Position numbers and translations under genes: made by a program. Shown one piece after another: positions 1-64,000 of a DNA stretch of 64,000 nucleotides. This DNA is from Owenia fusiformis. Taxonomy: Eukaryota > Annelida > Polychaeta > Sabellida > Oweniidae. The stretch covers positions 35,758,528-35,822,527 of the forward strand of contig CAIIXF020000012.1 in assembly GCA_903813345.2 (NCBI GenBank). The letters run 5' to 3'. Below the pieces are notes generated by a model. The model was not told the DNA's origin and ran no database searches. It saw only the letters and a list, made by a program, of their open reading frames with translations. Each line of letters opens with the position of its first letter. Positions within the stretch are counted from its first letter, which is position 1.

Positions 1-536
1 AAAGCCTCTTTAGACTTCTACCTTAATGACCATTTGAAAGCAATATTTGTAAAAAGTTCAACATACAAATGAGACTCAGCTGGAAGCCAATGTTATCAGC
101 AATCTGAGAGATGGACAGCAGCAGTTTTGTCAGGTCTTTGAATCGCCGGTCAAGATGCACCAAAAATGCATAGATAATGGGGGAAATACTGAATATTCAA
201 TGATAGTAGTAATATAAAATGATCAAATAATGTTCCAGTACTAATCCTTATGCTGTTGTGGTACATAATTTGATATAATATAGGAATAGATGGTGGAGTG
301 CCAAGATCATATGAGCAGAAAAGAGATTTGGAGAACACAGTTGTGACGTTGCTCCACTTACCCTCGACTCTCGTTACCATAACAACCATAACTTTTTTAT
401 TTTGAAACTAAAAGTCATGACAGTTGTAGGATATATTCTTATAATGTCATTCCACAATCTGTAGTAATTTCATCTCATAGAAGGTAAATCTCTTGAAATG
501 AGAGCGTTTGTATCTTTACTTTCTGGACACCCTGTA
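1..536 (-). mobile_element. Tc1/mariner-like DNA transposon, decayed 5' end
   Basis: Read on the minus strand, an end motif CAGGGTGTCC at 534-525 next to a TA dinucleotide (535-536) is followed by an ORF at 389-150. Its peptide has a helix-turn-helix-like stretch ending in GTPPS...IST-GT, the pattern I associate with the N-terminal DNA-binding part of IS630/Tc1/mariner transposases. The frame is lost after about position 150 and the element runs off the left edge, so no DDE/D catalytic part is visible. The same CAGGGTGTCC end is used by the MITEs at 6.6 and 10.9 kb. The family call rests on end motif plus weak protein similarity. Confidence 0.45.
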
Positions 537-1226
537 TTGAACAATAATATGTGTGAACAATAAATATGTATAAACAATTGAAAAAATAAACATGTACCTT
601 ATAATATGTACATTTGCATTAATAGATACAATACATGTACATAGAAAATGAATGAATCCATATAATACAACAATGCATGTTCATATACAATAACATGTTC
701 ATGCAATAGTAAAATTATGTAAAGTAAGTGCTGGTCACACTATATAACTACATAATTAGTGTATTATATCATGTATTTGTGTTCATTGCTGCAAATGATA
801 GAGACAGTAGTGAGAGTAACTTAAGAATATCAGTGTTATAGTTTGACAAAAATGTTATTAGGTCTTGACATTTACTCATGGAGTTTGGACAAAAAGTTGG
901 AGGTTTTTGTTCTTCTAGTTTTGACTTGCCATTTCCATGTCCTCTTTATTTCTAAGAAATTGCAATACTTTTTATAAGGTTAACCTCACACATTTTACAG
1001 TCTCTATACTTTGCTGCAATATTAAGGAATTTCACATGATATAAAAATTGAAAGTATAGTAGAACCTGTATATCTGTGCACCCTTTAATATGAACACTTT
1101 CCTAGTCCAAATTTAGGTGTCACCAATTGGCTCACATATTAACATCTTAAAATGTGAACACCTGCTAATTCCAGCACATTTGGTTGATTCAAGTGGTGTT
1201 TAGATAAGACAGGTTTTACTGTATAT
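537..1226. other. gene-free AT-rich stretch with one small palindromic repeat
   Basis: No coding potential seen. At about 1058-1222 there is a diverged inverted pair (AGTAGAACCTG on the left, CAGGTTTTACT on the right) enclosing GTGAACACC-type words. The same family recurs at 54.8-55.3 kb and 57.7-57.9 kb. Confidence 0.5.
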
Positions 1227-2949
1227 TAGACGGGTAGGAAGGAGGGGTTCCCATGCACCCGAAAGATGTATTTTTTTAATGTACATTTTTGTAATCTTAA
1301 AGGTCCATACTAAAGATTTTTGCATGTTCCCAGAATGAAATATTGTCCCATGGTATCTATTGGCGGCCATCTTGTCGGCCATCTTGGATTTTTAAAAGAG
1401 TTGATGTTAATTATCTCAAAGTACAATAACTTTCAGAGTTTTGAGATTTGAAAGCTGTAAATGGTACCAAAATGAAGCTATTATAGTATCCTTTATTATC
1501 AGATGCAATAATTATGCAAATTGTCTCATTTGCATAAAATGTTACATCATCAATCATAATTCTTGCCTCTTTACAACGGTATCGCATTATACCTTTCTGC
1601 CTGAGTGATCAGTCTTAGTCATTCATTCACATAAATGAATTCAAATATATAGGTACATTAATTTTGAACATATTTGCAAAAACAAATTCGAAACTTTTGG
1701 AAAAACATTGTCAGACACATGATAATGTTACTGAAAAGAGGCGTGGCACTTCTTGTGAAAGAATTGATTTTAATTATCTTAAAGCATAATAACTTCCACA
1801 GTTTTGAGAGTTGAAAGCTGTAAGTGGTACCAAAATGAAGCTATTATAGTATCCCATATTATAAGATGTAATAATTATGCAAATAGTCTCATTTGCATAA
1901 AATGTGACATCATTAATCGTAATTTTTGCCTCTTTACAACAATATCGCACAATACCTTTCTGCCTGAGTGACCAGTCTTAGTCATCCATGAACATAAATG
2001 AATTTGAATATATAGGTACATTAATTTTGAACATATTTGCAATTGAAAGTTTTGGAAAAACATTGTCAGACACTAAGTTATAACACTTCACATGATTATG
2101 TTACTGAAAAGGGGCGTGGCACTTCTTGAGAAAGAGTTGATGTTAATCATTTCAAAGTACAATAACTTCCACAGTTTTGATAATTGAAAGCTGTAAGTGG
2201 AACAAAAATGGAGCTATTATAATACACTTATAAAAATGCAATAATTATACAAATTTTCCCATTTGCATAATATGTGACAACCTCTATTATTTTTGGCATT
2301 TTTCAATGGTAACGACCAATATCTCTCCCTCTGGGTAACAGTCTTGGTTATTCATGAGCATGTATGATTTTGAATATCTAGGTACATTAATTTTGAACAT
2401 ATATGCAATTGAAATTTTGGAAAAACTTTGTAAGAAATTAAGTGTTGACACTTCACATGATTATGTAACTGAAAGGGGGGGGGGCACTTTTGTTCAAAAT
2501 GTTAACTTCTAAACACTAATATCAAATTCAAGAGCTGAAGCTCCTCTAGCAGAGTCATGTAGATAGAGCCCAATGTTGCTCATTGGTGAAATGTTGGCAA
2601 AATTTTGCATCTTGTATGCACTGCTCACAAGTACATGAAGTGTTCATTGTGATAGTGTAATTCCAATATGACAGCACAATACAAGTCAGGCTATTTCATT
2701 GTCACATATGCAAAAGTTGATCTGATGAGACATGTTAAAAGTGGTAGTGGTTAATAACGCCCAGATCAAATTAACACAAGATAGATACTGAAGGTAGGCC
2801 CAGATCAAAGTATGAGCATCCTTACCCTCAATCATGACGCCATCTGTATTGTCCATTTGTGGGAGCTGTAACCCAAATAATGAGTATTAATTTAATATAT
2901 GTGTCATTAAGTTGCCATGCACTTGGAGCAGTTGGCGGTTTCTTCCTTG

Positions 2950-4600
2950 CCCCAAAGTCTGAGGTTTGATGGAGTTGAGACCAGGTCAGGGAAAGCTCTT
3001 AATAGGAAATTGAGCCTCCTTTGGTCCATGGTCATTCCGTTTCAAGAAGTGCTGAAGTGAGGGTTCCCAGGTAATGTCAGGTAATATAATGTCAGGTAAT
3101 TCCCAGGTAATGTAAATCTGGAAAGGCCACTGAAATCGGGGAGTAATGTCATAACACCCTGATATATGACTTGAGTCAATGGCTCTAAGCCACTTGTCCA
3201 GGTCCCTTGACACTTCAGCTGTTTTGTTCAAACCACACATAGTTCTTCTCTAGACATTTGTTTCTTTATCTTGCCCTGTTGGTATTTGCTTGCCATTTAT
3301 TTTGAACTGCATTGGAGAAAGCTTGCCATCAACCAAAACCATGATTCTTGACCTGGTTGGTTTTTAACTTCATGCAAGTCCAGCTTGCCATTCTTTCCAT
3401 ACCTAATAGAACCCATCTTGAACCCACTACTGAACTGGTCATAACTGTGATGTCATCCATGAAAGCTCTGTATGGTAAGTGTTTTGCACCTTCATTTGCT
3501 TTTGAAACCTTACACTGCATCATCCCTGCCTTGAGCAGTAAGTTCATTTATGTTACGAAGAGAACTACTGATACAGTGCAGTCTGCCACTATGCCTTTCT
3601 CTGAAGTCTGCTAATTAGTGGTATTATTGCCAAATGTATTGTGCAACTTCAAGGAGTTTGTGTGTCCCATTGTCAGATTGACTACATCTGTTGGATTTTG
3701 TAAGTGAAAGTTAACTTGTACCTCTAGTATCAGTTGGTGAGGGACACTAGGTAGACCTTAGGTCCAGCCAAACTACTTATTCTCTTTCTTGGCTTCCTTC
3801 ACAAGTTGGCTTATTGCTGTTATATGCACCCTTGATGTCTTAGGATACCACTTTTCTGAATGCTTGGCAGGCCAGTAGGAAATAACTGCGATACTTGACC
3901 ACAATGGCCCAGAAGATCTTTCCCTCAGCATCCGATAATGATGTCTACTTGAACTGGTTCAGTCCCTCAAATTTTAGCTTCTTTGGAATGAAGCAGCTTT
4001 CCGCCAAAGCCCAAGTCCTTGCTAGATTTTTCTTGTTCTGGAAGCTTGTTAACAATCACCATAGATGTATTAACAGCTTATGGCTGTTCTTATGCACCAT
4101 GTATGCCTTCCTGATGATTGTTTTTACCTCATCAAGCTTGAAATCTGACTGGTCAAACGGTTTTGATGATAAATCTGGTGAGATGTAAATTGGGAAATTA
4201 CTCGATGGCATATTTCGATCTGGGTCACTGTGTGCTGCCAAAGTATTTGCTTCTGCTTGATCCTGCGTATATGCCATACGGGCACTCTTTGGTTCCCTAA
4301 CAAGTTTGATGTGAGCCTATAGAGATTTTCAAAGAATGTCTTCCTGGTCCTACGCTTCTCTTTAGATTTTCTCTAAGATGAAGTAATCTCTTAAGAAGCA
4401 TCTGTTGGAGCTCTCTGATCTTTTTCACTTGCCAGTGTTGAAGCCGTCCACGAACACTGTGGGCTTCATCTCTCCTTCCGAAGAGAAGCTTTTGTCTTCT
4501 ACTTGGCCCAACACAATGGTGTTTACAGATGTTTCCTCCACTCACTGTCCTCGCATCTGGGATGGAAGTTGTTCTAACTTGGACAAGAGGTAAGATAGTG
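2950..4600 (-). pseudogene. decayed reverse transcriptase (FMDD-type) inside the inverted-repeat element
   Basis: On the minus strand the pieces fall in the order expected of a reverse transcriptase, in several frames. A fragment at 4140-4056 ends in YMVHKNSHKLLIHLW. Around 3610-3540 comes KGIVADCTVSVVLF. At 3547-3329 comes a stretch with YRAFMDDITVMT, the catalytic xMDD motif, followed by RWVLLGMERMASW and a Lys-rich MKLKTN. I recognise this as the RT family with the signature RAFMDD-T-TT that is frequent in fish, coral and invertebrate genomes. Frameshifts and stops separate the pieces, and no intact ORF exceeds about 100 codons. It is a pseudogene. The exact retroelement class is not resolved. 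Confidence 0.6.
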
Positions 4601-5154
4601 AAGAGGCTGGGCTCTGCATCCCACTTCTATTGGGTGCATAACTGCATACCACCCTCTTGTCTTAGCCTCATCAAATAGTTCTTGGATTTTTAAGCTGATC
4701 AGATATTTTAATCGGTCAACTCTTCTGAAGGTACCATGAGCTCATTGAAGATGTTGGACCTCTGTGTTTTGACATCAGCACTGAGTTTCTGTAAGAAGTC
4801 AGCCGAGAGTCCAGTCGGATGTCTTGGATAAAACACTGAACTGAGGTAGAGGCTTAATACATATTGAGTTAATTATGTAGCTTTAACAACTAAATACTGT
4901 GGGTACCCATGTCAGTCCATTGCCTATCCTAAAATGATATGAGGATATGTGGTAATTCGTATCTGTATAGTACTTAGTCCAAAAGCGATACAGATTATAT
5001 ATCTTTGGCTGAAATTTAAATGTCTGCCAAACAGACCAACAAGAATTTCTGAACAAGCTAGGAATAAGGAACATCACTGGGCTACTTTCTAAAAGTCAAA
5101 AGCTATATTTTACACCCGAGGGATTCACTCTATATAAACCTTGACAGGGGGTTC

Positions 5155-5560
5155 CTCTTTTAACATTTGGTATGGCAATGGATCCAAATTTTGGGATCTG
5201 GAATGAGAATGCCCCCATTTAATTATGACTTTTGAGGTATGACAATGGTCGGATTTTTCTACTTTGTGGTACAAGAATGGTCATAGAGAATATGTTACCT
5301 CTCACTTGTGGTATAGGATTGGTCTAGTTTTTACAAATGTCCTTAATTTGAGGTTGTTTTCATTTTCATAAAAGTTCTGCTTCTTCCAGGGGCTTTAGAC
5401 ATTTTGCATTCCAATGGTCTTATATTTTTGGGATATTTGGTATGGCATTAGTCCTATATTTGGACATTTGGTATAGCATTGGTCTTATATTTGGATATTT
5501 GGTATGGCTTTTGGGCATTATTTTGGTTGGTATGTGAACACATTGAAATTTGACAGATTG
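5155..5560. repeat. irregular TTTGGTATGG-rich tandem repeat
   Basis: The word TTTGGTATGGCATTGGTC and variants recur about every 30-60 bp, most regularly at 5425-5520. A similar ATTTGGTATAAGGG array lies at 58.5-58.7 kb. No coding sense seen. Confidence 0.5.
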
Positions 5561-6640
5561 GTATGGGAACATAATGATTATGGGAACATAATGATATCTT
5601 AGGGTTCAGCCTAGGACAACTACAGAATAGTGTATTCAGTGAACCCCTGGGTATTTTACAGATGATAAATCGACTATATAATAACATTACGGATTTTCAC
5701 GCCCCTTTTCAGAACAATAATCATTTGAAAGGCCATACCTTGATTTCTGACAATGTTTTTCTAAAACTTTCAATGCAAATATGTTCAAGCTTTCAATTGC
5801 AAATATGTTCAAAATGAATGTATACATTTAATATCTTTTATATTCATGAGAGACCAAGACTGGTCACTCAGAGGGAAATGCAATATGTATTACCGTTGAA
5901 AAGGGGCAAAAATAATGATTGATGATTTACATAATTATTGTATCTTATAATGTGGGATATTGTGATACCTTCAGTTTGGTACCACTTACAGCTTTCAACT
6001 CTCAAAACTGTGGAAGTTATTGTACTTTGAAATGATTAACATCAATTCTTTCACAAGAAGTGCCACGCCCCTTTTCAGTAACATAATCATGTGTCTGACA
6101 ATGTTTTTCCAAAACTTTTGATTGCAAATATGTTCAAAATTAATGTACCTATATATTTAAAATCATTAATGTTCATGAATGACTAAGACTGATCACTCAG
6201 ACAGAAAGGTATAATGCAATACCATTGTAAAGAGGCAAGAATTATGATTGATGACGTCACATTTTATGCAAATGAGACAATTTGCATAATTATTGCATCT
6301 GATAATATAGGGTACTATAATAGCTTCATTTTGGTACCACTTACAGCTTTCAATTCTCAAAACTGTGGAAGTTATTATACTTTGAGATGATTAACATCAA
6401 CTCTTTCAAAAATTCAAGATGGCCGACAAGATGGCCGCCAATGGATACCATGGGACAATATTTCATTCTGGGAACATGCAAAAATCTTTAGTATGGACCT
6501 TTAGGATTACAAAAATGTCCATTAAAAAAATACATCTTTCGGGTGCATGGGGACCATACCTTCCTACTAGACTATATGATTTTGAGGGAGAACCTCATTT
6601 TGTTTATTATGTCACCAACACAAGTGGAGACATATTGTTA

Positions 6641-7279
6641 TACAGGGTGTCCCGAAAGTATGCCCCCCCTAAGCAGATGTATACCAATGTCCTCATAGTA
6701 TGTGTCATACATATTTTAAAGCTCATCCAAAGGTACATTGATGTGCCGAGTATCATGGTTCAACTCACAAATGGAAAAAAAGTTACAGGCATTTCAAAAC
6801 TTGTGTTTGGCTAAAAATATAGTTCATTTCAGTACCCAGAAACAGCCCTGGGTAGAATGTGACCGAAAATATGGGTGCTTTTGTCGAAGATAGGATGGGT
6901 ATTGAGTTCTAAAAAGAGGATGTTGAGGGTAGATACTCGAAGACAAGTCTTCTAGAATACCTTAAAAAGGTTTTATGAGGATTACAAAATGACACATCGT
7001 ATTTAAAGCGTGTTTAAGGTCATATATGGAAAGCATTGCTGCTGTTAATATGGTGGCTAGGGAGACACACCGACATTAATTTTGGTGTAAACTGAATTTA
7101 ATTTTGGCCAAACACTAAATATTGAAATGCCTGTAACTTTTTCCCATTTGTGATTTGAACCATGATACTTGGAAAATCAATGTTACTTTGAATGGGCTTT
7201 AAGATGATATATGACACATACAATGTACACAATGGTATATGTCTGCCTAGGGGGGGGGATACTTTCGAGACACCCTGTT
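6641..7279. mobile_element. palindromic MITE, CAGGGTGTCCCGAAAGTATG ends
   Basis: The left end CAGGGTGTCCCGAAAGTATG (6643) is matched by its inverse ending at 7277. The inverted repeats continue for about 190 bp inward (GGCATTTCAAAAC... against ...GAAATGCC). The TA on the left fits a Tc1/mariner-type TA insertion; the right flank is now TT. Total about 635 bp with no coding content. Confidence 0.7.
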
Positions 7280-7560
7280 GTTTCCAATTTTTTGTGGATG
7301 GTGTTCGGTAGTTGGTCTTCAGCCGTTGGTGTTTGTAACAATGGTGACATGTTGCATGTTTATGCCTTGTTTTTGTGTTATAACAGTATATTTTGGGGGA
7401 ATTATTTCCACTATTTACACTATAAATTTTGGTGGATGCACTAGAGTTAATTGTTTATGTTAATAAAGTAAATTTGATTTTATGAAATATATTGTCATGT
7501 AAAAAGGACGACCTTCATTTAGTTTGTTTAGTCATATTTGAGAGAATCAATGTTGTGTTA

Positions 7561-7795
7561 TAAGGGGAGGCATCAAAAGTTCAATGTCTGTAGGAGACTA
7601 AATAAATCTAGTTTTGAGTTTAACCCTCCCCAAGAAACTAAATACAATGAATTTTAAACCAGCAAAGGCATTCTGAGTCAAAATTGCAAAAACATTGAAA
7701 GTCGGATAACAAACTGAAATGACTTTGACCCCCCACCCCAACTAGATTTATTAAGTTTCCTATCAGACATTGAACTTTTGATGCCTCCCCTAAAG
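7561..7795. mobile_element. short palindromic MITE with TAA flanks
   Basis: The ends GGGGAGGCATC (7564) and GATGCCTCCCC (ending 7790) are inverted, with matching inner arms TCAAAAGTTCAATGTC / GACATTGAACTTTTGA. TAA lies directly outside both ends, as for PIF/Harbinger-type insertions, but the superfamily is inference. Confidence 0.6.
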
Positions 7796-8553
7796 CCTAT
7801 GCTTGCGTCAAATCTCTGATTGATCACTGAAGAATAGGATTTTTAATTTTTGCACAGATGGTTTAATAACCTAGGTTATCCATTTATTTCTAGTTTTGAT
7901 CTTCTATAAAGCTGTTTGTACGTTTTAGTTTAACAGAAACTTGTGAGAATTGTTTTACACCCAAATAACATCAAATATGTATGACTTAACAGTGTCTTTC
8001 AAACTCATTTTAGACAGATGTTCAATACCTCATTGTTCTGATTCACGACCTGCTTCAGGTGCCCATAACACGGAATTCTATGGCAACCGTAACTCTGACA
8101 TAAAGTAATATATGTGCCCCAGTTTTTGTTGCAATAATAATACATATTTGGTGATACTACGTATCAAATTTGGTGCTCTAACTCCAATTAGTGTTTGAGA
8201 TAGGGCTCTATTTGCATTATTTGTTGATCGCCCCTTGTATCTTGTTAATATGTGGTATAGTGCAGCGAAAATGCAATCATCAAGTTTAATTCATTGAATC
8301 CATCCAAATAATTAAGAATAAGATGTAAAAGTTAAAGATCATATACTTCAATTCTAGCATATTGCTCTCTTCATATCATTGAAAATTTTCTCAAGGGGTT
8401 AAGGTCCATAATCAACAAAATTAGTTATTGAACAAGGAAGTTAAAAATGTTATGTTCAAGCAAATGTAGATTTTCTAATATCATACTTACACAATACAAG
8501 CTCAATTCTAAACTAATGGAAACATATACTAGCATAGTTGGAACATTTAGAAA
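7796..8553. other. upstream region of the receptor kinase gene
   Basis: No repeat or coding exon seen. It should include the promoter and 5' UTR of the receptor gene starting at 8554, but I see no convincing TATA box or other core element. Confidence 0.3.
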
Positions 8554-11500
8554 ATGAAGGAATACACAACCTTCTGGATTGTTATCATTTTGATGTTCTC
8601 CAGTACAGGTAAGATATGATGAATATATATTTGTGTTAACGTTCACAAACAATGGACTTAGCTTAACAATGATTTCTCTACGTTTACAACAAGGAAGTAA
8701 TGAATTAATAGTTGAATGTTTTAATATGGGATCACTCCAGACGGGAAGGGCGATGTACTTAAAAAATCAAGTTGTCCCTTTACACTTTACAAACATAAAG
8801 TATAATATGTGTAAATGAATCTTTCAGCAACTGGTCAAGGTGATTTAGTCCTGATAGAAGGTCCACAGGACAGGGCTGTGTTATCTTGGCAGAATGCTGA
8901 GTTGACTTGTCATATTGACACTATTGCATCTGGGGCTAATCATGTTGTGCAGTGGATAGGAAACTCTATCAGAACAGGAGCTGGTAGACCAATATCATTT
9001 AATGAAAGGATTACGTTGACTGACATACCAGACAAATTCTCTATAAGTACAGAGAAACCATACAATCTGGTTTTACAGACCACTGATTTGGATGATGCTG
9101 GGAAGTACCCTTGTAATAATGTACTAAAGGGACAACCTATAGGTGACATAGAGCCTCAGTTGGTTGTGCTTGGTAAGTTGGTGTTAATTGATGAACTAGT
9201 CAGAGTTCTGTTTTGAACAAAAAGTCAAGCATTTCTTCTAAATTACAAACTTCTTCATGTTATATGTATTAAAAAATTGACACGTGACTTAACCCACCTG
9301 TGCGAAATGGCACAATTCTGATTTTAAAACAGAATAACCTAAGGGAAACAGACAAACCATGGTATAAGCCTATGTACATGTTCTCCGTTGTGCCGGTGTG
9401 AAAGAAATTATGGTCCCCCAGGGATTATGGTCCCCCCTTTTAAAGGCCCTTTCTGGCCCTGATTGTGTATAAGATAATGAGGGGAAAAGGTGTATTTAGG
9501 TCACCATATAAATCAATTGAGAGTAGGACCATAATTTGATAGGACCTCATACCCTTTTACACCTGCTGTTGTATGCATTCCAGATATTGCGCAAATGCTT
9601 ATTAAAAAAGTCAAAAATCAAATGGAAATAGTGAAAAAATAAACCGACATTTCTGGATCCTGTATCATGCACTATGTCAGGAACTACGAGATCTGCTAAT
9701 GAAATTGATACCATGATGATCACAATTGAGTGGTCTTTATTGTTTTACATTATATTTCCAGAACCCGCATCATGCCCTATGTCAGGAACTACGACATTTA
9801 TTCAGAATGATACCATTACATTTGCGTGGTCTGTCACATATGCAGGAGAGAGATATGATAGCCAGAAACCCACTATTACTTGGTCACTTAATGGCATTGA
9901 TCAAACTGCAATAGCAGACGAGACGATACCAGGGGTCTTCAAGTCAATGTTTTCTAAAGGAGCATCTAGTGTTGATAACCAGAGGGAACTCAATTGCTCA
10001 TTCACAGTACTGAATATCCAACAACATTGTTCCACTAGGCTCAATATACGACGTAGGTTTTCTAATTAAGTATTTTATTTTATATATAATTAAAGTAACT
10101 AAAACAGCTTAGATATAATCTCGAAGAGATCTTTACTGGTACACAATTCTCTTTCTATAGTAGAGGGTCAAAAGAAATAAAAATCTAGCAAATACAATAC
10201 AATATAAAATATTGCAAATTATAACACCATGGACGTGAAGAAATGTGAATTTTCATTAGTGCTTTCTTTTAGATCCAGCACGAAAGCCGACACTCTTTGT
10301 CGATGGCAACAATATTCTAGACCAAGCAATATTACAACGCACAATGGGTGCAAATGTACAACTAAAAGGAGAGTCATTAGCAAACCCTACCCCAACGTTC
10401 ATATGGCAGTTTAGAACAACAGATGATCCCAACTTTGGTACTGAGGAATTTGGAGACACAAAACAAATCAACAACATACAATTCAACCAGGCAGGGGTAT
10501 ACAGATGCTGTGCCAGCAATAACTTGAATGGTTATAGGGAATGTAGTGAATTGACAATCAATGTTGTTGGTATGCATTTTTACTTTGTTTAGCAACATTA
10601 AGTCCACACCTAACAGATGTTTTTCATCGTACCTTAAAAAGTCATGATATTGTCGTCAGCTTTCTTGTCATTACGATTCCAGACAATCTACTGAACTGAT
10701 TTACTTCAAATTTTTACACCCGTTACATGGTAAGAATTTCTAGAACTGATGAACTTTTAGGGCCATCTTATTTTCTTGGTTATCAAGCGAGGTACGATAT
10801 TATCCATCCTGTGCCTTGTCTATACTAAGGTTTCATATGTAATATCCTTTGTAAACATACATTTAGTATGAATGCATTAATACAATGTGTAATATACAGG
10901 GTGTCCCGAAAGTATGCCCCCCCCTAGGCAGACATATACCAGTGTCGTCATAGTATGTGTCATATATCATTTTAAAGCTTATCCAAAGTTACATTGATTT
11001 GCCAAGTATCTTGGTTTAACTCCCAAATGGGAAAAAGTTACAGTCATTTTGAAAGTTAGTGTTTTGTCAAAATAAAGTTCAATTTTACACCACATTACTA
11101 GTCAATGTGTCCCCCTTGGCCAGGTTAACAGCAGCAATTATTTTCAGATATGACCTTAAAAGCCCTTCAAATAGGGGTGTGGAATTTTATAACCCTCTTA
11201 AAACCTGTCAAGGGACTTAAGAAGAGTTTCTACCCTCACCATTCTCTTTTTCCAACTAAATACCCATCCGACCTGAAAAGAATTGCTGCTGCTAAGATTG
11301 CCCGGTAGGACACATTGACTAGTGATTTGGTGTAAAATTGAACTTAATTTTGACCAAACACTAAATTTTGAAATGCCTGTAATTTTTCACATTTGAGAGT
11401 TGAACCATGATACTTGGCGAATCAATGTAACTTTGGATAAGCTTTAAAATGATATATGACACATACATGATGACACTGGTATATGTGGGACACCCTGTAC

Positions 11501-14500
11501 TTTGTAATTAAGTATACAGTTCGCATTTTTGGCAGCAATCGATTTAAATTGAATATGTGAGAATATGAAATTTTCATTTAGCAACAACGACGACACCAAA
11601 GACAACACCAGTGTCTTCTTCAACGACAATTGCAACAACAGTTACGCCTTTCAACTGCTCCAGTCCAGTTATTCCAGCAAGTAAGTATTCTTAATCATCT
11701 AAATTGTTCAGTACCTGCAGATAAAAATGCTGTAGCCTTTTCTGGTTCATTACTCGACTATGTCTTGATCGTAGAAAATCAAATCAAGGTCTCCAAAGAT
11801 CTTCAAAGTCTTAAAAATGTATATCAGTAAGCAACTTGCACAATTCTCTACATATTTTATATCATATAGAAGATTTAGATAATTCATTAAATGAAAAATT
11901 ATTAGAACTAATGAGTCATTTTGTGAATCAACGTTTGAGCCAAATTGATCGGTTTGGCTAAATTTTGCATGCATGTGTTAACTCATCCCTGGCCCATGGG
12001 ATTATAGTTTCTTATATGAGTGATAACATTACTTTGGTAAATTTTAAAATCTTAATGTATTCCTATTCGCGTTGTCTAAAATTGCCGCTAATGTGTTTTT
12101 TTTATAAAACTTTGGCAATCAATTGCATGTCTATGATTGTTTACTAAAGGAATAAATCTATGTATAAAAAAATATATTGTATATCAGAATCACGAATCAA
12201 TGACATGCAACCTAAATATGAATCAGAATTGATTCAGAGACCACACCAAACCAAAAACATTTCAACCAATGGAGGCAATTTGCATTTATCCCAACGAACG
12301 AAGTTCGGTAGGGATATAGTGAAGCCCTCCGTCCGTCCGACAGTCAGTCAGTCCTACCGTCCGTCCGTCCGTCCGGAAAATAACGGGACTTTTTCATTCT
12401 AAACCAAAGAAATTTATATTATTGTTTGAAATTTTGGTAGTATATTCACAACATCTATCTATTTCACATATATTCCGTGTTTTTCATCCTGACCCCCAGG
12501 GGAAAACAGAAATTTTCGCTAATTTTTAGATCTTTCTGAAGCATAGCTTTATTATACTCAAATGAAAGGCAATTAAGAGTAGATTGCAAATATTGTATCT
12601 TTTTCTGATTCGAGCCTCGTAAAATTCAAAATGGCCGTCTAATGTACGATTTTGCAATAATTGTTCGATCCCTTCAAAGTACAGCTATATTATACTCAAA
12701 TTGAAGGAATTTTGGAGTAGATCACAGTTAAATTCATATGGCTGCTTTGCAGGAATTCGCAATTCTAAAATCTAAATTTATCAATTTTAACCAAAGTAAT
12801 GAAAATAATTGATTGGAATTCGGTAATTGATATTTTGTTTGTTGGGATTTGCTACTCTGCGGAGTTGCCGTTATCTAGTTCCTTTATATAATAATTTTAT
12901 TGTTTCGACAGGTAGTTCAACGGGAAATATCGTCGGGGGAGTTCTTGGTTCACTGTTTGCCATTGGCATCATCGCTGCTCTTGCATTCTTTGTCTTCAAG
13001 CTGAACAATGAAGTCAAACAATTGAAGAAAGAAAACTCTCTATTACTATTCCAATATAAAAGAGTATTTTATGTTGTTTTCATAGGTAGTTCAACGGGAA
13101 ATATCGTCGGAGGAGTTCTTGGTTCACTGTTTGCCATTGGCATCATTGCTGTTCTTGCATTCTTCGTCTTCAAGCTGAACAATGAAAACAAAAAATTGAA
13201 AGAAGAAAACTCACTATTACAAAAAGATTCAAATCGGTATAGGTAAAAACTGCAGTCAGTTGAAAAATCACACGATCTTCACCTTATATAATCTAAGCAT
13301 TACTTTCATAAAGCAACCAATTTTATTAAGATAGAATGCTTCACTCCCCATTCCTGAAACAGTACCTCGCCTGATTGAACTGGATGGATATATAAGATAA
13401 ACAATGCAAATTATTCTCAATGCATTATTATATTGTATATGTCGACTGCAAGTATATTTATATCTATTTATCGTCATTCATTCTTTCATTGTTGTTTTCA
13501 TTGTTTTGAAGCACTGGTCCAAGTAGCGAGGTAAATGTTGCCTTTCAACAAAGTCAAAGCGTTCCATATGAAGAAGTTGACTTTAAAACAAACACGTACG
13601 CTCGGCTAAACAAAGATGATGTTAGCGTTCACATTGTAAGTTTAATTGTCAAATAAAATTGCAGTCTCTAATCACATGTTAAAAATGGATTTCAAATTTC
13701 AAATACCACTACTTGTGTGATTTAGCCAAACGCATGTGACAACGAATACCCAAAGGAAGTAATTGAAATCAGGGCCACATTAGATGCTGGTGAATTTGGT
13801 GTTGTAAAACTAGTGAATGTTTCAAATATCACTGTTTGTATGATTTAGCCAAACACATCTGACAAAGAATATCCAATGGAAGTAATTGATATCGGGGCCA
13901 CATTAGGTGCTGGTGAATTTGGTGTTGTAAAACTAGTGAATGTTTCAAATATCACTGTTTGTATGATTCAGGCAAACACATCTGACAAAGAATATCCAAT
14001 GGAAGTAATTGATATCTGGGCCACACTAGGTGCAGGTGAATTTGGTGTTGTAAAACTCGTGAATGTCAATTACAATGTGAATGCCCCATTTATGGCCGCT
14101 GCGAAGATATTAAAGGGTAAGTAAAAATGCTTGGTACCATTTCCGAATGCTTGATTTTGCCACGATTTCGTAGGATGTAGGCAAAATCTTCCCCACCATC
14201 ATTCTGGCGTCTCGTGAGTCATTCGTTCGCAAACAAATATATTTTCCTCAACATATGACGACGTGAACCAATGTGCTAAAAATGTCGTGAAGATTTCGTT
14301 TGCATCTCCTGGAATCATGGAAAATGAAAAACCGTACCTCCGTCCGAGGCTGTGACATTTTATTACCAATTTGAAAACACAGTGTATATAAAGGAATTGT
14401 GTCTCAATATGCATTAAGAATAAAGTTTATGGTCATTTTTCATCTTAATTTGGTATATTATTGCAGACAATGCATCAGATGACGACCACGAGGCCCTGCT

Positions 14501-17500
14501 TTGTAAATTGGATCTGATGAAACAGTTACCAAAACATAGCAGTACGGCATAGTTTTCATGTCCATTTTATTGTTAACTTTGGTATATCTTGTTGCAGATA
14601 ATGCATCTGATGACGACCACCGGGCTCTGCTTCGTGAATTGGATCTGATGAAGCAGTTACCAAAACATAACAATGTGGTAGAACTTCTGGGTTACTCGAA
14701 ATACAATGGTACGATATTTAATGCATACTGTATATATCAATAGCTTCAAGGCAGGTTTCATCCATCCTCTGAACGCAGGGGTTCAGACATCATGTTCTAC
14801 GTTCCTTCATTGTTTCGGAAATAGCGACTTCTGGAGGCATGTGTTCGGAGGGTGGATTTCATAAGAGTTATTGGACATCTGGTAAAGATAAATAATGAGA
14901 TATGTTGATATTGTTGAACAGATTTTTTTTACTTATGTAGTATTAAAATGTTTAAACAAATCAAGGTGAATTTCATGTTGATTATCAATTATATCAATTA
15001 TTTATTTATCCTTAGTAGTAATTGATTATAATCCATTAATATTGTCAATACCATATTCCAATATAATACAGAGTGGTAAAAAAAATGGAAACCCGTACAC
15101 CATTTTCCTCATATATTTGTCATTTTAATAAATAACTCCCTGATATTTTGCACATTTGTACATCATTCAATTTCCTACCAGCCTACTCTATTTCATGACC
15201 ATCAGATTGATAGTCACAATGTTACAGCACTTTACAGAACATGCCCTAGTGGCCAATATTGCGCTGTCGGGTCGCCTGCACTCGCCGTCCAAAATGTCCC
15301 TACCTGTAGGGATATGGCAAGGAAAAAGTGTATGAGAATGACCTCAGGACAATCACAAACCTCAAAAGTGAGATCATCCGTATCATTCAGGCCATACCTG
15401 CTGAGGAATGCATTCGGCCCATTGATAACTGTGCAGGTTTGCCTACAGCGTGATGATGGCCAAACTTGAAGCATGTTATTCAAAGTACTGTAAAATTGTC
15501 ACTATCAGTCTGATGGTCATGAAATTTAGTAGGGTGGTAGGAAATTGAATGATGTACAAATATGTGAAATATCAGGGAGTAAATCTCTAAAATGACAAAG
15601 ATATTAGGAAAATGCAGGGTTTCCCTTTTTTGACCACCCTGTAATACAGCGCTACTTTATATATAACTATTTACTATAAACATTTTTGATCATATCGTAT
15701 CATGTTTATATTTATAGACCAAACTATGATACTCGTTGAGTATCTACCCTTGGGAGACCTGCAAAGCTACTTGAGAGCCAACAAAGCAAAATACATCAGG
15801 TCTGATAAGTTGGACACCAGTAAAGAATTGATACAGTTTGGATATCAGATTGCGTGTGGAATGAACCATATATCATCTTTCAAAGCAAGTGATTTTCTTA
15901 GTTCCTGTATAAATTGATAATTTACGATGGTTTTACTTGGGTTAATGTCTAGTGTTTGAGCATGTATGCTTGATAAAGAGGTACATGCATTGAAAGTTAT
16001 TTACGTCATTATGTCCAACATAGGTGATACCATGCGAAGTTTCAAATGTACGTATCTTATATACTTTGTAATACGTATAGCCCTTCAGAAGCTCCACACA
16101 AATAGGCCTTTATTTATTTCTAGTTTCTGCACCGTGACCTTGCAGCCAGGAATATCTTACTGGGTGCAAATAAAGTTTGCAAGATCTCTGATTTTGGTCT
16201 CTCGAGGGATGTTGCTGAAAGAGATCTGTACAGTAGAACGTCACAAGTAAGTCATTTAGTTGTTTGAATCATTAAACCCGAACTGTTTTTGTATGATTTT
16301 GTGTTTTTCTGTTGTCACACATTCTATACCCAGAATGCATGAAATCCAACATATAATGTCAGATTATACACAATATAATTTCACATCTTATGGCTGTCTT
16401 CCAATAAGATGGATGTCTCCTGAAGCTCTTTTCCATAATATCTACACAACCAAGAAATATGTATGGGCCTATGGTATACTCCTCTGGGAAATACTAACAT
16501 TTGAATATGCTTAATATTGTAGGGCCATCTTCCCATTAGATGGTTGTCTCCTGAAGCTCTTTTCCAGAATATCTACACAACAAAGAATGATGTATGGGCC
16601 TATGGTATAATCCTCTTGGAAATACTAACATTTGAATATGCATCATATTGTAGGGCCGTCTTCCTATTCGATGGATGTCTCCAGAAGCTCTTTTCCACAA
16701 TATCTACACAACCAAGAATGATGTATGGGCCTATTGTATACTGCTTTGGGAAATACTAACATTTTAATATGCATCATATTGTAGGGCCGTCTTCCAATAA
16801 GATGGATGTCTGCTGAAGTTCTGTTCAACAATATCTACACAACCAAGAATGATGTATGGGCCTATGGTATACTCCTCTGGGAAATACTAACATTTGAATA
16901 TGCATCATATTGTAGGGCCGTCTTCCAATTAGATGGATGTCTCCAGAAGCTCTTTTCCACAATATCTACACAACCAAGAATGATGTATGGGCCTTTGGTA
17001 TTCTCCTCTGGGAAATACTAACATTTGAATATGCATCATATTGTAGGGCTGTCTTCCAATAAGATGGATGTCTCCGGAAGCTCTTTTCCACAAAATCTAC
17101 ACAACCAAGAATGATGTATGGGCCTATGGTATACTCCTCTGGGAAATACTTATGTTTGAATATGCATCATATTGTAGGGCCGTCTTCCCATTAGATGGTT
17201 GTCTCCTGAAGCTCTTTTCCACAATATCTACACAACCAAGAATGATGTATGGGCCTATGGTATTACTCATCTCGGAAATACTAACATTTGAATATGCTTC
17301 ATATTGCCGTCATCCCATTAGATGCATGTCTCCTGAAGCTCTTTTCCACAATATCTACACAACCAAGAATGATGTATGGGCCTATGGTATACTCCTCTAG
17401 GAAATACTAACATTTGAATATGCATCATATTGTAGGGCCGTCTTCCTATTCGATGGATGTCTCCAGAAGCTCTTTTCCACAATATCTACACAACCAAGAA

Positions 17501-20500
17501 TGATGTATGGGCCTATGGTATACTCCTCTGGGAAATACTAACATATGAATATGCATCATATTGTAGGGCCGTCTTCCAATTAGATGGATGTCTCCTGAAG
17601 CTCTTTTCCACAATATCTACACAACCAAGAATGATGTATGGGCCTATGGTATACTCCTCTGGGAAATACTAACATATGAATATGCATCATATTGTAGGGC
17701 CGTCTTCCAATTAGATGGATGTCTCCCGAAGCTCTTTTCCACAATATCTACACAACCAAGAATGATGCATGGGCCTATGGTATACTCCTCTGGGAAATAA
17801 TAACATTTGAATATGCATCATATTGTAGGGCCATCTTCCAATAAGATGGATCTCTCCTGAAGCCTTTTTCCACAATATCTACACAACAAAGAATGATGTA
17901 TTGGCCTATGGTATACTCCTCTGGGAAATACTTACATTTGAATATGGTATACTCCTCTGGGAAATATTAACATTTGAATATGCATCATATTGTAGGGCCG
18001 TCTTCCAATTATATGGATGTCTCCTGAAGCTCTTTTCCACAATATCTACACAACCAAGAATGATGTATTGGCCTATGGTATACTCCTTTGGGAAATACTA
18101 ACATTTGAATATGCATCATATTGTAGGGCCGTCTTCCTATTCGATGGATGTCTCCAGAAGCTCTTTTCCACAATATCTACACAACCAAGAATGATGTATG
18201 GGCCTATGGTATACTCCTCTGGGAAATACTAACATATGAATATGCATCATATTGTAGGGCCGTCTTCCAATTAGATGGATGTCTCCTGAAGCTCTTTTCC
18301 ACAATATCTACACAACAAAGAATGATGTATTGGCCTATGGTATACTCCTCTGGGAAATACTTACATTTGAATATGGTATACTCCTCTGGGAAATATTAAC
18401 ATTTGAATATGCATCATATTGTAGGGCCGTCTTCCAATTAGATGGATGTTTCCTGAAGCTCTTTTCCACAATATCTACACAACAAAGAATGATGTATGGG
18501 CCTATGGTATACTCCTCTGGGAAATGTTAACATTTGAATGTACATCATATTGTAGGGCCGTCTTCCCATTAGATGGTTGTCTCCTGAAGTTCTTTTCCAC
18601 AATATCTACACAACAAAGAATGATGTATGGGCCAATGGTATACTCCTCTGGGAAATACTAACATTTGAGTATGCATCATATTGTAGGGCCGTCTTCCAAT
18701 TAGATGGACGTCTCCTGAAGCTCTGTTCCACAATATCTACACAACCAAGAATGATGTATGGGCCTATGGTATACTCCTCTGGGAAATAATAACATTTGAA
18801 TATGCATCATATTGTAGGGCCGTCTTCCAATTAGATGGATGTCTCCTGAAGCTCTTTTCCACAATATCTACACAACCAAGAATGATGTATGGGCCTATGG
18901 TATACTCCTCTGGGAAATAATAACATTTGAATATGCATCATATTGTAGGGCCGTCTTCCAATTAGATGGATGTCTCCTGAAGCTCTGTTCCACAATATCT
19001 ACACAACCAAGAATGATGTGTGGGCCTATGGTATACTCCTCTTGGAAATACTAACATTTGAATATGCATCATATTGTAGGGCCGTCTTCCAATTAGATGG
19101 ATGTCTCCTGAAGCTCTGTTCCACAATATCTACACAACCAAGAATGATGTATGGGCCTATGGTATACTCCTCTGGGAAATACTTACATTTGAATGTACAT
19201 CATATTGTAGGGCCGTCTTCCAATTAGATGGATGCCTCCTGAAGTTCTGTTCCACAATATCTACACAACCAAGAATGATGTATGGGCCTATGGTATACTC
19301 CTCTGGGAAATACTTACATTTGAATGTACATCATATTGTAGGGCCGTCTTCCAATTAGATGGATGCCTCCTGAAGCTCTGTTCCACAATATCTACACAAC
19401 CAAGAATGATGTATGGGCCTATGGTATACTCCTCTGGGAAATACTTACATTTGAATGTACATCATATTGTAGGGCCGTCTTCCAATTAGATGGATGCCTC
19501 CTGAAGTTCTGTTCCACAATATCTACACAACCAAGAATGATGTATGGGCCTATGGTATACTCCTCTGGGAAATACTTACATTTGAATGTACATCATATTG
19601 TAGGGCCGTCTTCCAATTAGATGGATGCCTCCTGAAGTTCTGTTCCACAATATCTACACAACCAAGAATGATGTATGGGCCTATGGTATACTCCTCTTGG
19701 AGATACTTACATTTGAATATGCATCATATTGTAGGGCCGTCTTCCAATCAGATGGATGTCTCCAGAAGCTCTTTTCCACAATATCTACACAACCAAGAAT
19801 GATGTATGGGCCTATGGTATACTGCTCTGGGAAATACTAACATTTGGTAATAGTTTCTCACTTAATATAAGTTTATTAAATTACAATAATTCTGTACAGT
19901 GTAAAATGTTGGAAACAATGCTTAATGAGCATGCCAATGTCTCCATAAAAACCTTTACACTCTCTGAGTGAGCTATAGATTTTGCGCTATCTAATCGAAT
20001 ATGAAATCTAATCTAATATTTTGAAATATGGCATTTTCTGACGTAAACTCAGAACTCTTGCCTGGCAGGACTCTGAAAAGCGTTACAAATTACTGGGAAC
20101 AAACAAAACATTGTATAACAGTGACAATTTTCTAAAAGATTACCGATGCTATCTCTATACTTAGTGGCCAGTTTATTACTTTTTTTAGTGACATAATAGT
20201 AATTGGCATTCTGACAAGTAGATCACATCCCAGATGGGTGCGTCCCACAGCCAAAGAATTGATATTTATATGCTGTTCATATTGTCAATCTTCAACTAGG
20301 TTCAACGCCTTATACTGGGATGAAAGGCAAGGAGGTCATGGAATTTGTGAAAGCTGGGAATGTGATGGACAAGCCACAACATTGTAAAGTAACACTGTAT
20401 GTTTTAATTCGGAGCTCCTAATATTCTTACTCAGATCTGCCTGTGAGAAAGTATCAAAAAAATGAAACCAACACTTGAATAATTATGTAAAATATTAATT

Positions 20501-21227
20501 ACATAGAATAGTACAATAATGTCATTTCTAAGGGCAATATAGTGAGATATTGGACCGAGGGCCGAAGGCCCAAGGTCCAATATTTCACTATATTGCTCGC
20601 AGAAATGACGTTATTAGTATTATTACCACCGTTAACGACCAGGACTGAAACAGCAAGAAAATCTTACGCATTGAATGATATCTAATTTCCCGGGGGAAAT
20701 TGCCGGTCCAGAATATATTCTAGACCGGTCCATATGGACCACCACTATGACGTCACACATTTCTCAGGTCGATATAGTAAAATGAACGCCTTCTAAACTA
20801 GCAATAAAACCCCTAGAACTGGCCCGGCAAGGTGGTAATAATATGTTATTAAAGTATTAGCAAGGCTAGAGTAATTAGTAGATGTCCATATTGATTTTGA
20901 AAAATGAAGCAATGTCGTTTGGAACTGGGAAAAATTCACATTGAATACTGTGGATATGCATTACTGAATTTTTTCATTATTTCTTATTATTGAATATTAT
21001 GTATACGTTAACTATTTTGGTGATTTGTATTAAAAAAATTAATTTGCAGATATAATGTGATGGCAGAATGTTGGAGCCATGATTCGGGTAGACGACCAAC
21101 ATTCTCAGATCTCATGTCCAAAATGGAGAACATCTTACAGGAAGAAACTCCTTATTTGGCAATGAATGACTTTAATGAGGCTCTTTATGCTTATATTAAC
21201 CCAAGGAATCTCAAAGAAAAACTTTAG
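8554..21227 (+). CDS. Ig-domain receptor tyrosine kinase (14 exons, 766 codons)
   Basis: Transmembrane receptor with a cytosolic tyrosine kinase. Exons with GT-AG borders and matching phases: 8554-8608, 8828-9172, 9762-10052, 10273-10569, 11582-11680, 13086-13242, 13512-13635, 13972-14116, 14598-14708, 15718-15884, 16124-16246, 19735-19846, 20300-20396, 21050-21227. Residues 1-18: signal peptide. 20-133: Ig (Cys in LTCHI and GKYPC). 134-230: Ig-like. 231-329: Ig-like ending VYRCCASN, first Cys missing. 330-362: Thr/Ser stalk. About 368-390: membrane span. 415-456: juxtamembrane with VPYEEV. Kinase: GAGEFGVV 476-483, Lys501, Glu518, HRDLAARN 600-607, DFG 620-622, one loop Tyr (633), RWMSPEAL 644-651, DVWAYG 661-666. 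The short tail has YLAM, a YxxM motif. All catalytic residues are present. Subfamily not resolved. Five exons are preceded by tandem partial copies of themselves, annotated separately. Transcript structure is inferred. Confidence 0.85.
9650..9761 (+). repeat. decayed tandem copy of the start of receptor exon 3
   Basis: The run at 9660-9735 (TATCATGCACTATGTCAGG, then GATACCATGATGATCACAATTG) matches the first part of exon 3 (from 9762) at a spacing of 105 bp. The corresponding acceptor AG is lost (TCTGGATCC in place of TTCCAGAACCC), so this copy is unlikely to be spliced. It has the same layout as the other exon duplications in this gene: intron end plus exon start, no donor. Confidence 0.65.
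10895..11499. mobile_element. CAGGGTGTCCC palindromic MITE in receptor intron 4
   Basis: Second copy of the 6.6 kb family. The left end is CAGGGTGTCCCGAAAGTATG at 10897, the right end GGGACACCCTG ends at 11497, and TA flanks both sides (10895-10896, 11498-11499). The right end lacks about 25 bp next to the terminal motif compared with the first copy. Confidence 0.75.
12270..12380. repeat. CCGT microsatellite and flanking dispersed repeat, receptor intron 5
   Basis: Runs of CCGT and CAGT occupy 12328-12376, directly after CCCAACGAACGAAGTTCGG, a word that looks like part of a dispersed repeat. The remaining intron sequence to 12900 shows nothing recognisable. Confidence 0.55.
12912..13242 (+). 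repeat. tandem duplicate of the transmembrane exon (period 174 bp)
   Basis: Two copies start at 12912 and 13086, each directly after an AG and each with the coding run [20 protein letters not shown]. The first copy has no donor. Its 3' part (TATTACTATTCCAATATAAAAG, then a T-rich tract and TTTTCATAG) runs straight into the acceptor of copy 2. The period is 58 codons and the reading frame stays open across the junction, so an mRNA starting at 12912 would encode two membrane spans while use of 13086 gives one. Only copy 2 ends in a donor (GTAAAA at 13243). Confidence 0.85.
13726..14116 (+). repeat. three tandem copies of the kinase glycine-loop exon (period 123 bp)
   Basis: Acceptors lie before 13726, 13849 and 13972. 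Each copy encodes the glycine loop ([27 protein letters not shown]). Only the third continues to the ATP-binding Lys (AAAKILK) and a GTAAGT donor at 14117. Entry at copy 1 meets an in-frame TAG at 13846-13848. Entry at copy 2 reads through in frame into copy 3, adding 41 residues and a second glycine loop. Copy 3 is the expected exon. Confidence 0.85.
14467..14708 (+). repeat. tandem duplicate of the alphaC-helix kinase exon (period 131 bp)
   Basis: Copies start after TTGCAG at 14467 and 14598. Both encode DNASDDDH...[10 protein letters not shown]. Copy 1 diverges after that, hits a TAG and has no donor. Copy 2 continues through [13 protein letters not shown] to a GTACG donor at 14709. The intron piece repeated between them (TTTGGTATAT...TTGCAG) includes the acceptor. 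Confidence 0.8.
15067..15643 (+). mobile_element. mariner-type palindromic MITE with transposase remnant, receptor intron 9
   Basis: The ends CAGAGTGGTAAAAAAAATGG (15069) and TTTTTTGACCACCCTG (ending 15641) are inverted, TA flanks both, and about 150 bp inner arms match. The core (about 15310-15480, plus strand) reads as the C-terminal tail of a mariner/Tc1 transposase: [17 protein letters not shown], then after a frameshift QRDDGQ. This suggests the MITE derives from an autonomous mariner copy. Confidence 0.7.
15885..16123 (+). other. GC-AG intron of the receptor gene
   Basis: The exon ending SSF-K at 15884 is followed by GCAAGT, not GT. GCAAGT is the strong form of the minor GC donor. The acceptor TTTCTAG precedes 16124, and phase 0 on both sides restores the normal kinase order (...ISSFK, then [10 protein letters not shown]). 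No GT donor nearby keeps the frame. Confidence 0.7.
16370..19846 (+). repeat. 26-copy tandem array of the kinase APE/alphaF exon (period 131 bp)
   Basis: The MSPEAL codons begin at 16413, 16544, 16675, 16806, 16937, 17068, 17199, 17326, 17457, 17588, 17719, 17850, 18017, 18148, 18279, 18446, 18577, 18708, 18839, 18970, 19101, 19232, 19363, 19494, 19625 and 19756. A unit is an intron tail (ATATGCATCATATTGTAG) plus the exon encoding [13 protein letters not shown] through WEILTF. The acceptor AG is present in 24 units; unit 1 (16413) and unit 8 (17326) lack it. Only the last has a donor (GTAATAG at 19847). In the others the exon runs directly into the next intron tail. Two units carry a 36 bp internal duplication (before 18017 and 18446). 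Entering an internal copy reads [11 protein letters not shown], shifts frame in the next unit and stops. Confidence 0.95.
20515..20850. mobile_element. MITE-like inverted repeat in receptor intron 13
   Basis: CAATATAGTGAGATATTGGA and its inverse TCCAATATTTCACTATATTG form a hairpin at about 20536-20605. Further in, TATTATTACCACC (20628) pairs with GGTGGTAATAATA (20830). The boundaries and superfamily are uncertain. Confidence 0.45.
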
Positions 21228-22984
21228 AAACTATAAGTTGATTAACTTAAATAACTTCACTCTACTATACCCATTTGGCTTATTAGTAATGATTATGTAT
21301 TTGTTTTTATTTGTCTGTTCCTTATGAATGGTTTATCGGTTGAAAGTTGAAGATGTTAGTAAGGCACTTTCAAAAATATATTAAACAATTCAATTAGACA
21401 AACAAAGTATCTTATGCATTTCTAGGTGTTAGGTATAGTAGAGTGACGTATACATTGTACAGCAGTAGCCGTGACAGGTACGGCAACCTGCCTTTTGTCT
21501 TGACCTAAAATCTGTAAATGGATTAATCCATGACCCTTCAAAAATTCAGGAATTAAACTAAAACTGATTCCGACTTCCAGAATATTTTAATATATCCATT
21601 TCTTGTTAGTTTTCTGCAATGTTAACTTCATGTGTCGGTAAAGCTGCACACTTTGATTGATTATTGTTCGTGTATTTTGATCTTGAAAACTTTGCCAAAA
21701 GGCTGAAGATTCGCACATAATGCAATAATGCATTTACTGTTTATTTTAGTTTACTGTTGATTTTAGTTGAACAATCCGGTATTATGTGTAAGTAATATTT
21801 GTGAATTGTATCTTTGTTCAGGATTTAACGAAGATGCATAGATATTCGATGCTTATTGTTCGTGTTTTCTGTTGATAGATTGAGTCATTTTCATGATTCC
21901 CGGGGATACCCGTGGAATGCACGTGATTCGCCATTGTTATGAAAAGTTGTGAGCATTCTCAAACTTTTTCGTCAATATATAATATTAGTTTTAACTTTAG
22001 CCATACCGGATTTAATTTAAGATTACCTTGACTTTTGGAGAAATTCCAAACAGTTTGATTGCAAAGGAGTTGGGTAAACAAGGCCATTTTAAGCCCCACC
22101 TGATTTTCAAGTTTTCTATTTATTTTATTAATCTATGTGATATATGTGTTTCAAAAATGTATGAAAATTTAGGTCAAAGTCATATTCCCCAGGTCAAGGT
22201 CAAATTTAAAAAATTCATTATTTTCTACCAAAATATACCTTTTTGGTTAAAATATCACAAATATCTGTAGGAATTTAGTCTCATAGAGGTTGGAATTACA
22301 ATATTGTGATGATCCTCCCATACTTAATACAATGTTATGTGATTATTCTGGAGGATTATCACTTTATTTAAATTGCTCTTACCTTTATTTATCAATTATG
22401 TTTGTAAATACTTCATAATTCAGAGGTTTGTTCAGAATTTTCTTATTTCACTACTTCCTTATTCAGCTGTTTGTTGATAGTCTCATAAAAAAAGGTTTAT
22501 TTCTTACACTAGGCACATTATGTCAACTTTATATCAAATGTTGGTTATGTTATTGTTTATTTTAGCAATATTTAATGTTTATTATGTGTGATTGTTTATA
22601 GGGGGCCAAACTAAGCGATTACATTTTATTTTGAGACTATAAAATTTTGCCTAGATTTGCATGAATCATCAGTTCTTCAGTGAGACTTTGAATCACCTGC
22701 AAGTAACAGGAACAGGAACTTTCTCTCTGCATTTTGGAATTGATACACATACATATTGGATATATATCATCTTATTAGATACACTAACCTAGGTGAACGG
22801 GTTGGTAAGGTAATGGAATTACTTTTACTCTAAAACAGAGAAACTGTTTATACCTTTTCCTTGTTGGTGAATCTTCTGATTTCTCTCACTCATTTGGCTT
22901 CATTTACATTAGCATAAATTCATTTAAACCACATTGAGAGTTATTATATCAGGTTCTAAAAGAATATTCAGGACCATTTTGTTT
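21228..22984. other. 3' flank of the receptor gene, no further gene seen
   Basis: ATTAAA near 21380 could act as a weak poly(A) signal for the receptor. The rest is AT-rich unique-looking sequence with no exon I can support. Confidence 0.4.
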
Positions 22985-24298
22985 GATTACGACTTTGATT
23001 TCGATCTGCCTGGTCACGCCTTGACTCAAACTGTGGCTGTACGTATTGTAACAAATTTTTAATTTTTCAATTTTTTATCTTTGGAGTCCAGTACCATTTT
23101 CTAGCAGTTCAGACAGTTTTGACAGCAGGAAAGTGTTTCCCAGTCAAGGTTGATAGGTGTTATACTTACATTAATGTGTGGAACACTTTAGATGTACAGG
23201 GAGTCGTTTTAACTGCTATTTTCTGTGAGATTTATTTTTGTTTTTATCTGTACATTTTTCTCACTTCCTGCTGACCTACATTCACTTACTCGTTTTTCCT
23301 TGCAATTTCACCATAATTAGAGCCAATGATGATTGGTTTTTGTTATATTTATCTAGTTTATATCTTAATCTAGCTAATAAATTACAAGATATGTGTTCGT
23401 TTTGTGTAAAACAGCAGAAATCGTGATTGCTAGGCAAAGCCATTTATTTTGCAAAAGTTATTTCCTCATTGCACCATGGTTGTTTATTTTGCACTAGTGA
23501 TATCCTGCCTGGGATTCTAGTGGACTGACTAGGTATTGCATCAGCCCATTAGTCACGTGAAAGCCATGTGCCTAGTACATGCTACATACATGTCTGGGGT
23601 ATAAAAGCAGAGCACTGATCGCTCCTAGCAGACACGTACACCACTTTTGAAGAGGAAGGAGCTCCTATGCCAGTGTCTCATCTACAGACGAGGGACTAAG
23701 AGGCTGAGAAACTTAGAATATTTACGACATCCCAGAAAGATAGAATATTCCCAGCAACTGATGTCAGAAAGATAGAATATTCTCGACAATTGATGTCCAG
23801 AAACTTAGAAGATATAACTGATGTCAGAAAGATAGAATATTCTCGACCAATGATGTCCAGAAACTTAGAATATTTCGATTGCTGATGTCCAGAAACTTAG
23901 AATATTTCAACGACTGATGTCTAGAGACTTGGAATATTTCGTGTAACTGATGTCCAGAAACTTAGAAGATATAACTGATGTCAGAAAGATAGAATATTCT
24001 CGACCAATGATGTCCAGAAACTTAGAATATTTCGATTACTGATGTCCAGAAACTTAGAATATTTCAACGACTGATGTCTAGAAACTTGGAGTATTTCGTG
24101 TAACTGATGTCCAGAAACTTAGAAGATATAACTGATGTCAGAAAGATAGAATATTCTCGACCAATGATGTTCAGAAACTTAGAATATTTCGATTACTGAT
24201 GTCCAGAAACTTAGAATATTTACGACATCCCAGAAAGATTACGACTTTGATTTCGATCTGCCTGGTCACGCCTTGACTCAAACTGTGGCTGTACGTAT
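22985..24298 (+). repeat. partial LTR copy plus flank, tandem duplicate of the 5' boundary
   Basis: A 62 bp flank (22985-23046) and the first 1.19 kb of an LTR (23047 to about 24236, including the start of its minisatellite at 23707) are repeated exactly 1,252 bp further on. The flank recurs at 24237-24298 and the complete LTR starts at 24299. The join lies at the shared word TTACGAC. TATA box at 23600. It arose after insertion, because the host flank is copied too. Confidence 0.8.
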
Positions 24299-26939
24299 TG
24301 TAACAAATTTTTAATTTTTCAATTTTTTATCTTTGGAGTCCAGTACCATTTTCTAGCAGTTCAGACAGTTTTGACAGCAGGAAAGTGTTTCCCAGTCAAG
24401 GTTGATAGGTGTTATACTTACATTAATGTGTGGAACACTTTAGATGTACAGGGAGTCGTTTTAACTGCTATTTTCTGTGAGATTTATTTTTGTTTTTATC
24501 TGTACATTTTTCTCACTTCCTGCTGACCTACATTCACTTACTCGTTTTTCCTTGCAATTTCACCATAATTAGAGCCAATGATGATTGGTTTTTGTTATAT
24601 TTATCTAGTTTATATCTTAATCTAGCTAATAAATTACAAGATATGTGTTCGTTTTGTGTAAAACAGCAGAAATCGTGATTGCTAGGCAAAGCCATTTATT
24701 TTGCAAAAGTTATTTCCTCATTGCACCATGGTTGTTTATTTTGCACTAGTGATATCCTGCCTGGGATTCTAGTGGACTGACTAGGTATTGCATCAGCCCA
24801 TTAGTCACGTGAAAGCCATGTGCCTAGTACATGCTACATACATGTCTGGGGTATAAAAGCAGAGCACTGATCGCTCCTAGCAGACACGTACACCACTTTT
24901 GAAGAGGAAGGAGCTCCTATGCCAGTGTCTCATCTACAGACGAGGGACTAAGAGGCTGAGAAACTTAGAATATTTACGACATCCCAGAAAGATAGAATAT
25001 TCCCAGCAACTGATGTCAGAAAGATAGAATATTCTCGACAATTGATGTCCAGAAACTTAGAAGATATAACTGATGTCAGAAAGATAGAATATTCTCGACC
25101 AATGATGTCCAGAAACTTAGAATATTTCGATTGCTGATGTCCAGAAACTTAGAATATTTCAACGACTGATGTCTAGAGACTTGGAATATTTCGTGTAACT
25201 GATGTCCAGAAACTTAGAAGATATAACTGATGTCAGAAAGATAGAATATTCTCGACCAATGATGTCCAGAAACTTAGAATATTTCGATTACTGATGTCCA
25301 GAAACTTAGAATATTTCAACGACTGATGTCTAGAAACTTGGAGTATTTCGTGTAACTGATGTCCAGAAACTTAGAAGATATAACTGATGTCAGAAAGATA
25401 GAATATTCTCGACCAATGATGTTCAGAAACTTAGAATATTTCGATTACTGATGTCCAGAAACTTAGAATATTTACGACATCCCAGAAAGATAGAATATTC
25501 TCGACAATTGATGTCCAGAAACTTAGAAGATATAACTGATGTCAGAAAGATAGAATATTCTCGACCAATGATGTCCAGAAACTTAGAATATTTCGATTGC
25601 TGATGTCCAGAAACTTAGAATATTTCAACGACTGATGTCTAGAGACTTGGAATATTTCGTGTAACTGATGTCCAGAAACTTAGAAGATATAACTGATGTC
25701 AGAAAGATAGAATATTCTCGACCAATGATGTCCAGAAACTTAGAATATTTCGATTACTGATGTCCAGAAACTTAGAATATTTCAACGACTGATGTCTAGA
25801 AACTTGGAATATTTCGTGTAACTGATGTCCAGAAACTTAGAAGATATAACTGATGTCAGAAAGATAGAATATTCTCGACCAATGATGTTCAGAAACTTAG
25901 AATATTTCGATTACTGATGTCCAGAAACTTAGAATACTACAACGACTGATGACTAGAAACTTGGAATATTTCGTGTAACTGATGTCTAGAAACTTAGAAG
26001 ATATAACTGATGTCAGAATCTTAGAATATTCTCGACCAATGATGTCCAGAAACTTAGAATATTTCGATTACTGATGTCCAGAAACTTAGAATATTTCAAC
26101 GACTGATGTCTAGAAACTTGGAATATTTCGTGTAACTGATGTCCAGAAACTTAGAAGATATAACTGATGTCAGAAAGATAGAATATTCTCGACCAATGAT
26201 GTCCAGAAACTTAGAATATTTCGATTACTGATGTCCAGAAACTTAGAATATTTCAACGACTGATGTCTAGAAACTTGGAATATTTCGTGTAACTGATGTC
26301 CAGAAACTTAGAAGATATAACTGATGTCAGAATCTTAGAATATTCTCGACCAATAATGTCCAGAAACTTAGAATACTTCGATTACTGATGTCCAGAAACT
26401 TAGAATATTTCAACGACTGATGTCTAGAAACTTGGAATATTTCGTGTAGCTGATGTCCAGAAACTTAGAAGATATAACTGATGTCAGAAAGACATTCTCG
26501 ACCAATGATGTCCAGAAACTTAGAATATTTCGATTACTGATGTCCAGAAACTTAGAATATTTCGATTACTGATGTCTGGAAACTTGGAATATTTCATATA
26601 ACTGATGTCCAGAAACTTAGAAGATATAACTGATGTCAGAAAGATAGCAATTTTCGACAACTGATAGAGAAAGATAGACACTCTTTAATATAAACTTTGA
26701 TATTTCACATAAACAAAGGACTTTCAAGTAGTTTCTCTACAACTTAATTTACACCGATTTATTCTGTATACATTTTTGGGCTGGATAAGCAACAATATAT
26801 GTGTGTTTATTTTATATTCGATGTTGTGTCGCTATATCATCACGTGCATTTAATGTGCACCAAGTATCCCTCGAAGTGACTTAGCCTAATAAAATAAATA
26901 ACAACCATCCACACTACCCAAATTAGGCTAGTTGTTACA
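24299..26939 (+). repeat. 5' LTR (2,641 bp) with internal minisatellite
   Basis: Unusually long. Promoter region 24299-24950, minisatellite 24959-26650, then a 290 bp tail with AATAAA at 26888 about 50 bp before the end. The minisatellite is built of about 32 bp words (GATGTCCAGAAACTTAGAA and variants) organised as a 157 bp higher-order unit. If transcription starts just after the TATA box, nearly the whole minisatellite lies in the R region and is present at both ends of the RNA. Confidence 0.85.
24852..24861 (+). promoter_or_regulatory. TATA box of the LTR promoter
   Basis: TATAAAAGCA preceded by GTCTGGGG. The same box sits at 23600, 30751 and 36152 in the other LTR copies, always 553 bp from the LTR start. 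A GC-richer segment with CACGTGAAA (a CACGTG E-box) lies about 60 bp upstream. Confidence 0.7.
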
Positions 26940-26959
26940 TTGGTGGCAGCGGTGGGATT
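26940..26959 (+). other. primer binding site, tRNA-Leu type (copy 1)
   Basis: TTGGTGGCAGCGGTGGGATT directly follows the LTR. From its second base it is complementary to the 3' end of an animal tRNA-Leu ending AATCCCACCGCTGCCA plus CCA. The identical site follows the middle LTR at 32341 and the miniature element's LTR at 48123. Confidence 0.8.
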
Positions 26960-26987
26960 GTGTTGATTAGTAATACAATATTCGAAT

Positions 26988-29852
26988 ATGGAACAAGGAC
27001 TTGACCTTCCACCTCCTCCAGCTTTTGAGGACCTAACTGAGGGGGACCTGGAGAAAACAGTGTTTTTCAAGTCAGATGATATGGAAATCGATAATCCAAC
27101 AGCCGCTGATGAGACAGCACCAGTGATAGAAGATAATGCGGAACAGGAACAGTCCCCTGGGAAGGTCACCCTGGCAGAAGGAGCCAGACCCAAAATGACT
27201 GAGATTAATACTGAGCAGAGAGGGTTGCCCAGTTTATCGAGTACAGGATATTGGACAGGAGGTGTAATGACAGAACTTGAGACGCCATTTGACCCCATCT
27301 CTCAAAGAAGAGATCCCCAAGGAAGACAAAGATTTCCTTTAACTTCTTCTGTTGTTGGCGGATCAACCAGGAGGTTTAGAGAAGAGGATCCAAGGAGACC
27401 AGACTTAAACGTAATAGAAAGCAAGATTGAGAGAAGGATTGAGATGTTTAGTGAATCTTTGGTGACTCAACAAAGACAGATGCAAAAATTGGCTGAAACC
27501 CAACAGAAGTGTATGAAGCAAGTATTTGAGACTCAAAGTACTCAAGTACACAACATTACCCAGATCGCAGAGCAAGTTCGACGTTGTCAGGATCAACAAA
27601 AGACACAACTACAAGGTATAAAGAGCCAGATAGAAACTATTCAAGAGACAATGGAGAGTTCCATCATTGAGAAAATTCAGAATAGTTTTTCTTGTGAGAT
27701 TGGCACTCAGGAACTCTCGAGAAAGACACCATCACATGATTACACCAGTCATATAGAGCATGTCGCCAGAATGCAGACTCCCTTGATCGAGGGTAGCCAA
27801 CACCAACCTACAATGCCGACATTTACACCCGCCCCATTGGCTTCAGATGTGACAAAGCCTTGGAAACTGCATAGGCAGGATGGAGTTCCATTGAAACCTG
27901 GTACAAAGTTGATGGAGGACAATAGCCAGGAATTCAGCCAGCAACTTGAAGATTTAGAAGGTTGTGGACGAATTGGGAACAAATCAGGGGATGACCTTGC
28001 TGATTTCACCTCTGCCCAAAACTTTTCTCCATACCAGAGGGAAGAGCCGTTTAATCAACCAAAGGATTCACCACAAAAGAGATCTCCTAGTCCAAAGCCA
28101 GCTGGTCCAGTGGACAGATCGGAAAATGATGATAGCCTTCATGGTTCAAATCTATCAGCAGAGCTTGTCAAAATGTGTTCCAAGTTATGTGATAAACTTG
28201 TAAAAGGAACTTCTGAACAATCCAGCAAAAGCAAAATCAAACCTGACGTTTATTCTGGAACTACACCATGGCAAGATTACAGAGCATATTTCGAGATTTG
28301 TGGGGAGGCTAATAAATGGTCGGAAGAGGAGAAGAGGAGGTTCTTAGCAACAAGTCTGAGAGGACCTGCCCAACAAATAGTGCTAGAGATGGGACATGAT
28401 TATAGCTACGATCAACTCCTCCTAGCCCTGGAGAAGCGTTTTGGCCCTGGGGGTAAAGCTGACGTCTACGAGGCAGAGTTAATGGGCCGTATACGGAAAC
28501 CAAAGGAGACTTTGCAAACTTTGGGTCAAGATATTAGACGCCTTACCTCTTTAGCATACCCTGAAATGAGTAAGACTGCCCAAGACCGTCTAGCTCGACG
28601 TAGCTTTGAACAAGCCATATTGGAAGATGAAATTCGAAGGGCTATACATACAAAAGAGTGCAATACCCTTGACAAGGCGATTGAAGTTGCTCTCAAAGAA
28701 GAGTCATACATAGAATCTGAGAAAATCAGAAAAGGCCAAAAACCGAACGCCATCGATTCCGAGGAAGAGTACTGCAACTCTGTAAGTACTCCTGATAATA
28801 AGGAAGATGTGTTCCAGAAGATGGCTCAAATGATAGAACAAATGCAACAAGCTGTGCAAGAAACTTGCACCAAGAACCTGGAGAAAATGGTTGACCTGAT
28901 GAAGTTAACCAGATTGGAATCTACAAATAGGGAGAACATGAACAATAGACCTAAATGTTTCTATTGTCACAAGCCTGGTCACCGGATAGCTGATTGTTAT
29001 TCAAGGAAGCGTGCCGAAGAGCGAGATAAAACAGCACAGGAGAGATCTAGCCAGATTGCTACCATTGAATTTCTTTCTCTGCAGGGGAATGATGTTCAGT
29101 CTCCCAAGGACACTCAGAAGATAGTGGCACATGGTACAGTTTGCGACACCAATGTTTCATTTTTAGTTGACTCTGGAGCAGCTAGTACTATCATGAGTTC
29201 AAAGGTCTACCAGAATATACCTAAACACAGAAGACCCAAGCTTGAGCCGCCTAAGAGAGTTATCTTGCAAGCTGGTGGACAACCACTGCAAATGAAAGGT
29301 GTTTCATGTCTTGAGGTTAACATTGATGGTCATACAGAGAACATAGAGGTTGTTGTGGCCGACATTGGCTTTGACGGAATCTTAGGCACAGATTACTTAG
29401 CTGCCTCGGGAGCTGTGTTAAACTATCGTCAGTGTAAAATGGCATTTGAAGAGAATCCTGGAAGTTTTTATGACCGCCCTATAGACTCAGGAGTGCCTAA
29501 AGATCGAGCGAGTGAAGTCAAAGACAGAGAGGTAGATCAACGTGAAAGATTCGGGACGAGAGACAGATCGACACCTCCCAAGAGATCATCTAGGAGGACA
29601 GCTGCGGATCTAGCTGGTTTTTCCCGCTTCAGAGGACATAGATGTGCCAGGAACAAAAGATGTTGTAAAGTGTCTGGGCTAAGTGAAGACTACAGCCTTA
29701 GAATTGACAGTACGGATGAGGAACCCAGAACTTACTCAGCTAAGGCACCTCTATCCAAAATTTATAGAACAAGACATTTGAGGACTCAACCTGAGCGTGA
29801 CTTGGATGGCAACTGGAGGGATCATTGTTATTCCCATAGAGTGAAGCCCTAA
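26988..29852 (+). CDS. gag-protease polyprotein, LTR element copy 1 (954 aa)
   Basis: Structural protein and processing protease of the retrotransposon. Residues 1-130 are acidic and disordered. About 140-235 is Gln/Glu-rich and probably coiled coil. About 415-590 is a retrotransposon gag (capsid) domain starting DVYSGTTPWQDY (from residue 420). Residues 657-670 form a CCHC zinc knuckle (CFYCHKPGHRIADC) for RNA binding. 728-730 is the aspartic protease DSG in FLVDSGAAS, with a second protease block ILGTDYLAA near 805. The Arg/Lys-rich last 110 residues match nothing I know and end at a stop, with no polymerase following. The start is the first ATG after the primer site, 48 bp from the LTR. 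Confidence 0.9.
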   Translation: MEQGLDLPPPPAFEDLTEGDLEKTVFFKSDDMEIDNPTAADETAPVIEDNAEQEQSPGKVTLAEGARPKMTEINTEQRGLPSLSSTGYWTGGVMTELETPFDPISQRRDPQGRQRFPLTSSVVGGSTRRFREEDPRRPDLNVIESKIERRIEMFSESLVTQQRQMQKLAETQQKCMKQVFETQSTQVHNITQIAEQVRRCQDQQKTQLQGIKSQIETIQETMESSIIEKIQNSFSCEIGTQELSRKTPSHDYTSHIEHVARMQTPLIEGSQHQPTMPTFTPAPLASDVTKPWKLHRQDGVPLKPGTKLMEDNSQEFSQQLEDLEGCGRIGNKSGDDLADFTSAQNFSPYQREEPFNQPKDSPQKRSPSPKPAGPVDRSENDDSLHGSNLSAELVKMCSKLCDKLVKGTSEQSSKSKIKPDVYSGTTPWQDYRAYFEICGEANKWSEEEKRRFLATSLRGPAQQIVLEMGHDYSYDQLLLALEKRFGPGGKADVYEAELMGRIRKPKETLQTLGQDIRRLTSLAYPEMSKTAQDRLARRSFEQAILEDEIRRAIHTKECNTLDKAIEVALKEESYIESEKIRKGQKPNAIDSEEEYCNSVSTPDNKEDVFQKMAQMIEQMQQAVQETCTKNLEKMVDLMKLTRLESTNRENMNNRPKCFYCHKPGHRIADCYSRKRAEERDKTAQERSSQIATIEFLSLQGNDVQSPKDTQKIVAHGTVCDTNVSFLVDSGAASTIMSSKVYQNIPKHRRPKLEPPKRVILQAGGQPLQMKGVSCLEVNIDGHTENIEVVVADIGFDGILGTDYLAASGAVLNYRQCKMAFEENPGSFYDRPIDSGVPKDRASEVKDREVDQRERFGTRDRSTPPKRSSRRTAADLAGFSRFRGHRCARNKRCCKVSGLSEDYSLRIDSTDEEPRTYSAKAPLSKIYRTRHLRTQPERDLDGNWRDHCYSHRVKP

Positions 29853-30197
29853 CCAGAGAGTTGAGCCTTGAACGAGACATTTAGCATGAGTATAATTTTG
29901 TATTCATACTTAACAATTAGCTGAGAGTTAAAAACTGAAAGGTTTTTGTACATAGTAGTTAGACATTTGTATTAAGTAGGTAGTTAGATATTTAGTGTTA
30001 AGTTTTGAGAAACCAGCGTTTAATGAGTTTAGGTTTCCGAACTTGCTTTGTGCATTGTAGTTGCAGCTAGTTGACCCTGGGGTTAAGTATATTTGGCAGG
30101 TTATATTTTTAGAAAATATCTAGTTAGGAAAAATTTGTTATCTTTTTATGTTCTTAGGCTTGGTGTTGTAAACACCAAAATCATTGGATGGGAGGAG

Positions 30198-32340
30198 TGT
30201 AACAAATTTTTAATTTTTCAATTTTTTATCTTTGGAGTCCAGTACCATTTTCTAGCAGTTCAGACAGTTTTGACAGCAGGAAAGTGTTTCCCAGTCAAGG
30301 TTGATAGGTGTTATACTTACATTAATGTGTGGAACACTTTAGATGTACAGGGAGTCGTTTTAACTGCTATTTTCTGTGAGATTTATTTTTGTTTTTATCT
30401 GTACATTTTTCTCACTTCCTGCTGACCTACATTCACTTACTCGTTTTTCCTTGCAATTTCACCATAATTAGAGCCAATGATGATTGGTTTTTGTTATATT
30501 TATCTAGTTTATATCTTAATCTAGCTAATAAATTACAAGATATGTGTTCGTTTTGTGTAAAACAGCAGAAATCGTGATTGCTAGGCAAAGCCATTTATTT
30601 TGCAAAAGTTATTTCCTCATTGCACCATGGTTGTTTATTTTGCACTAGTGATATCCTGCCTGGGATTCTAGTGGACTGACTAGGTATTGCATCAGCCCAT
30701 TAGTCACGTGAAAGCCATGTGCCTAGTACATGCTACATACATGTCTGGGGTATAAAAGCAGAGCACTGATCGCTCCTAGCAGACACGTACACCACTTTTG
30801 AAGAGGAAGGAGCTCCTATGCCAGTGTCTCATCTACAGACGAGGGACTAAGAGGCTGAGAAACTTAGAATATTTACGACATCCCAGAAAGATAGAATATT
30901 CCCAGCAACTGATGTCAGAAAGATAGAATATTCTCGACAATTGATGTCCAGAAACTTAGAAGATATAACTGATGTCAGAAAGATAGAATATTCTCGACCA
31001 ATGATGTCCAGAAACTTAGAATATTTCGATTGCTGATGTCCAGAAACTTAGAATATTTCAATGACTGATGTCTAGAGACTTGGAATATTTCGTGTAACTG
31101 ATGTCCAGAAACTTAGAAGATATAACTGATGTCAGAAAGATAGAATATTCTCAACCAATGATGTCCAGAAACTTAGAATATTTCGATTACTGATGTCCAG
31201 AAACTTAGAATATTTCAACGACTGATGTCTAGAAACTTGGAGTATTTCGTGTAACTGATGTCCAGAAACTTAGAAGATATAACTGATGTCAGAAAGATAG
31301 AATATTCTCGACCAATGATGTTCAGAAACTTAGAATATTTCGATTACTGATGTCCAGAAACTTAGAATATTTACGACATCCCAGAAAGATAGAATATTCT
31401 CGACAATTGATGTCCAGAAACTTAGAAGATATAACTGATGTCAGAAAGATAGAATATTCTCGACCAATGATGTCCAGAAACTTAGAATATTTCGATTGCT
31501 GATGTCCAGAAACTTAGAATATTTCAACGACTGATGTCTAGAGACTTGGAATATTTCGTGTAACTGATGTCCAGAAACTTAGAAGATATAACTGATGTCA
31601 GAAAGATAGAATATTCTCGACCAATGATGTCCAGAAACTTAGAATATTTCGATTACTGATGTCCAGAAACTTAGAATATTTCAACGACTGATGTCTAGAA
31701 ACTTGGAATATTTCGTGTAACTGATGTCCAGAAACTTAGAAGATATAACTGATGTCAGAAAGATAGAATATTCTCGACCAATGATGTTCAGAAACTTAGA
31801 ATATTTCGATTACTGATGTCCAGAAACTTAGAATACTACAACGACTGATGACTAGAAACTTGGAATATTTCGTGTAACTGATGTCTAGAAACTTAGAAGA
31901 TATAACTGATGTCAGAAAGATAGAATATTCTCGACCAATGATGTCCAGAAACTTAGAATATTTCGATTACTGATGTCTGGAAACTTGGAATATTTCATAT
32001 AACTGATGTCCAGAAACTTAGAAGATATAACTGATGTCAGAAAGATAGCAATTTTCGACAACTGATAGAGAAAGATAGACACTCTTTAATATAAACTTTG
32101 ATATTTCACATAAACAAAGGACTTTCAAGTAGTTTCTCTACAACTTAATTTACACCGATTTATTCTGTATACATTTTTGGGCTGGATAAGCAACAATATA
32201 TGTGTGTTTATTTTATATTCGATGTTGTGTCGCTATATCATCACGTGCATTTAATGTGCACCAAGTATCCCTCGAAGTGACTTAGCCTAATAAAATAAAT
32301 AACAACCATCCACACTACCCAAATTAGGCTAGTTGTTACA
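30198..32340 (+). repeat. middle LTR shared by both units (2,143 bp)
   Basis: Same ends as the outer LTRs but about 500 bp shorter, because its minisatellite (30858-32050) has fewer 157 bp units. Single-base variants such as CAATGACTG (31060) and CTCAACCAATG (31151) are shared with the right LTR and absent from the left one. It serves as 3' LTR of unit 1 and 5' LTR of unit 2. Confidence 0.85.
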
Positions 32341-32388
32341 TTGGTGGCAGCGGTGGGATTGTGTTGATTAGTAATACAATATTCGAAT

Positions 32389-35253
32389 ATGGAACAAGGA
32401 CTTGACCTTCCACCTCCTCCAGCTTTTGAGGACCTAACTGAGGGGGACCTGGAGAAAACAGTGTTTTTCAAGTCAGATGATATGGAAATCGATAATCCAA
32501 CAGCCGCTGATGAGACAGCACCAGTGATAGAAGATAATGCGGAACAGGAACAGTCCCCTGGGAAGGTCACCCTGGCAGAAGGAGCCAGACCCAAAATGAC
32601 TGAGATTAATACTGAGCAGAGAGGGTTGCCCAGTTTATCGAGTACAGGATATTGGACAGGAGGTGTAATGACAGAACTTGAGACGCCATTTGACCCCATC
32701 TCTCAAAGAAGAGATCCCCAAGGAAGACAAAGATTTCCTTTAACTTCTTCTGTTGTTGGCGGATCAACCAGGAGGTTTAGAGAAGAGGATCCAAGGAGAC
32801 CAGACTTAAACGTAATAGAAAGCAAGATTGAGAGAAGGATTGAGATGTTTAGTGAATCTTTGGTGACTCAACAAAGACAGATGCAAAAATTGGCTGAAAC
32901 CCAACAGAAGTGTATGAAGCAAGTATTTGAGACTCAAAGTACTCAAGTACACAACATTACCCAGATCGCAGAGCAAGTTCGACGTTGTCAGGATCAACAA
33001 AAGACACAACTACAAGGTATAAAGAGCCAGATAGAAACTATTCAAGAGACAATGGAGAGTTCCATCATTGAGAAAATTCAGAATAGTTTTTCTTGTGAGA
33101 TTGGCACTCAGGAACTCTCGAGAAAGACACCATCACATGATTACACCAGTCATATAGAGCATGTCGCCAGAATGCAGACTCCCTTGATCGAGGGTAGCCA
33201 ACACCAACCTACAATGCCGACATTTACACCCGCCCCATTGGCTTCAGATGTGACAAAGCCTTGGAAACTGCATAGGCAGGATGGAGTTCCATTGAAACCT
33301 GGTACAAAGTTGATGGAGGACAATAGCCAGGAATTCAGCCAGCAACTTGAAGATTTAGAAGGTTGTGGACGAATTGGGAACAAATCAGGGGATGACCTTG
33401 CTGATTTCACCTCTGCCCAAAACTTTTCTCCATACCAGAGGGAAGAGCCGTTTAATCAACCAAAGGATTCACCACAAAAGAGATCTCCTAGTCCAAAGCC
33501 AGCTGGTCCAGTGGACAGATCGGAAAATGATGATAGCCTTCATGGTTCAAATCTATCAGCAGAGCTTGTCAAAATGTGTTCCAAGTTATGTGATAAACTT
33601 GTAAAAGGAACTTCTGAACAATCCAGCAAAAGCAAAATCAAACCTGACGTTTATTCTGGAACTACACCATGGCAAGATTACAGAGCATATTTCGAGATTT
33701 GTGGGGAGGCTAATAAATGGTCGGAAGAGGAGAAGAGGAGGTTCTTAGCAACAAGTCTGAGAGGACCTGCCCAACAAATAGTGCTAGAGATGGGACATGA
33801 TTATAGCTACGATCAACTCCTCCTAGCCCTGGAGAAGCGTTTTGGCCCTGGGGGTAAAGCTGACGTCTACGAGGCAGAGTTAATGGGCCGTATACGGAAA
33901 CCAAAGGAGACTTTGCAAACTTTGGGTCAAGATATTAGACGCCTTACCTCTTTAGCATACCCTGAAATGAGTAAGACTGCCCAAGACCGTCTAGCTCGAC
34001 GTAGCTTTGAACAAGCCATATTGGAAGATGAAATTCGAAGGGCTATACATACAAAAGAGTGCAATACCCTTGACAAGGCGATTGAAGTTGCTCTCAAAGA
34101 AGAGTCATACATAGAATCTGAGAAAATCAGAAAAGGCCAAAAACCGAACGCCATCGATTCCGAGGAAGAGTACTGCAACTCTGTAAGTACTCCTGATAAT
34201 AAGGAAGATGTGTTCCAGAAGATGGCTCAAATGATAGAACAAATGCAACAAGCTGTGCAAGAAACTTGCACCAAGAACCTGGAGAAAATGGTTGACCTGA
34301 TGAAGTTAACCAGATTGGAATCTACAAATAGGGAGAACATGAACAATAGACCTAAATGTTTCTATTGTCACAAGCCTGGTCACCGGATAGCTGATTGTTA
34401 TTCAAGGAAGCGTGCCGAAGAGCGAGATAAAACAGCACAGGAGAGATCTAGCCAGATTGCTACCATTGAATTTCTTTCTCTGCAGGGGAATGATGTTCAG
34501 TCTCCCAAGGACACTCAGAAGATAGTGGCACATGGTACAGTTTGCGACACCAATGTTTCATTTTTAGTTGACTCTGGAGCAGCTAGTACTATCATGAGTT
34601 CAAAGGTCTACCAGAATATACCTAAACACAGAAGACCCAAGCTTGAGCCGCCTAAGAGAGTTATCTTGCAAGCTGGTGGACAACCACTGCAAATGAAAGG
34701 TGTTTCATGTCTTGAGGTTAACATTGATGGTCATACAGAGAACATAGAGGTTGTTGTGGCCGACATTGGCTTTGACGGAATCTTAGGCACAGATTACTTA
34801 GCTGCCTCGGGAGCTGTGTTAAACTATCGTCAGTGTAAAATGGCATTTGAAGAGAATCCTGGAAGTTTTTATGACCGCCCTATAGACTCAGGAGTGCCTA
34901 AAGATCGAGCGAGTGAAGTCAAAGACAGAGAGGTAGATCAACGTGAAAGATTCGGGACGAGAGACAGATCGACACCTCCCAAGAGATCATCTAGGAGGAC
35001 AACTGCGGATCTAGCTGGTTTTTCCCGCTTCAGAGGACATAGATGTGCCAGGAACAAAAGATGTTGTAAAGTGTCTGGGCTAAGTGAAGACTACAGCCTT
35101 AGAATTGACAGTACGGATGAGGAACCCAGAACTTACTCAGCTAAGGCACCTCTATCCAAAATTTATAGAACAAGACATTTGAGGACTCAACCTGAGCGTG
35201 ACTTGGATGGCAACTGGAGGGATCATTGTTATTCCCATAGAGTGAAGCCCTAA
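32389..35253 (+). CDS. gag-protease polyprotein, LTR element copy 2 (954 aa)
   Basis: Nearly identical twin of the 26988 ORF: same length, same capsid, zinc knuckle and DSG protease positions. The only difference I found is Ala to Thr in the basic tail (codon around 35002, RRTTADL versus RRTAADL). Both copies are intact, which points to a very recent origin of the dimer or to gene conversion. Confidence 0.9.
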   Translation: MEQGLDLPPPPAFEDLTEGDLEKTVFFKSDDMEIDNPTAADETAPVIEDNAEQEQSPGKVTLAEGARPKMTEINTEQRGLPSLSSTGYWTGGVMTELETPFDPISQRRDPQGRQRFPLTSSVVGGSTRRFREEDPRRPDLNVIESKIERRIEMFSESLVTQQRQMQKLAETQQKCMKQVFETQSTQVHNITQIAEQVRRCQDQQKTQLQGIKSQIETIQETMESSIIEKIQNSFSCEIGTQELSRKTPSHDYTSHIEHVARMQTPLIEGSQHQPTMPTFTPAPLASDVTKPWKLHRQDGVPLKPGTKLMEDNSQEFSQQLEDLEGCGRIGNKSGDDLADFTSAQNFSPYQREEPFNQPKDSPQKRSPSPKPAGPVDRSENDDSLHGSNLSAELVKMCSKLCDKLVKGTSEQSSKSKIKPDVYSGTTPWQDYRAYFEICGEANKWSEEEKRRFLATSLRGPAQQIVLEMGHDYSYDQLLLALEKRFGPGGKADVYEAELMGRIRKPKETLQTLGQDIRRLTSLAYPEMSKTAQDRLARRSFEQAILEDEIRRAIHTKECNTLDKAIEVALKEESYIESEKIRKGQKPNAIDSEEEYCNSVSTPDNKEDVFQKMAQMIEQMQQAVQETCTKNLEKMVDLMKLTRLESTNRENMNNRPKCFYCHKPGHRIADCYSRKRAEERDKTAQERSSQIATIEFLSLQGNDVQSPKDTQKIVAHGTVCDTNVSFLVDSGAASTIMSSKVYQNIPKHRRPKLEPPKRVILQAGGQPLQMKGVSCLEVNIDGHTENIEVVVADIGFDGILGTDYLAASGAVLNYRQCKMAFEENPGSFYDRPIDSGVPKDRASEVKDREVDQRERFGTRDRSTPPKRSSRRTTADLAGFSRFRGHRCARNKRCCKVSGLSEDYSLRIDSTDEEPRTYSAKAPLSKIYRTRHLRTQPERDLDGNWRDHCYSHRVKP

Positions 35254-35598
35254 CCAGAGAGTTGAGCCTTGAACGAGACATTTAGCATGAGTATAATTTT
35301 GTATTCATACTTAACAATTAGCTGAGAGTTAAAAACTGAAAGGTTTTTGTACATAGTAGTTAGACATTTGTATTAAGTAGGTAGTTAGATATTTAGTGTT
35401 AAGTTTTGAGAAACCAGCGTTTAATGAGTTTAGGTTTCCGAACTTGCTTTGTGCATTGTAGTTGCAGCTAGTTGACCCTGGGGTTAAGTATATTTGGCAG
35501 GTTATATTTTTAGAAAATATCTAGTTAGGAAAAATTTGTTATCTTTTTATGTTCTTAGGCTTGGTGTTGTAAACACCAAAATCATTGGATGGGAGGAG

Positions 35599-38241
35599 TG
35601 TAACAAATTTTTAATTTTTCAATTTTTTATCTTTGGAGTCCAGTACCATTTTCTAGCAGTTCAGACAGTTTTGACAGCAGGAAAGTGTTTCCCAGTCAAG
35701 GTTGATAGGTGTTATACTTACATTAATGTGTGGAACACTTTAGATGTACAGGGAGTCGTTTTAACTGCTATTTTCTGTGAGATTTATTTTTGTTTTTATC
35801 TGTACATTTTTCTCACTTCCTGCTGACCTACATTCACTTACTCGTTTTTCCTTGCAATTTCACCATAATAAGAGCCAATGATGATTGGTTTTTGTTATAT
35901 TTATCTAGTTTATATCTTAATCTAGCTAATAAATTACAAGATATGTGTTCGTTTTGTGTAAAACAGCAGAAATCGTGATTGCTAGGCAAAGCCATTTATT
36001 TTGCAAAAGTTATTTCCTCATTGCACCATGGTTGTTTATTTTGCACTAGTGATATCCTGCCTGGGATTCTAGTGGACTGACTAGGTATTGCATCAGCCCA
36101 TTAGTCACGTGAAAGCCATGTGCCTAGTACATGCTACATACATGTCTGGGGTATAAAAGCAGAGCACTGATCGCTCCTAGCAGACACGTACACCACTTTT
36201 GAAGAGGAAGGAGCTCCTATGCCAGTGTCTCATCTACAGACGAGGGACTAAGAGGCTGAGAAACTTAGAATATTTACGACATCCCAGAAAGATAGAATAT
36301 TCCCAGCAACTGATGTCAGAAAGATAGAATATTCTCGACAATTGATGTCCAGAAACTTAGAAGATATAACTGATGTCAGAAAGATAGAATATTCTCGACC
36401 AATGATGTCCAGAAACTTAGAATATTTCGATTGCTGATGTCCAGAAACTTAGAATATTTCAATGACTGATGTCTAGAGACTTGGAATATTTCGTGTAACT
36501 GATGTCCAGAAACTTAGAAGATATAACTGATGTCAGAAAGATAGAATATTCTCAACCAATGATGTCCAGAAACTTAGAATATTTCGATTACTGATGTCCA
36601 GAAACTTAGAATATTTCAACGACTGATGTCTAGAAACTTGGAGTATTTCGTGTAACTGATGTCCAGAAACTTAGAAGATATAACTGATGTCAGAAAGATA
36701 GAATATTCTCGACCAATGATGTTCAGAAACTTAGAATATTTCGATTACTGATGTCCAGAAACTTAGAATATTTACGACATCCCAGAAAGATAGAATATTC
36801 TCGACAATTGATGTCCAGAAACTTAGAAGATATAACTGATGTCAGAAAGATAGAATATTCTCGACCAATGATGTCCAGAAACTTAGAATATTTCGATTGC
36901 TGATGTCCAGAAACTTAGAATATTTCAACGACTGATGTCTAGAGACTTGGAATATTTCGTGTAACTGATGTCCAGAAACTTAGAAGATATAACTGATGTC
37001 AGAAAGATAGAATATTCTCGACCAATGATGTCCAGAAACTTAGAATATTTCGATTACTGATGTCCAGAAACTTAGAATATTTCAACGACTGATGTCTAGA
37101 AACTTGGAATATTTCGTGTAACTGATGTCCAGAAACTTAGAAGATATAACTGATGTCAGAAAGATAGAATATTCTCGACCAATGATGTTCAGAAACTTAG
37201 AATATTTCGATTACTGATGTCCAGAAACTTAGAATACTACAACGACTGATGACTAGAAACTTGGAATATTTCGTGTAACTGATGTCTAGAAACTTAGAAG
37301 ATATAACTGATGTCAGAATCTTCAAGAATATTCTCGACCAATGATGTCCAGAAACTTAGAATATTTCGATTACTGATGTCCAGAAACTTAGAATATTTCA
37401 ACGACTGATGTCTAGAAACTTGGAATATTTCGTGTAACTGATGTCCAGAAACTTAGAAGATATAACTGATGTCAGAAAGATAGAATATTCTCGACCAATG
37501 ATGTCCAGAAACTTAGAATATTTCGATTACTGATGTCCAGAAACTTAGAATATTTCAACGACTGATGTCTAGAAACTTGGAATATTTCGTGTAACTGATG
37601 TCCAGAAACTTAGAAGATATAACTGATGTCAGAATCTTAGAATATTCTCGACCAATAATGTCCAGAAACTTAGAATACTTCGATTACTGATGTCCAGAAA
37701 CTTAGAATATTTCAACGACTGATGTCTAGAAACTTGGAATATTTCGTGTAGCTGATGTCCAGAAACTTAGAAGATATAACTGATGTCAGAAAGACATTCT
37801 CGACCAATGATGTCCAGAAACTTAGAATATTTCGATTACTGATGTCCAGAAACTTAGAATATTTCGATTACTGATGTCTGGAAACTTGGAATATTTCATA
37901 TAACTGATGTCCAGAAACTTAGAAGATATAACTGATGTCAGAAAGATAGCAATTTTCGACAACTGATAGAGAAAGATAGACACTCTTTAATATAAACTTT
38001 GATATTTCACATAAACAAAGGACTTTCAAGTAGTTTCTCTACAACTTAATTTACACCGATTTATTCTGTATACATTTTTGGGCTGGATAAGCAACAATAT
38101 ATGTGTGTTTATTTTATATTCGATGTTGTGTCGCTATATCATCACGTGCATTTAATGTGCACCAAGTATCCCTCGAAGTGACTTAGCCTAATAAAATAAA
38201 TAACAACCATCCACACTACCCAAATTAGGCTAGTTGTTACA
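35599..38241 (+). repeat. 3' LTR (2,643 bp)
   Basis: Full-length LTR with TATA at 36152 and minisatellite 36259-37950. Its left half shares variants with the middle LTR, while its right half carries units (AGAATCTT...CAATAATG near 37633) shared with the left LTR and missing from the middle one. This fits a ~500 bp contraction in the middle LTR. It ends GTTGTTACA, then GTAT target duplication. Confidence 0.85.
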
Positions 38242-40190
38242 GTATTATAGCAAATTGATTTGAACTTTCAGACATTTTATTTCTAATTAAACCCTCATAA
38301 ACATTGAGTGAGCTACGTGTACATTCTTGTGAGAAGCATTTCTGATTCATTTGAAATCTACAGATTGACCTACATGTATATTTAAGATTCAATCGCCAAC
38401 TTGGTATTTTTGGCTTTATCTTATATAATTTGAGGGTAATATCTGCTTGCCAGTGTTGATTATTTGAGTCACTAGAATATTCATACTTAAAATCTACATT
38501 TTGAACTGAAAACTTGAGAGAACTATACCAGCTATTTATTTCACTTTTATATGTATTGCAACTGCCTAATGTATTCCATATATCCCCAAGGTTGGGTTTG
38601 ATTTGTCGTAATTAGGCTATGGCAATTTATTTGCTGCTACGCTGTTAGTCTGCGTGGCTCTCGAAATAAGATATAACCTCCCCCCAGCATAGTCTTGAAG
38701 GATTTGAACAAGCGTTGCATATTTGACTGTACCAATAATATTTGTGCTACTAAAATATTCACTCTTTATATGAGAATTACATTGTAAATTGCAAACTTGT
38801 GAGCAACATTGGCTATCTGTTCCACAGCTTTTACACATATAGTATTATTACGTAATTTATTCTTTATATTTCCCGAGACGAGTTGGTTTGGAGTTTTTCT
38901 AAGGCAATCATCATATTTGCTGATACTCCGAGGGGTCTGTGATGCACCTGGTTAGTATCATCAGGCATGGACTAGTGACGATTTTTCAGTTGTCAAACAG
39001 CTTCACAGCAATAATCAACTTTTGAGCGCTCAATTGATTTCACTGGGCATATTTTATTTACTTTCCTTGAGATTGATTACATTTATACTGGAAATTCTTA
39101 GGGAATCTAGCAATTGTTGTATTTTTCACTACATTACCTAATTATTCAAAACATCCCCCGGGCAGGGTTTGATTTTGGGTAAGCAAGGGCAATTAATTTG
39201 CTGATACCCTTATTCGTCCCAGGGAACTAAGCATAGCCAGTGTTGGTATTAATTTGCTAATATAAAGCCTCACAGCATTTTAAATCTTTGTGTGCCTTTG
39301 TAATTACTGTGAGAAGATCCTATTTGGAATTTTGCATAACTCTCTTAAGTTTTTGTCCCATTTGCTACACAGTGACTATCCGACCACCTTTATATTTTCA
39401 TTGCACTTATCAAACCCCTAGTCTTAGTCAGCTCCCATGTGGTCACTTTATCTGTATTACATGTAAACACCCTCTGAACATTTGATCATGATTACTATCC
39501 CGAACAGGAGATACATGCCTGTACTCATTGTATTGATGCGTAACGGGCTATTTTAGCCCGTTCAGAACCCTTCTAAGAATTTATCTTGTATTGTTTTTAT
39601 GATGACAATACAACCCCCCTTTTGCCTGTATTGAACTAATTAGACAAGTCATTTTACCCAGTGAGGAAAACTGGCAGGCAGAATTAAGAGTATCAAGTTA
39701 CGTTATAGTTTGCATTGAATTTCCGAGATACACTGAATTTCATAAGTGTATTTGACTGAAAAGAACGTTACTTTCTGTTGTTTTGCATAACTGACGGTAA
39801 ATCTATGTAGAATTGTGTAACCAAACACATGTATATATTTTGAAATAGAGTTGAATTATATTCATTTTATATAATTTCCCATTACATTCTCTGTTGTGTT
39901 GAATGATTGTGTAAGGTGAATGTGGATATAGATCTGTGTTTAAAAAGACCCCATTCCCATATATTTTACAATCTATTATCAAGCTAGACCATTAAAAATC
40001 CAGATACTTGATAGCTGGGTAACCCAGGACCACGCTACCCAACACCCTGGGTTGCCACAATATATAGTAAATTGGCAATTTGCCAATAATGAGATATTTA
40101 TATTAATATATTCCGCCCTTCCCACGCAACACTGAAAGAGAACAAAAGTACCTAAAATAATGAAAATACTTTATTAACCCTCTTATTTAC
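38242..40190. repeat. gene-free region with a diverged ~285 bp tandem repeat
   Basis: Blocks beginning near 38586, 38871 and 39155 share the order CCC-G-GG-TTTG-TTT, then GGCAAT, then TTTGCTG-TAC at about 285 bp spacing. They are diverged to the limit of recognition. The rest of the interval has no coding or repeat signal I can support. Confidence 0.4.
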
Positions 40191-40194
40191 CAAA

Positions 40195-40645
40195 TATCAC
40201 CCAATTATTCTGATTGTAATAATATCCCACTGTAAATGCAATATCAGCCAAATATGAGCCAAATAATGGACCCAATATGATAGCGATATCACCCCAATAT
40301 CAATCCAATATCACCCAAATATTGGCCCAATGTGATAGCAATATCTCCCAAATATCAAGCAAATATTGGCCCAATATGATAGCAATATCACCCCAATATC
40401 AATCCAATATCACCCAAATATTAGCCCAATATTATAGCAATATCACCCAAATATAAGCCCAATTCGATAGCAATTTCTGACAAATATCAATCCAATATTA
40501 ACTTTATATCTGCCCAATTACCAACATATTGCCATTACATAAGCAATATCAAAAAATATAAGTTCTGATATCAACCTAATATCACAACAATCTCCTCCCA
40601 AATCAAGCTTATATTACCTCAATATCACTTCTATTATTAGTTGCA
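40195..40645. repeat. imperfect CCAATATCA-type tandem repeat
   Basis: CCCAAATATTGGCCCAAT, ATGATAGCAATATC and AATATCACCC words recur at roughly 8-50 bp spacing. Low complexity, AT-rich. Confidence 0.7.
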
Positions 40646-40740
40646 ATAGTCAGTATTCTTTCTTTTACCCTATATTGTTGTAATCATGAGATAATTTACA
40701 AAGATATAATTTAGGGGTAATTAAAAATTATGAATTACTC

Positions 40741-40971
40741 TTACTGTTTAGTTTTGAATGCTATTTTGAATGGAGACACAGTAGGGTCATCCTTCAGTGG
40801 TAAGTTGCCATTATGGTTGGTTCGTTTTGAATCTAGACGACAGTTATTGCATATTATCTGTCCAACTTTGGCATTCTTGACTTGTGAAGCTAAATCTTCT
40901 GTAACCTTTCTACGTTTTCTAGGAGAATTTACCTGCTTCCTACATATGCAGCATGAATACCATTTGGCCAT
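40741..40971 (-). CDS. small Cys-rich ORF, unrecognised (possibly an exon or transposon fragment)
   Basis: An ATG at 40971 opens 76 codons with two Cys pairs (CCICRKQVN near the start, ICNNCR near residue 41) and a basic RKRRK between them, which could bind zinc. Pairs of this type occur at the N-termini of some transposase-related proteins, but I cannot place it. No neighbouring exon recognised. Could be chance. Confidence 0.25.
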   Translation of the reverse strand: MAKWYSCCICRKQVNSPRKRRKVTEDLASQVKNAKVGQIICNNCRLDSKRTNHNGNLPLKDDPTVSPFKIAFKTKQ

Positions 40972-41022
40972 TTTGAATAATCAACAAAAATGGCAGGCAA
41001 AATTTTCTATAAAGTTCTAAAA

Positions 41023-41137
41023 TTCACATCGAGCATAATAAGTCTCCATCAATATTATTCTTTGTATGCAACAATATAACATTTATGTAACTAAAGAAGC
41101 ACTTATAAGAGTGGAGACTTGTTATGCTCTATGTGAA
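41023..41137. mobile_element. 115 bp snap-back element
   Basis: TTCACATCGAGCATAATAAG at the left is the inverse of CTTGTTATGCTCTATGTGAA at the right with one or two mismatches; the arms continue as TCTCCA/TGGAGA. A small MITE or hairpin. Confidence 0.6.
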
Positions 41138-41139
41138 AA

Positions 41140-43640
41140 CACTCAAAGGATTACTACATCCAGTGAATAAAAATGTCACCCAGACTCAGCATGAAATGTC
41201 CTTTCAAAGCTTTACTTACCTCTAAACTGTACATATTGTTTAAATCAATTGTATGTATGGATCAAATAAATATATATTTACATAATCCTGGACAAATAAA
41301 TCAAAAACATTCAGCTGACATTCATAGCTGAGTAAATTGGAATTCATCAAGAGGGTTGCAAAATATGTGAATTTTTTTCCTTCTGGCCCCCATCCTCTTT
41401 GAAGGTCTCCAGACACCGTAACAATTTTTTCTAAATTTTTTTGAAAATACTACCCAAAAATATAGACTTCAATCTATGCATTTCTGATGTTTTTTTTCTC
41501 CTATTCTTCACACTTCAATTGGGGCACTCTCTGTTGCTAGTTTACCCAACTCCTTTTGGAGAATATGTTGGAAACTTATGCTATTTTATGGAATGTTCAA
41601 TTCATACAACAGGCAGCTTCAGCACAGTGAGCCTTCTATTGGAATCATTTTCACATTCAAATATTATATCCATATACATTCTTGATTACATACTTTTTGT
41701 CAATTAGGCATTATCTATGTGTCTATTCATAAGCCAATATGTGAATTTAATGTATATGTTAGTTATTTTGGACCACTGCGTTTGATTCATTGGCTCAGAA
41801 CATAAGTATGTATTGTAACTGATCATACAGAATTGTAGTGATAGTTACTCAGGTTTAGTGTTAGTGTACATATCTTAGCATATAGTTCTCTGATTACTGA
41901 TTTGCAAACATTCTGTATATAAATTCTGAGGCTAACAGTGTGGCAGAAATTGTTATTTCATTTTGAGGATCTTGGATTTTTATTTGGACATATGGCAAAA
42001 TGGCAGAAGTTTGCTTTAGGTTTTCATATAGAGCCAAACATATGGTTTTTATTGTTCACAGTTAACAGACTGTGGTTGTCAGTTCTTAGTATTCTGTATA
42101 AAGTGCTTCATTAGTATCGTTGGGAATATGCGGAATGCCGCTACTCTTGCCTACATATTTCACGATTATTCTAGATTAACTTTTCATATACAGTCAGATA
42201 AATACCAACTTTTGTACAAAGGATCAATAAATAAGTTTTGCTTTACATTTATAGTTTATATGTTTTTCTTATGTTAATTATTGGCTGAGCATAGTGAGAT
42301 GCTGCCATCTATTTTTATGTCATTCAGATGACATATTGTATATGTTCAAGTGCTGCCATCGTTTGAACATTGTAAAAGATAGCTTAATCCAACCACTGCA
42401 TTAGGCTACCGTGGACAAGGCTATGACACAATAGTAACTTGATCGTTACAAGTGAACCCTAGAATATTTATGTGATGATCAGTCAATTTGATTAAATAAA
42501 AATAAATAACTATAAAATCACTCCACTACTTTTCCAGTTATTAAGCAAAAAACGTAAAATAACACATGTAAAAATGGCAAAACTTTTATAAAATGGTCAA
42601 AAGTCATAAGTCTAATATGCTTCTAAGTATTCAAACATAAAATGTCAACAAAATCGCTCCACTACTCTTTCATTAAAAAAGCACGGAAATGGCAACTATT
42701 TTTCAAAATGGCCACGCACTAGCTAAATTGTCATAAGAAAGATTTGTTTTTATGGGAAATGTTTGAATATCATCTTGTGGAAGTGTAATCAGAGAGTGAG
42801 AAATATGACAGTGATATAATAACAAATGATATTCACCATTCACGACCTATTCCCGTGTAATTTCAATTTTATAAAGCCCCGGGAGTACATATTGTTATGA
42901 TTTATTAGACATAGCCGGATAGTTTGTTATTGCATCAATGTGAGTGAGGAATATAACAGTGAATAATAAAACAAATATTTAATCCTATTTTCAGTAAATA
43001 CCTGTGACACTTTCACAAGATGATATTCGATTAGCCCTTCGGGCTTCGTGGAGTAAGCTTATCACTTGTGAAAGATGCACAGTTACACCTCAATAGAATT
43101 AAATATTTGTATAATATCGAGTTGAAGTCGTAATTCATTGATTCCAAGCTATTTCAATAAGTTCTTTGTACAACAAAACGTAGTTTTGCACGTCTGTCAC
43201 ATACAATATGTAATATATAACTAAAACTATGCGTTTATTGTGAAAAATATATTGTCCTCAACGTTTTTAATCTGTGTATGCCGTGACCATTTATTCGCGG
43301 ATCCTCTCACTCCTATGATGAACTTAACTTTGGGGAATTGATCCTGTTTAGGCAGTACTATCTTTATATTCCATTTTTAAATAACCGTTGCTTCTCCCCC
43401 GTCGCTTCTCCCCCGTATTAATAGCAGAAAAAAGTAAACAATTACCATTTGAACGAAGCTTTTAATCAACGTTCGCCTCAAATTCGAAATAACACTAGCT
43501 AGTCATAGACTTTTTTAAATCTGCAGTGGCTATAGCCCATTGAAAGAATGTGAAGTGAACGAAATCACAATACCAAACAAGACATATAAAACATATCTCT
43601 AATGAAACAGACACAGAAATCGAAGAACTAACAAGGGGGG
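41140..43640. other. gene-free AT-rich region
   Basis: Two similar blocks with TC(A/G)CTCCACTACT near 42520 and 42655 are the only repeat seen. A hairpin-rich stretch near 42840-43080 contains CCCTTCGGGCTTCG. A G13 run lies at 43635-43648. No coding exon supported. Confidence 0.35.
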
Positions 43641-43846
43641 GGGGGGGCACATTAGCCTACAAGTCAGAAAATAAAATTCTTCGGTCTCTAAAACATTGGG
43701 CCCAAATTTCATTTTTGAAAATTTGGCTATGAAAATTTAGGCAAAAAGGCCAAGAAATACCCAAAAAGGCCTACTAATTGAAGCCGTAATTTTTGCGGGC
43801 CCAAGAAATGTTTTCCGGGCCCACCCAAGACAAGAGGGGGTAGTAT

Positions 43847-44476
43847 GTGTCCAGTGGCGTAGCGTCGTTTACGCAAAGTACGCAAATGCGTCCACTGGAA
43901 CAATCCAATGTTTATCTGAATATTTGGAAATTCTAAATTTCTCAAGTTTTAATAAGCAAAGCCATTGTTCAACCTTATCATTTCGTATCTTTGAACAGGG
44001 TTCAACCATAGAAATTATATATATACTCTGTACACTACAACAATTTTCATAGTTGTACGTTTTCGTTTCGTCGTACTCACATGAGTCGGAAAATAGAAAA
44101 TATGATTTTATGTTATATTCCTTGTTATATTCCTTTATGAAAACACGGGACGATCGATACGTAAAGTTTTTAGTGACCGATATTTGAACTTTGTACAGTA
44201 GGCCTACATCATCAATTATTCCATCATGCTTGTACGTTTTTCGCTTGTTTGATAACGTAAATTGCACTTCCTGGATCCTAAATAAATTAGCTAGATTTCT
44301 CCATTCATTCTTAACGATACATTAAATATTTTTGCTTGAATTTCTACAAGACTTATAATGAGTACTTATGAGTATATTTCAAGTGGAAATGAATGCGTAT
44401 CGGGTAACCCCCCCCCCATCCCAATTTTGGAATTTTGCGTCCCCTAGTAAAATTGCCACGCTACGCCACTGGTGTC
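43847..44476. mobile_element. hAT-like MITE with CAGTGGCGTAGCG ends and 5 bp target duplication
   Basis: The ends CAGTGGCGTAGCG (43852) and CGCTACGCCACTG (ending 44471) are inverted and flanked on both sides by GTGTC (43847-43851, 44472-44476). CAGTGGCG ends with a 5 bp duplication fit hAT5-type elements; the superfamily is inference. Its 132-codon minus ORF (44267-43869) is not recognised. Confidence 0.7.
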
Positions 44477-44549
44477 CAACAGATCGAATGAGATTCAGAC
44501 TGAATTTTATTCAGACGTAGGATACAGTCTACAAGAGAAGGTGGGTGCC

Positions 44550-44770
44550 CTGGCGGATCTGGGAGGGGGTGGGGGGGGGGGGCTGGGGATCCCCTTGGGT
44601 GGGCCCAGAAAAAAATTCAGGGGCCCGAAAAAATTTTTGAGGCCCATTTTCTTCAAAATTTAACCTCAAATTAAAAAATTGGGCCTTGAAAAATCCCAGT
44701 TATGACCATAAAGACTCACTTTTTGGGCCCTTGGGCTGTTGGGCCCATTTTTTGCCAAGGGACCCGCCAG
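44550..44770. mobile_element. small inverted-repeat element, CTGGCGGATC ends
   Basis: CTGGCGGATC at the left pairs with GACCCGCCAG at the right; the interior is rich in GGGCCC words. Similar GGGCCC-rich sequence precedes the hAT-like MITE at 43.7-43.84 kb. Confidence 0.4.
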
Positions 44771-45076
44771 TGTGTGCTAGGGATGAAGAAATTCATTCTA
44801 GGTGGGAACAAATGATTGAAACTGTCAAAAAGTGTTCTTTTTATGTTGCTGATTTAAATTCCGAATACTTTATGATGGTTTTCATTGTATATTAGTAATT
44901 AGTTTGCGCAAATTACTTAGCCTATTTCGCGCAAGTTAATCGCTTTTGTTTCGCGCGTTTTATGTAGCTGACTTACAGTGGGCGATAAATAAATAAAAGG
45001 AAATGTTTGTGAAATAAGTTATTAGCAGATTTATGTTACACTGAAACTGATTAATATAAAGTATCGTTGAGTTAAA

Positions 45077-45240
45077 ATGCCAAGAGGACGTCGATGCGTA
45101 GCAGTGAACTGTTCGTCCGAAAGTGCGACGAGTACAGTGCATATGTTTCCCAAAGATGAAAAGCTTCGTCAAAAATGGGTGGATTTTTGTTGGGTTGAAA
45201 AGAAAGCGTTTCTTGGCTGCTACGCCCTTCATGGGCTTAT
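45077..45240 (+). CDS. THAP zinc-finger N-terminal exon, probably truncated
   Basis: An ATG opens MPRGRRCVAVNCSS, then a phase giving VHMFPKDEKLRQKWVDFC. This is the start of a THAP DNA-binding domain (C2CH zinc site; Cys-x4-Cys here, then the FPKD-LR-KW core). The domain breaks off after WVEKKAF. The expected AVPxxS-ICSxHF part, with the last Cys and His, is not seen, and the ORF meets TAG at 45242. A GT at 45241 would end the exon in phase 2, which fits the exon at 48808, but the protein would lack the zinc-binding C-terminus. Host gene fragment or relic of a P-element-like transposase. Confidence 0.45.
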
Positions 45241-45467
45241 GTAGGTAAGATAACATTGATTTTTGACAATTTTTGTGGGAGTGGCCAAAAATATTACGAA
45301 CAGTCTGAGCAATGAATAATAATTAGTCGTGGATTTGCTGAAGTGAAAATTTCCCATCTACATCTAGGCCTACATCTACATCAATAATCCGCAAAAGGCT
45401 AATAAGCCCACTTAAGCAGCTATATAGTTTAACAGTGATATAATTTGAATAGAATACAATTTGAACC

Positions 45468-45884
45468 TTAAGGTTCAGCTGGAAAGTAACATTTTGGTAA
45501 AAAATTGCTATACCTGCACATGTTATTTTCTGGTACAAAATTACGTATGAAGGCATGTGTGTATTTCCTTGCTTTTTTCAGGAAAGTATCATTACACTGT
45601 CTACTTTTAGTAAACCTGGAAACAGGTCAATGGTACCTCCTGTGCTGTCTGGAAACTTTGATAGAAAATTTGGAAAAATAGAAAGTGTGAAATATCAGAA
45701 TTTCCTGGAGCTCCCATTGAACTCCAACTACTGTAGATATTCTTAAAGAAGACAATGTAATGATACTTTCCTGAAAAAAGCAAGGCAATTGACACATGTC
45801 TTCATACTTTATTTTGTACCAGAAAATAACATGTGCTGGTATAGCAATTTTTTACCAAAATGTTACTTTCCAGCTGTACCTTAA
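45468..45884 (+). mobile_element. TTAA-ended MITE, copy A
   Basis: Starts TTAAGGTTCAGCTGGAAAG and ends CTTTCCAGCTGTACCTTAA. The arms run about 140 bp inward (CATTTTGGTAAAAAATTGC...). TTAA at both ends suggests a TTAA-targeting transposase (piggyBac or Kolobok-type), which is inference. Confidence 0.7.
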
Positions 45885-45919
45885 CATTTAAAAAATAGAT
45901 CTATGGTTTACAACTCATA

Positions 45920-46329
45920 TTAAGGTACAGCTGGAAAGTAACATTTTGGTAAAAAATTGCTATACCACCACATGTTATTTTCTGGTACAAATAAAGTATG
46001 AAGACATGTGTCAATTTCCTTGCTTTTTTCAGGAAAGTATCATTACATTGTCTTCTTTAAGAATATCTAGTAGGGGTTCAATGGGAACTCCAGGAAATTC
46101 TGATATTTCACACTTTCTATTTTTCCAAATTTTTTTCAAAGTTTCCAGACAACACAGGAGTTACAATTGACCTGTTTCCAGGTTTACTAAAAGTAGACAG
46201 TGTAATGATACTTTCCTGAAAAAAGCAAGGAAATACACACATGCCTTCATACTTAATTTTGTACCAGAAAATAACATGTGCAGGTATAGCAATTTTTTAC
46301 CAAAATGTTACTTTCCAGCTGAACCTTAA
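45920..46329 (-). mobile_element. TTAA-ended MITE, copy B in opposite orientation
   Basis: Same ends as copy A, but its asymmetric centre (TGTTTCCAGGTTTACTAAAAG near the right) is the inverse of copy A's centre. The two are thus head-to-head, 35 bp apart. Confidence 0.7.
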
Positions 46330-46361
46330 AATGTACACTGAAATCATGTAACACTTCTCCA

Positions 46362-47600
46362 CTAAGGAGGCATCTTCCCCAAGGTCAGATGCTCCCGTTC
46401 GTACAGTACTGTCAACCCCCAAAGATTTTCTCGCGGGACAGGATTTTTAGACCCAGTGTCTAAAATTTGCGGGATTTTGCGGGACATCGACCTAAATTCG
46501 CGGGATTTTGCGGGACATTCAAAGGATTTGCGTGATTGCGCTATTTTGATCAAATTCGTTGGACCATTCGAGGGACAAACACGCTAATTACGGGACTGTT
46601 AACAGGGTTACCACCAAAGACTTCATAGGGGGACAGTTTTTTTTAGACAAAGTGATCTAAATTCGCGGGATTTTGCGGGACATCCACCTAAATTTGCGGG
46701 ATGTCGCAGGATATTCAAGGGATTTGCATGATTGGGGCTTAATGTAAAAGTACTCAAATCAAGCTTTCAGATACTGATTTATCAAATATAATGCACTTAA
46801 CTAAAGTAAAATTTAACACAATTCTACACAATACGCATAGAAATATTATTAAACTATCAAAAACCACGCTTAAGGTGTGAGTACCGTAATCCAACATGAA
46901 ATTCAAAAATTCTGAACAATACTTTGCACTTATGGCGTTCGTGACCAACTATGAAACATTTACCCCCCATAGTGCTATATATTAAAATATACCTATTCAT
47001 ATAGGGGTTCGATTAATCTACATCAAATTATAGGGAGTCAGATCAGGTTTCTTTTCGAGATATCTGGGTCCATTTATTGGAACTCGCGTTTGCTAACATT
47101 TGCTCAGTTCTGAGATGAAGGCCGTGACACGCGTAGTTAAAAGGCCAACGTTGGAACTATTGGTGACATACATCCCTATTTTCGTAATTAAAATGAAAAT
47201 TGCACTCTTCCTCTTTATTTTGATACCAAATAATGGCATACTAAGTACTTGAGAAGCCAACTATGGTGTTATTTGGATAAAAATCACAGTTTATAAATGG
47301 ACTATACGCTCTTTTCCAAAAGCAGTCTTCAATGATCTGATACACTGGGAGTTTGGCAGCACTATTCAAATTAGGTAAACTTTACTCCCCAAAAGCGCAA
47401 AAACTTAGCTTCTTATATCACAAGATAATCACAATTATTTAGCCTCCGGGATTGTTACAATTTTGAAAATTCGCGGAGGTCAAAGTCGACATTTGCGGGA
47501 CTTCGCGGGACATTGCGGGACACGCAAATTAGCCAAATTTTAATCAAATTCGCGGGATAATCCCGCCATTCACGGGACACTTGACAGCTCTGTTCGTAGA
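46362..47600. repeat. dispersed GCGGGATTTTGCGGGAC repeats
   Basis: Blocks rich in TTCGCGGGATTTTGCGGGAC occur at 46415-46560, 46600-46740 and 47460-47600. They are partly tandem, as expected of a diverged dispersed element. Between them (46740-47450) nothing recognisable. Confidence 0.5.
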
Positions 47601-47970
47601 AAAGTTGGCCATATTCAAAAATCATTTGTATAAACAAAAACAAATTTTAAGAATGTACCATAGACCTATTGCTAAAAGTAGAAAATCTAAGAGAGCTGAA
47701 GAGAATTTTAAGAGGCAATACATCGGTGGATGAGAGTATACAAAATGCAAAATACACAAAATTTAGGAGATCTGTATCTTTAAAATATCACAGCAGGTTT
47801 CCCTTCCATATCTTTATGGCTATTGCCCATGCATCTCGCAATCTGATTGGTAAATTTGCGAAAATTCTCTAAATAAGGCGTAAAGGATCGGATTGCAATT
47901 TCTGTCTTTCATATTTGGAGTTTTGTAATGGCTCTGAGTGACTAGCAATTTGCTTCTACAGCCCCTTGAG

Positions 47971-48043
47971 CCTTTATAACAACTCAGTCGGTTCAGCATC
48001 AGTTATTGGATCCAAGGGTCCTAGGCTCGATTCCTGCATGGGG
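47971..48043 (+). other. tRNA-like Pol III promoter boxes in the left TRIM LTR
   Basis: AACTCAGTCGGTT resembles an A box and GGCTCGATTCC a B box, 30-35 bp apart. The tRNA fold is not intact. Confidence 0.45.
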
Positions 48044-48301
48044 CATTGAATTTAGCACACTTTGTTACACTATACTCATTAGTTAGTCAGTCATTCTCCT
48101 GAGGCATCCTCAGGTCATTACATTGGTGGCAGCGGTGGGATTAAAGCGATTGGTTGTATCCTTTGCGCCCATGTGTGTGTGATAAGTCACTGTAAGGGAA
48201 AGCAAAGCTACCCACAAGGGCGTGGTCCTTTCAAAGGGGGGGATAGTGTAACAATCCTGGATACCAAGTTGCTACTACAGCCTAGCTGTGGTGGCTTAAG
48301 T

Positions 48302-48371
48302 CTTTATAGCTCAGTCTGTAGAACATCAGTCTTTGGTTCCAAGGATCCTAGGTTCAATTCCCGCACGGGCA
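48302..48371 (+). other. tRNA-like Pol III promoter boxes in the right TRIM LTR
   Basis: ATAGCTCAGTCTGTAGAAC resembles an A box and GGTTCAATTCCC a B box, followed by GCACGGGCAC. The spacing is tRNA-like, but the acceptor stem does not pair well, so this is a tRNA-derived sequence rather than a functional tRNA gene. Confidence 0.5.
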
Positions 48372-48807
48372 CTTTCTTTCAATTTCTTTATCTGGCTTGT
48401 TACATTGAACTTGTTACAAGAATCCCCCCTTGGCAAATCCTGGCTATGGACCTGGTCATGCTTTGTATGACATTCTGTCCAACTCATGCTGAATTTCACT
48501 ATATTGAATCATTATTTATTCATTAATTTGAATTCAATTATAGTCACATACATGACATACAGATGTATATGATTTTTGATTCTGCTAAATGTTCATTGAA
48601 AGCTGACTTTTCACTTTTTTGCATTCAAGGAAAGTATAAGACACGTAACTTTTTGCAAAATATATAACTAAGATCCATATACTGTAAATATCGAAAAACT
48701 GTCCAATCATTGTTCATTGATAAATATGTGAAAATGTTAAGTCATATGATTGATGTTAATGAATTTCTCTTGCAAGTTTTGCATTTCTATTTTGCATATA
48801 TTTTCAG

Positions 48808-50467
48808 TGATTCTGTTGCAACAGTTCCAGTACTACAAAATCCTAAACCTTCTAGAAAACGAAAACAAAAACTGCATCCGACAAGGTCAAAAGTTCTTTT
48901 GGAAGTGCCTGACTTTGAACCAGTGGAGAAGATAAAAGTGAAAGTAAAAAGGAGGCCATGGGCCAAGAGGGATTATATGGACAAAAGTATGTTTTTTGAA
49001 TACTTTTACAGGGTGTTAAATAACAGCAGCACACCCTCTACTCATAAACTATTGAAGGATATATCATATATCATCCAAAAGATAAATTAATTCTTGAGTT
49101 ACATGTGAAATTTTGAGACTTAATATGCCAGAGTAATACGTAGCCCGTTTGAAATGCTCTATATAACTGCTATTTGTGGCTTAAATGGTATCTTGTGTAT
49201 CCAATGATTTTAGTAAAAGTATTATATTTTGAAATCCTTCCCACTATTCATGTTTTTTCTGATTCACTGCAGTTTTGGTATTCATAGAATGTTAATTACC
49301 TGATTTAGAAGTATATTGCAGAAAAACTCCACACTCAAGCACATAGCAGAAAACCTGTTAATACATGGAGACCAAACACATTTACATTGTTGATCTGTGA
49401 ATAAAATCAAATATAGGTGAAATTTCACAGATAACTCCTGAAATTAAATTCTCTTTAAGATGATATATGACACACTATGAATCTCTTTCTTGTTTTGCTG
49501 TAGAGGAGCTGTCATTGTATTTGACACCCTGAATAATGGAATATAATATATATAATAATATCCTTGCCCGTAGCCAGCTTTTACCAGGGGGGACTGGAGC
49601 TTTTTCACAATTTTGGCTAAAAATCATGCGAAAAATTCTCAGAATGGTGAAAAACTGCATCATTTTGAAAGAATTTCTGGCCAGGGGGGGGAGCTTCCGC
49701 TCCCCAATCTCCCCATCTGGCTACGGGCATGATATCCTTATATTATGTACTAATATGACATACATAATTTGGTACTAGTTGAACTCAAATCACATTCTGA
49801 TTTGCATCAAGTGAAGGGAAAGCATAACATTACCTTGCTCAGGTATAATTATGATTACTATGCCTTAGTATGCTTTATTTACATTCATATTTGCTTAACA
49901 ATATTAAATTAAGTTTTAAATGTTGTACTTGCAGCTTCAAAGAAAAGAACAAAACAGACCAAAAGGCAACCCAGCAGCGAGTCTTCTGAAGCAGTTGTTG
50001 AAATACCATTTGATTCAAGTGCAGTACACGACACAAGTATGAAAAACATTTTAACCTCAATATGGAAATAAGCAAAATACTGTTGTATGTAAAATATGAA
50101 ACCTTTATCATCTCATTCCCAAATATAATGAAGAGGTTTGACATTATGTTATCTAGTCACTCGAACTGAGTCCAGTTTTAGAGGAAAATTATGAAATACC
50201 CTAATATTATTGCCCATAAAAGTACCATTCATAAATCTGGGGATTTTGTAATTTGAGATACCTCCTCCAGGAGAATTTGGGATTTGCATTGTATATTAAC
50301 TTTTCGGTGGCCATTTTGCCTCTGGCAGCCATTTTGGAAGTTTTTAGATGAATCTTTTTAAGTACGACATTGTTCACCCTGTGCCTTGTTTGCTCTTTCA
50401 GGACAACTTGAGGAAATTATTGAGGAATTTACCTCTACAGCAAATGAACAGCATAATCCACCTTCAA
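48808..50467 (+). CDS. three phase-compatible exons of an unidentified gene
   Basis: Exons 48808-48986, 49935-50036 and 50402-50467 each have a good acceptor (TTTTCAG, CTTGCAG, CTTTCAG) and donor (GTATGT, GTATGA, GTAGGT). They join in frame (phase 2 in, then 1-1-1). The product is polar and low in hydrophobics: KPSRKRKQKLHP, KKRTKQTKRQPSSE, then acidic QLEEIIEEF. This is a basic, nuclear-localisation-like region followed by an acidic one. I know no family. The phase 2 entry would fit the THAP exon at 45077-45240, making one gene with a 3.6 kb intron full of MITEs, but this is weak. Sequence at 50540-50755 has further open but frameshifted coding-like runs. Confidence 0.4.
49457..49531. mobile_element. 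truncated end of the CAGGGTGTC MITE family
   Basis: AAGATGATATATGACACA, then TTTGACACCCTG, match the right end of the MITEs at 7.2 and 11.4 kb. Confidence 0.45.
49558..49739. mobile_element. hAT-like MITE, GCCCGTAGCCAG ends
   Basis: Inverted ends GCCCGTAGCCAG (49566) and CTGGCTACGGGC (ending 49728). ATATCCTT stands on both sides (49558-49565 and 49732-49739), an 8 bp duplication of hAT type, though three extra bases (ATG) sit at the right boundary. Confidence 0.6.
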
Positions 50468-50799
50468 GTAGGTCAGAGACCTAGGATAACCGTATGGAGA
50501 CCCTTTATGAATCTTGAGGGAATATGCGTCCTAAAATAGGAGAGTGTTGGAAAAAGACAATAAAGATGATCTCTTGAACAATAATGCAGTTGTAGATGTT
50601 GTCTCAACAGGGGAAATTGGCTCTTCTACAAAGATATATGACAAAAAATACCAACTGATGAAAGACATGTAACGCTAATCATAGAGGAAGAAAAAACACT
50701 TGTTGCATCAATACTGTTGTCATCTAAAAAGTACAGAACATTGAAAGATCTTTAAGAGGGTTTCTTCAAATGGCAATCTTGCATTGATCAACAACAATG

Positions 50800-52680
50800 T
50801 AGATGGGACCCTAGACCCACACTACAACCCCTGCAGGTGGTGAAACAATGTATAAAGAGTACAACCCCTGCAGGTGCTTATATGACAGAGACAGAGTACA
50901 ACCCCTGCAGGTGTTGATATGATCAAGACAGAGTTCAACCCCTGCAGCGGTGATATGACGAAGACAGGGTACAACCCCTGCATGCGGTGAAATGACCAGG
51001 ACAGAGTACAACCTTTTTATGTGTTGAAATGACCTGGACACAGAGTACAACCCCTGCAGGAGGTGAAATGACCAGTACAGCGTACAACCCTTTTGGGTGG
51101 AGAAATGACCAAGACAGAGTACAACCTCTGCAGGTAGTGAAATGACCTTGGTAGAGTACAATCCCTGCAGGTGGTGAAACAACCTAGACATAAAAAACCC
51201 ATGCAGGTGATGAAATGACCAGGAAAGAGTACAACCCCTGCAGGTGATGAAATGACCAGGAAAGAGTACAACCCTTTTATGTGTTGAAATGACCTGGACA
51301 CAGAGTACAAACCCCTGCAGGTGGTGAAATGACCAGGACAGAGTACAACCTATGCAGGTGGTGAAATAACCTTAAGACAGAGTACAACTTATGCAGATGG
51401 TGAAATGACAAGGACAGAGTACAACCCCTGCAGGTGGTGAAATGACCTAGACAGAGTACAACCCATGCAGGTGGTGAAACAACCTAGACAGAGTACAACC
51501 CATGCAGGTGGTGAAATGGCCCAGACACAGAGTACAACCCCTGCAGGTGGTGAAATGACCTAGGTAGAGTACAGCCCCTGCAGGATGTGAAATGCCCTAG
51601 ACAGAGTACAGCCTATGCAGGTGGTGAAATGTCAAGGACAGAGTACAACCCCTGCAGGTGATGAAATGACAAGGACTGAGTACAACCCCTGCAGGTGATG
51701 AAATGACAAGGACAGAGTACAACACATGCAGGTGATGAAATGACCTAGATAGAGTACAGCCCCTGCAGGATGTGGAACAACCTAGACAGAGTACAACCCC
51801 TGCAGGTGGTAAATGACCTAGGTAGAGTACAGCCCCTGCAGGATGTGAAATGACCTAGGTAGAGTACAACCTGCAGGTGGTGAAACATCCTAGACAGAGT
51901 ACAACTTATGCAGATGGTGAAATGACAAGGACAGAGTACAACCCCTGCAGGTGATGAAATGACATGGACAGAGTGCAACCCCTGCAGGTGATGAAATGAC
52001 AAGGAAAGAGTACAACCCATGCAGGTGGTGAAATGACCTAGGTAGAGTGCAGCCCCTGCAGGATGTGAAATGACCTAGACAGAGTACAACCCATGCAGGT
52101 GGTGAAACAACCTAGACAGAGTGCAACCCATGCAGGTGGTGAAATGACCTGGACACAGAGTACAACCCCTGCAGATCAGGACAGAGTACAACCCTTACAG
52201 GTGGTGAAATGACCAGTACAGAGTACAACCCTTTTATGTGGTGAAATGACCAGGACAGAGTACAACCCCTGCAGGTTGTGAAATGACCAGGACAGAGTAC
52301 AACCCCAGCAGGTGGTGAAATGACCAGTACAGAGTACAACCCTTTTATGTGGTGAAATGACCAGGACAGAGTACAACCCCTGCAGGTTGTGAAATGACCA
52401 GTACAGAGTACAACCCCAACAGGTGGTGAAATGACCAGTACAGAGTACAACCCCTGCAGGTGGTGAAATGACCTAGATGGAGTAGAACCCCTGTATGTGG
52501 TAAGACAGTACAACCCCTGCAGGTGGTGAAATGACCTAGATGGAGTAGAACCCCTGTATGTGGTAAGACAGTACAACCCCTGCAGGTGGTGAAATGACCT
52601 AGATGGAGTAGAACCCCTGTATGTGGTAAGACAGTACAACCCCTGCAGGTGGTGAAGCCACAAGGACAGAGTGCCTTGTG
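50800..52680. repeat. ~37 bp minisatellite, about 50 units
   Basis: The unit is GACAGAGTACAACCCCTGCAG followed by GTGGTGAAATGACC with many variants. Near 52440-52660 a longer unit (about 74 bp, with TAGATGGAGTAGAACCCC) repeats three times. The minus strand stays open in several frames because the unit length is not a multiple of 3, giving ORFs up to 191 codons; these are byproducts of the repeat. Confidence 0.9.
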
Positions 52681-52849
52681 AATCCATCCACTCAACATAC
52701 TACTCCTCTCTCCAAGCCTGGTGCTTACAAGGAGCCTGTAGAGGTACCTGTATGTGGCAGGTCAACCACAAGTGATGTCATTATAGTCAGCGACTGAAAG
52801 GCTGATTGCATCAAAGGATTGGCTAGAGATGACCATGTAGTGTTTACGT

Positions 52850-53045
52850 ATGGGAAGCTTGTTAGTGAGTCGTATAACTCCCATGCTGTCTAATTGGACG
52901 ACCCCAAGTACATCCTGGTTGTGGACAAGAACAACCACAGGTGCAACTCCTGAGCCCTAAGGGTAAATTCAAGCTTTACATTCTGGGTAGGAAAGATGTT
53001 GACTGTATAGAATTCAACTACATGTACAACCTACACACTGTTTCC
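52850..53045 (+). pseudogene. NHL-repeat-like fragment with frameshift
   Basis: The plus strand reads DDPKYILVVDKNNHRC, then, after a +1 shift, QLLSPKGKFKLYILG. This is the pattern of an NHL beta-propeller blade (VVD-NNHR-QLLSP-GKF) as in TRIM-NHL proteins. Upstream in-frame stops and the shift make it a relic. Nearby pieces (KPGAYKEPVEVPV at 52717) may belong to it. Confidence 0.4.
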
Positions 53046-53149
53046 AATTGCCAATCAACCAAGAATGTGACGTGATAGTGAGAGACTTGATCGGCAACTC
53101 TTCATTGTTGCTTACAGGAAGTGAGATAAATATGAAACAAAACAGGACA

Positions 53150-53480
53150 AAGAGAGCAGTGGCAATTGCAACAACACTGGCAATTACAACTACACTGTCA
53201 ATTATAACAACACGGGCAATTACAAGAACAGAAGGACAAAGAGAGCAGTGACAATTACAACCTGGTAATGCAACAATATTGGCAATTACAACAACACTGG
53301 CAATTACAACTACACTGGCAATTACAACAACACTGGCAGTTGCAAGAATAGAAGGACAAAGAGAGCAGTGACAATTACAACACTGGTATTACAGTATTGA
53401 CAATTACAACTTTATTGGTGATTACAACAAGATCGACAATTACAACAGCATTGGCAACTACAACAACAATGAGATACTAC
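53150..53480. repeat. 18 bp minisatellite, GGCAATTACAACAACACT
   Basis: About 15 units, broken by AGAAGGACAAAGAGAGCAGTG, which itself occurs at 53147, 53229 and 53351. One frame would read NTGNYN repeats; no exon context. Confidence 0.75.
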
Positions 53481-54780
53481 AACGTCAAGTACAACACAAG
53501 AACTTTAACTTGAAAAAACAATTATGAAATTAATATTATTTATATTTGCTATTTATTCAGAACTCTATAAACTTAGTGCATTATTACAGTTGATTAGAAT
53601 TAATTGAATGTTTAATTGAATATCGGGATAAAATATGAAAACTAGATGAACAATTCATAAATGTTCTTTGTTGATGAAAATCAATGTCGGTTGTAGATTG
53701 TTTTCAATTGTAAGGTAGAATTCTGTAAAACGATTAAAATACAATATTGTTTGGAATTAACAGCACAATGGCTTGAAGTGTGTGTTTTGAAATTTTGGAC
53801 ACTGCAAACTGGAACATCAAGGATATTTTATGTCATGGTTCATGTTCATCTGATCACAGTAAGAAATATGACATTGAAATAATAAGTCCATTTAAATACG
53901 ATAAAAGAACAGAATATAATATTCTATAAAACACATCATTATATTTTCTTCACATTTATTACTGCATGTACATCTTTACATAAGAGCGAATACATTATTA
54001 TATAAGATTCATATATACAAGCTCCAAACAATGCCAGATACTACTTTACCATAAGCATACACCCCTCAAAAAGTTTAGCAACCCTTACTTCTTATTTTTG
54101 TTAATGGGTATGATACTAAAGCCTGTTTATGCAATAATTTTAAATGTATTCTTTAATTACAATATACTAAAAATTAATGGTACTTTGATGATTTTTTCAG
54201 AGTTGCCAAACATCAATGTAGGCTTAAATATGTGGTCAAATAAGTGACTAGGGTTTCCAAACTCTTTGGGGGAGTGTATGAAAAATCCAACTACAATATG
54301 ACTGAATGCAAAACTCGTTTTGATATCTACTCTAAAAAATATTTGTTTCAAAATATTACCTGTAAGTCAGCCCTAAAGAGAAATGGTAGATAATGAATTA
54401 GGAAGTTGTCCGATGTAAACAAATGTCGGTTGTTTTTCCTCCCTCAATTTTTCAGTTTTATGCACATGATTCAAAGTACATATTGATTTGTGTACATATC
54501 GATTGCACATCCTACTTACATTAGTAAATTATTAGTTAAAGTACTATAAAATACAATAAAATTATTTTGAGGGCGTAGTGCAGACAGCAACATTATTTAG
54601 GACACAACTATCTATTTAATTAATGTGTAAAATATATTGGAAATATCGCCAGGTTCCTATTGGAAAGAGACATTAAAGCTTCAACATTCTCATTCTTCAA
54701 CAGTAATCAGAAAATGCACTTATAAATGCAATATGCCATGTACAGTAATCAGAAAAATGCACTTATAAATGCAATATGTC
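53481..54780. other. gene-free AT-rich region
   Basis: Nothing recognisable apart from an exact short duplication near 54709-54790 (CAGTAATCAGAAAA-TGCACTTATAAATG occurs twice). Confidence 0.35.
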
Positions 54781-54784
54781 ATGT

Positions 54785-55320
54785 ACAGTAAAACCTGTGT
54801 AAAAGGAACACCTTTGGTATAACTAGTCAGTAAACATGAAGAAATTACAAGAATACAAATCAATGTATTGTAAATCAGTATTTTCTGTTTGTAAGAAAAG
54901 CATGGTTCCCAATTTAGACATCTCTTGAAAGTCCATATTAAGAAGTGTTCCACTTACAGAGGTTCATTTAACATTAAGTCAATGGGTCACTGGACTGAAG
55001 TGTTCCACTTATGGAGGTGTTCCACTTATGAGGTTGTCCACTTATGAGGTTGTCCACTTATGAGGTGTTCCACTTATGGAGGTGTTCCACTTATGGTGGT
55101 GTTCCACTTATGGAGGTATTCCACTTATGGTGGTGTTCCACTTATGGAGGTGTTCCACTTATGAGGTGTTCCACTTATGGAGATGTTCCACTTATGGAGG
55201 TGTTCCACTTATGGAGGTGTTTCACTTATGGAGGTGTTCCACTTATGGTGGTGTTCCACTTATGGAGGTGTTCCACTCACAGGCTTTCCACTTGAAAAGG
55301 TTTAATGTAAAATAAATATT
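54785..55320. repeat. 17 bp minisatellite inside an ACAGTAAAACCTGT-type repeat
   Basis: At 54998-55280 the unit GAGGTGTTCCACTTATG recurs about 16 times. Upstream, CAGTAAAACCTGTG (54786) and AAGTGTTCCACTTACAG (54943) belong to the dispersed GTGTTC-rich family also found at 1.06 and 57.7 kb, so the array seems to have grown from an internal word of that element. Confidence 0.75.
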
Positions 55321-55587
55321 CCACGATTTGCATGACTAATCTGATTTGATCTTAACTATTATCACTTGAGAGGAAATGATCGAAATACTTTTCAATTTGA
55401 TCAACACAAATTCTTTTTTATGAGTGCTCATCGTTCAATTTCTTCTAAAAAATTACACATCTTTATTTCCTTTGAACTTATTTTTTATCACATACATTTC
55501 AATAGACATTCATTCAGTCATCTTCACCAGTACTCTTTGAATCGATATTAAAAATAGTCAATATCTGTCTTGTCATGAATATCTGTT

Positions 55588-56003
55588 GAATAATCTCGAA
55601 CTCCAATGCAGTGTCTCGGTATAGACACTGCGGCGGGCAGATTATGGAATCCCCAAAATTTGGGGAAGATAGTCCCCCATTTTGTCACAGATGTACTTGA
55701 TTTTCATACAACTTATAAAATATATGTTCTTTTATGTTCACCAATCATTATTTTGTCAAAATATTTCAAAATTATTGAAATATGAGAAGAAATCACCGCG
55801 GAAGGAATTCTGAGTAAAAGTTTTGTTTATTAGTTAATACGCGCAATTCAACCAATGAAATTGTCTAAATTTTACAATCACGCGACCTGAGCATGGGACT
55901 AGAACCAATCACGTCAGTTGTTTATCACGAAGTTACCATGCTTACGGTGAGATACCTGCCCGCCGCAGTGATATTATCACTGCACGGGAGTTCGGAATAA
56001 TCT
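55588..56003. mobile_element. MULE-like MITE with perfect 9 bp target duplication
   Basis: CGAACTCCAATGCAGTG (55597) pairs with CACTGCACGGGAGTTCG (ending 55994), and a second inverted pair CACTGCGGCGGGCAG / CTGCCCGCCGCAGTG lies just inside. GAATAATCT flanks both ends exactly (55588-55596, 55995-56003). A 9 bp duplication is the Mutator-like hallmark. No coding content. Confidence 0.75.
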
Positions 56004-56380
56004 GTGATAACGACTTTAATCCACAAAACATTAATCATTCACATACATTTTGTCCACTTCTTTTTATAGATTAGCATTATATGTGTACATGATTTCAAAC
56101 TAGAATATACAATCTCTACATATGATCACACCATTTTATATATATTATTTACAATTAATTTAAACATTTAAAGCAAAAACTAACTTTTGGTGAATTTCAA
56201 AAAAAAGTATAAACAATTAACAAAAACATTTACTAGTATGCTGCAAGCGAATGGCGTTTTTAAAAAATCAAGTTCCAAAAATGTACAAAAATATTTTTAT
56301 TTACATTCAGAACATGGGTGAAACTATGACGTAAATGAGTTAAATCATTTTCAAAGGAGATACAGTCATAATTTTATGAT

Positions 56381-57045
56381 CGTCTACATAAACTGCAGAA
56401 ACAATTCTTAAGGCTAGCTTTAAATAAAGATAGACTTTCTCACTCCGCTCCCCTATTTAAAGATCTTAAAATATTAAATATTTTTGATGTCAACAGATAT
56501 TGTACTGGTCAGTTCATGTACAAAATCTTTAATAAGCACCCCAGTCTTCCAAAAAATCTATTTCAAGACTTGTTTGATATCAACATTAATATTCATCATC
56601 ATTACACAAGACAATTGCATTATTTTCATATCCCTAAATGCTCTAAACTTTCCCTTCGCTATCTGGGTCCTAATCTTTGGAATGCTCTACCACATGATAT
56701 TAAAAAATGCTCCACTCTAAATATTTTCAAATCTTCATATAAAAAACTACTCATCTATCGATAATGTATAATACCAATATCATACTATACTGTTGATTTT
56801 ATACTGGTACCCGATTTTTGTAACATTTTTACATTGTACATCCTTAGATTAATTGTTAATACCATTTTTATATACCTACATGTAACATAATATAAGTGTT
56901 TTCTTTTATATGTAGTGTAGTTGTCATTTTAATGATTTCTGTTAAACCGCAACATATACCCACTAGGGTGTCTAGCGGCTTGTTTTTATAGTGTATATTA
57001 TATAAGAATTATGAAATAAATAATTGAATTGAATTGAAAAAAATA
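56381..57045 (+). mobile_element. 3' end of a non-LTR retrotransposon (RT C-terminus and tail)
   Basis: An open frame at 56381-56764 encodes LHKLQKQFLRLAL, HSAPLFKDLKILNIF, HHYTRQLHYFHIP, then LGPNLWNALPHDIKKC, ending at TAA. This is the familiar C-terminal tail of LINE reverse transcriptases of the CR1/L2/Jockey kind (Y-TR, then GP-LWN-LP). About 250 bp of 3' UTR follows, ending in an ATTGAATTGAATTG repeat tail. The upstream RT and endonuclease are missing: a typical 5'-truncated insertion. Confidence 0.75.
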
Positions 57046-57715
57046 CAGAAGCATGATATGACACCAAGGCAAAGTCTCAAATCTAATCCCCAACTCCTCC
57101 CCGTTTTCGCCTTAACCAAAGCCTGAGAAAGAAAAATGGGGAGAGGCAGGGGTACAAAAACTCAATACAAGATTAATTTTGTAAAGCCACTACAGTGACG
57201 TATTTTCTCACTCACATGTGAATTTTTCAGAAATGTTAATATGGAGCAACAACATACAAACAAGTCCTAAATAGATTTATCTTCATAAGGAGAATCTATT
57301 TAATTTCCATGATTATGATTTCATAATTAATAATGAAATAGGCAATACTTTTATATCAATATTTACCAGTTCTGGTAGAATACTAAATTCAACATCAAAA
57401 TACATTTAGGCTATTTAACGTTAAAATGACATTCAAAATTTAATGTTTTCATCTTTTTACAAAAGTGTGGTCTGTTTGGAACTACCTTGAGCTAACATTT
57501 TTGTTCGACGAGGATGCAGATTTTCATCTTTCAATGAGTTTTGCAGGAATTAATTCTTGAGAAAAATATCAAGATTTTTAACACCTTTTTAAACTACAGT
57601 GGCCAATTTTCTAGTATTTTTATATTATTTAAATGTCATCCCTGATTACTTAATTCCTTGCTGATCCACTCTTTTTTTAAATGAGACAATCTGGACAATT
57701 TTCAGAAGTATACAT
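57046..57715. other. gene-free stretch
   Basis: No gene or repeat recognised. Confidence 0.3.
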
Positions 57716-57716
57716 T

Positions 57717-57905
57717 AAGTACAGTAAAGCCTGCATATAATGAACACTTATGTTAGCCATAAAAAGCGTTCACTGGCTGTAGGTAGGTGTTCACTACAGA
57801 GAGGGGATTTAAGGAGGCAATGTAATATGTGTCTTGAAGTGGTGTTCACTAAACACAGGTGTTCTCTTCAGAGAGGTGTTCACTAAGACAGGTTTACCTG
57901 TTGTG
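57717..57905. repeat. palindromic repeat, CAGTAAAGCCTG / CAGGTTTACCTG
   Basis: Ends are inverted with GTGTTCACT words between. Same family as 1058-1222 and 54.8 kb. Confidence 0.45.
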
Positions 57906-58239
57906 AACATACATTGAGACAACAAATCCAGGATGGTAAAATTAAAGTTTACTTGTTTTATAAATTTTTGCGATGCAAATGAGGCAAATCTGATATATCA
58001 CCATGACGTCAGTTTTCTCCTAAATGGTCCCATATATGGTTACATCAATACTTACTTATTTACAAAGAAGGACCATTTTACCCAGAAAACCAGCCAATCA
58101 AAATCCAGGCTTTGAATCATAGTTGTACAAAATGATGCTGTGAATCATGGGACATACTATACCTCCGTAGTCACAACTAAGAGGATACTGGTATATTAAA
58201 ATGAGTACAGTTTCCATAAATTTAGTCTATACATTGTAA

Positions 58240-58368
58240 TCAGCAACATTTCTTCTTGGGTTTTTTAGACCCAGCTCCCCCGAGTTTAACAGTCTCGTTA
58301 GGTTGAGCCAGTTTGGCTTGTTGGTCCTTTTTAGTTGAAAGTACTAATTTTGTAACTGCCATAAACAT
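58240..58368 (-). CDS. Rab35: last exon of a Rab35-like small GTPase
   Basis: On the minus strand, after the acceptor GCTTTCAG, 42 codons read MFMAVTKLVLSTKKDQQAKL and end in KKPKKKCC then TGA. The C-terminal double Cys preceded by a Lys-rich stretch is the geranylgeranylation site that anchors Rab proteins to membranes. The order MF--T-LVL--KKD--AK, N--VKL, basic, CC agrees with the hypervariable tail of animal Rab35 (endocytic recycling GTPase). The exon enters in phase 0. The nucleotide-binding exons should lie at higher coordinates (minus-strand gene); I found none of the P-loop, WDTAGQE or NKxD motifs before the window ends, so they are beyond it or overlooked. Confidence 0.65.
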   Translation of the reverse strand: MFMAVTKLVLSTKKDQQAKLAQPNETVKLGGAGSKKPKKKCC

Positions 58369-58514
58369 CTGAAAGCATACAAAGAAATAATTTTAATCAT
58401 ATGTGATCAACATCTCCCAAAGAAGGGGTAAGCCCCAAAATTCATATAAGAACCTATTTCCTCTAGAGGTACTCTTCACAAACATCTGGAAGTACAAAAG
58501 GAAATAGTCTTAAA

Positions 58515-58695
58515 GGGCTACATTTGGTATTATGGCTCAAATATGGTATAAGAGGTCACATTCAATGTATGAGGGGTCATATTTGGTATAAGGGCTCAAA
58601 TATTGTAAAAGGGGTGGCATAAGCTATTAGGGCTCATATTTGGTATAGGGGCTCACATTTGGTATAAGGGTTCACATTTGGTGTCTCATTAAGAG
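58515..58695. repeat. ATTTGGTATAAGGG imperfect tandem repeat
   Basis: CATTTGGTATAAGGGGCTCA-like words recur every 15-30 bp, similar to the 5.2-5.5 kb array. It lies just upstream of the Rab35 exon in its intron. Confidence 0.55.
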
Positions 58696-58699
58696 GGTA

Positions 58700-60170
58700 G
58701 AAATTACTACTATACTAAACTCTTGACCTAAGGGTAACATGAGGCTGAGTAATAACTTCACTCTACAAGTATATACAATATTGGGTGCACAGAGGTTCTT
58801 ACAGAAAAAATGTCACAATGACATGCTTTAAAATATCAAAAAATGACTAGAATTTGACGCCAACAACACATGGTAAGATAAAGCAATTACGCATGAAAGA
58901 CCTGATAGAAAATGAGGCAAGGCAGATCATTAACCTATAGAGAAAAACTGATATAATGAGATTTTTCAACTGGTTAGATCACCTCAAACTGTGGCATTAC
59001 ATCACAGCTGGTAGTCATAAACTAACCAATAAGATTTCACAATATATGAATCAATAGGCTGACTAACAACAAAAATGGGACCTTTAGAATCTAATTATTC
59101 ACTAAATTAGCCCTGTGCATGTGACCTGGATTTTATGACTGAATACCCTGAGACAGAGTATATCATAATCACTGCACTCTTAATATGAGACACATAAACA
59201 GATATAGCTACTTATGAAAGCAGGAAAATATGTGACTGCAATTTTTATTGGCTAACTATATTTAATTAGTTTGGCAAGGCTACTTCAAATACATTTTTTA
59301 TTCGAAGAGGGCAGTTGAAGGTCTCGTCTTGAGAGTTGAAATCAAATGACTGAAAAAGGTGATGGAAAAGGGTAATAACTGTCAAAAAATTGTGTACTCA
59401 TCTGCATATAACCTAACAGAACACATCATAGGCCAGTGATATCACCACCACAAGTCAGTGAGCAAGTGAGAGACTGGGGAAGTAGGATCATACAACAGAA
59501 ATACAACTGATTTTGGTAAGTAAAATCTTCACTATTGTTTAACTGGTACAGTTTTTATGAGCAGTTCTGTACAGTTGAAATGACATTGTTGTTTTCGACT
59601 TTGTTTGTGCTGAACAAATCAGTCAGTCAGAATATGTCCCTTGCATTATATTTCAAAATGTTGATATACAGGCAAACACTCTTATTACATACATTTAGTT
59701 TTGCTAAATAACAATCAATAAATAGAAAACCACAAAAGATATTTGGTTTTCAGTCAGTATTCACTGTCTTCGAGACAGGGATTTGGAATTAGTGGAATCA
59801 TTTCATAGTGCTGAAATCACCCCCCCCCCCGTTTAATTCTCTGGCTATGGCTCTGAATATATCTCAAGTAGAGATGATGCCAAGATCCATTATACCCCCC
59901 TTATACGCCCTCTCTATCACTGAGAGAATGAGGGGGGGAGGGTACGGGCTCATTCTCACTCATACACGAGTATAACTGTATAAAGAGAGTATGTTAAGAA
60001 AACAGATAGGAACATGATTCAGATCAGACTGACCCCGGCCCATCAGACAAATCGTCTAGAAATTATACATGATACTATACAGTTGGGAGGCAATAACATG
60101 TATGTATGTATGGTGTTCATATATGGTGTTTGCTTTTGCTAAGGGTGGCAACCAAACATTCATAGTGCAA
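58700..60170. other. probable Rab35 intron, no exon seen
   Basis: Contains a C10 run at 59821 and a short palindrome-like GAGAGAATGAGGGGGGGAGG stretch near 59925. I see no coding exon on either strand. Confidence 0.3.
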
Positions 60171-60179
60171 GAGGAAGGC

Positions 60180-60470
60180 AACTAAACAATCTTAGTGCTG
60201 AGGCAACCAAATGATCACAGTGCTAAGCTAGACAATAATAGTGCTAAGCTAGACAATTATAGTGCTAGATTAGACAATCATAGTGCTAAGTTAGACAATC
60301 ATAGTGCTGAGTTTGACAATCACAGTGCTAAATTAGACAATCATAGTGCTAAGTTAGACAATCATAGTGCTAAGTTAGACAATCATAGTGCTAAATAAGA
60401 CAATCATAGTGCTAAATAAGACAATCATAGTGCTAAATAAGACAATCATAGTGCTAAGGGAGATAACAGA
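60180..60470. repeat. 21 bp minisatellite, GACAATCATAGTGCTAAGTTA
   Basis: About 13 units. The plus strand reads NHSAKLD repeats open from 60195 until the unit changes to AAATAAGAC, introducing TAA at 60396. The 7-codon period keeps one frame open by chance; no splice context or homology. Confidence 0.75.
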
Positions 60471-61938
60471 ACTGCTAACGAAGGCAGTCATACTATTATA
60501 GTGCATTTTGAAATATAAAGATATAAATATTTCCAAGAGAAGTGACTTGCATATCTTGGATAGTCAAAACACTGAGTCAGAAAGTCATGCGCTCTTGGGA
60601 ATTTAACCAACTTTAGATTAAGATCTAGCCTGAACTTCTGTTTTATCATATTTTTAAATATTCAAAACAAATTCTACAAGCGTTCAGTTGTTGTAATTTT
60701 TGATTCACCCAATTCCTCTGTTAACCACTCGCTTGGGATTTTTGGTGAAAAAGTCGCTGTGATTGTTCCCTAGGATTTTTGTGGGTGCAGAATTCTTAAT
60801 TTCACAATTTAGATAAAATTTGGTCAAAATATGCCATTTTTTTAGAATTTTTCTTGTTTGGGTGCAAGCCTAATATCAAGTGGGTGCAAGCCTTTTATCA
60901 TGTGGGTGCACCAACCACCCACTTGCTTATATGCTAGAAGACTACAGCTGCACAAGTCTATGAAAACATTTCCTGGATAACTGATACTCATAATTGAACA
61001 TTGAAAGACCATAGAAATAAAATATTATAATTTGGAGTGAGTAATCCAGTTCTAGGAGATGCTGATCAAAAATCATTAAATTCCTGTGGCTGGAAAAGCT
61101 CTGTTATGAAGACAATATGCAATTATTCATAACCGAGTCTTGTGATATTGAATTATATTAATCCCTGGATTATATACTGTCTGGTTATAAAGATAATTGG
61201 ACTGTATTGGATGACTTTTTATCGCACTTTGAAAAAGCTATATTGTCGTCATCAGTGCTTCACCTGTGTGTTTTCCGACATCCTCCGATCAAAGGGCTTC
61301 AAAATCCAGAATATATTCTTTCTTTTTACCCCCTGCGATAAGCAGTTAGCATTTCCCCAATTAAGAACTTGCAATCTGATTGGCTGTCGCAACAGTACGA
61401 CAGAAATCATGTATAAGTCATTGCGCATAATTAGATCACATGATTCAGTTTAATCGGGCGCTTTCAAATTGGTTATAGCAGGGGTAAGAAGAAGGTACAG
61501 ATTCTGGATACCTGCTTAGGAGGATGGTTTTCCAAAGAACCACTTATCCATTTAACTTGAAATTTTTACAGATGCAAGATTGTAAGAGCAGACTATTGCC
61601 AAAATTTGATTTTTTTTTATTGATTTATTTATATTTATACAAAGAATACATTAAACAAGTGCACATGTGCTTGTGGCTGGGCATCAGCATTATCAGCCAC
61701 GTTATATGATGAAGTTGCCAAAATTTGATTAGGTTTTGGGCATGCTGGGTAAATTACATGGTGGCCATTTTTCTCATCAAAATGCGATAATTATCGCTGT
61801 GTGTCTTGTTTAATTTATAAATCATGTGTCAAACATATTCCATTGTTGAACAAACATGAAGTTGACTCTCAAGATCATGTCATAATATAATTGTTCTATT
61901 TGTAGCTCGAAAGACATACCCCAACAAAATAGTAAAAG
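60471..61938. other. intergenic region and 5' flank of the Ly6-like gene
   Basis: A dispersed word (GGGCATGCTGGGTAAATTACATGG, split here as GGGCATGCTGGG and TAAATTACATGG, at 61739) recurs diverged at 62550, on the other side of exon 1. TTTGTAG before 61906 could be an acceptor for a 5' UTR exon. No other gene seen. Confidence 0.35.
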
Positions 61939-64000
61939 ATGGCGCTATTACAGATGAACATACTGATTGGCTCATTGATGCTTCTGTCTTCCTATTTAGC
62001 AGTTGGTAAGAACTTGTTTTGAAAATATTTTTGGAGGGAGGGGGGTGGGTAATGCCCATCTAGTTTAATAAGGTGATGTACTATTTCCATTAAGCAATTT
62101 AAGCCCAAGACTCAAGGCATTGTTTGCTGAATCATACCATGAAGGTGTTGTTTCCAAACCTTTGCATGACCGCGCAGGGAAACAATTCTTTTCACACATT
62201 GCAAATTTTTTCTAAAATAACACATTTTCAATGAATCTTTTTGCAAGGGTCAAGTTGACAAGTCATCAAATCCAATGTTAAAAATCCATTCATCACCATG
62301 ACAACTATTTAACTAGTGACCTTGCATGTGTTATTGATATTTCAAACACTGTGCATTATGTGAATACTCTGTTTGGATTGGCTGGAATCGGCCACGCCTT
62401 GCCTAGCTATGTGTGAATACATTATTAAAGAATAGACTCTTGTCAATTGTGTCATCAGAATTAAAGTAAAACTGAGTATCTATCTGTCACTGACTTCAAA
62501 GTTTTACTATTGCAAGAGCAGACACGTGCAAAAAACTGATTTAATTTTGGGCATGCTAGGTAAAATATTTGGTGGCCATTTTGTAGTGAGATTTTTCAAG
62601 TTGAGTTAATTTGATGCCATTATTAAATGCCATATTTATAGTAATTTAAATGCCATATTTACAGTGCATGGTCTCCAGTGCTTCTCTTGCACTACTATGG
62701 ACAATGAAGCCGCATGTGGAGATGCCATATTAAATGCCATATTTATAGTAATTTAAATGCCATATTTACAGTGCATGGTCTCCAGTGCTTCTCTTGCACT
62801 ACTATGGACAATGAAGCAGCATGTAGAGATGCCATATTAAATGCCATATTTATAGTAATTTAAATGCCATATTTACAGTGCATGGTCTCCAGTGCTTCTC
62901 TTGCACTACTATGGACAATGAAGCCGCATGTGGAGATGCCATATTAAATGCCATATTTATAGTAATTTAAATGCCATATTTACAGTGCATGGTCTCCAGT
63001 GCTTCTCTTGCACTACTATGGACAATGAAGCCGCATGTGGAGATGCCATATTAAATGCCATATTTATAGTAATTTAAATGCCATATTTACAGTGCATGGT
63101 CTCCAGTGCTTCTCTTGCACTACTATGGACAATGAAGCCGCATGTGGAGATGCCATATTAAATGCCATATTTATAGTAATTTAAATGCCATATTTACAGT
63201 GCATGGTCTCCAGTGCTTCTCTTGCACTACTATGGACAATGAAGCCGCATGTAGAGATGCCATATTAAATGCCATATTTATAGTAATTTAAATGCCATAT
63301 TTACAGTGCATGGTCTCCAGTGCTTCTCTTGCACTACTATGGACAATGAAGCCGCATGTGGAGATGCCATATTAAATGCCATATTTATAGTAATTTAAAT
63401 GCCATACTTACAGTGCATGGTCTCCAGTGCTTCTCTTGCACTACTATGGACAATGAAGCCGCATGTGGAGATGCCATATTAAATGCCATATTTATAGTAA
63501 TTTAAATGCCATATTTACAGTGCATGGTCTCCAGTGCTTCTCTTGCACTACTATGGACAATGAAGCCGCATGTAGAGATGTCATATTAAATGCCATATTT
63601 ATAGTAATTTAAATGCCATATTTACAGTGCATGGTCTCCAGTGCTTCTCTTGCACTACTATGGACAATGAAGCCGCATGTGAAGATGCCATATTAAATGC
63701 CATATTTATAGTAATTTAAATGCCGTATTAACAGTGCATGGTCTCCAGTGCTTCTCTTGCACTACTATGGACAATGAAGCCGCATGTGGAGATGACATAT
63801 TAAATGCCATATTTATAGTAATTTAAATGCCATATTTACAGTGCATGGTCTCCAGTGCTTCTCTTGCACTACTATGGACAACGAAGCCGCATGTGGAGAT
63901 GCCATATTAAATGCCATATTTATAGTAATTTAAATGCCATATTTACAGTGCATGGTCTACAGTGCTACTCTTGTACTACTATGGACAATGAAGCCGCATG
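61939..64000 (+). CDS. Ly6/uPAR-like secreted or GPI-anchored protein, first exons (partial)
   Basis: Exon 1 at 61939-62005 encodes MALLQMNILIGSLMLLSSYL plus AV, a signal peptide, with a GTAAGA donor in phase 1. The next exon, after TTTACAG, continues in phase: VHGLQCFSCTTMDNEAACGD. A signal peptide followed directly by LQCFSC...C is the start of an LU (three-finger) domain, as in Ly6/uPAR and CD59-type proteins, which are secreted or GPI-anchored. Exon 2's start is repeated at least 13 times (separate entry) and the window ends inside the array, so the remaining cysteines, the donor and the C-terminus are not visible. Function unknown. Confidence 0.6.
62613..64000 (+). repeat. 107 bp tandem array of acceptor plus exon 2 start, at least 13 copies
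   Basis: Exon copies start at 62665, 62772, 62879, 62986, 63093, 63200, 63307, 63414, 63521, 63628, 63735, 63842 and 63949, each after ...TTTACAG (63735 has TTAACAG). Each unit carries about 57 bp of exon (to GGAGATGCC) and then the intron tail ATATTAAATGCCATATTTATAG...TTACAG. No donor occurs in any visible unit. Reading past the exon part ends at TAA in TAATTTAAATG. The true intron before copy 1 has GATGCCATTATTAAATGCC, matching GATGCCATATTAAATGCC at the unit join. Confidence 0.95.

Follow-up and report, generated by a model that had tools for sequence, protein, structure and literature searches.

How does a gene yield a working message when one of its exons is preceded by 25 tandem copies of itself, nearly all of them with an acceptor and none with a donor? 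This question is raised by a receptor tyrosine kinase gene within a stretch of 64,000 nucleotides of DNA from Owenia fusiformis, the whole of which is referred to here as the window. A first-pass annotation had noted the multiplied exon and had offered three outcomes for it: catalytically dead receptor forms, NMD targets, or an array that is simply ignored.

The exon 12 array and its host gene

The host gene lies on the forward strand at 8554..21228 and has 14 predicted exons, namely exons 1-7 at 8554-8608, 8828-9172, 9762-10052, 10273-10569, 11582-11680, 13086-13242 and 13512-13635, and exons 8-14 at 13972-14116, 14598-14708, 15718-15884, 16124-16246, 19735-19846, 20300-20396 and 21050-21228. 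Across all predicted junctions the frame is open for 766 codons plus the stop. A frameshift in this gene was considered and rejected, as placing the exon 13 donor at 20396 by comparison with the paralogues closes the frame. The predicted protein matches PF07714 (3.5e-84) and Ig_3 (9.4e-11) in Pfam, the residues SPE are found in its translation, and a transmembrane segment was recognised by eye. Among solved structures, FGFR and RET chains give the kinase part its highest per-domain scores; an EGFR chain tops the list because that chain holds two kinase copies.

A script listing of units over 15400-21000 gives 26 tandem copies of the 112-nt exon 12, from 16392 to 19846. The annotation had the same count and the same end, with a start at 16370 that is corrected here to 16392. 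Twenty-five copies, each consisting of an exon copy and a linker, form the acceptor-side array proper (16392..19734, forward strand). The last copy (19735..19846, forward strand) is the real exon 12, with entry phase 0 and exit phase 1, and according to the unit listing and exon mapping it is the only one with both an acceptor and a donor. Of the 25 steps between units, 22 measure 131 bp, one 127 bp and two 167 bp, with an extra 36 bp present in two units. Tandem Repeats Finder reports the array in overlapping rows with scores of 2639, 3642 and 2621 against a threshold of 50, and also finds a 429-bp higher-order repeat in the window.

The unit listing bears out the earlier reading of the splice sites, with an AG before 24 of the 26 copies and a donor (gtaata) behind copy 26 alone. 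Copy 1 has AT in place of AG, and copy 8 has lost its AG through a small deletion at the junction with copy 7, leaving an AG at 23 of the 25 internal copies. These 25 copies run instead into a 19-nt linker, mostly aatatgcatcatattgtag, and the junction between units is GTAG|GGCC in most cases and a near match in the others. The copies had been described as units of intron tail, acceptor and exon; this holds for the linker units, whereas copy 1 is preceded by the native intron tail, not a linker, and it is there that the AT is found. The native intron 11 before the array (16247..16391, forward strand) has lost its AG, reading ttAT where paralogues A and B read ttAG. Intron 11 thus measures 145 nt up to the first exon 12 copy and 3,488 nt up to the last. 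TACTAAC stands at the end of 13 of the 25 upstream units, and five close variants of it in the other 12, about 25 nt before the next AG; the element resembles the branch point consensus and is a putative branch point.

Internal splicing had been predicted to give a frameshift and a stop. Read through to the donor at 19846, all 25 internal copies do meet a stop before it, although not directly after EYASYC as had been proposed: the distance from the start of the copy is 31-117 codons, and 77-92 codons in 17 of the 25.

Partial exon copies across the gene family

The exon 12 array is not unique even within its own gene. Self-comparison and exon mapping identify upstream copies at four further exons (3, 6, 8 and 9), all composed of an intron tail and the 5' part of the exon, without a donor. 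The copy of exon 3 (9657..9714) is decayed and has lost its AG, its start being set by alignment. That of exon 6, the transmembrane exon (12912..13046), keeps its AG and reads through in frame and open, and the exon 6 acceptors read AGGT. The glycine-loop exon, exon 8, has two copies with a 123-bp unit (13726..13943) and exon 9 has one (14467..14541), again with AG kept; all of these lie on the forward strand. Overall, acceptors are kept in 27 of the 30 upstream copies of the window gene (exon 12, 23/25; exon 9, 1/1; exon 8, 2/2; exon 6, 1/1; exon 3, 0/1), and its arrays are found on the acceptor side only.

Exon 12 copy number differs widely among the paralogues, with 26 in the window gene, 14 in A, 3 in C and 1 in B. 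Paralogue A (L009), with its 14 exon 12 units, carries duplications at the same five exons as the window gene. Paralogue B (L017+L010+L018) is located between A and the window gene and has a single exon 12. Its exon 10, however, is preceded by 66 acceptor-side copies of the exon's beginning, and its exon 11 is followed by a series of donor-side copies, of which 14 are listed and 12 of these 14 keep the GT. Paralogue C (L019+L011+L020) has three exon 12 units, four upstream copies of exon 9 and two of exon 3. At locus L016 it is the donor side of exon 9 that has been copied. Locus E has one exon 12, with a unit end and the linker retained in front of it. At loci D, F, H and J (F, H and J covered in part, 8 kb each), none of the mapped exons is overlapped by an array. 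Among the 41 loci matched with the exon 12 peptide (84 rows), three have exon 12 arrays.

Arrays were classified in ten family loci, a set that excludes loci K, M and N, which were exon-mapped and repeat-scanned; locus N has two arrays, both intronic. The ten loci contain 27 arrays, 16 of which overlap an exon, and all 16 cross exactly one splice site, an outcome that geometry explains in part, given that most units have at most about the length of the exon. Judged by their junctions, the exon-overlapping arrays represent nine independent events, seven on the acceptor side and two on the donor side, numbers too few for us to claim an acceptor-side bias. The remaining 11 of the 20 independent arrays are intronic, one of them (12282-12452 of paralogue B) being made of displaced exon 11 copies. 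Nor do we claim a hot spot at exon ends, as nine of 20 independent arrays overlapping an exon, against about five under random placement, is a weak excess.

Constraint and turnover of the copies

The coding capacity of the copies was assessed by counting distinct variants against the unit consensus, once per array, which partly handles the relatedness of the copies. The 25 internal exon 12 copies of the window carry 19 silent, 32 changing and one stop variant, the 13 internal copies of paralogue A nine, 12 and one, and the two internal copies of paralogue C six, five and none. Ten real exon 12s show 35 silent, 13 changing and no stop variants. The split between silent and non-silent variants in the real exons differs from that in the window copies (Fisher p = 3e-4) and from that in the A copies (p = 0.016). 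Protein-level constraint on the internal copies is weakened, and on these counts they look like pseudo-exons from which most of it has been lost. Against a wholly neutral reading, with an expectation of about 22-25% silent, there is a silent surplus in the window copies (19/52 versus 0.236, p = 0.034) and the A copies (9/22, p = 0.075), for which weak constraint, or sequence exchange with the real exons, may be responsible.

The host genes are themselves constrained. Between the window gene and paralogue A, exons 8-14 give a dN of 0.0285 and a dS of 0.0945, hence a dN/dS of 0.30 (Fisher p = 6e-4); the ratio is 0.15 against paralogue C and 0.13 against paralogue B (exons 9-14). Of the earlier exons compared with A, exon 3 gives 0.52, exon 4 0.33 and exon 6 0.28, and exon 7 has no silent change. 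In paralogue D, none of whose exons is overlapped by an array, the last exon is frameshifted. As the real exons of the array-bearing genes are constrained, intact mRNA is presumably still made from them. The best evidence that enough transcripts bypass the array is the constraint on the coding exons since the time of a probable ancestral array, evidence that is indirect and drawn from sequence comparison.

The arrays themselves turn over. Units 6-9 of paralogue A are an exact repeat of its units 2-5, and these identical blocks, like the 429-bp higher-order repeat in the window, show the turnover typical of tandem repeats. Six variants are shared by the internal exon 12 copies of the window gene and those of A and are absent from all ten real exons; this suggests that a multi-copy array predates the split between the two genes, although gene conversion could alternatively have carried the variants from one array to the other. 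The native intron tail that leads into the first, or sole, exon 12 copy is common to A and B (..cacatcttAG) and the window gene (..cacatcttAT). Paralogue C has a different native tail and yet the identical 19-nt linker between its units, so that units in the family either descend from an old array, since contracted in B and D, or have passed from one paralogue to another. Shrinkage by exchange between the first and last copies would restore a normal exon and leave no trace.

It had been cautioned that the high similarity of the copies might by itself account for the retention of acceptors, and paralogue B supports this view. There, AG stands at the aligned position in 38 of the 66 exon 10 copies and is missing from that place in 28, two of which have an AG shifted by one base. 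Given this loss, selection to keep the AG is an unsupported proposal. The A of this AG is the most variable of the 100 aligned columns, a pattern that might hint at selection to lose the site, but a single amplified mutation could suffice.

Probable splicing past the array and its known counterparts

Of the three outcomes offered by the annotation, being ignored in the main fits best with copies under weakened constraint in a gene whose exons are constrained. We put at roughly 80% the probability that the array is a minisatellite lying over a splice site, usually passed by in splicing, with copies that are pseudo-exons. The 131-bp unit holds the last 19 nt of the intron, the AG and the whole of exon 12 to its final base, but not the donor. 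Such units would have multiplied by unequal exchange or slippage, and other splice sites of the family, on the acceptor or the donor side, appear to have been struck by the same process. Each acceptor would be complete in itself, with its own putative branch point and AG, and the deficit of the internal copies would be the lack of a nearby donor. Exon 11 would then be paired with copy 26, the one that also has a donor, to give the normal mRNA, and the other 25 copies would become intron.

Exon definition is likely to be the reason why the internal copies would be skipped. Carranza et al. (PMC9225289) describe that in long introns pairing tends to join the sites nearest to each other across the exon, and in short introns those nearest across the intron; an upstream 3' site is favoured when the intron is short, and in long introns this upstream preference is reduced for 3' sites. 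With a native intron 11 of only 145 nt, and with the upstream AG intact in paralogue A, it follows from the same account that a rule of 'last acceptor wins' is not assured.

The near-equal acceptors might instead compete, with internal use leading to a stop and degradation and array length setting receptor output. That 24 of 26 acceptors are intact behind near-identical linkers agrees with such competition, as does the finding that every internal start meets a stop before the donor, in 23 of 25 cases more than 55 nt ahead of it. However, the gene is still constrained (dN/dS 0.30), acceptors decay in paralogue B, and the amphioxus repeats discussed below are reported without disturbance of splicing (PMC3087553, PMC3902484), and we regard the idea as unlikely. 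Its extension, in which the arrays are batteries of decoy acceptors whose length sets the share of productive mRNA, as a heritable, fast-changing dial for each paralogue (26, 14, 3, 1), seems to us quite unlikely. An assembly artefact is scarcely to be credited. Tandem arrays are prone to misassembly, the precise number of copies is uncertain, and the two identical blocks of paralogue A are what such an error might produce; but most of the window copies differ from one another, and the same pattern recurs at several loci and exons with different junctions.

The internal copies might also be functional alternative exons, serving as coding variants or giving a deliberate truncated receptor. Mutually exclusive exon arrays of the myosin heavy chain type likewise string together numerous copies of a single exon, and the exon frame is open through most of the kinase copies taken singly. 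Each copy in such an array would have an acceptor, a donor and an intact segment, whereas 25 of the 26 exon 12 copies have no donor and constraint is weakened, with changing variants and stops at residues kept in the ten real exons. A muscle-type myosin gene on C9 serves as a control: one of its exons is matched 12 times within about 8 kb, and all 12 segments, read for frame, are open and recognisable, one being more divergent. Such is the look, in the Owenia fusiformis genome, of an exon array that is probably in use, and the kinase array differs from it, which makes functional alternative exons very improbable. Inspection by eye of the listed matches to PF07714 (133 of 752 candidates scored, a listing that missed the window array itself), PF00005 (19/194), PF00209 (82/424) and PF00063 (65/210) showed no further case of a single exon repeated at intervals of about 100 bp. 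We see equally little chance that the array is an intron gain in progress, with a copy turning into a new exon by means of a cryptic donor. An intron of the potato RdRp gene arose by duplication across an intron-exon boundary (PMC4974935), and amphioxus repeats have been proposed as such a route (PMC3087553); set against this, the native donor stands only at the last exon 12 copy.

A minisatellite passed by in splicing, our preferred reading, would provide a natural experiment on splice-site choice, in which 24 near-identical acceptors, or a dozen near-identical donors in another gene, vie for one partner in kinase genes that must still yield working protein. It is also a caution for annotators, as automatic gene models may take such arrays for multiplied exons.

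Several published systems resemble parts of this arrangement. In the polyubiquitin gene UBC, a tandem array with a splice site in each unit has dual-specific sites (PMC10809524), but its units are coding and one AGGT serves as donor or acceptor, whereas the exon 12 junctions are mostly GTAG|GGCC and lack an AGGT at each unit junction. In potato RdRp the 3' end of an intron and the 5' part of an exon were duplicated, as in the kinase array, and the new intron has RNA support (PMC4974935). That was a single duplication, against dozens of copies without a native donor that are known here from DNA.

The closest counterparts are the 'mirages' of amphioxus, tandem duplications over exon-intron boundaries described on both the acceptor and the donor side in globin genes (PMC3087553). 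BflGb6 has a mirage of six and three units in two haplotypes and BflGb9 is also affected; RT-PCR reported there suggests that splicing is undisturbed, and somatic instability at amphioxus Adh3 is cited. A further paper lists mirages in Adh and troponin C and likens PGBD5 repeats to them (PMC3902484). Beyond lancelets and the potato gene, a literature search conducted mostly at title and abstract level, with few subscription journals, turned up no other animal case that we recognised. The likeness to the kinase family lies in boundary-spanning units, many with AG or GT kept, and in variable copy number. Tandem units cross an exon-intron boundary at exon 12 and also at exons 3, 6, 8 and 9 of the window gene; either exon boundary is affected in the family, with donor-side copies belonging to exon 11 in paralogue B and to exon 9 in L016; and concerted evolution is evident in the repeated units of A and the higher-order repeats of the window. 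The kinase array thus fits the mirage kind already in print. It differs in scale, with 26 and 66 copies in the family against six and three in BflGb6, and in affecting five exons of one receptor kinase gene in a host that is apparently an annelid and not a lancelet. The genome gives three matches above the cut-off to Eryth_link_C, a domain of annelid haemoglobin linkers. What is new is apparently the other animal group, the higher copy number and the several exons per gene, and if the host is indeed an annelid, splice-site repeats of this kind are not peculiar to lancelets.

Copies upstream of exons 6 and 8

In the exon 8 (glycine loop) region of the predicted receptor tyrosine kinase gene, the real exon has a CAG acceptor whereas both upstream copies have TAG. 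Copy 2 is in frame with the real exon (13849-14116), and reading the two jointly would yield a doubled glycine loop. At exon 6, the transmembrane exon, use of the upstream acceptor would give an open read-through (12912-13242) that adds 58 codons, and these would include a second transmembrane-like segment.

Exon 10 and the paralogous kinase loci

The donor of exon 10 in the window gene is GC (15885-15886); paralogues A, B, C and D, related kinase loci of the same genome, share this GC donor. Among 100 columns compared across the paralogue B exon 10 array (66 copies, L017 601-6961), variability is highest (0.42) at the A of the acceptor AG. Paralogue C carries additional copies of exons 3 and 4, located 5' of exon 2 on the reverse strand (544-1432 of joined L019+L011+L020). 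Paralogue D (L012) has no array over a mapped exon, and its final exon contains a frameshift.

Other repeats and the myosin exon array

Elsewhere in the window, the region 24984-37967 contains a 157-bp minisatellite at three places (24984, 30883, 36284) and a 25-bp repeat at two (29955, 35356), a pattern that would fit tandem duplication of a whole 5-6 kb block.

For comparison, the myosin heavy chain locus L039 (G000:C9:37985500-37994999) holds 12 copies of one exon in about 8 kb. We read all 12 copies and found the segment TYSGLFC..NPYKRLPIY.. open, with one copy diverging more; these are probably a large set of mutually exclusive exons.
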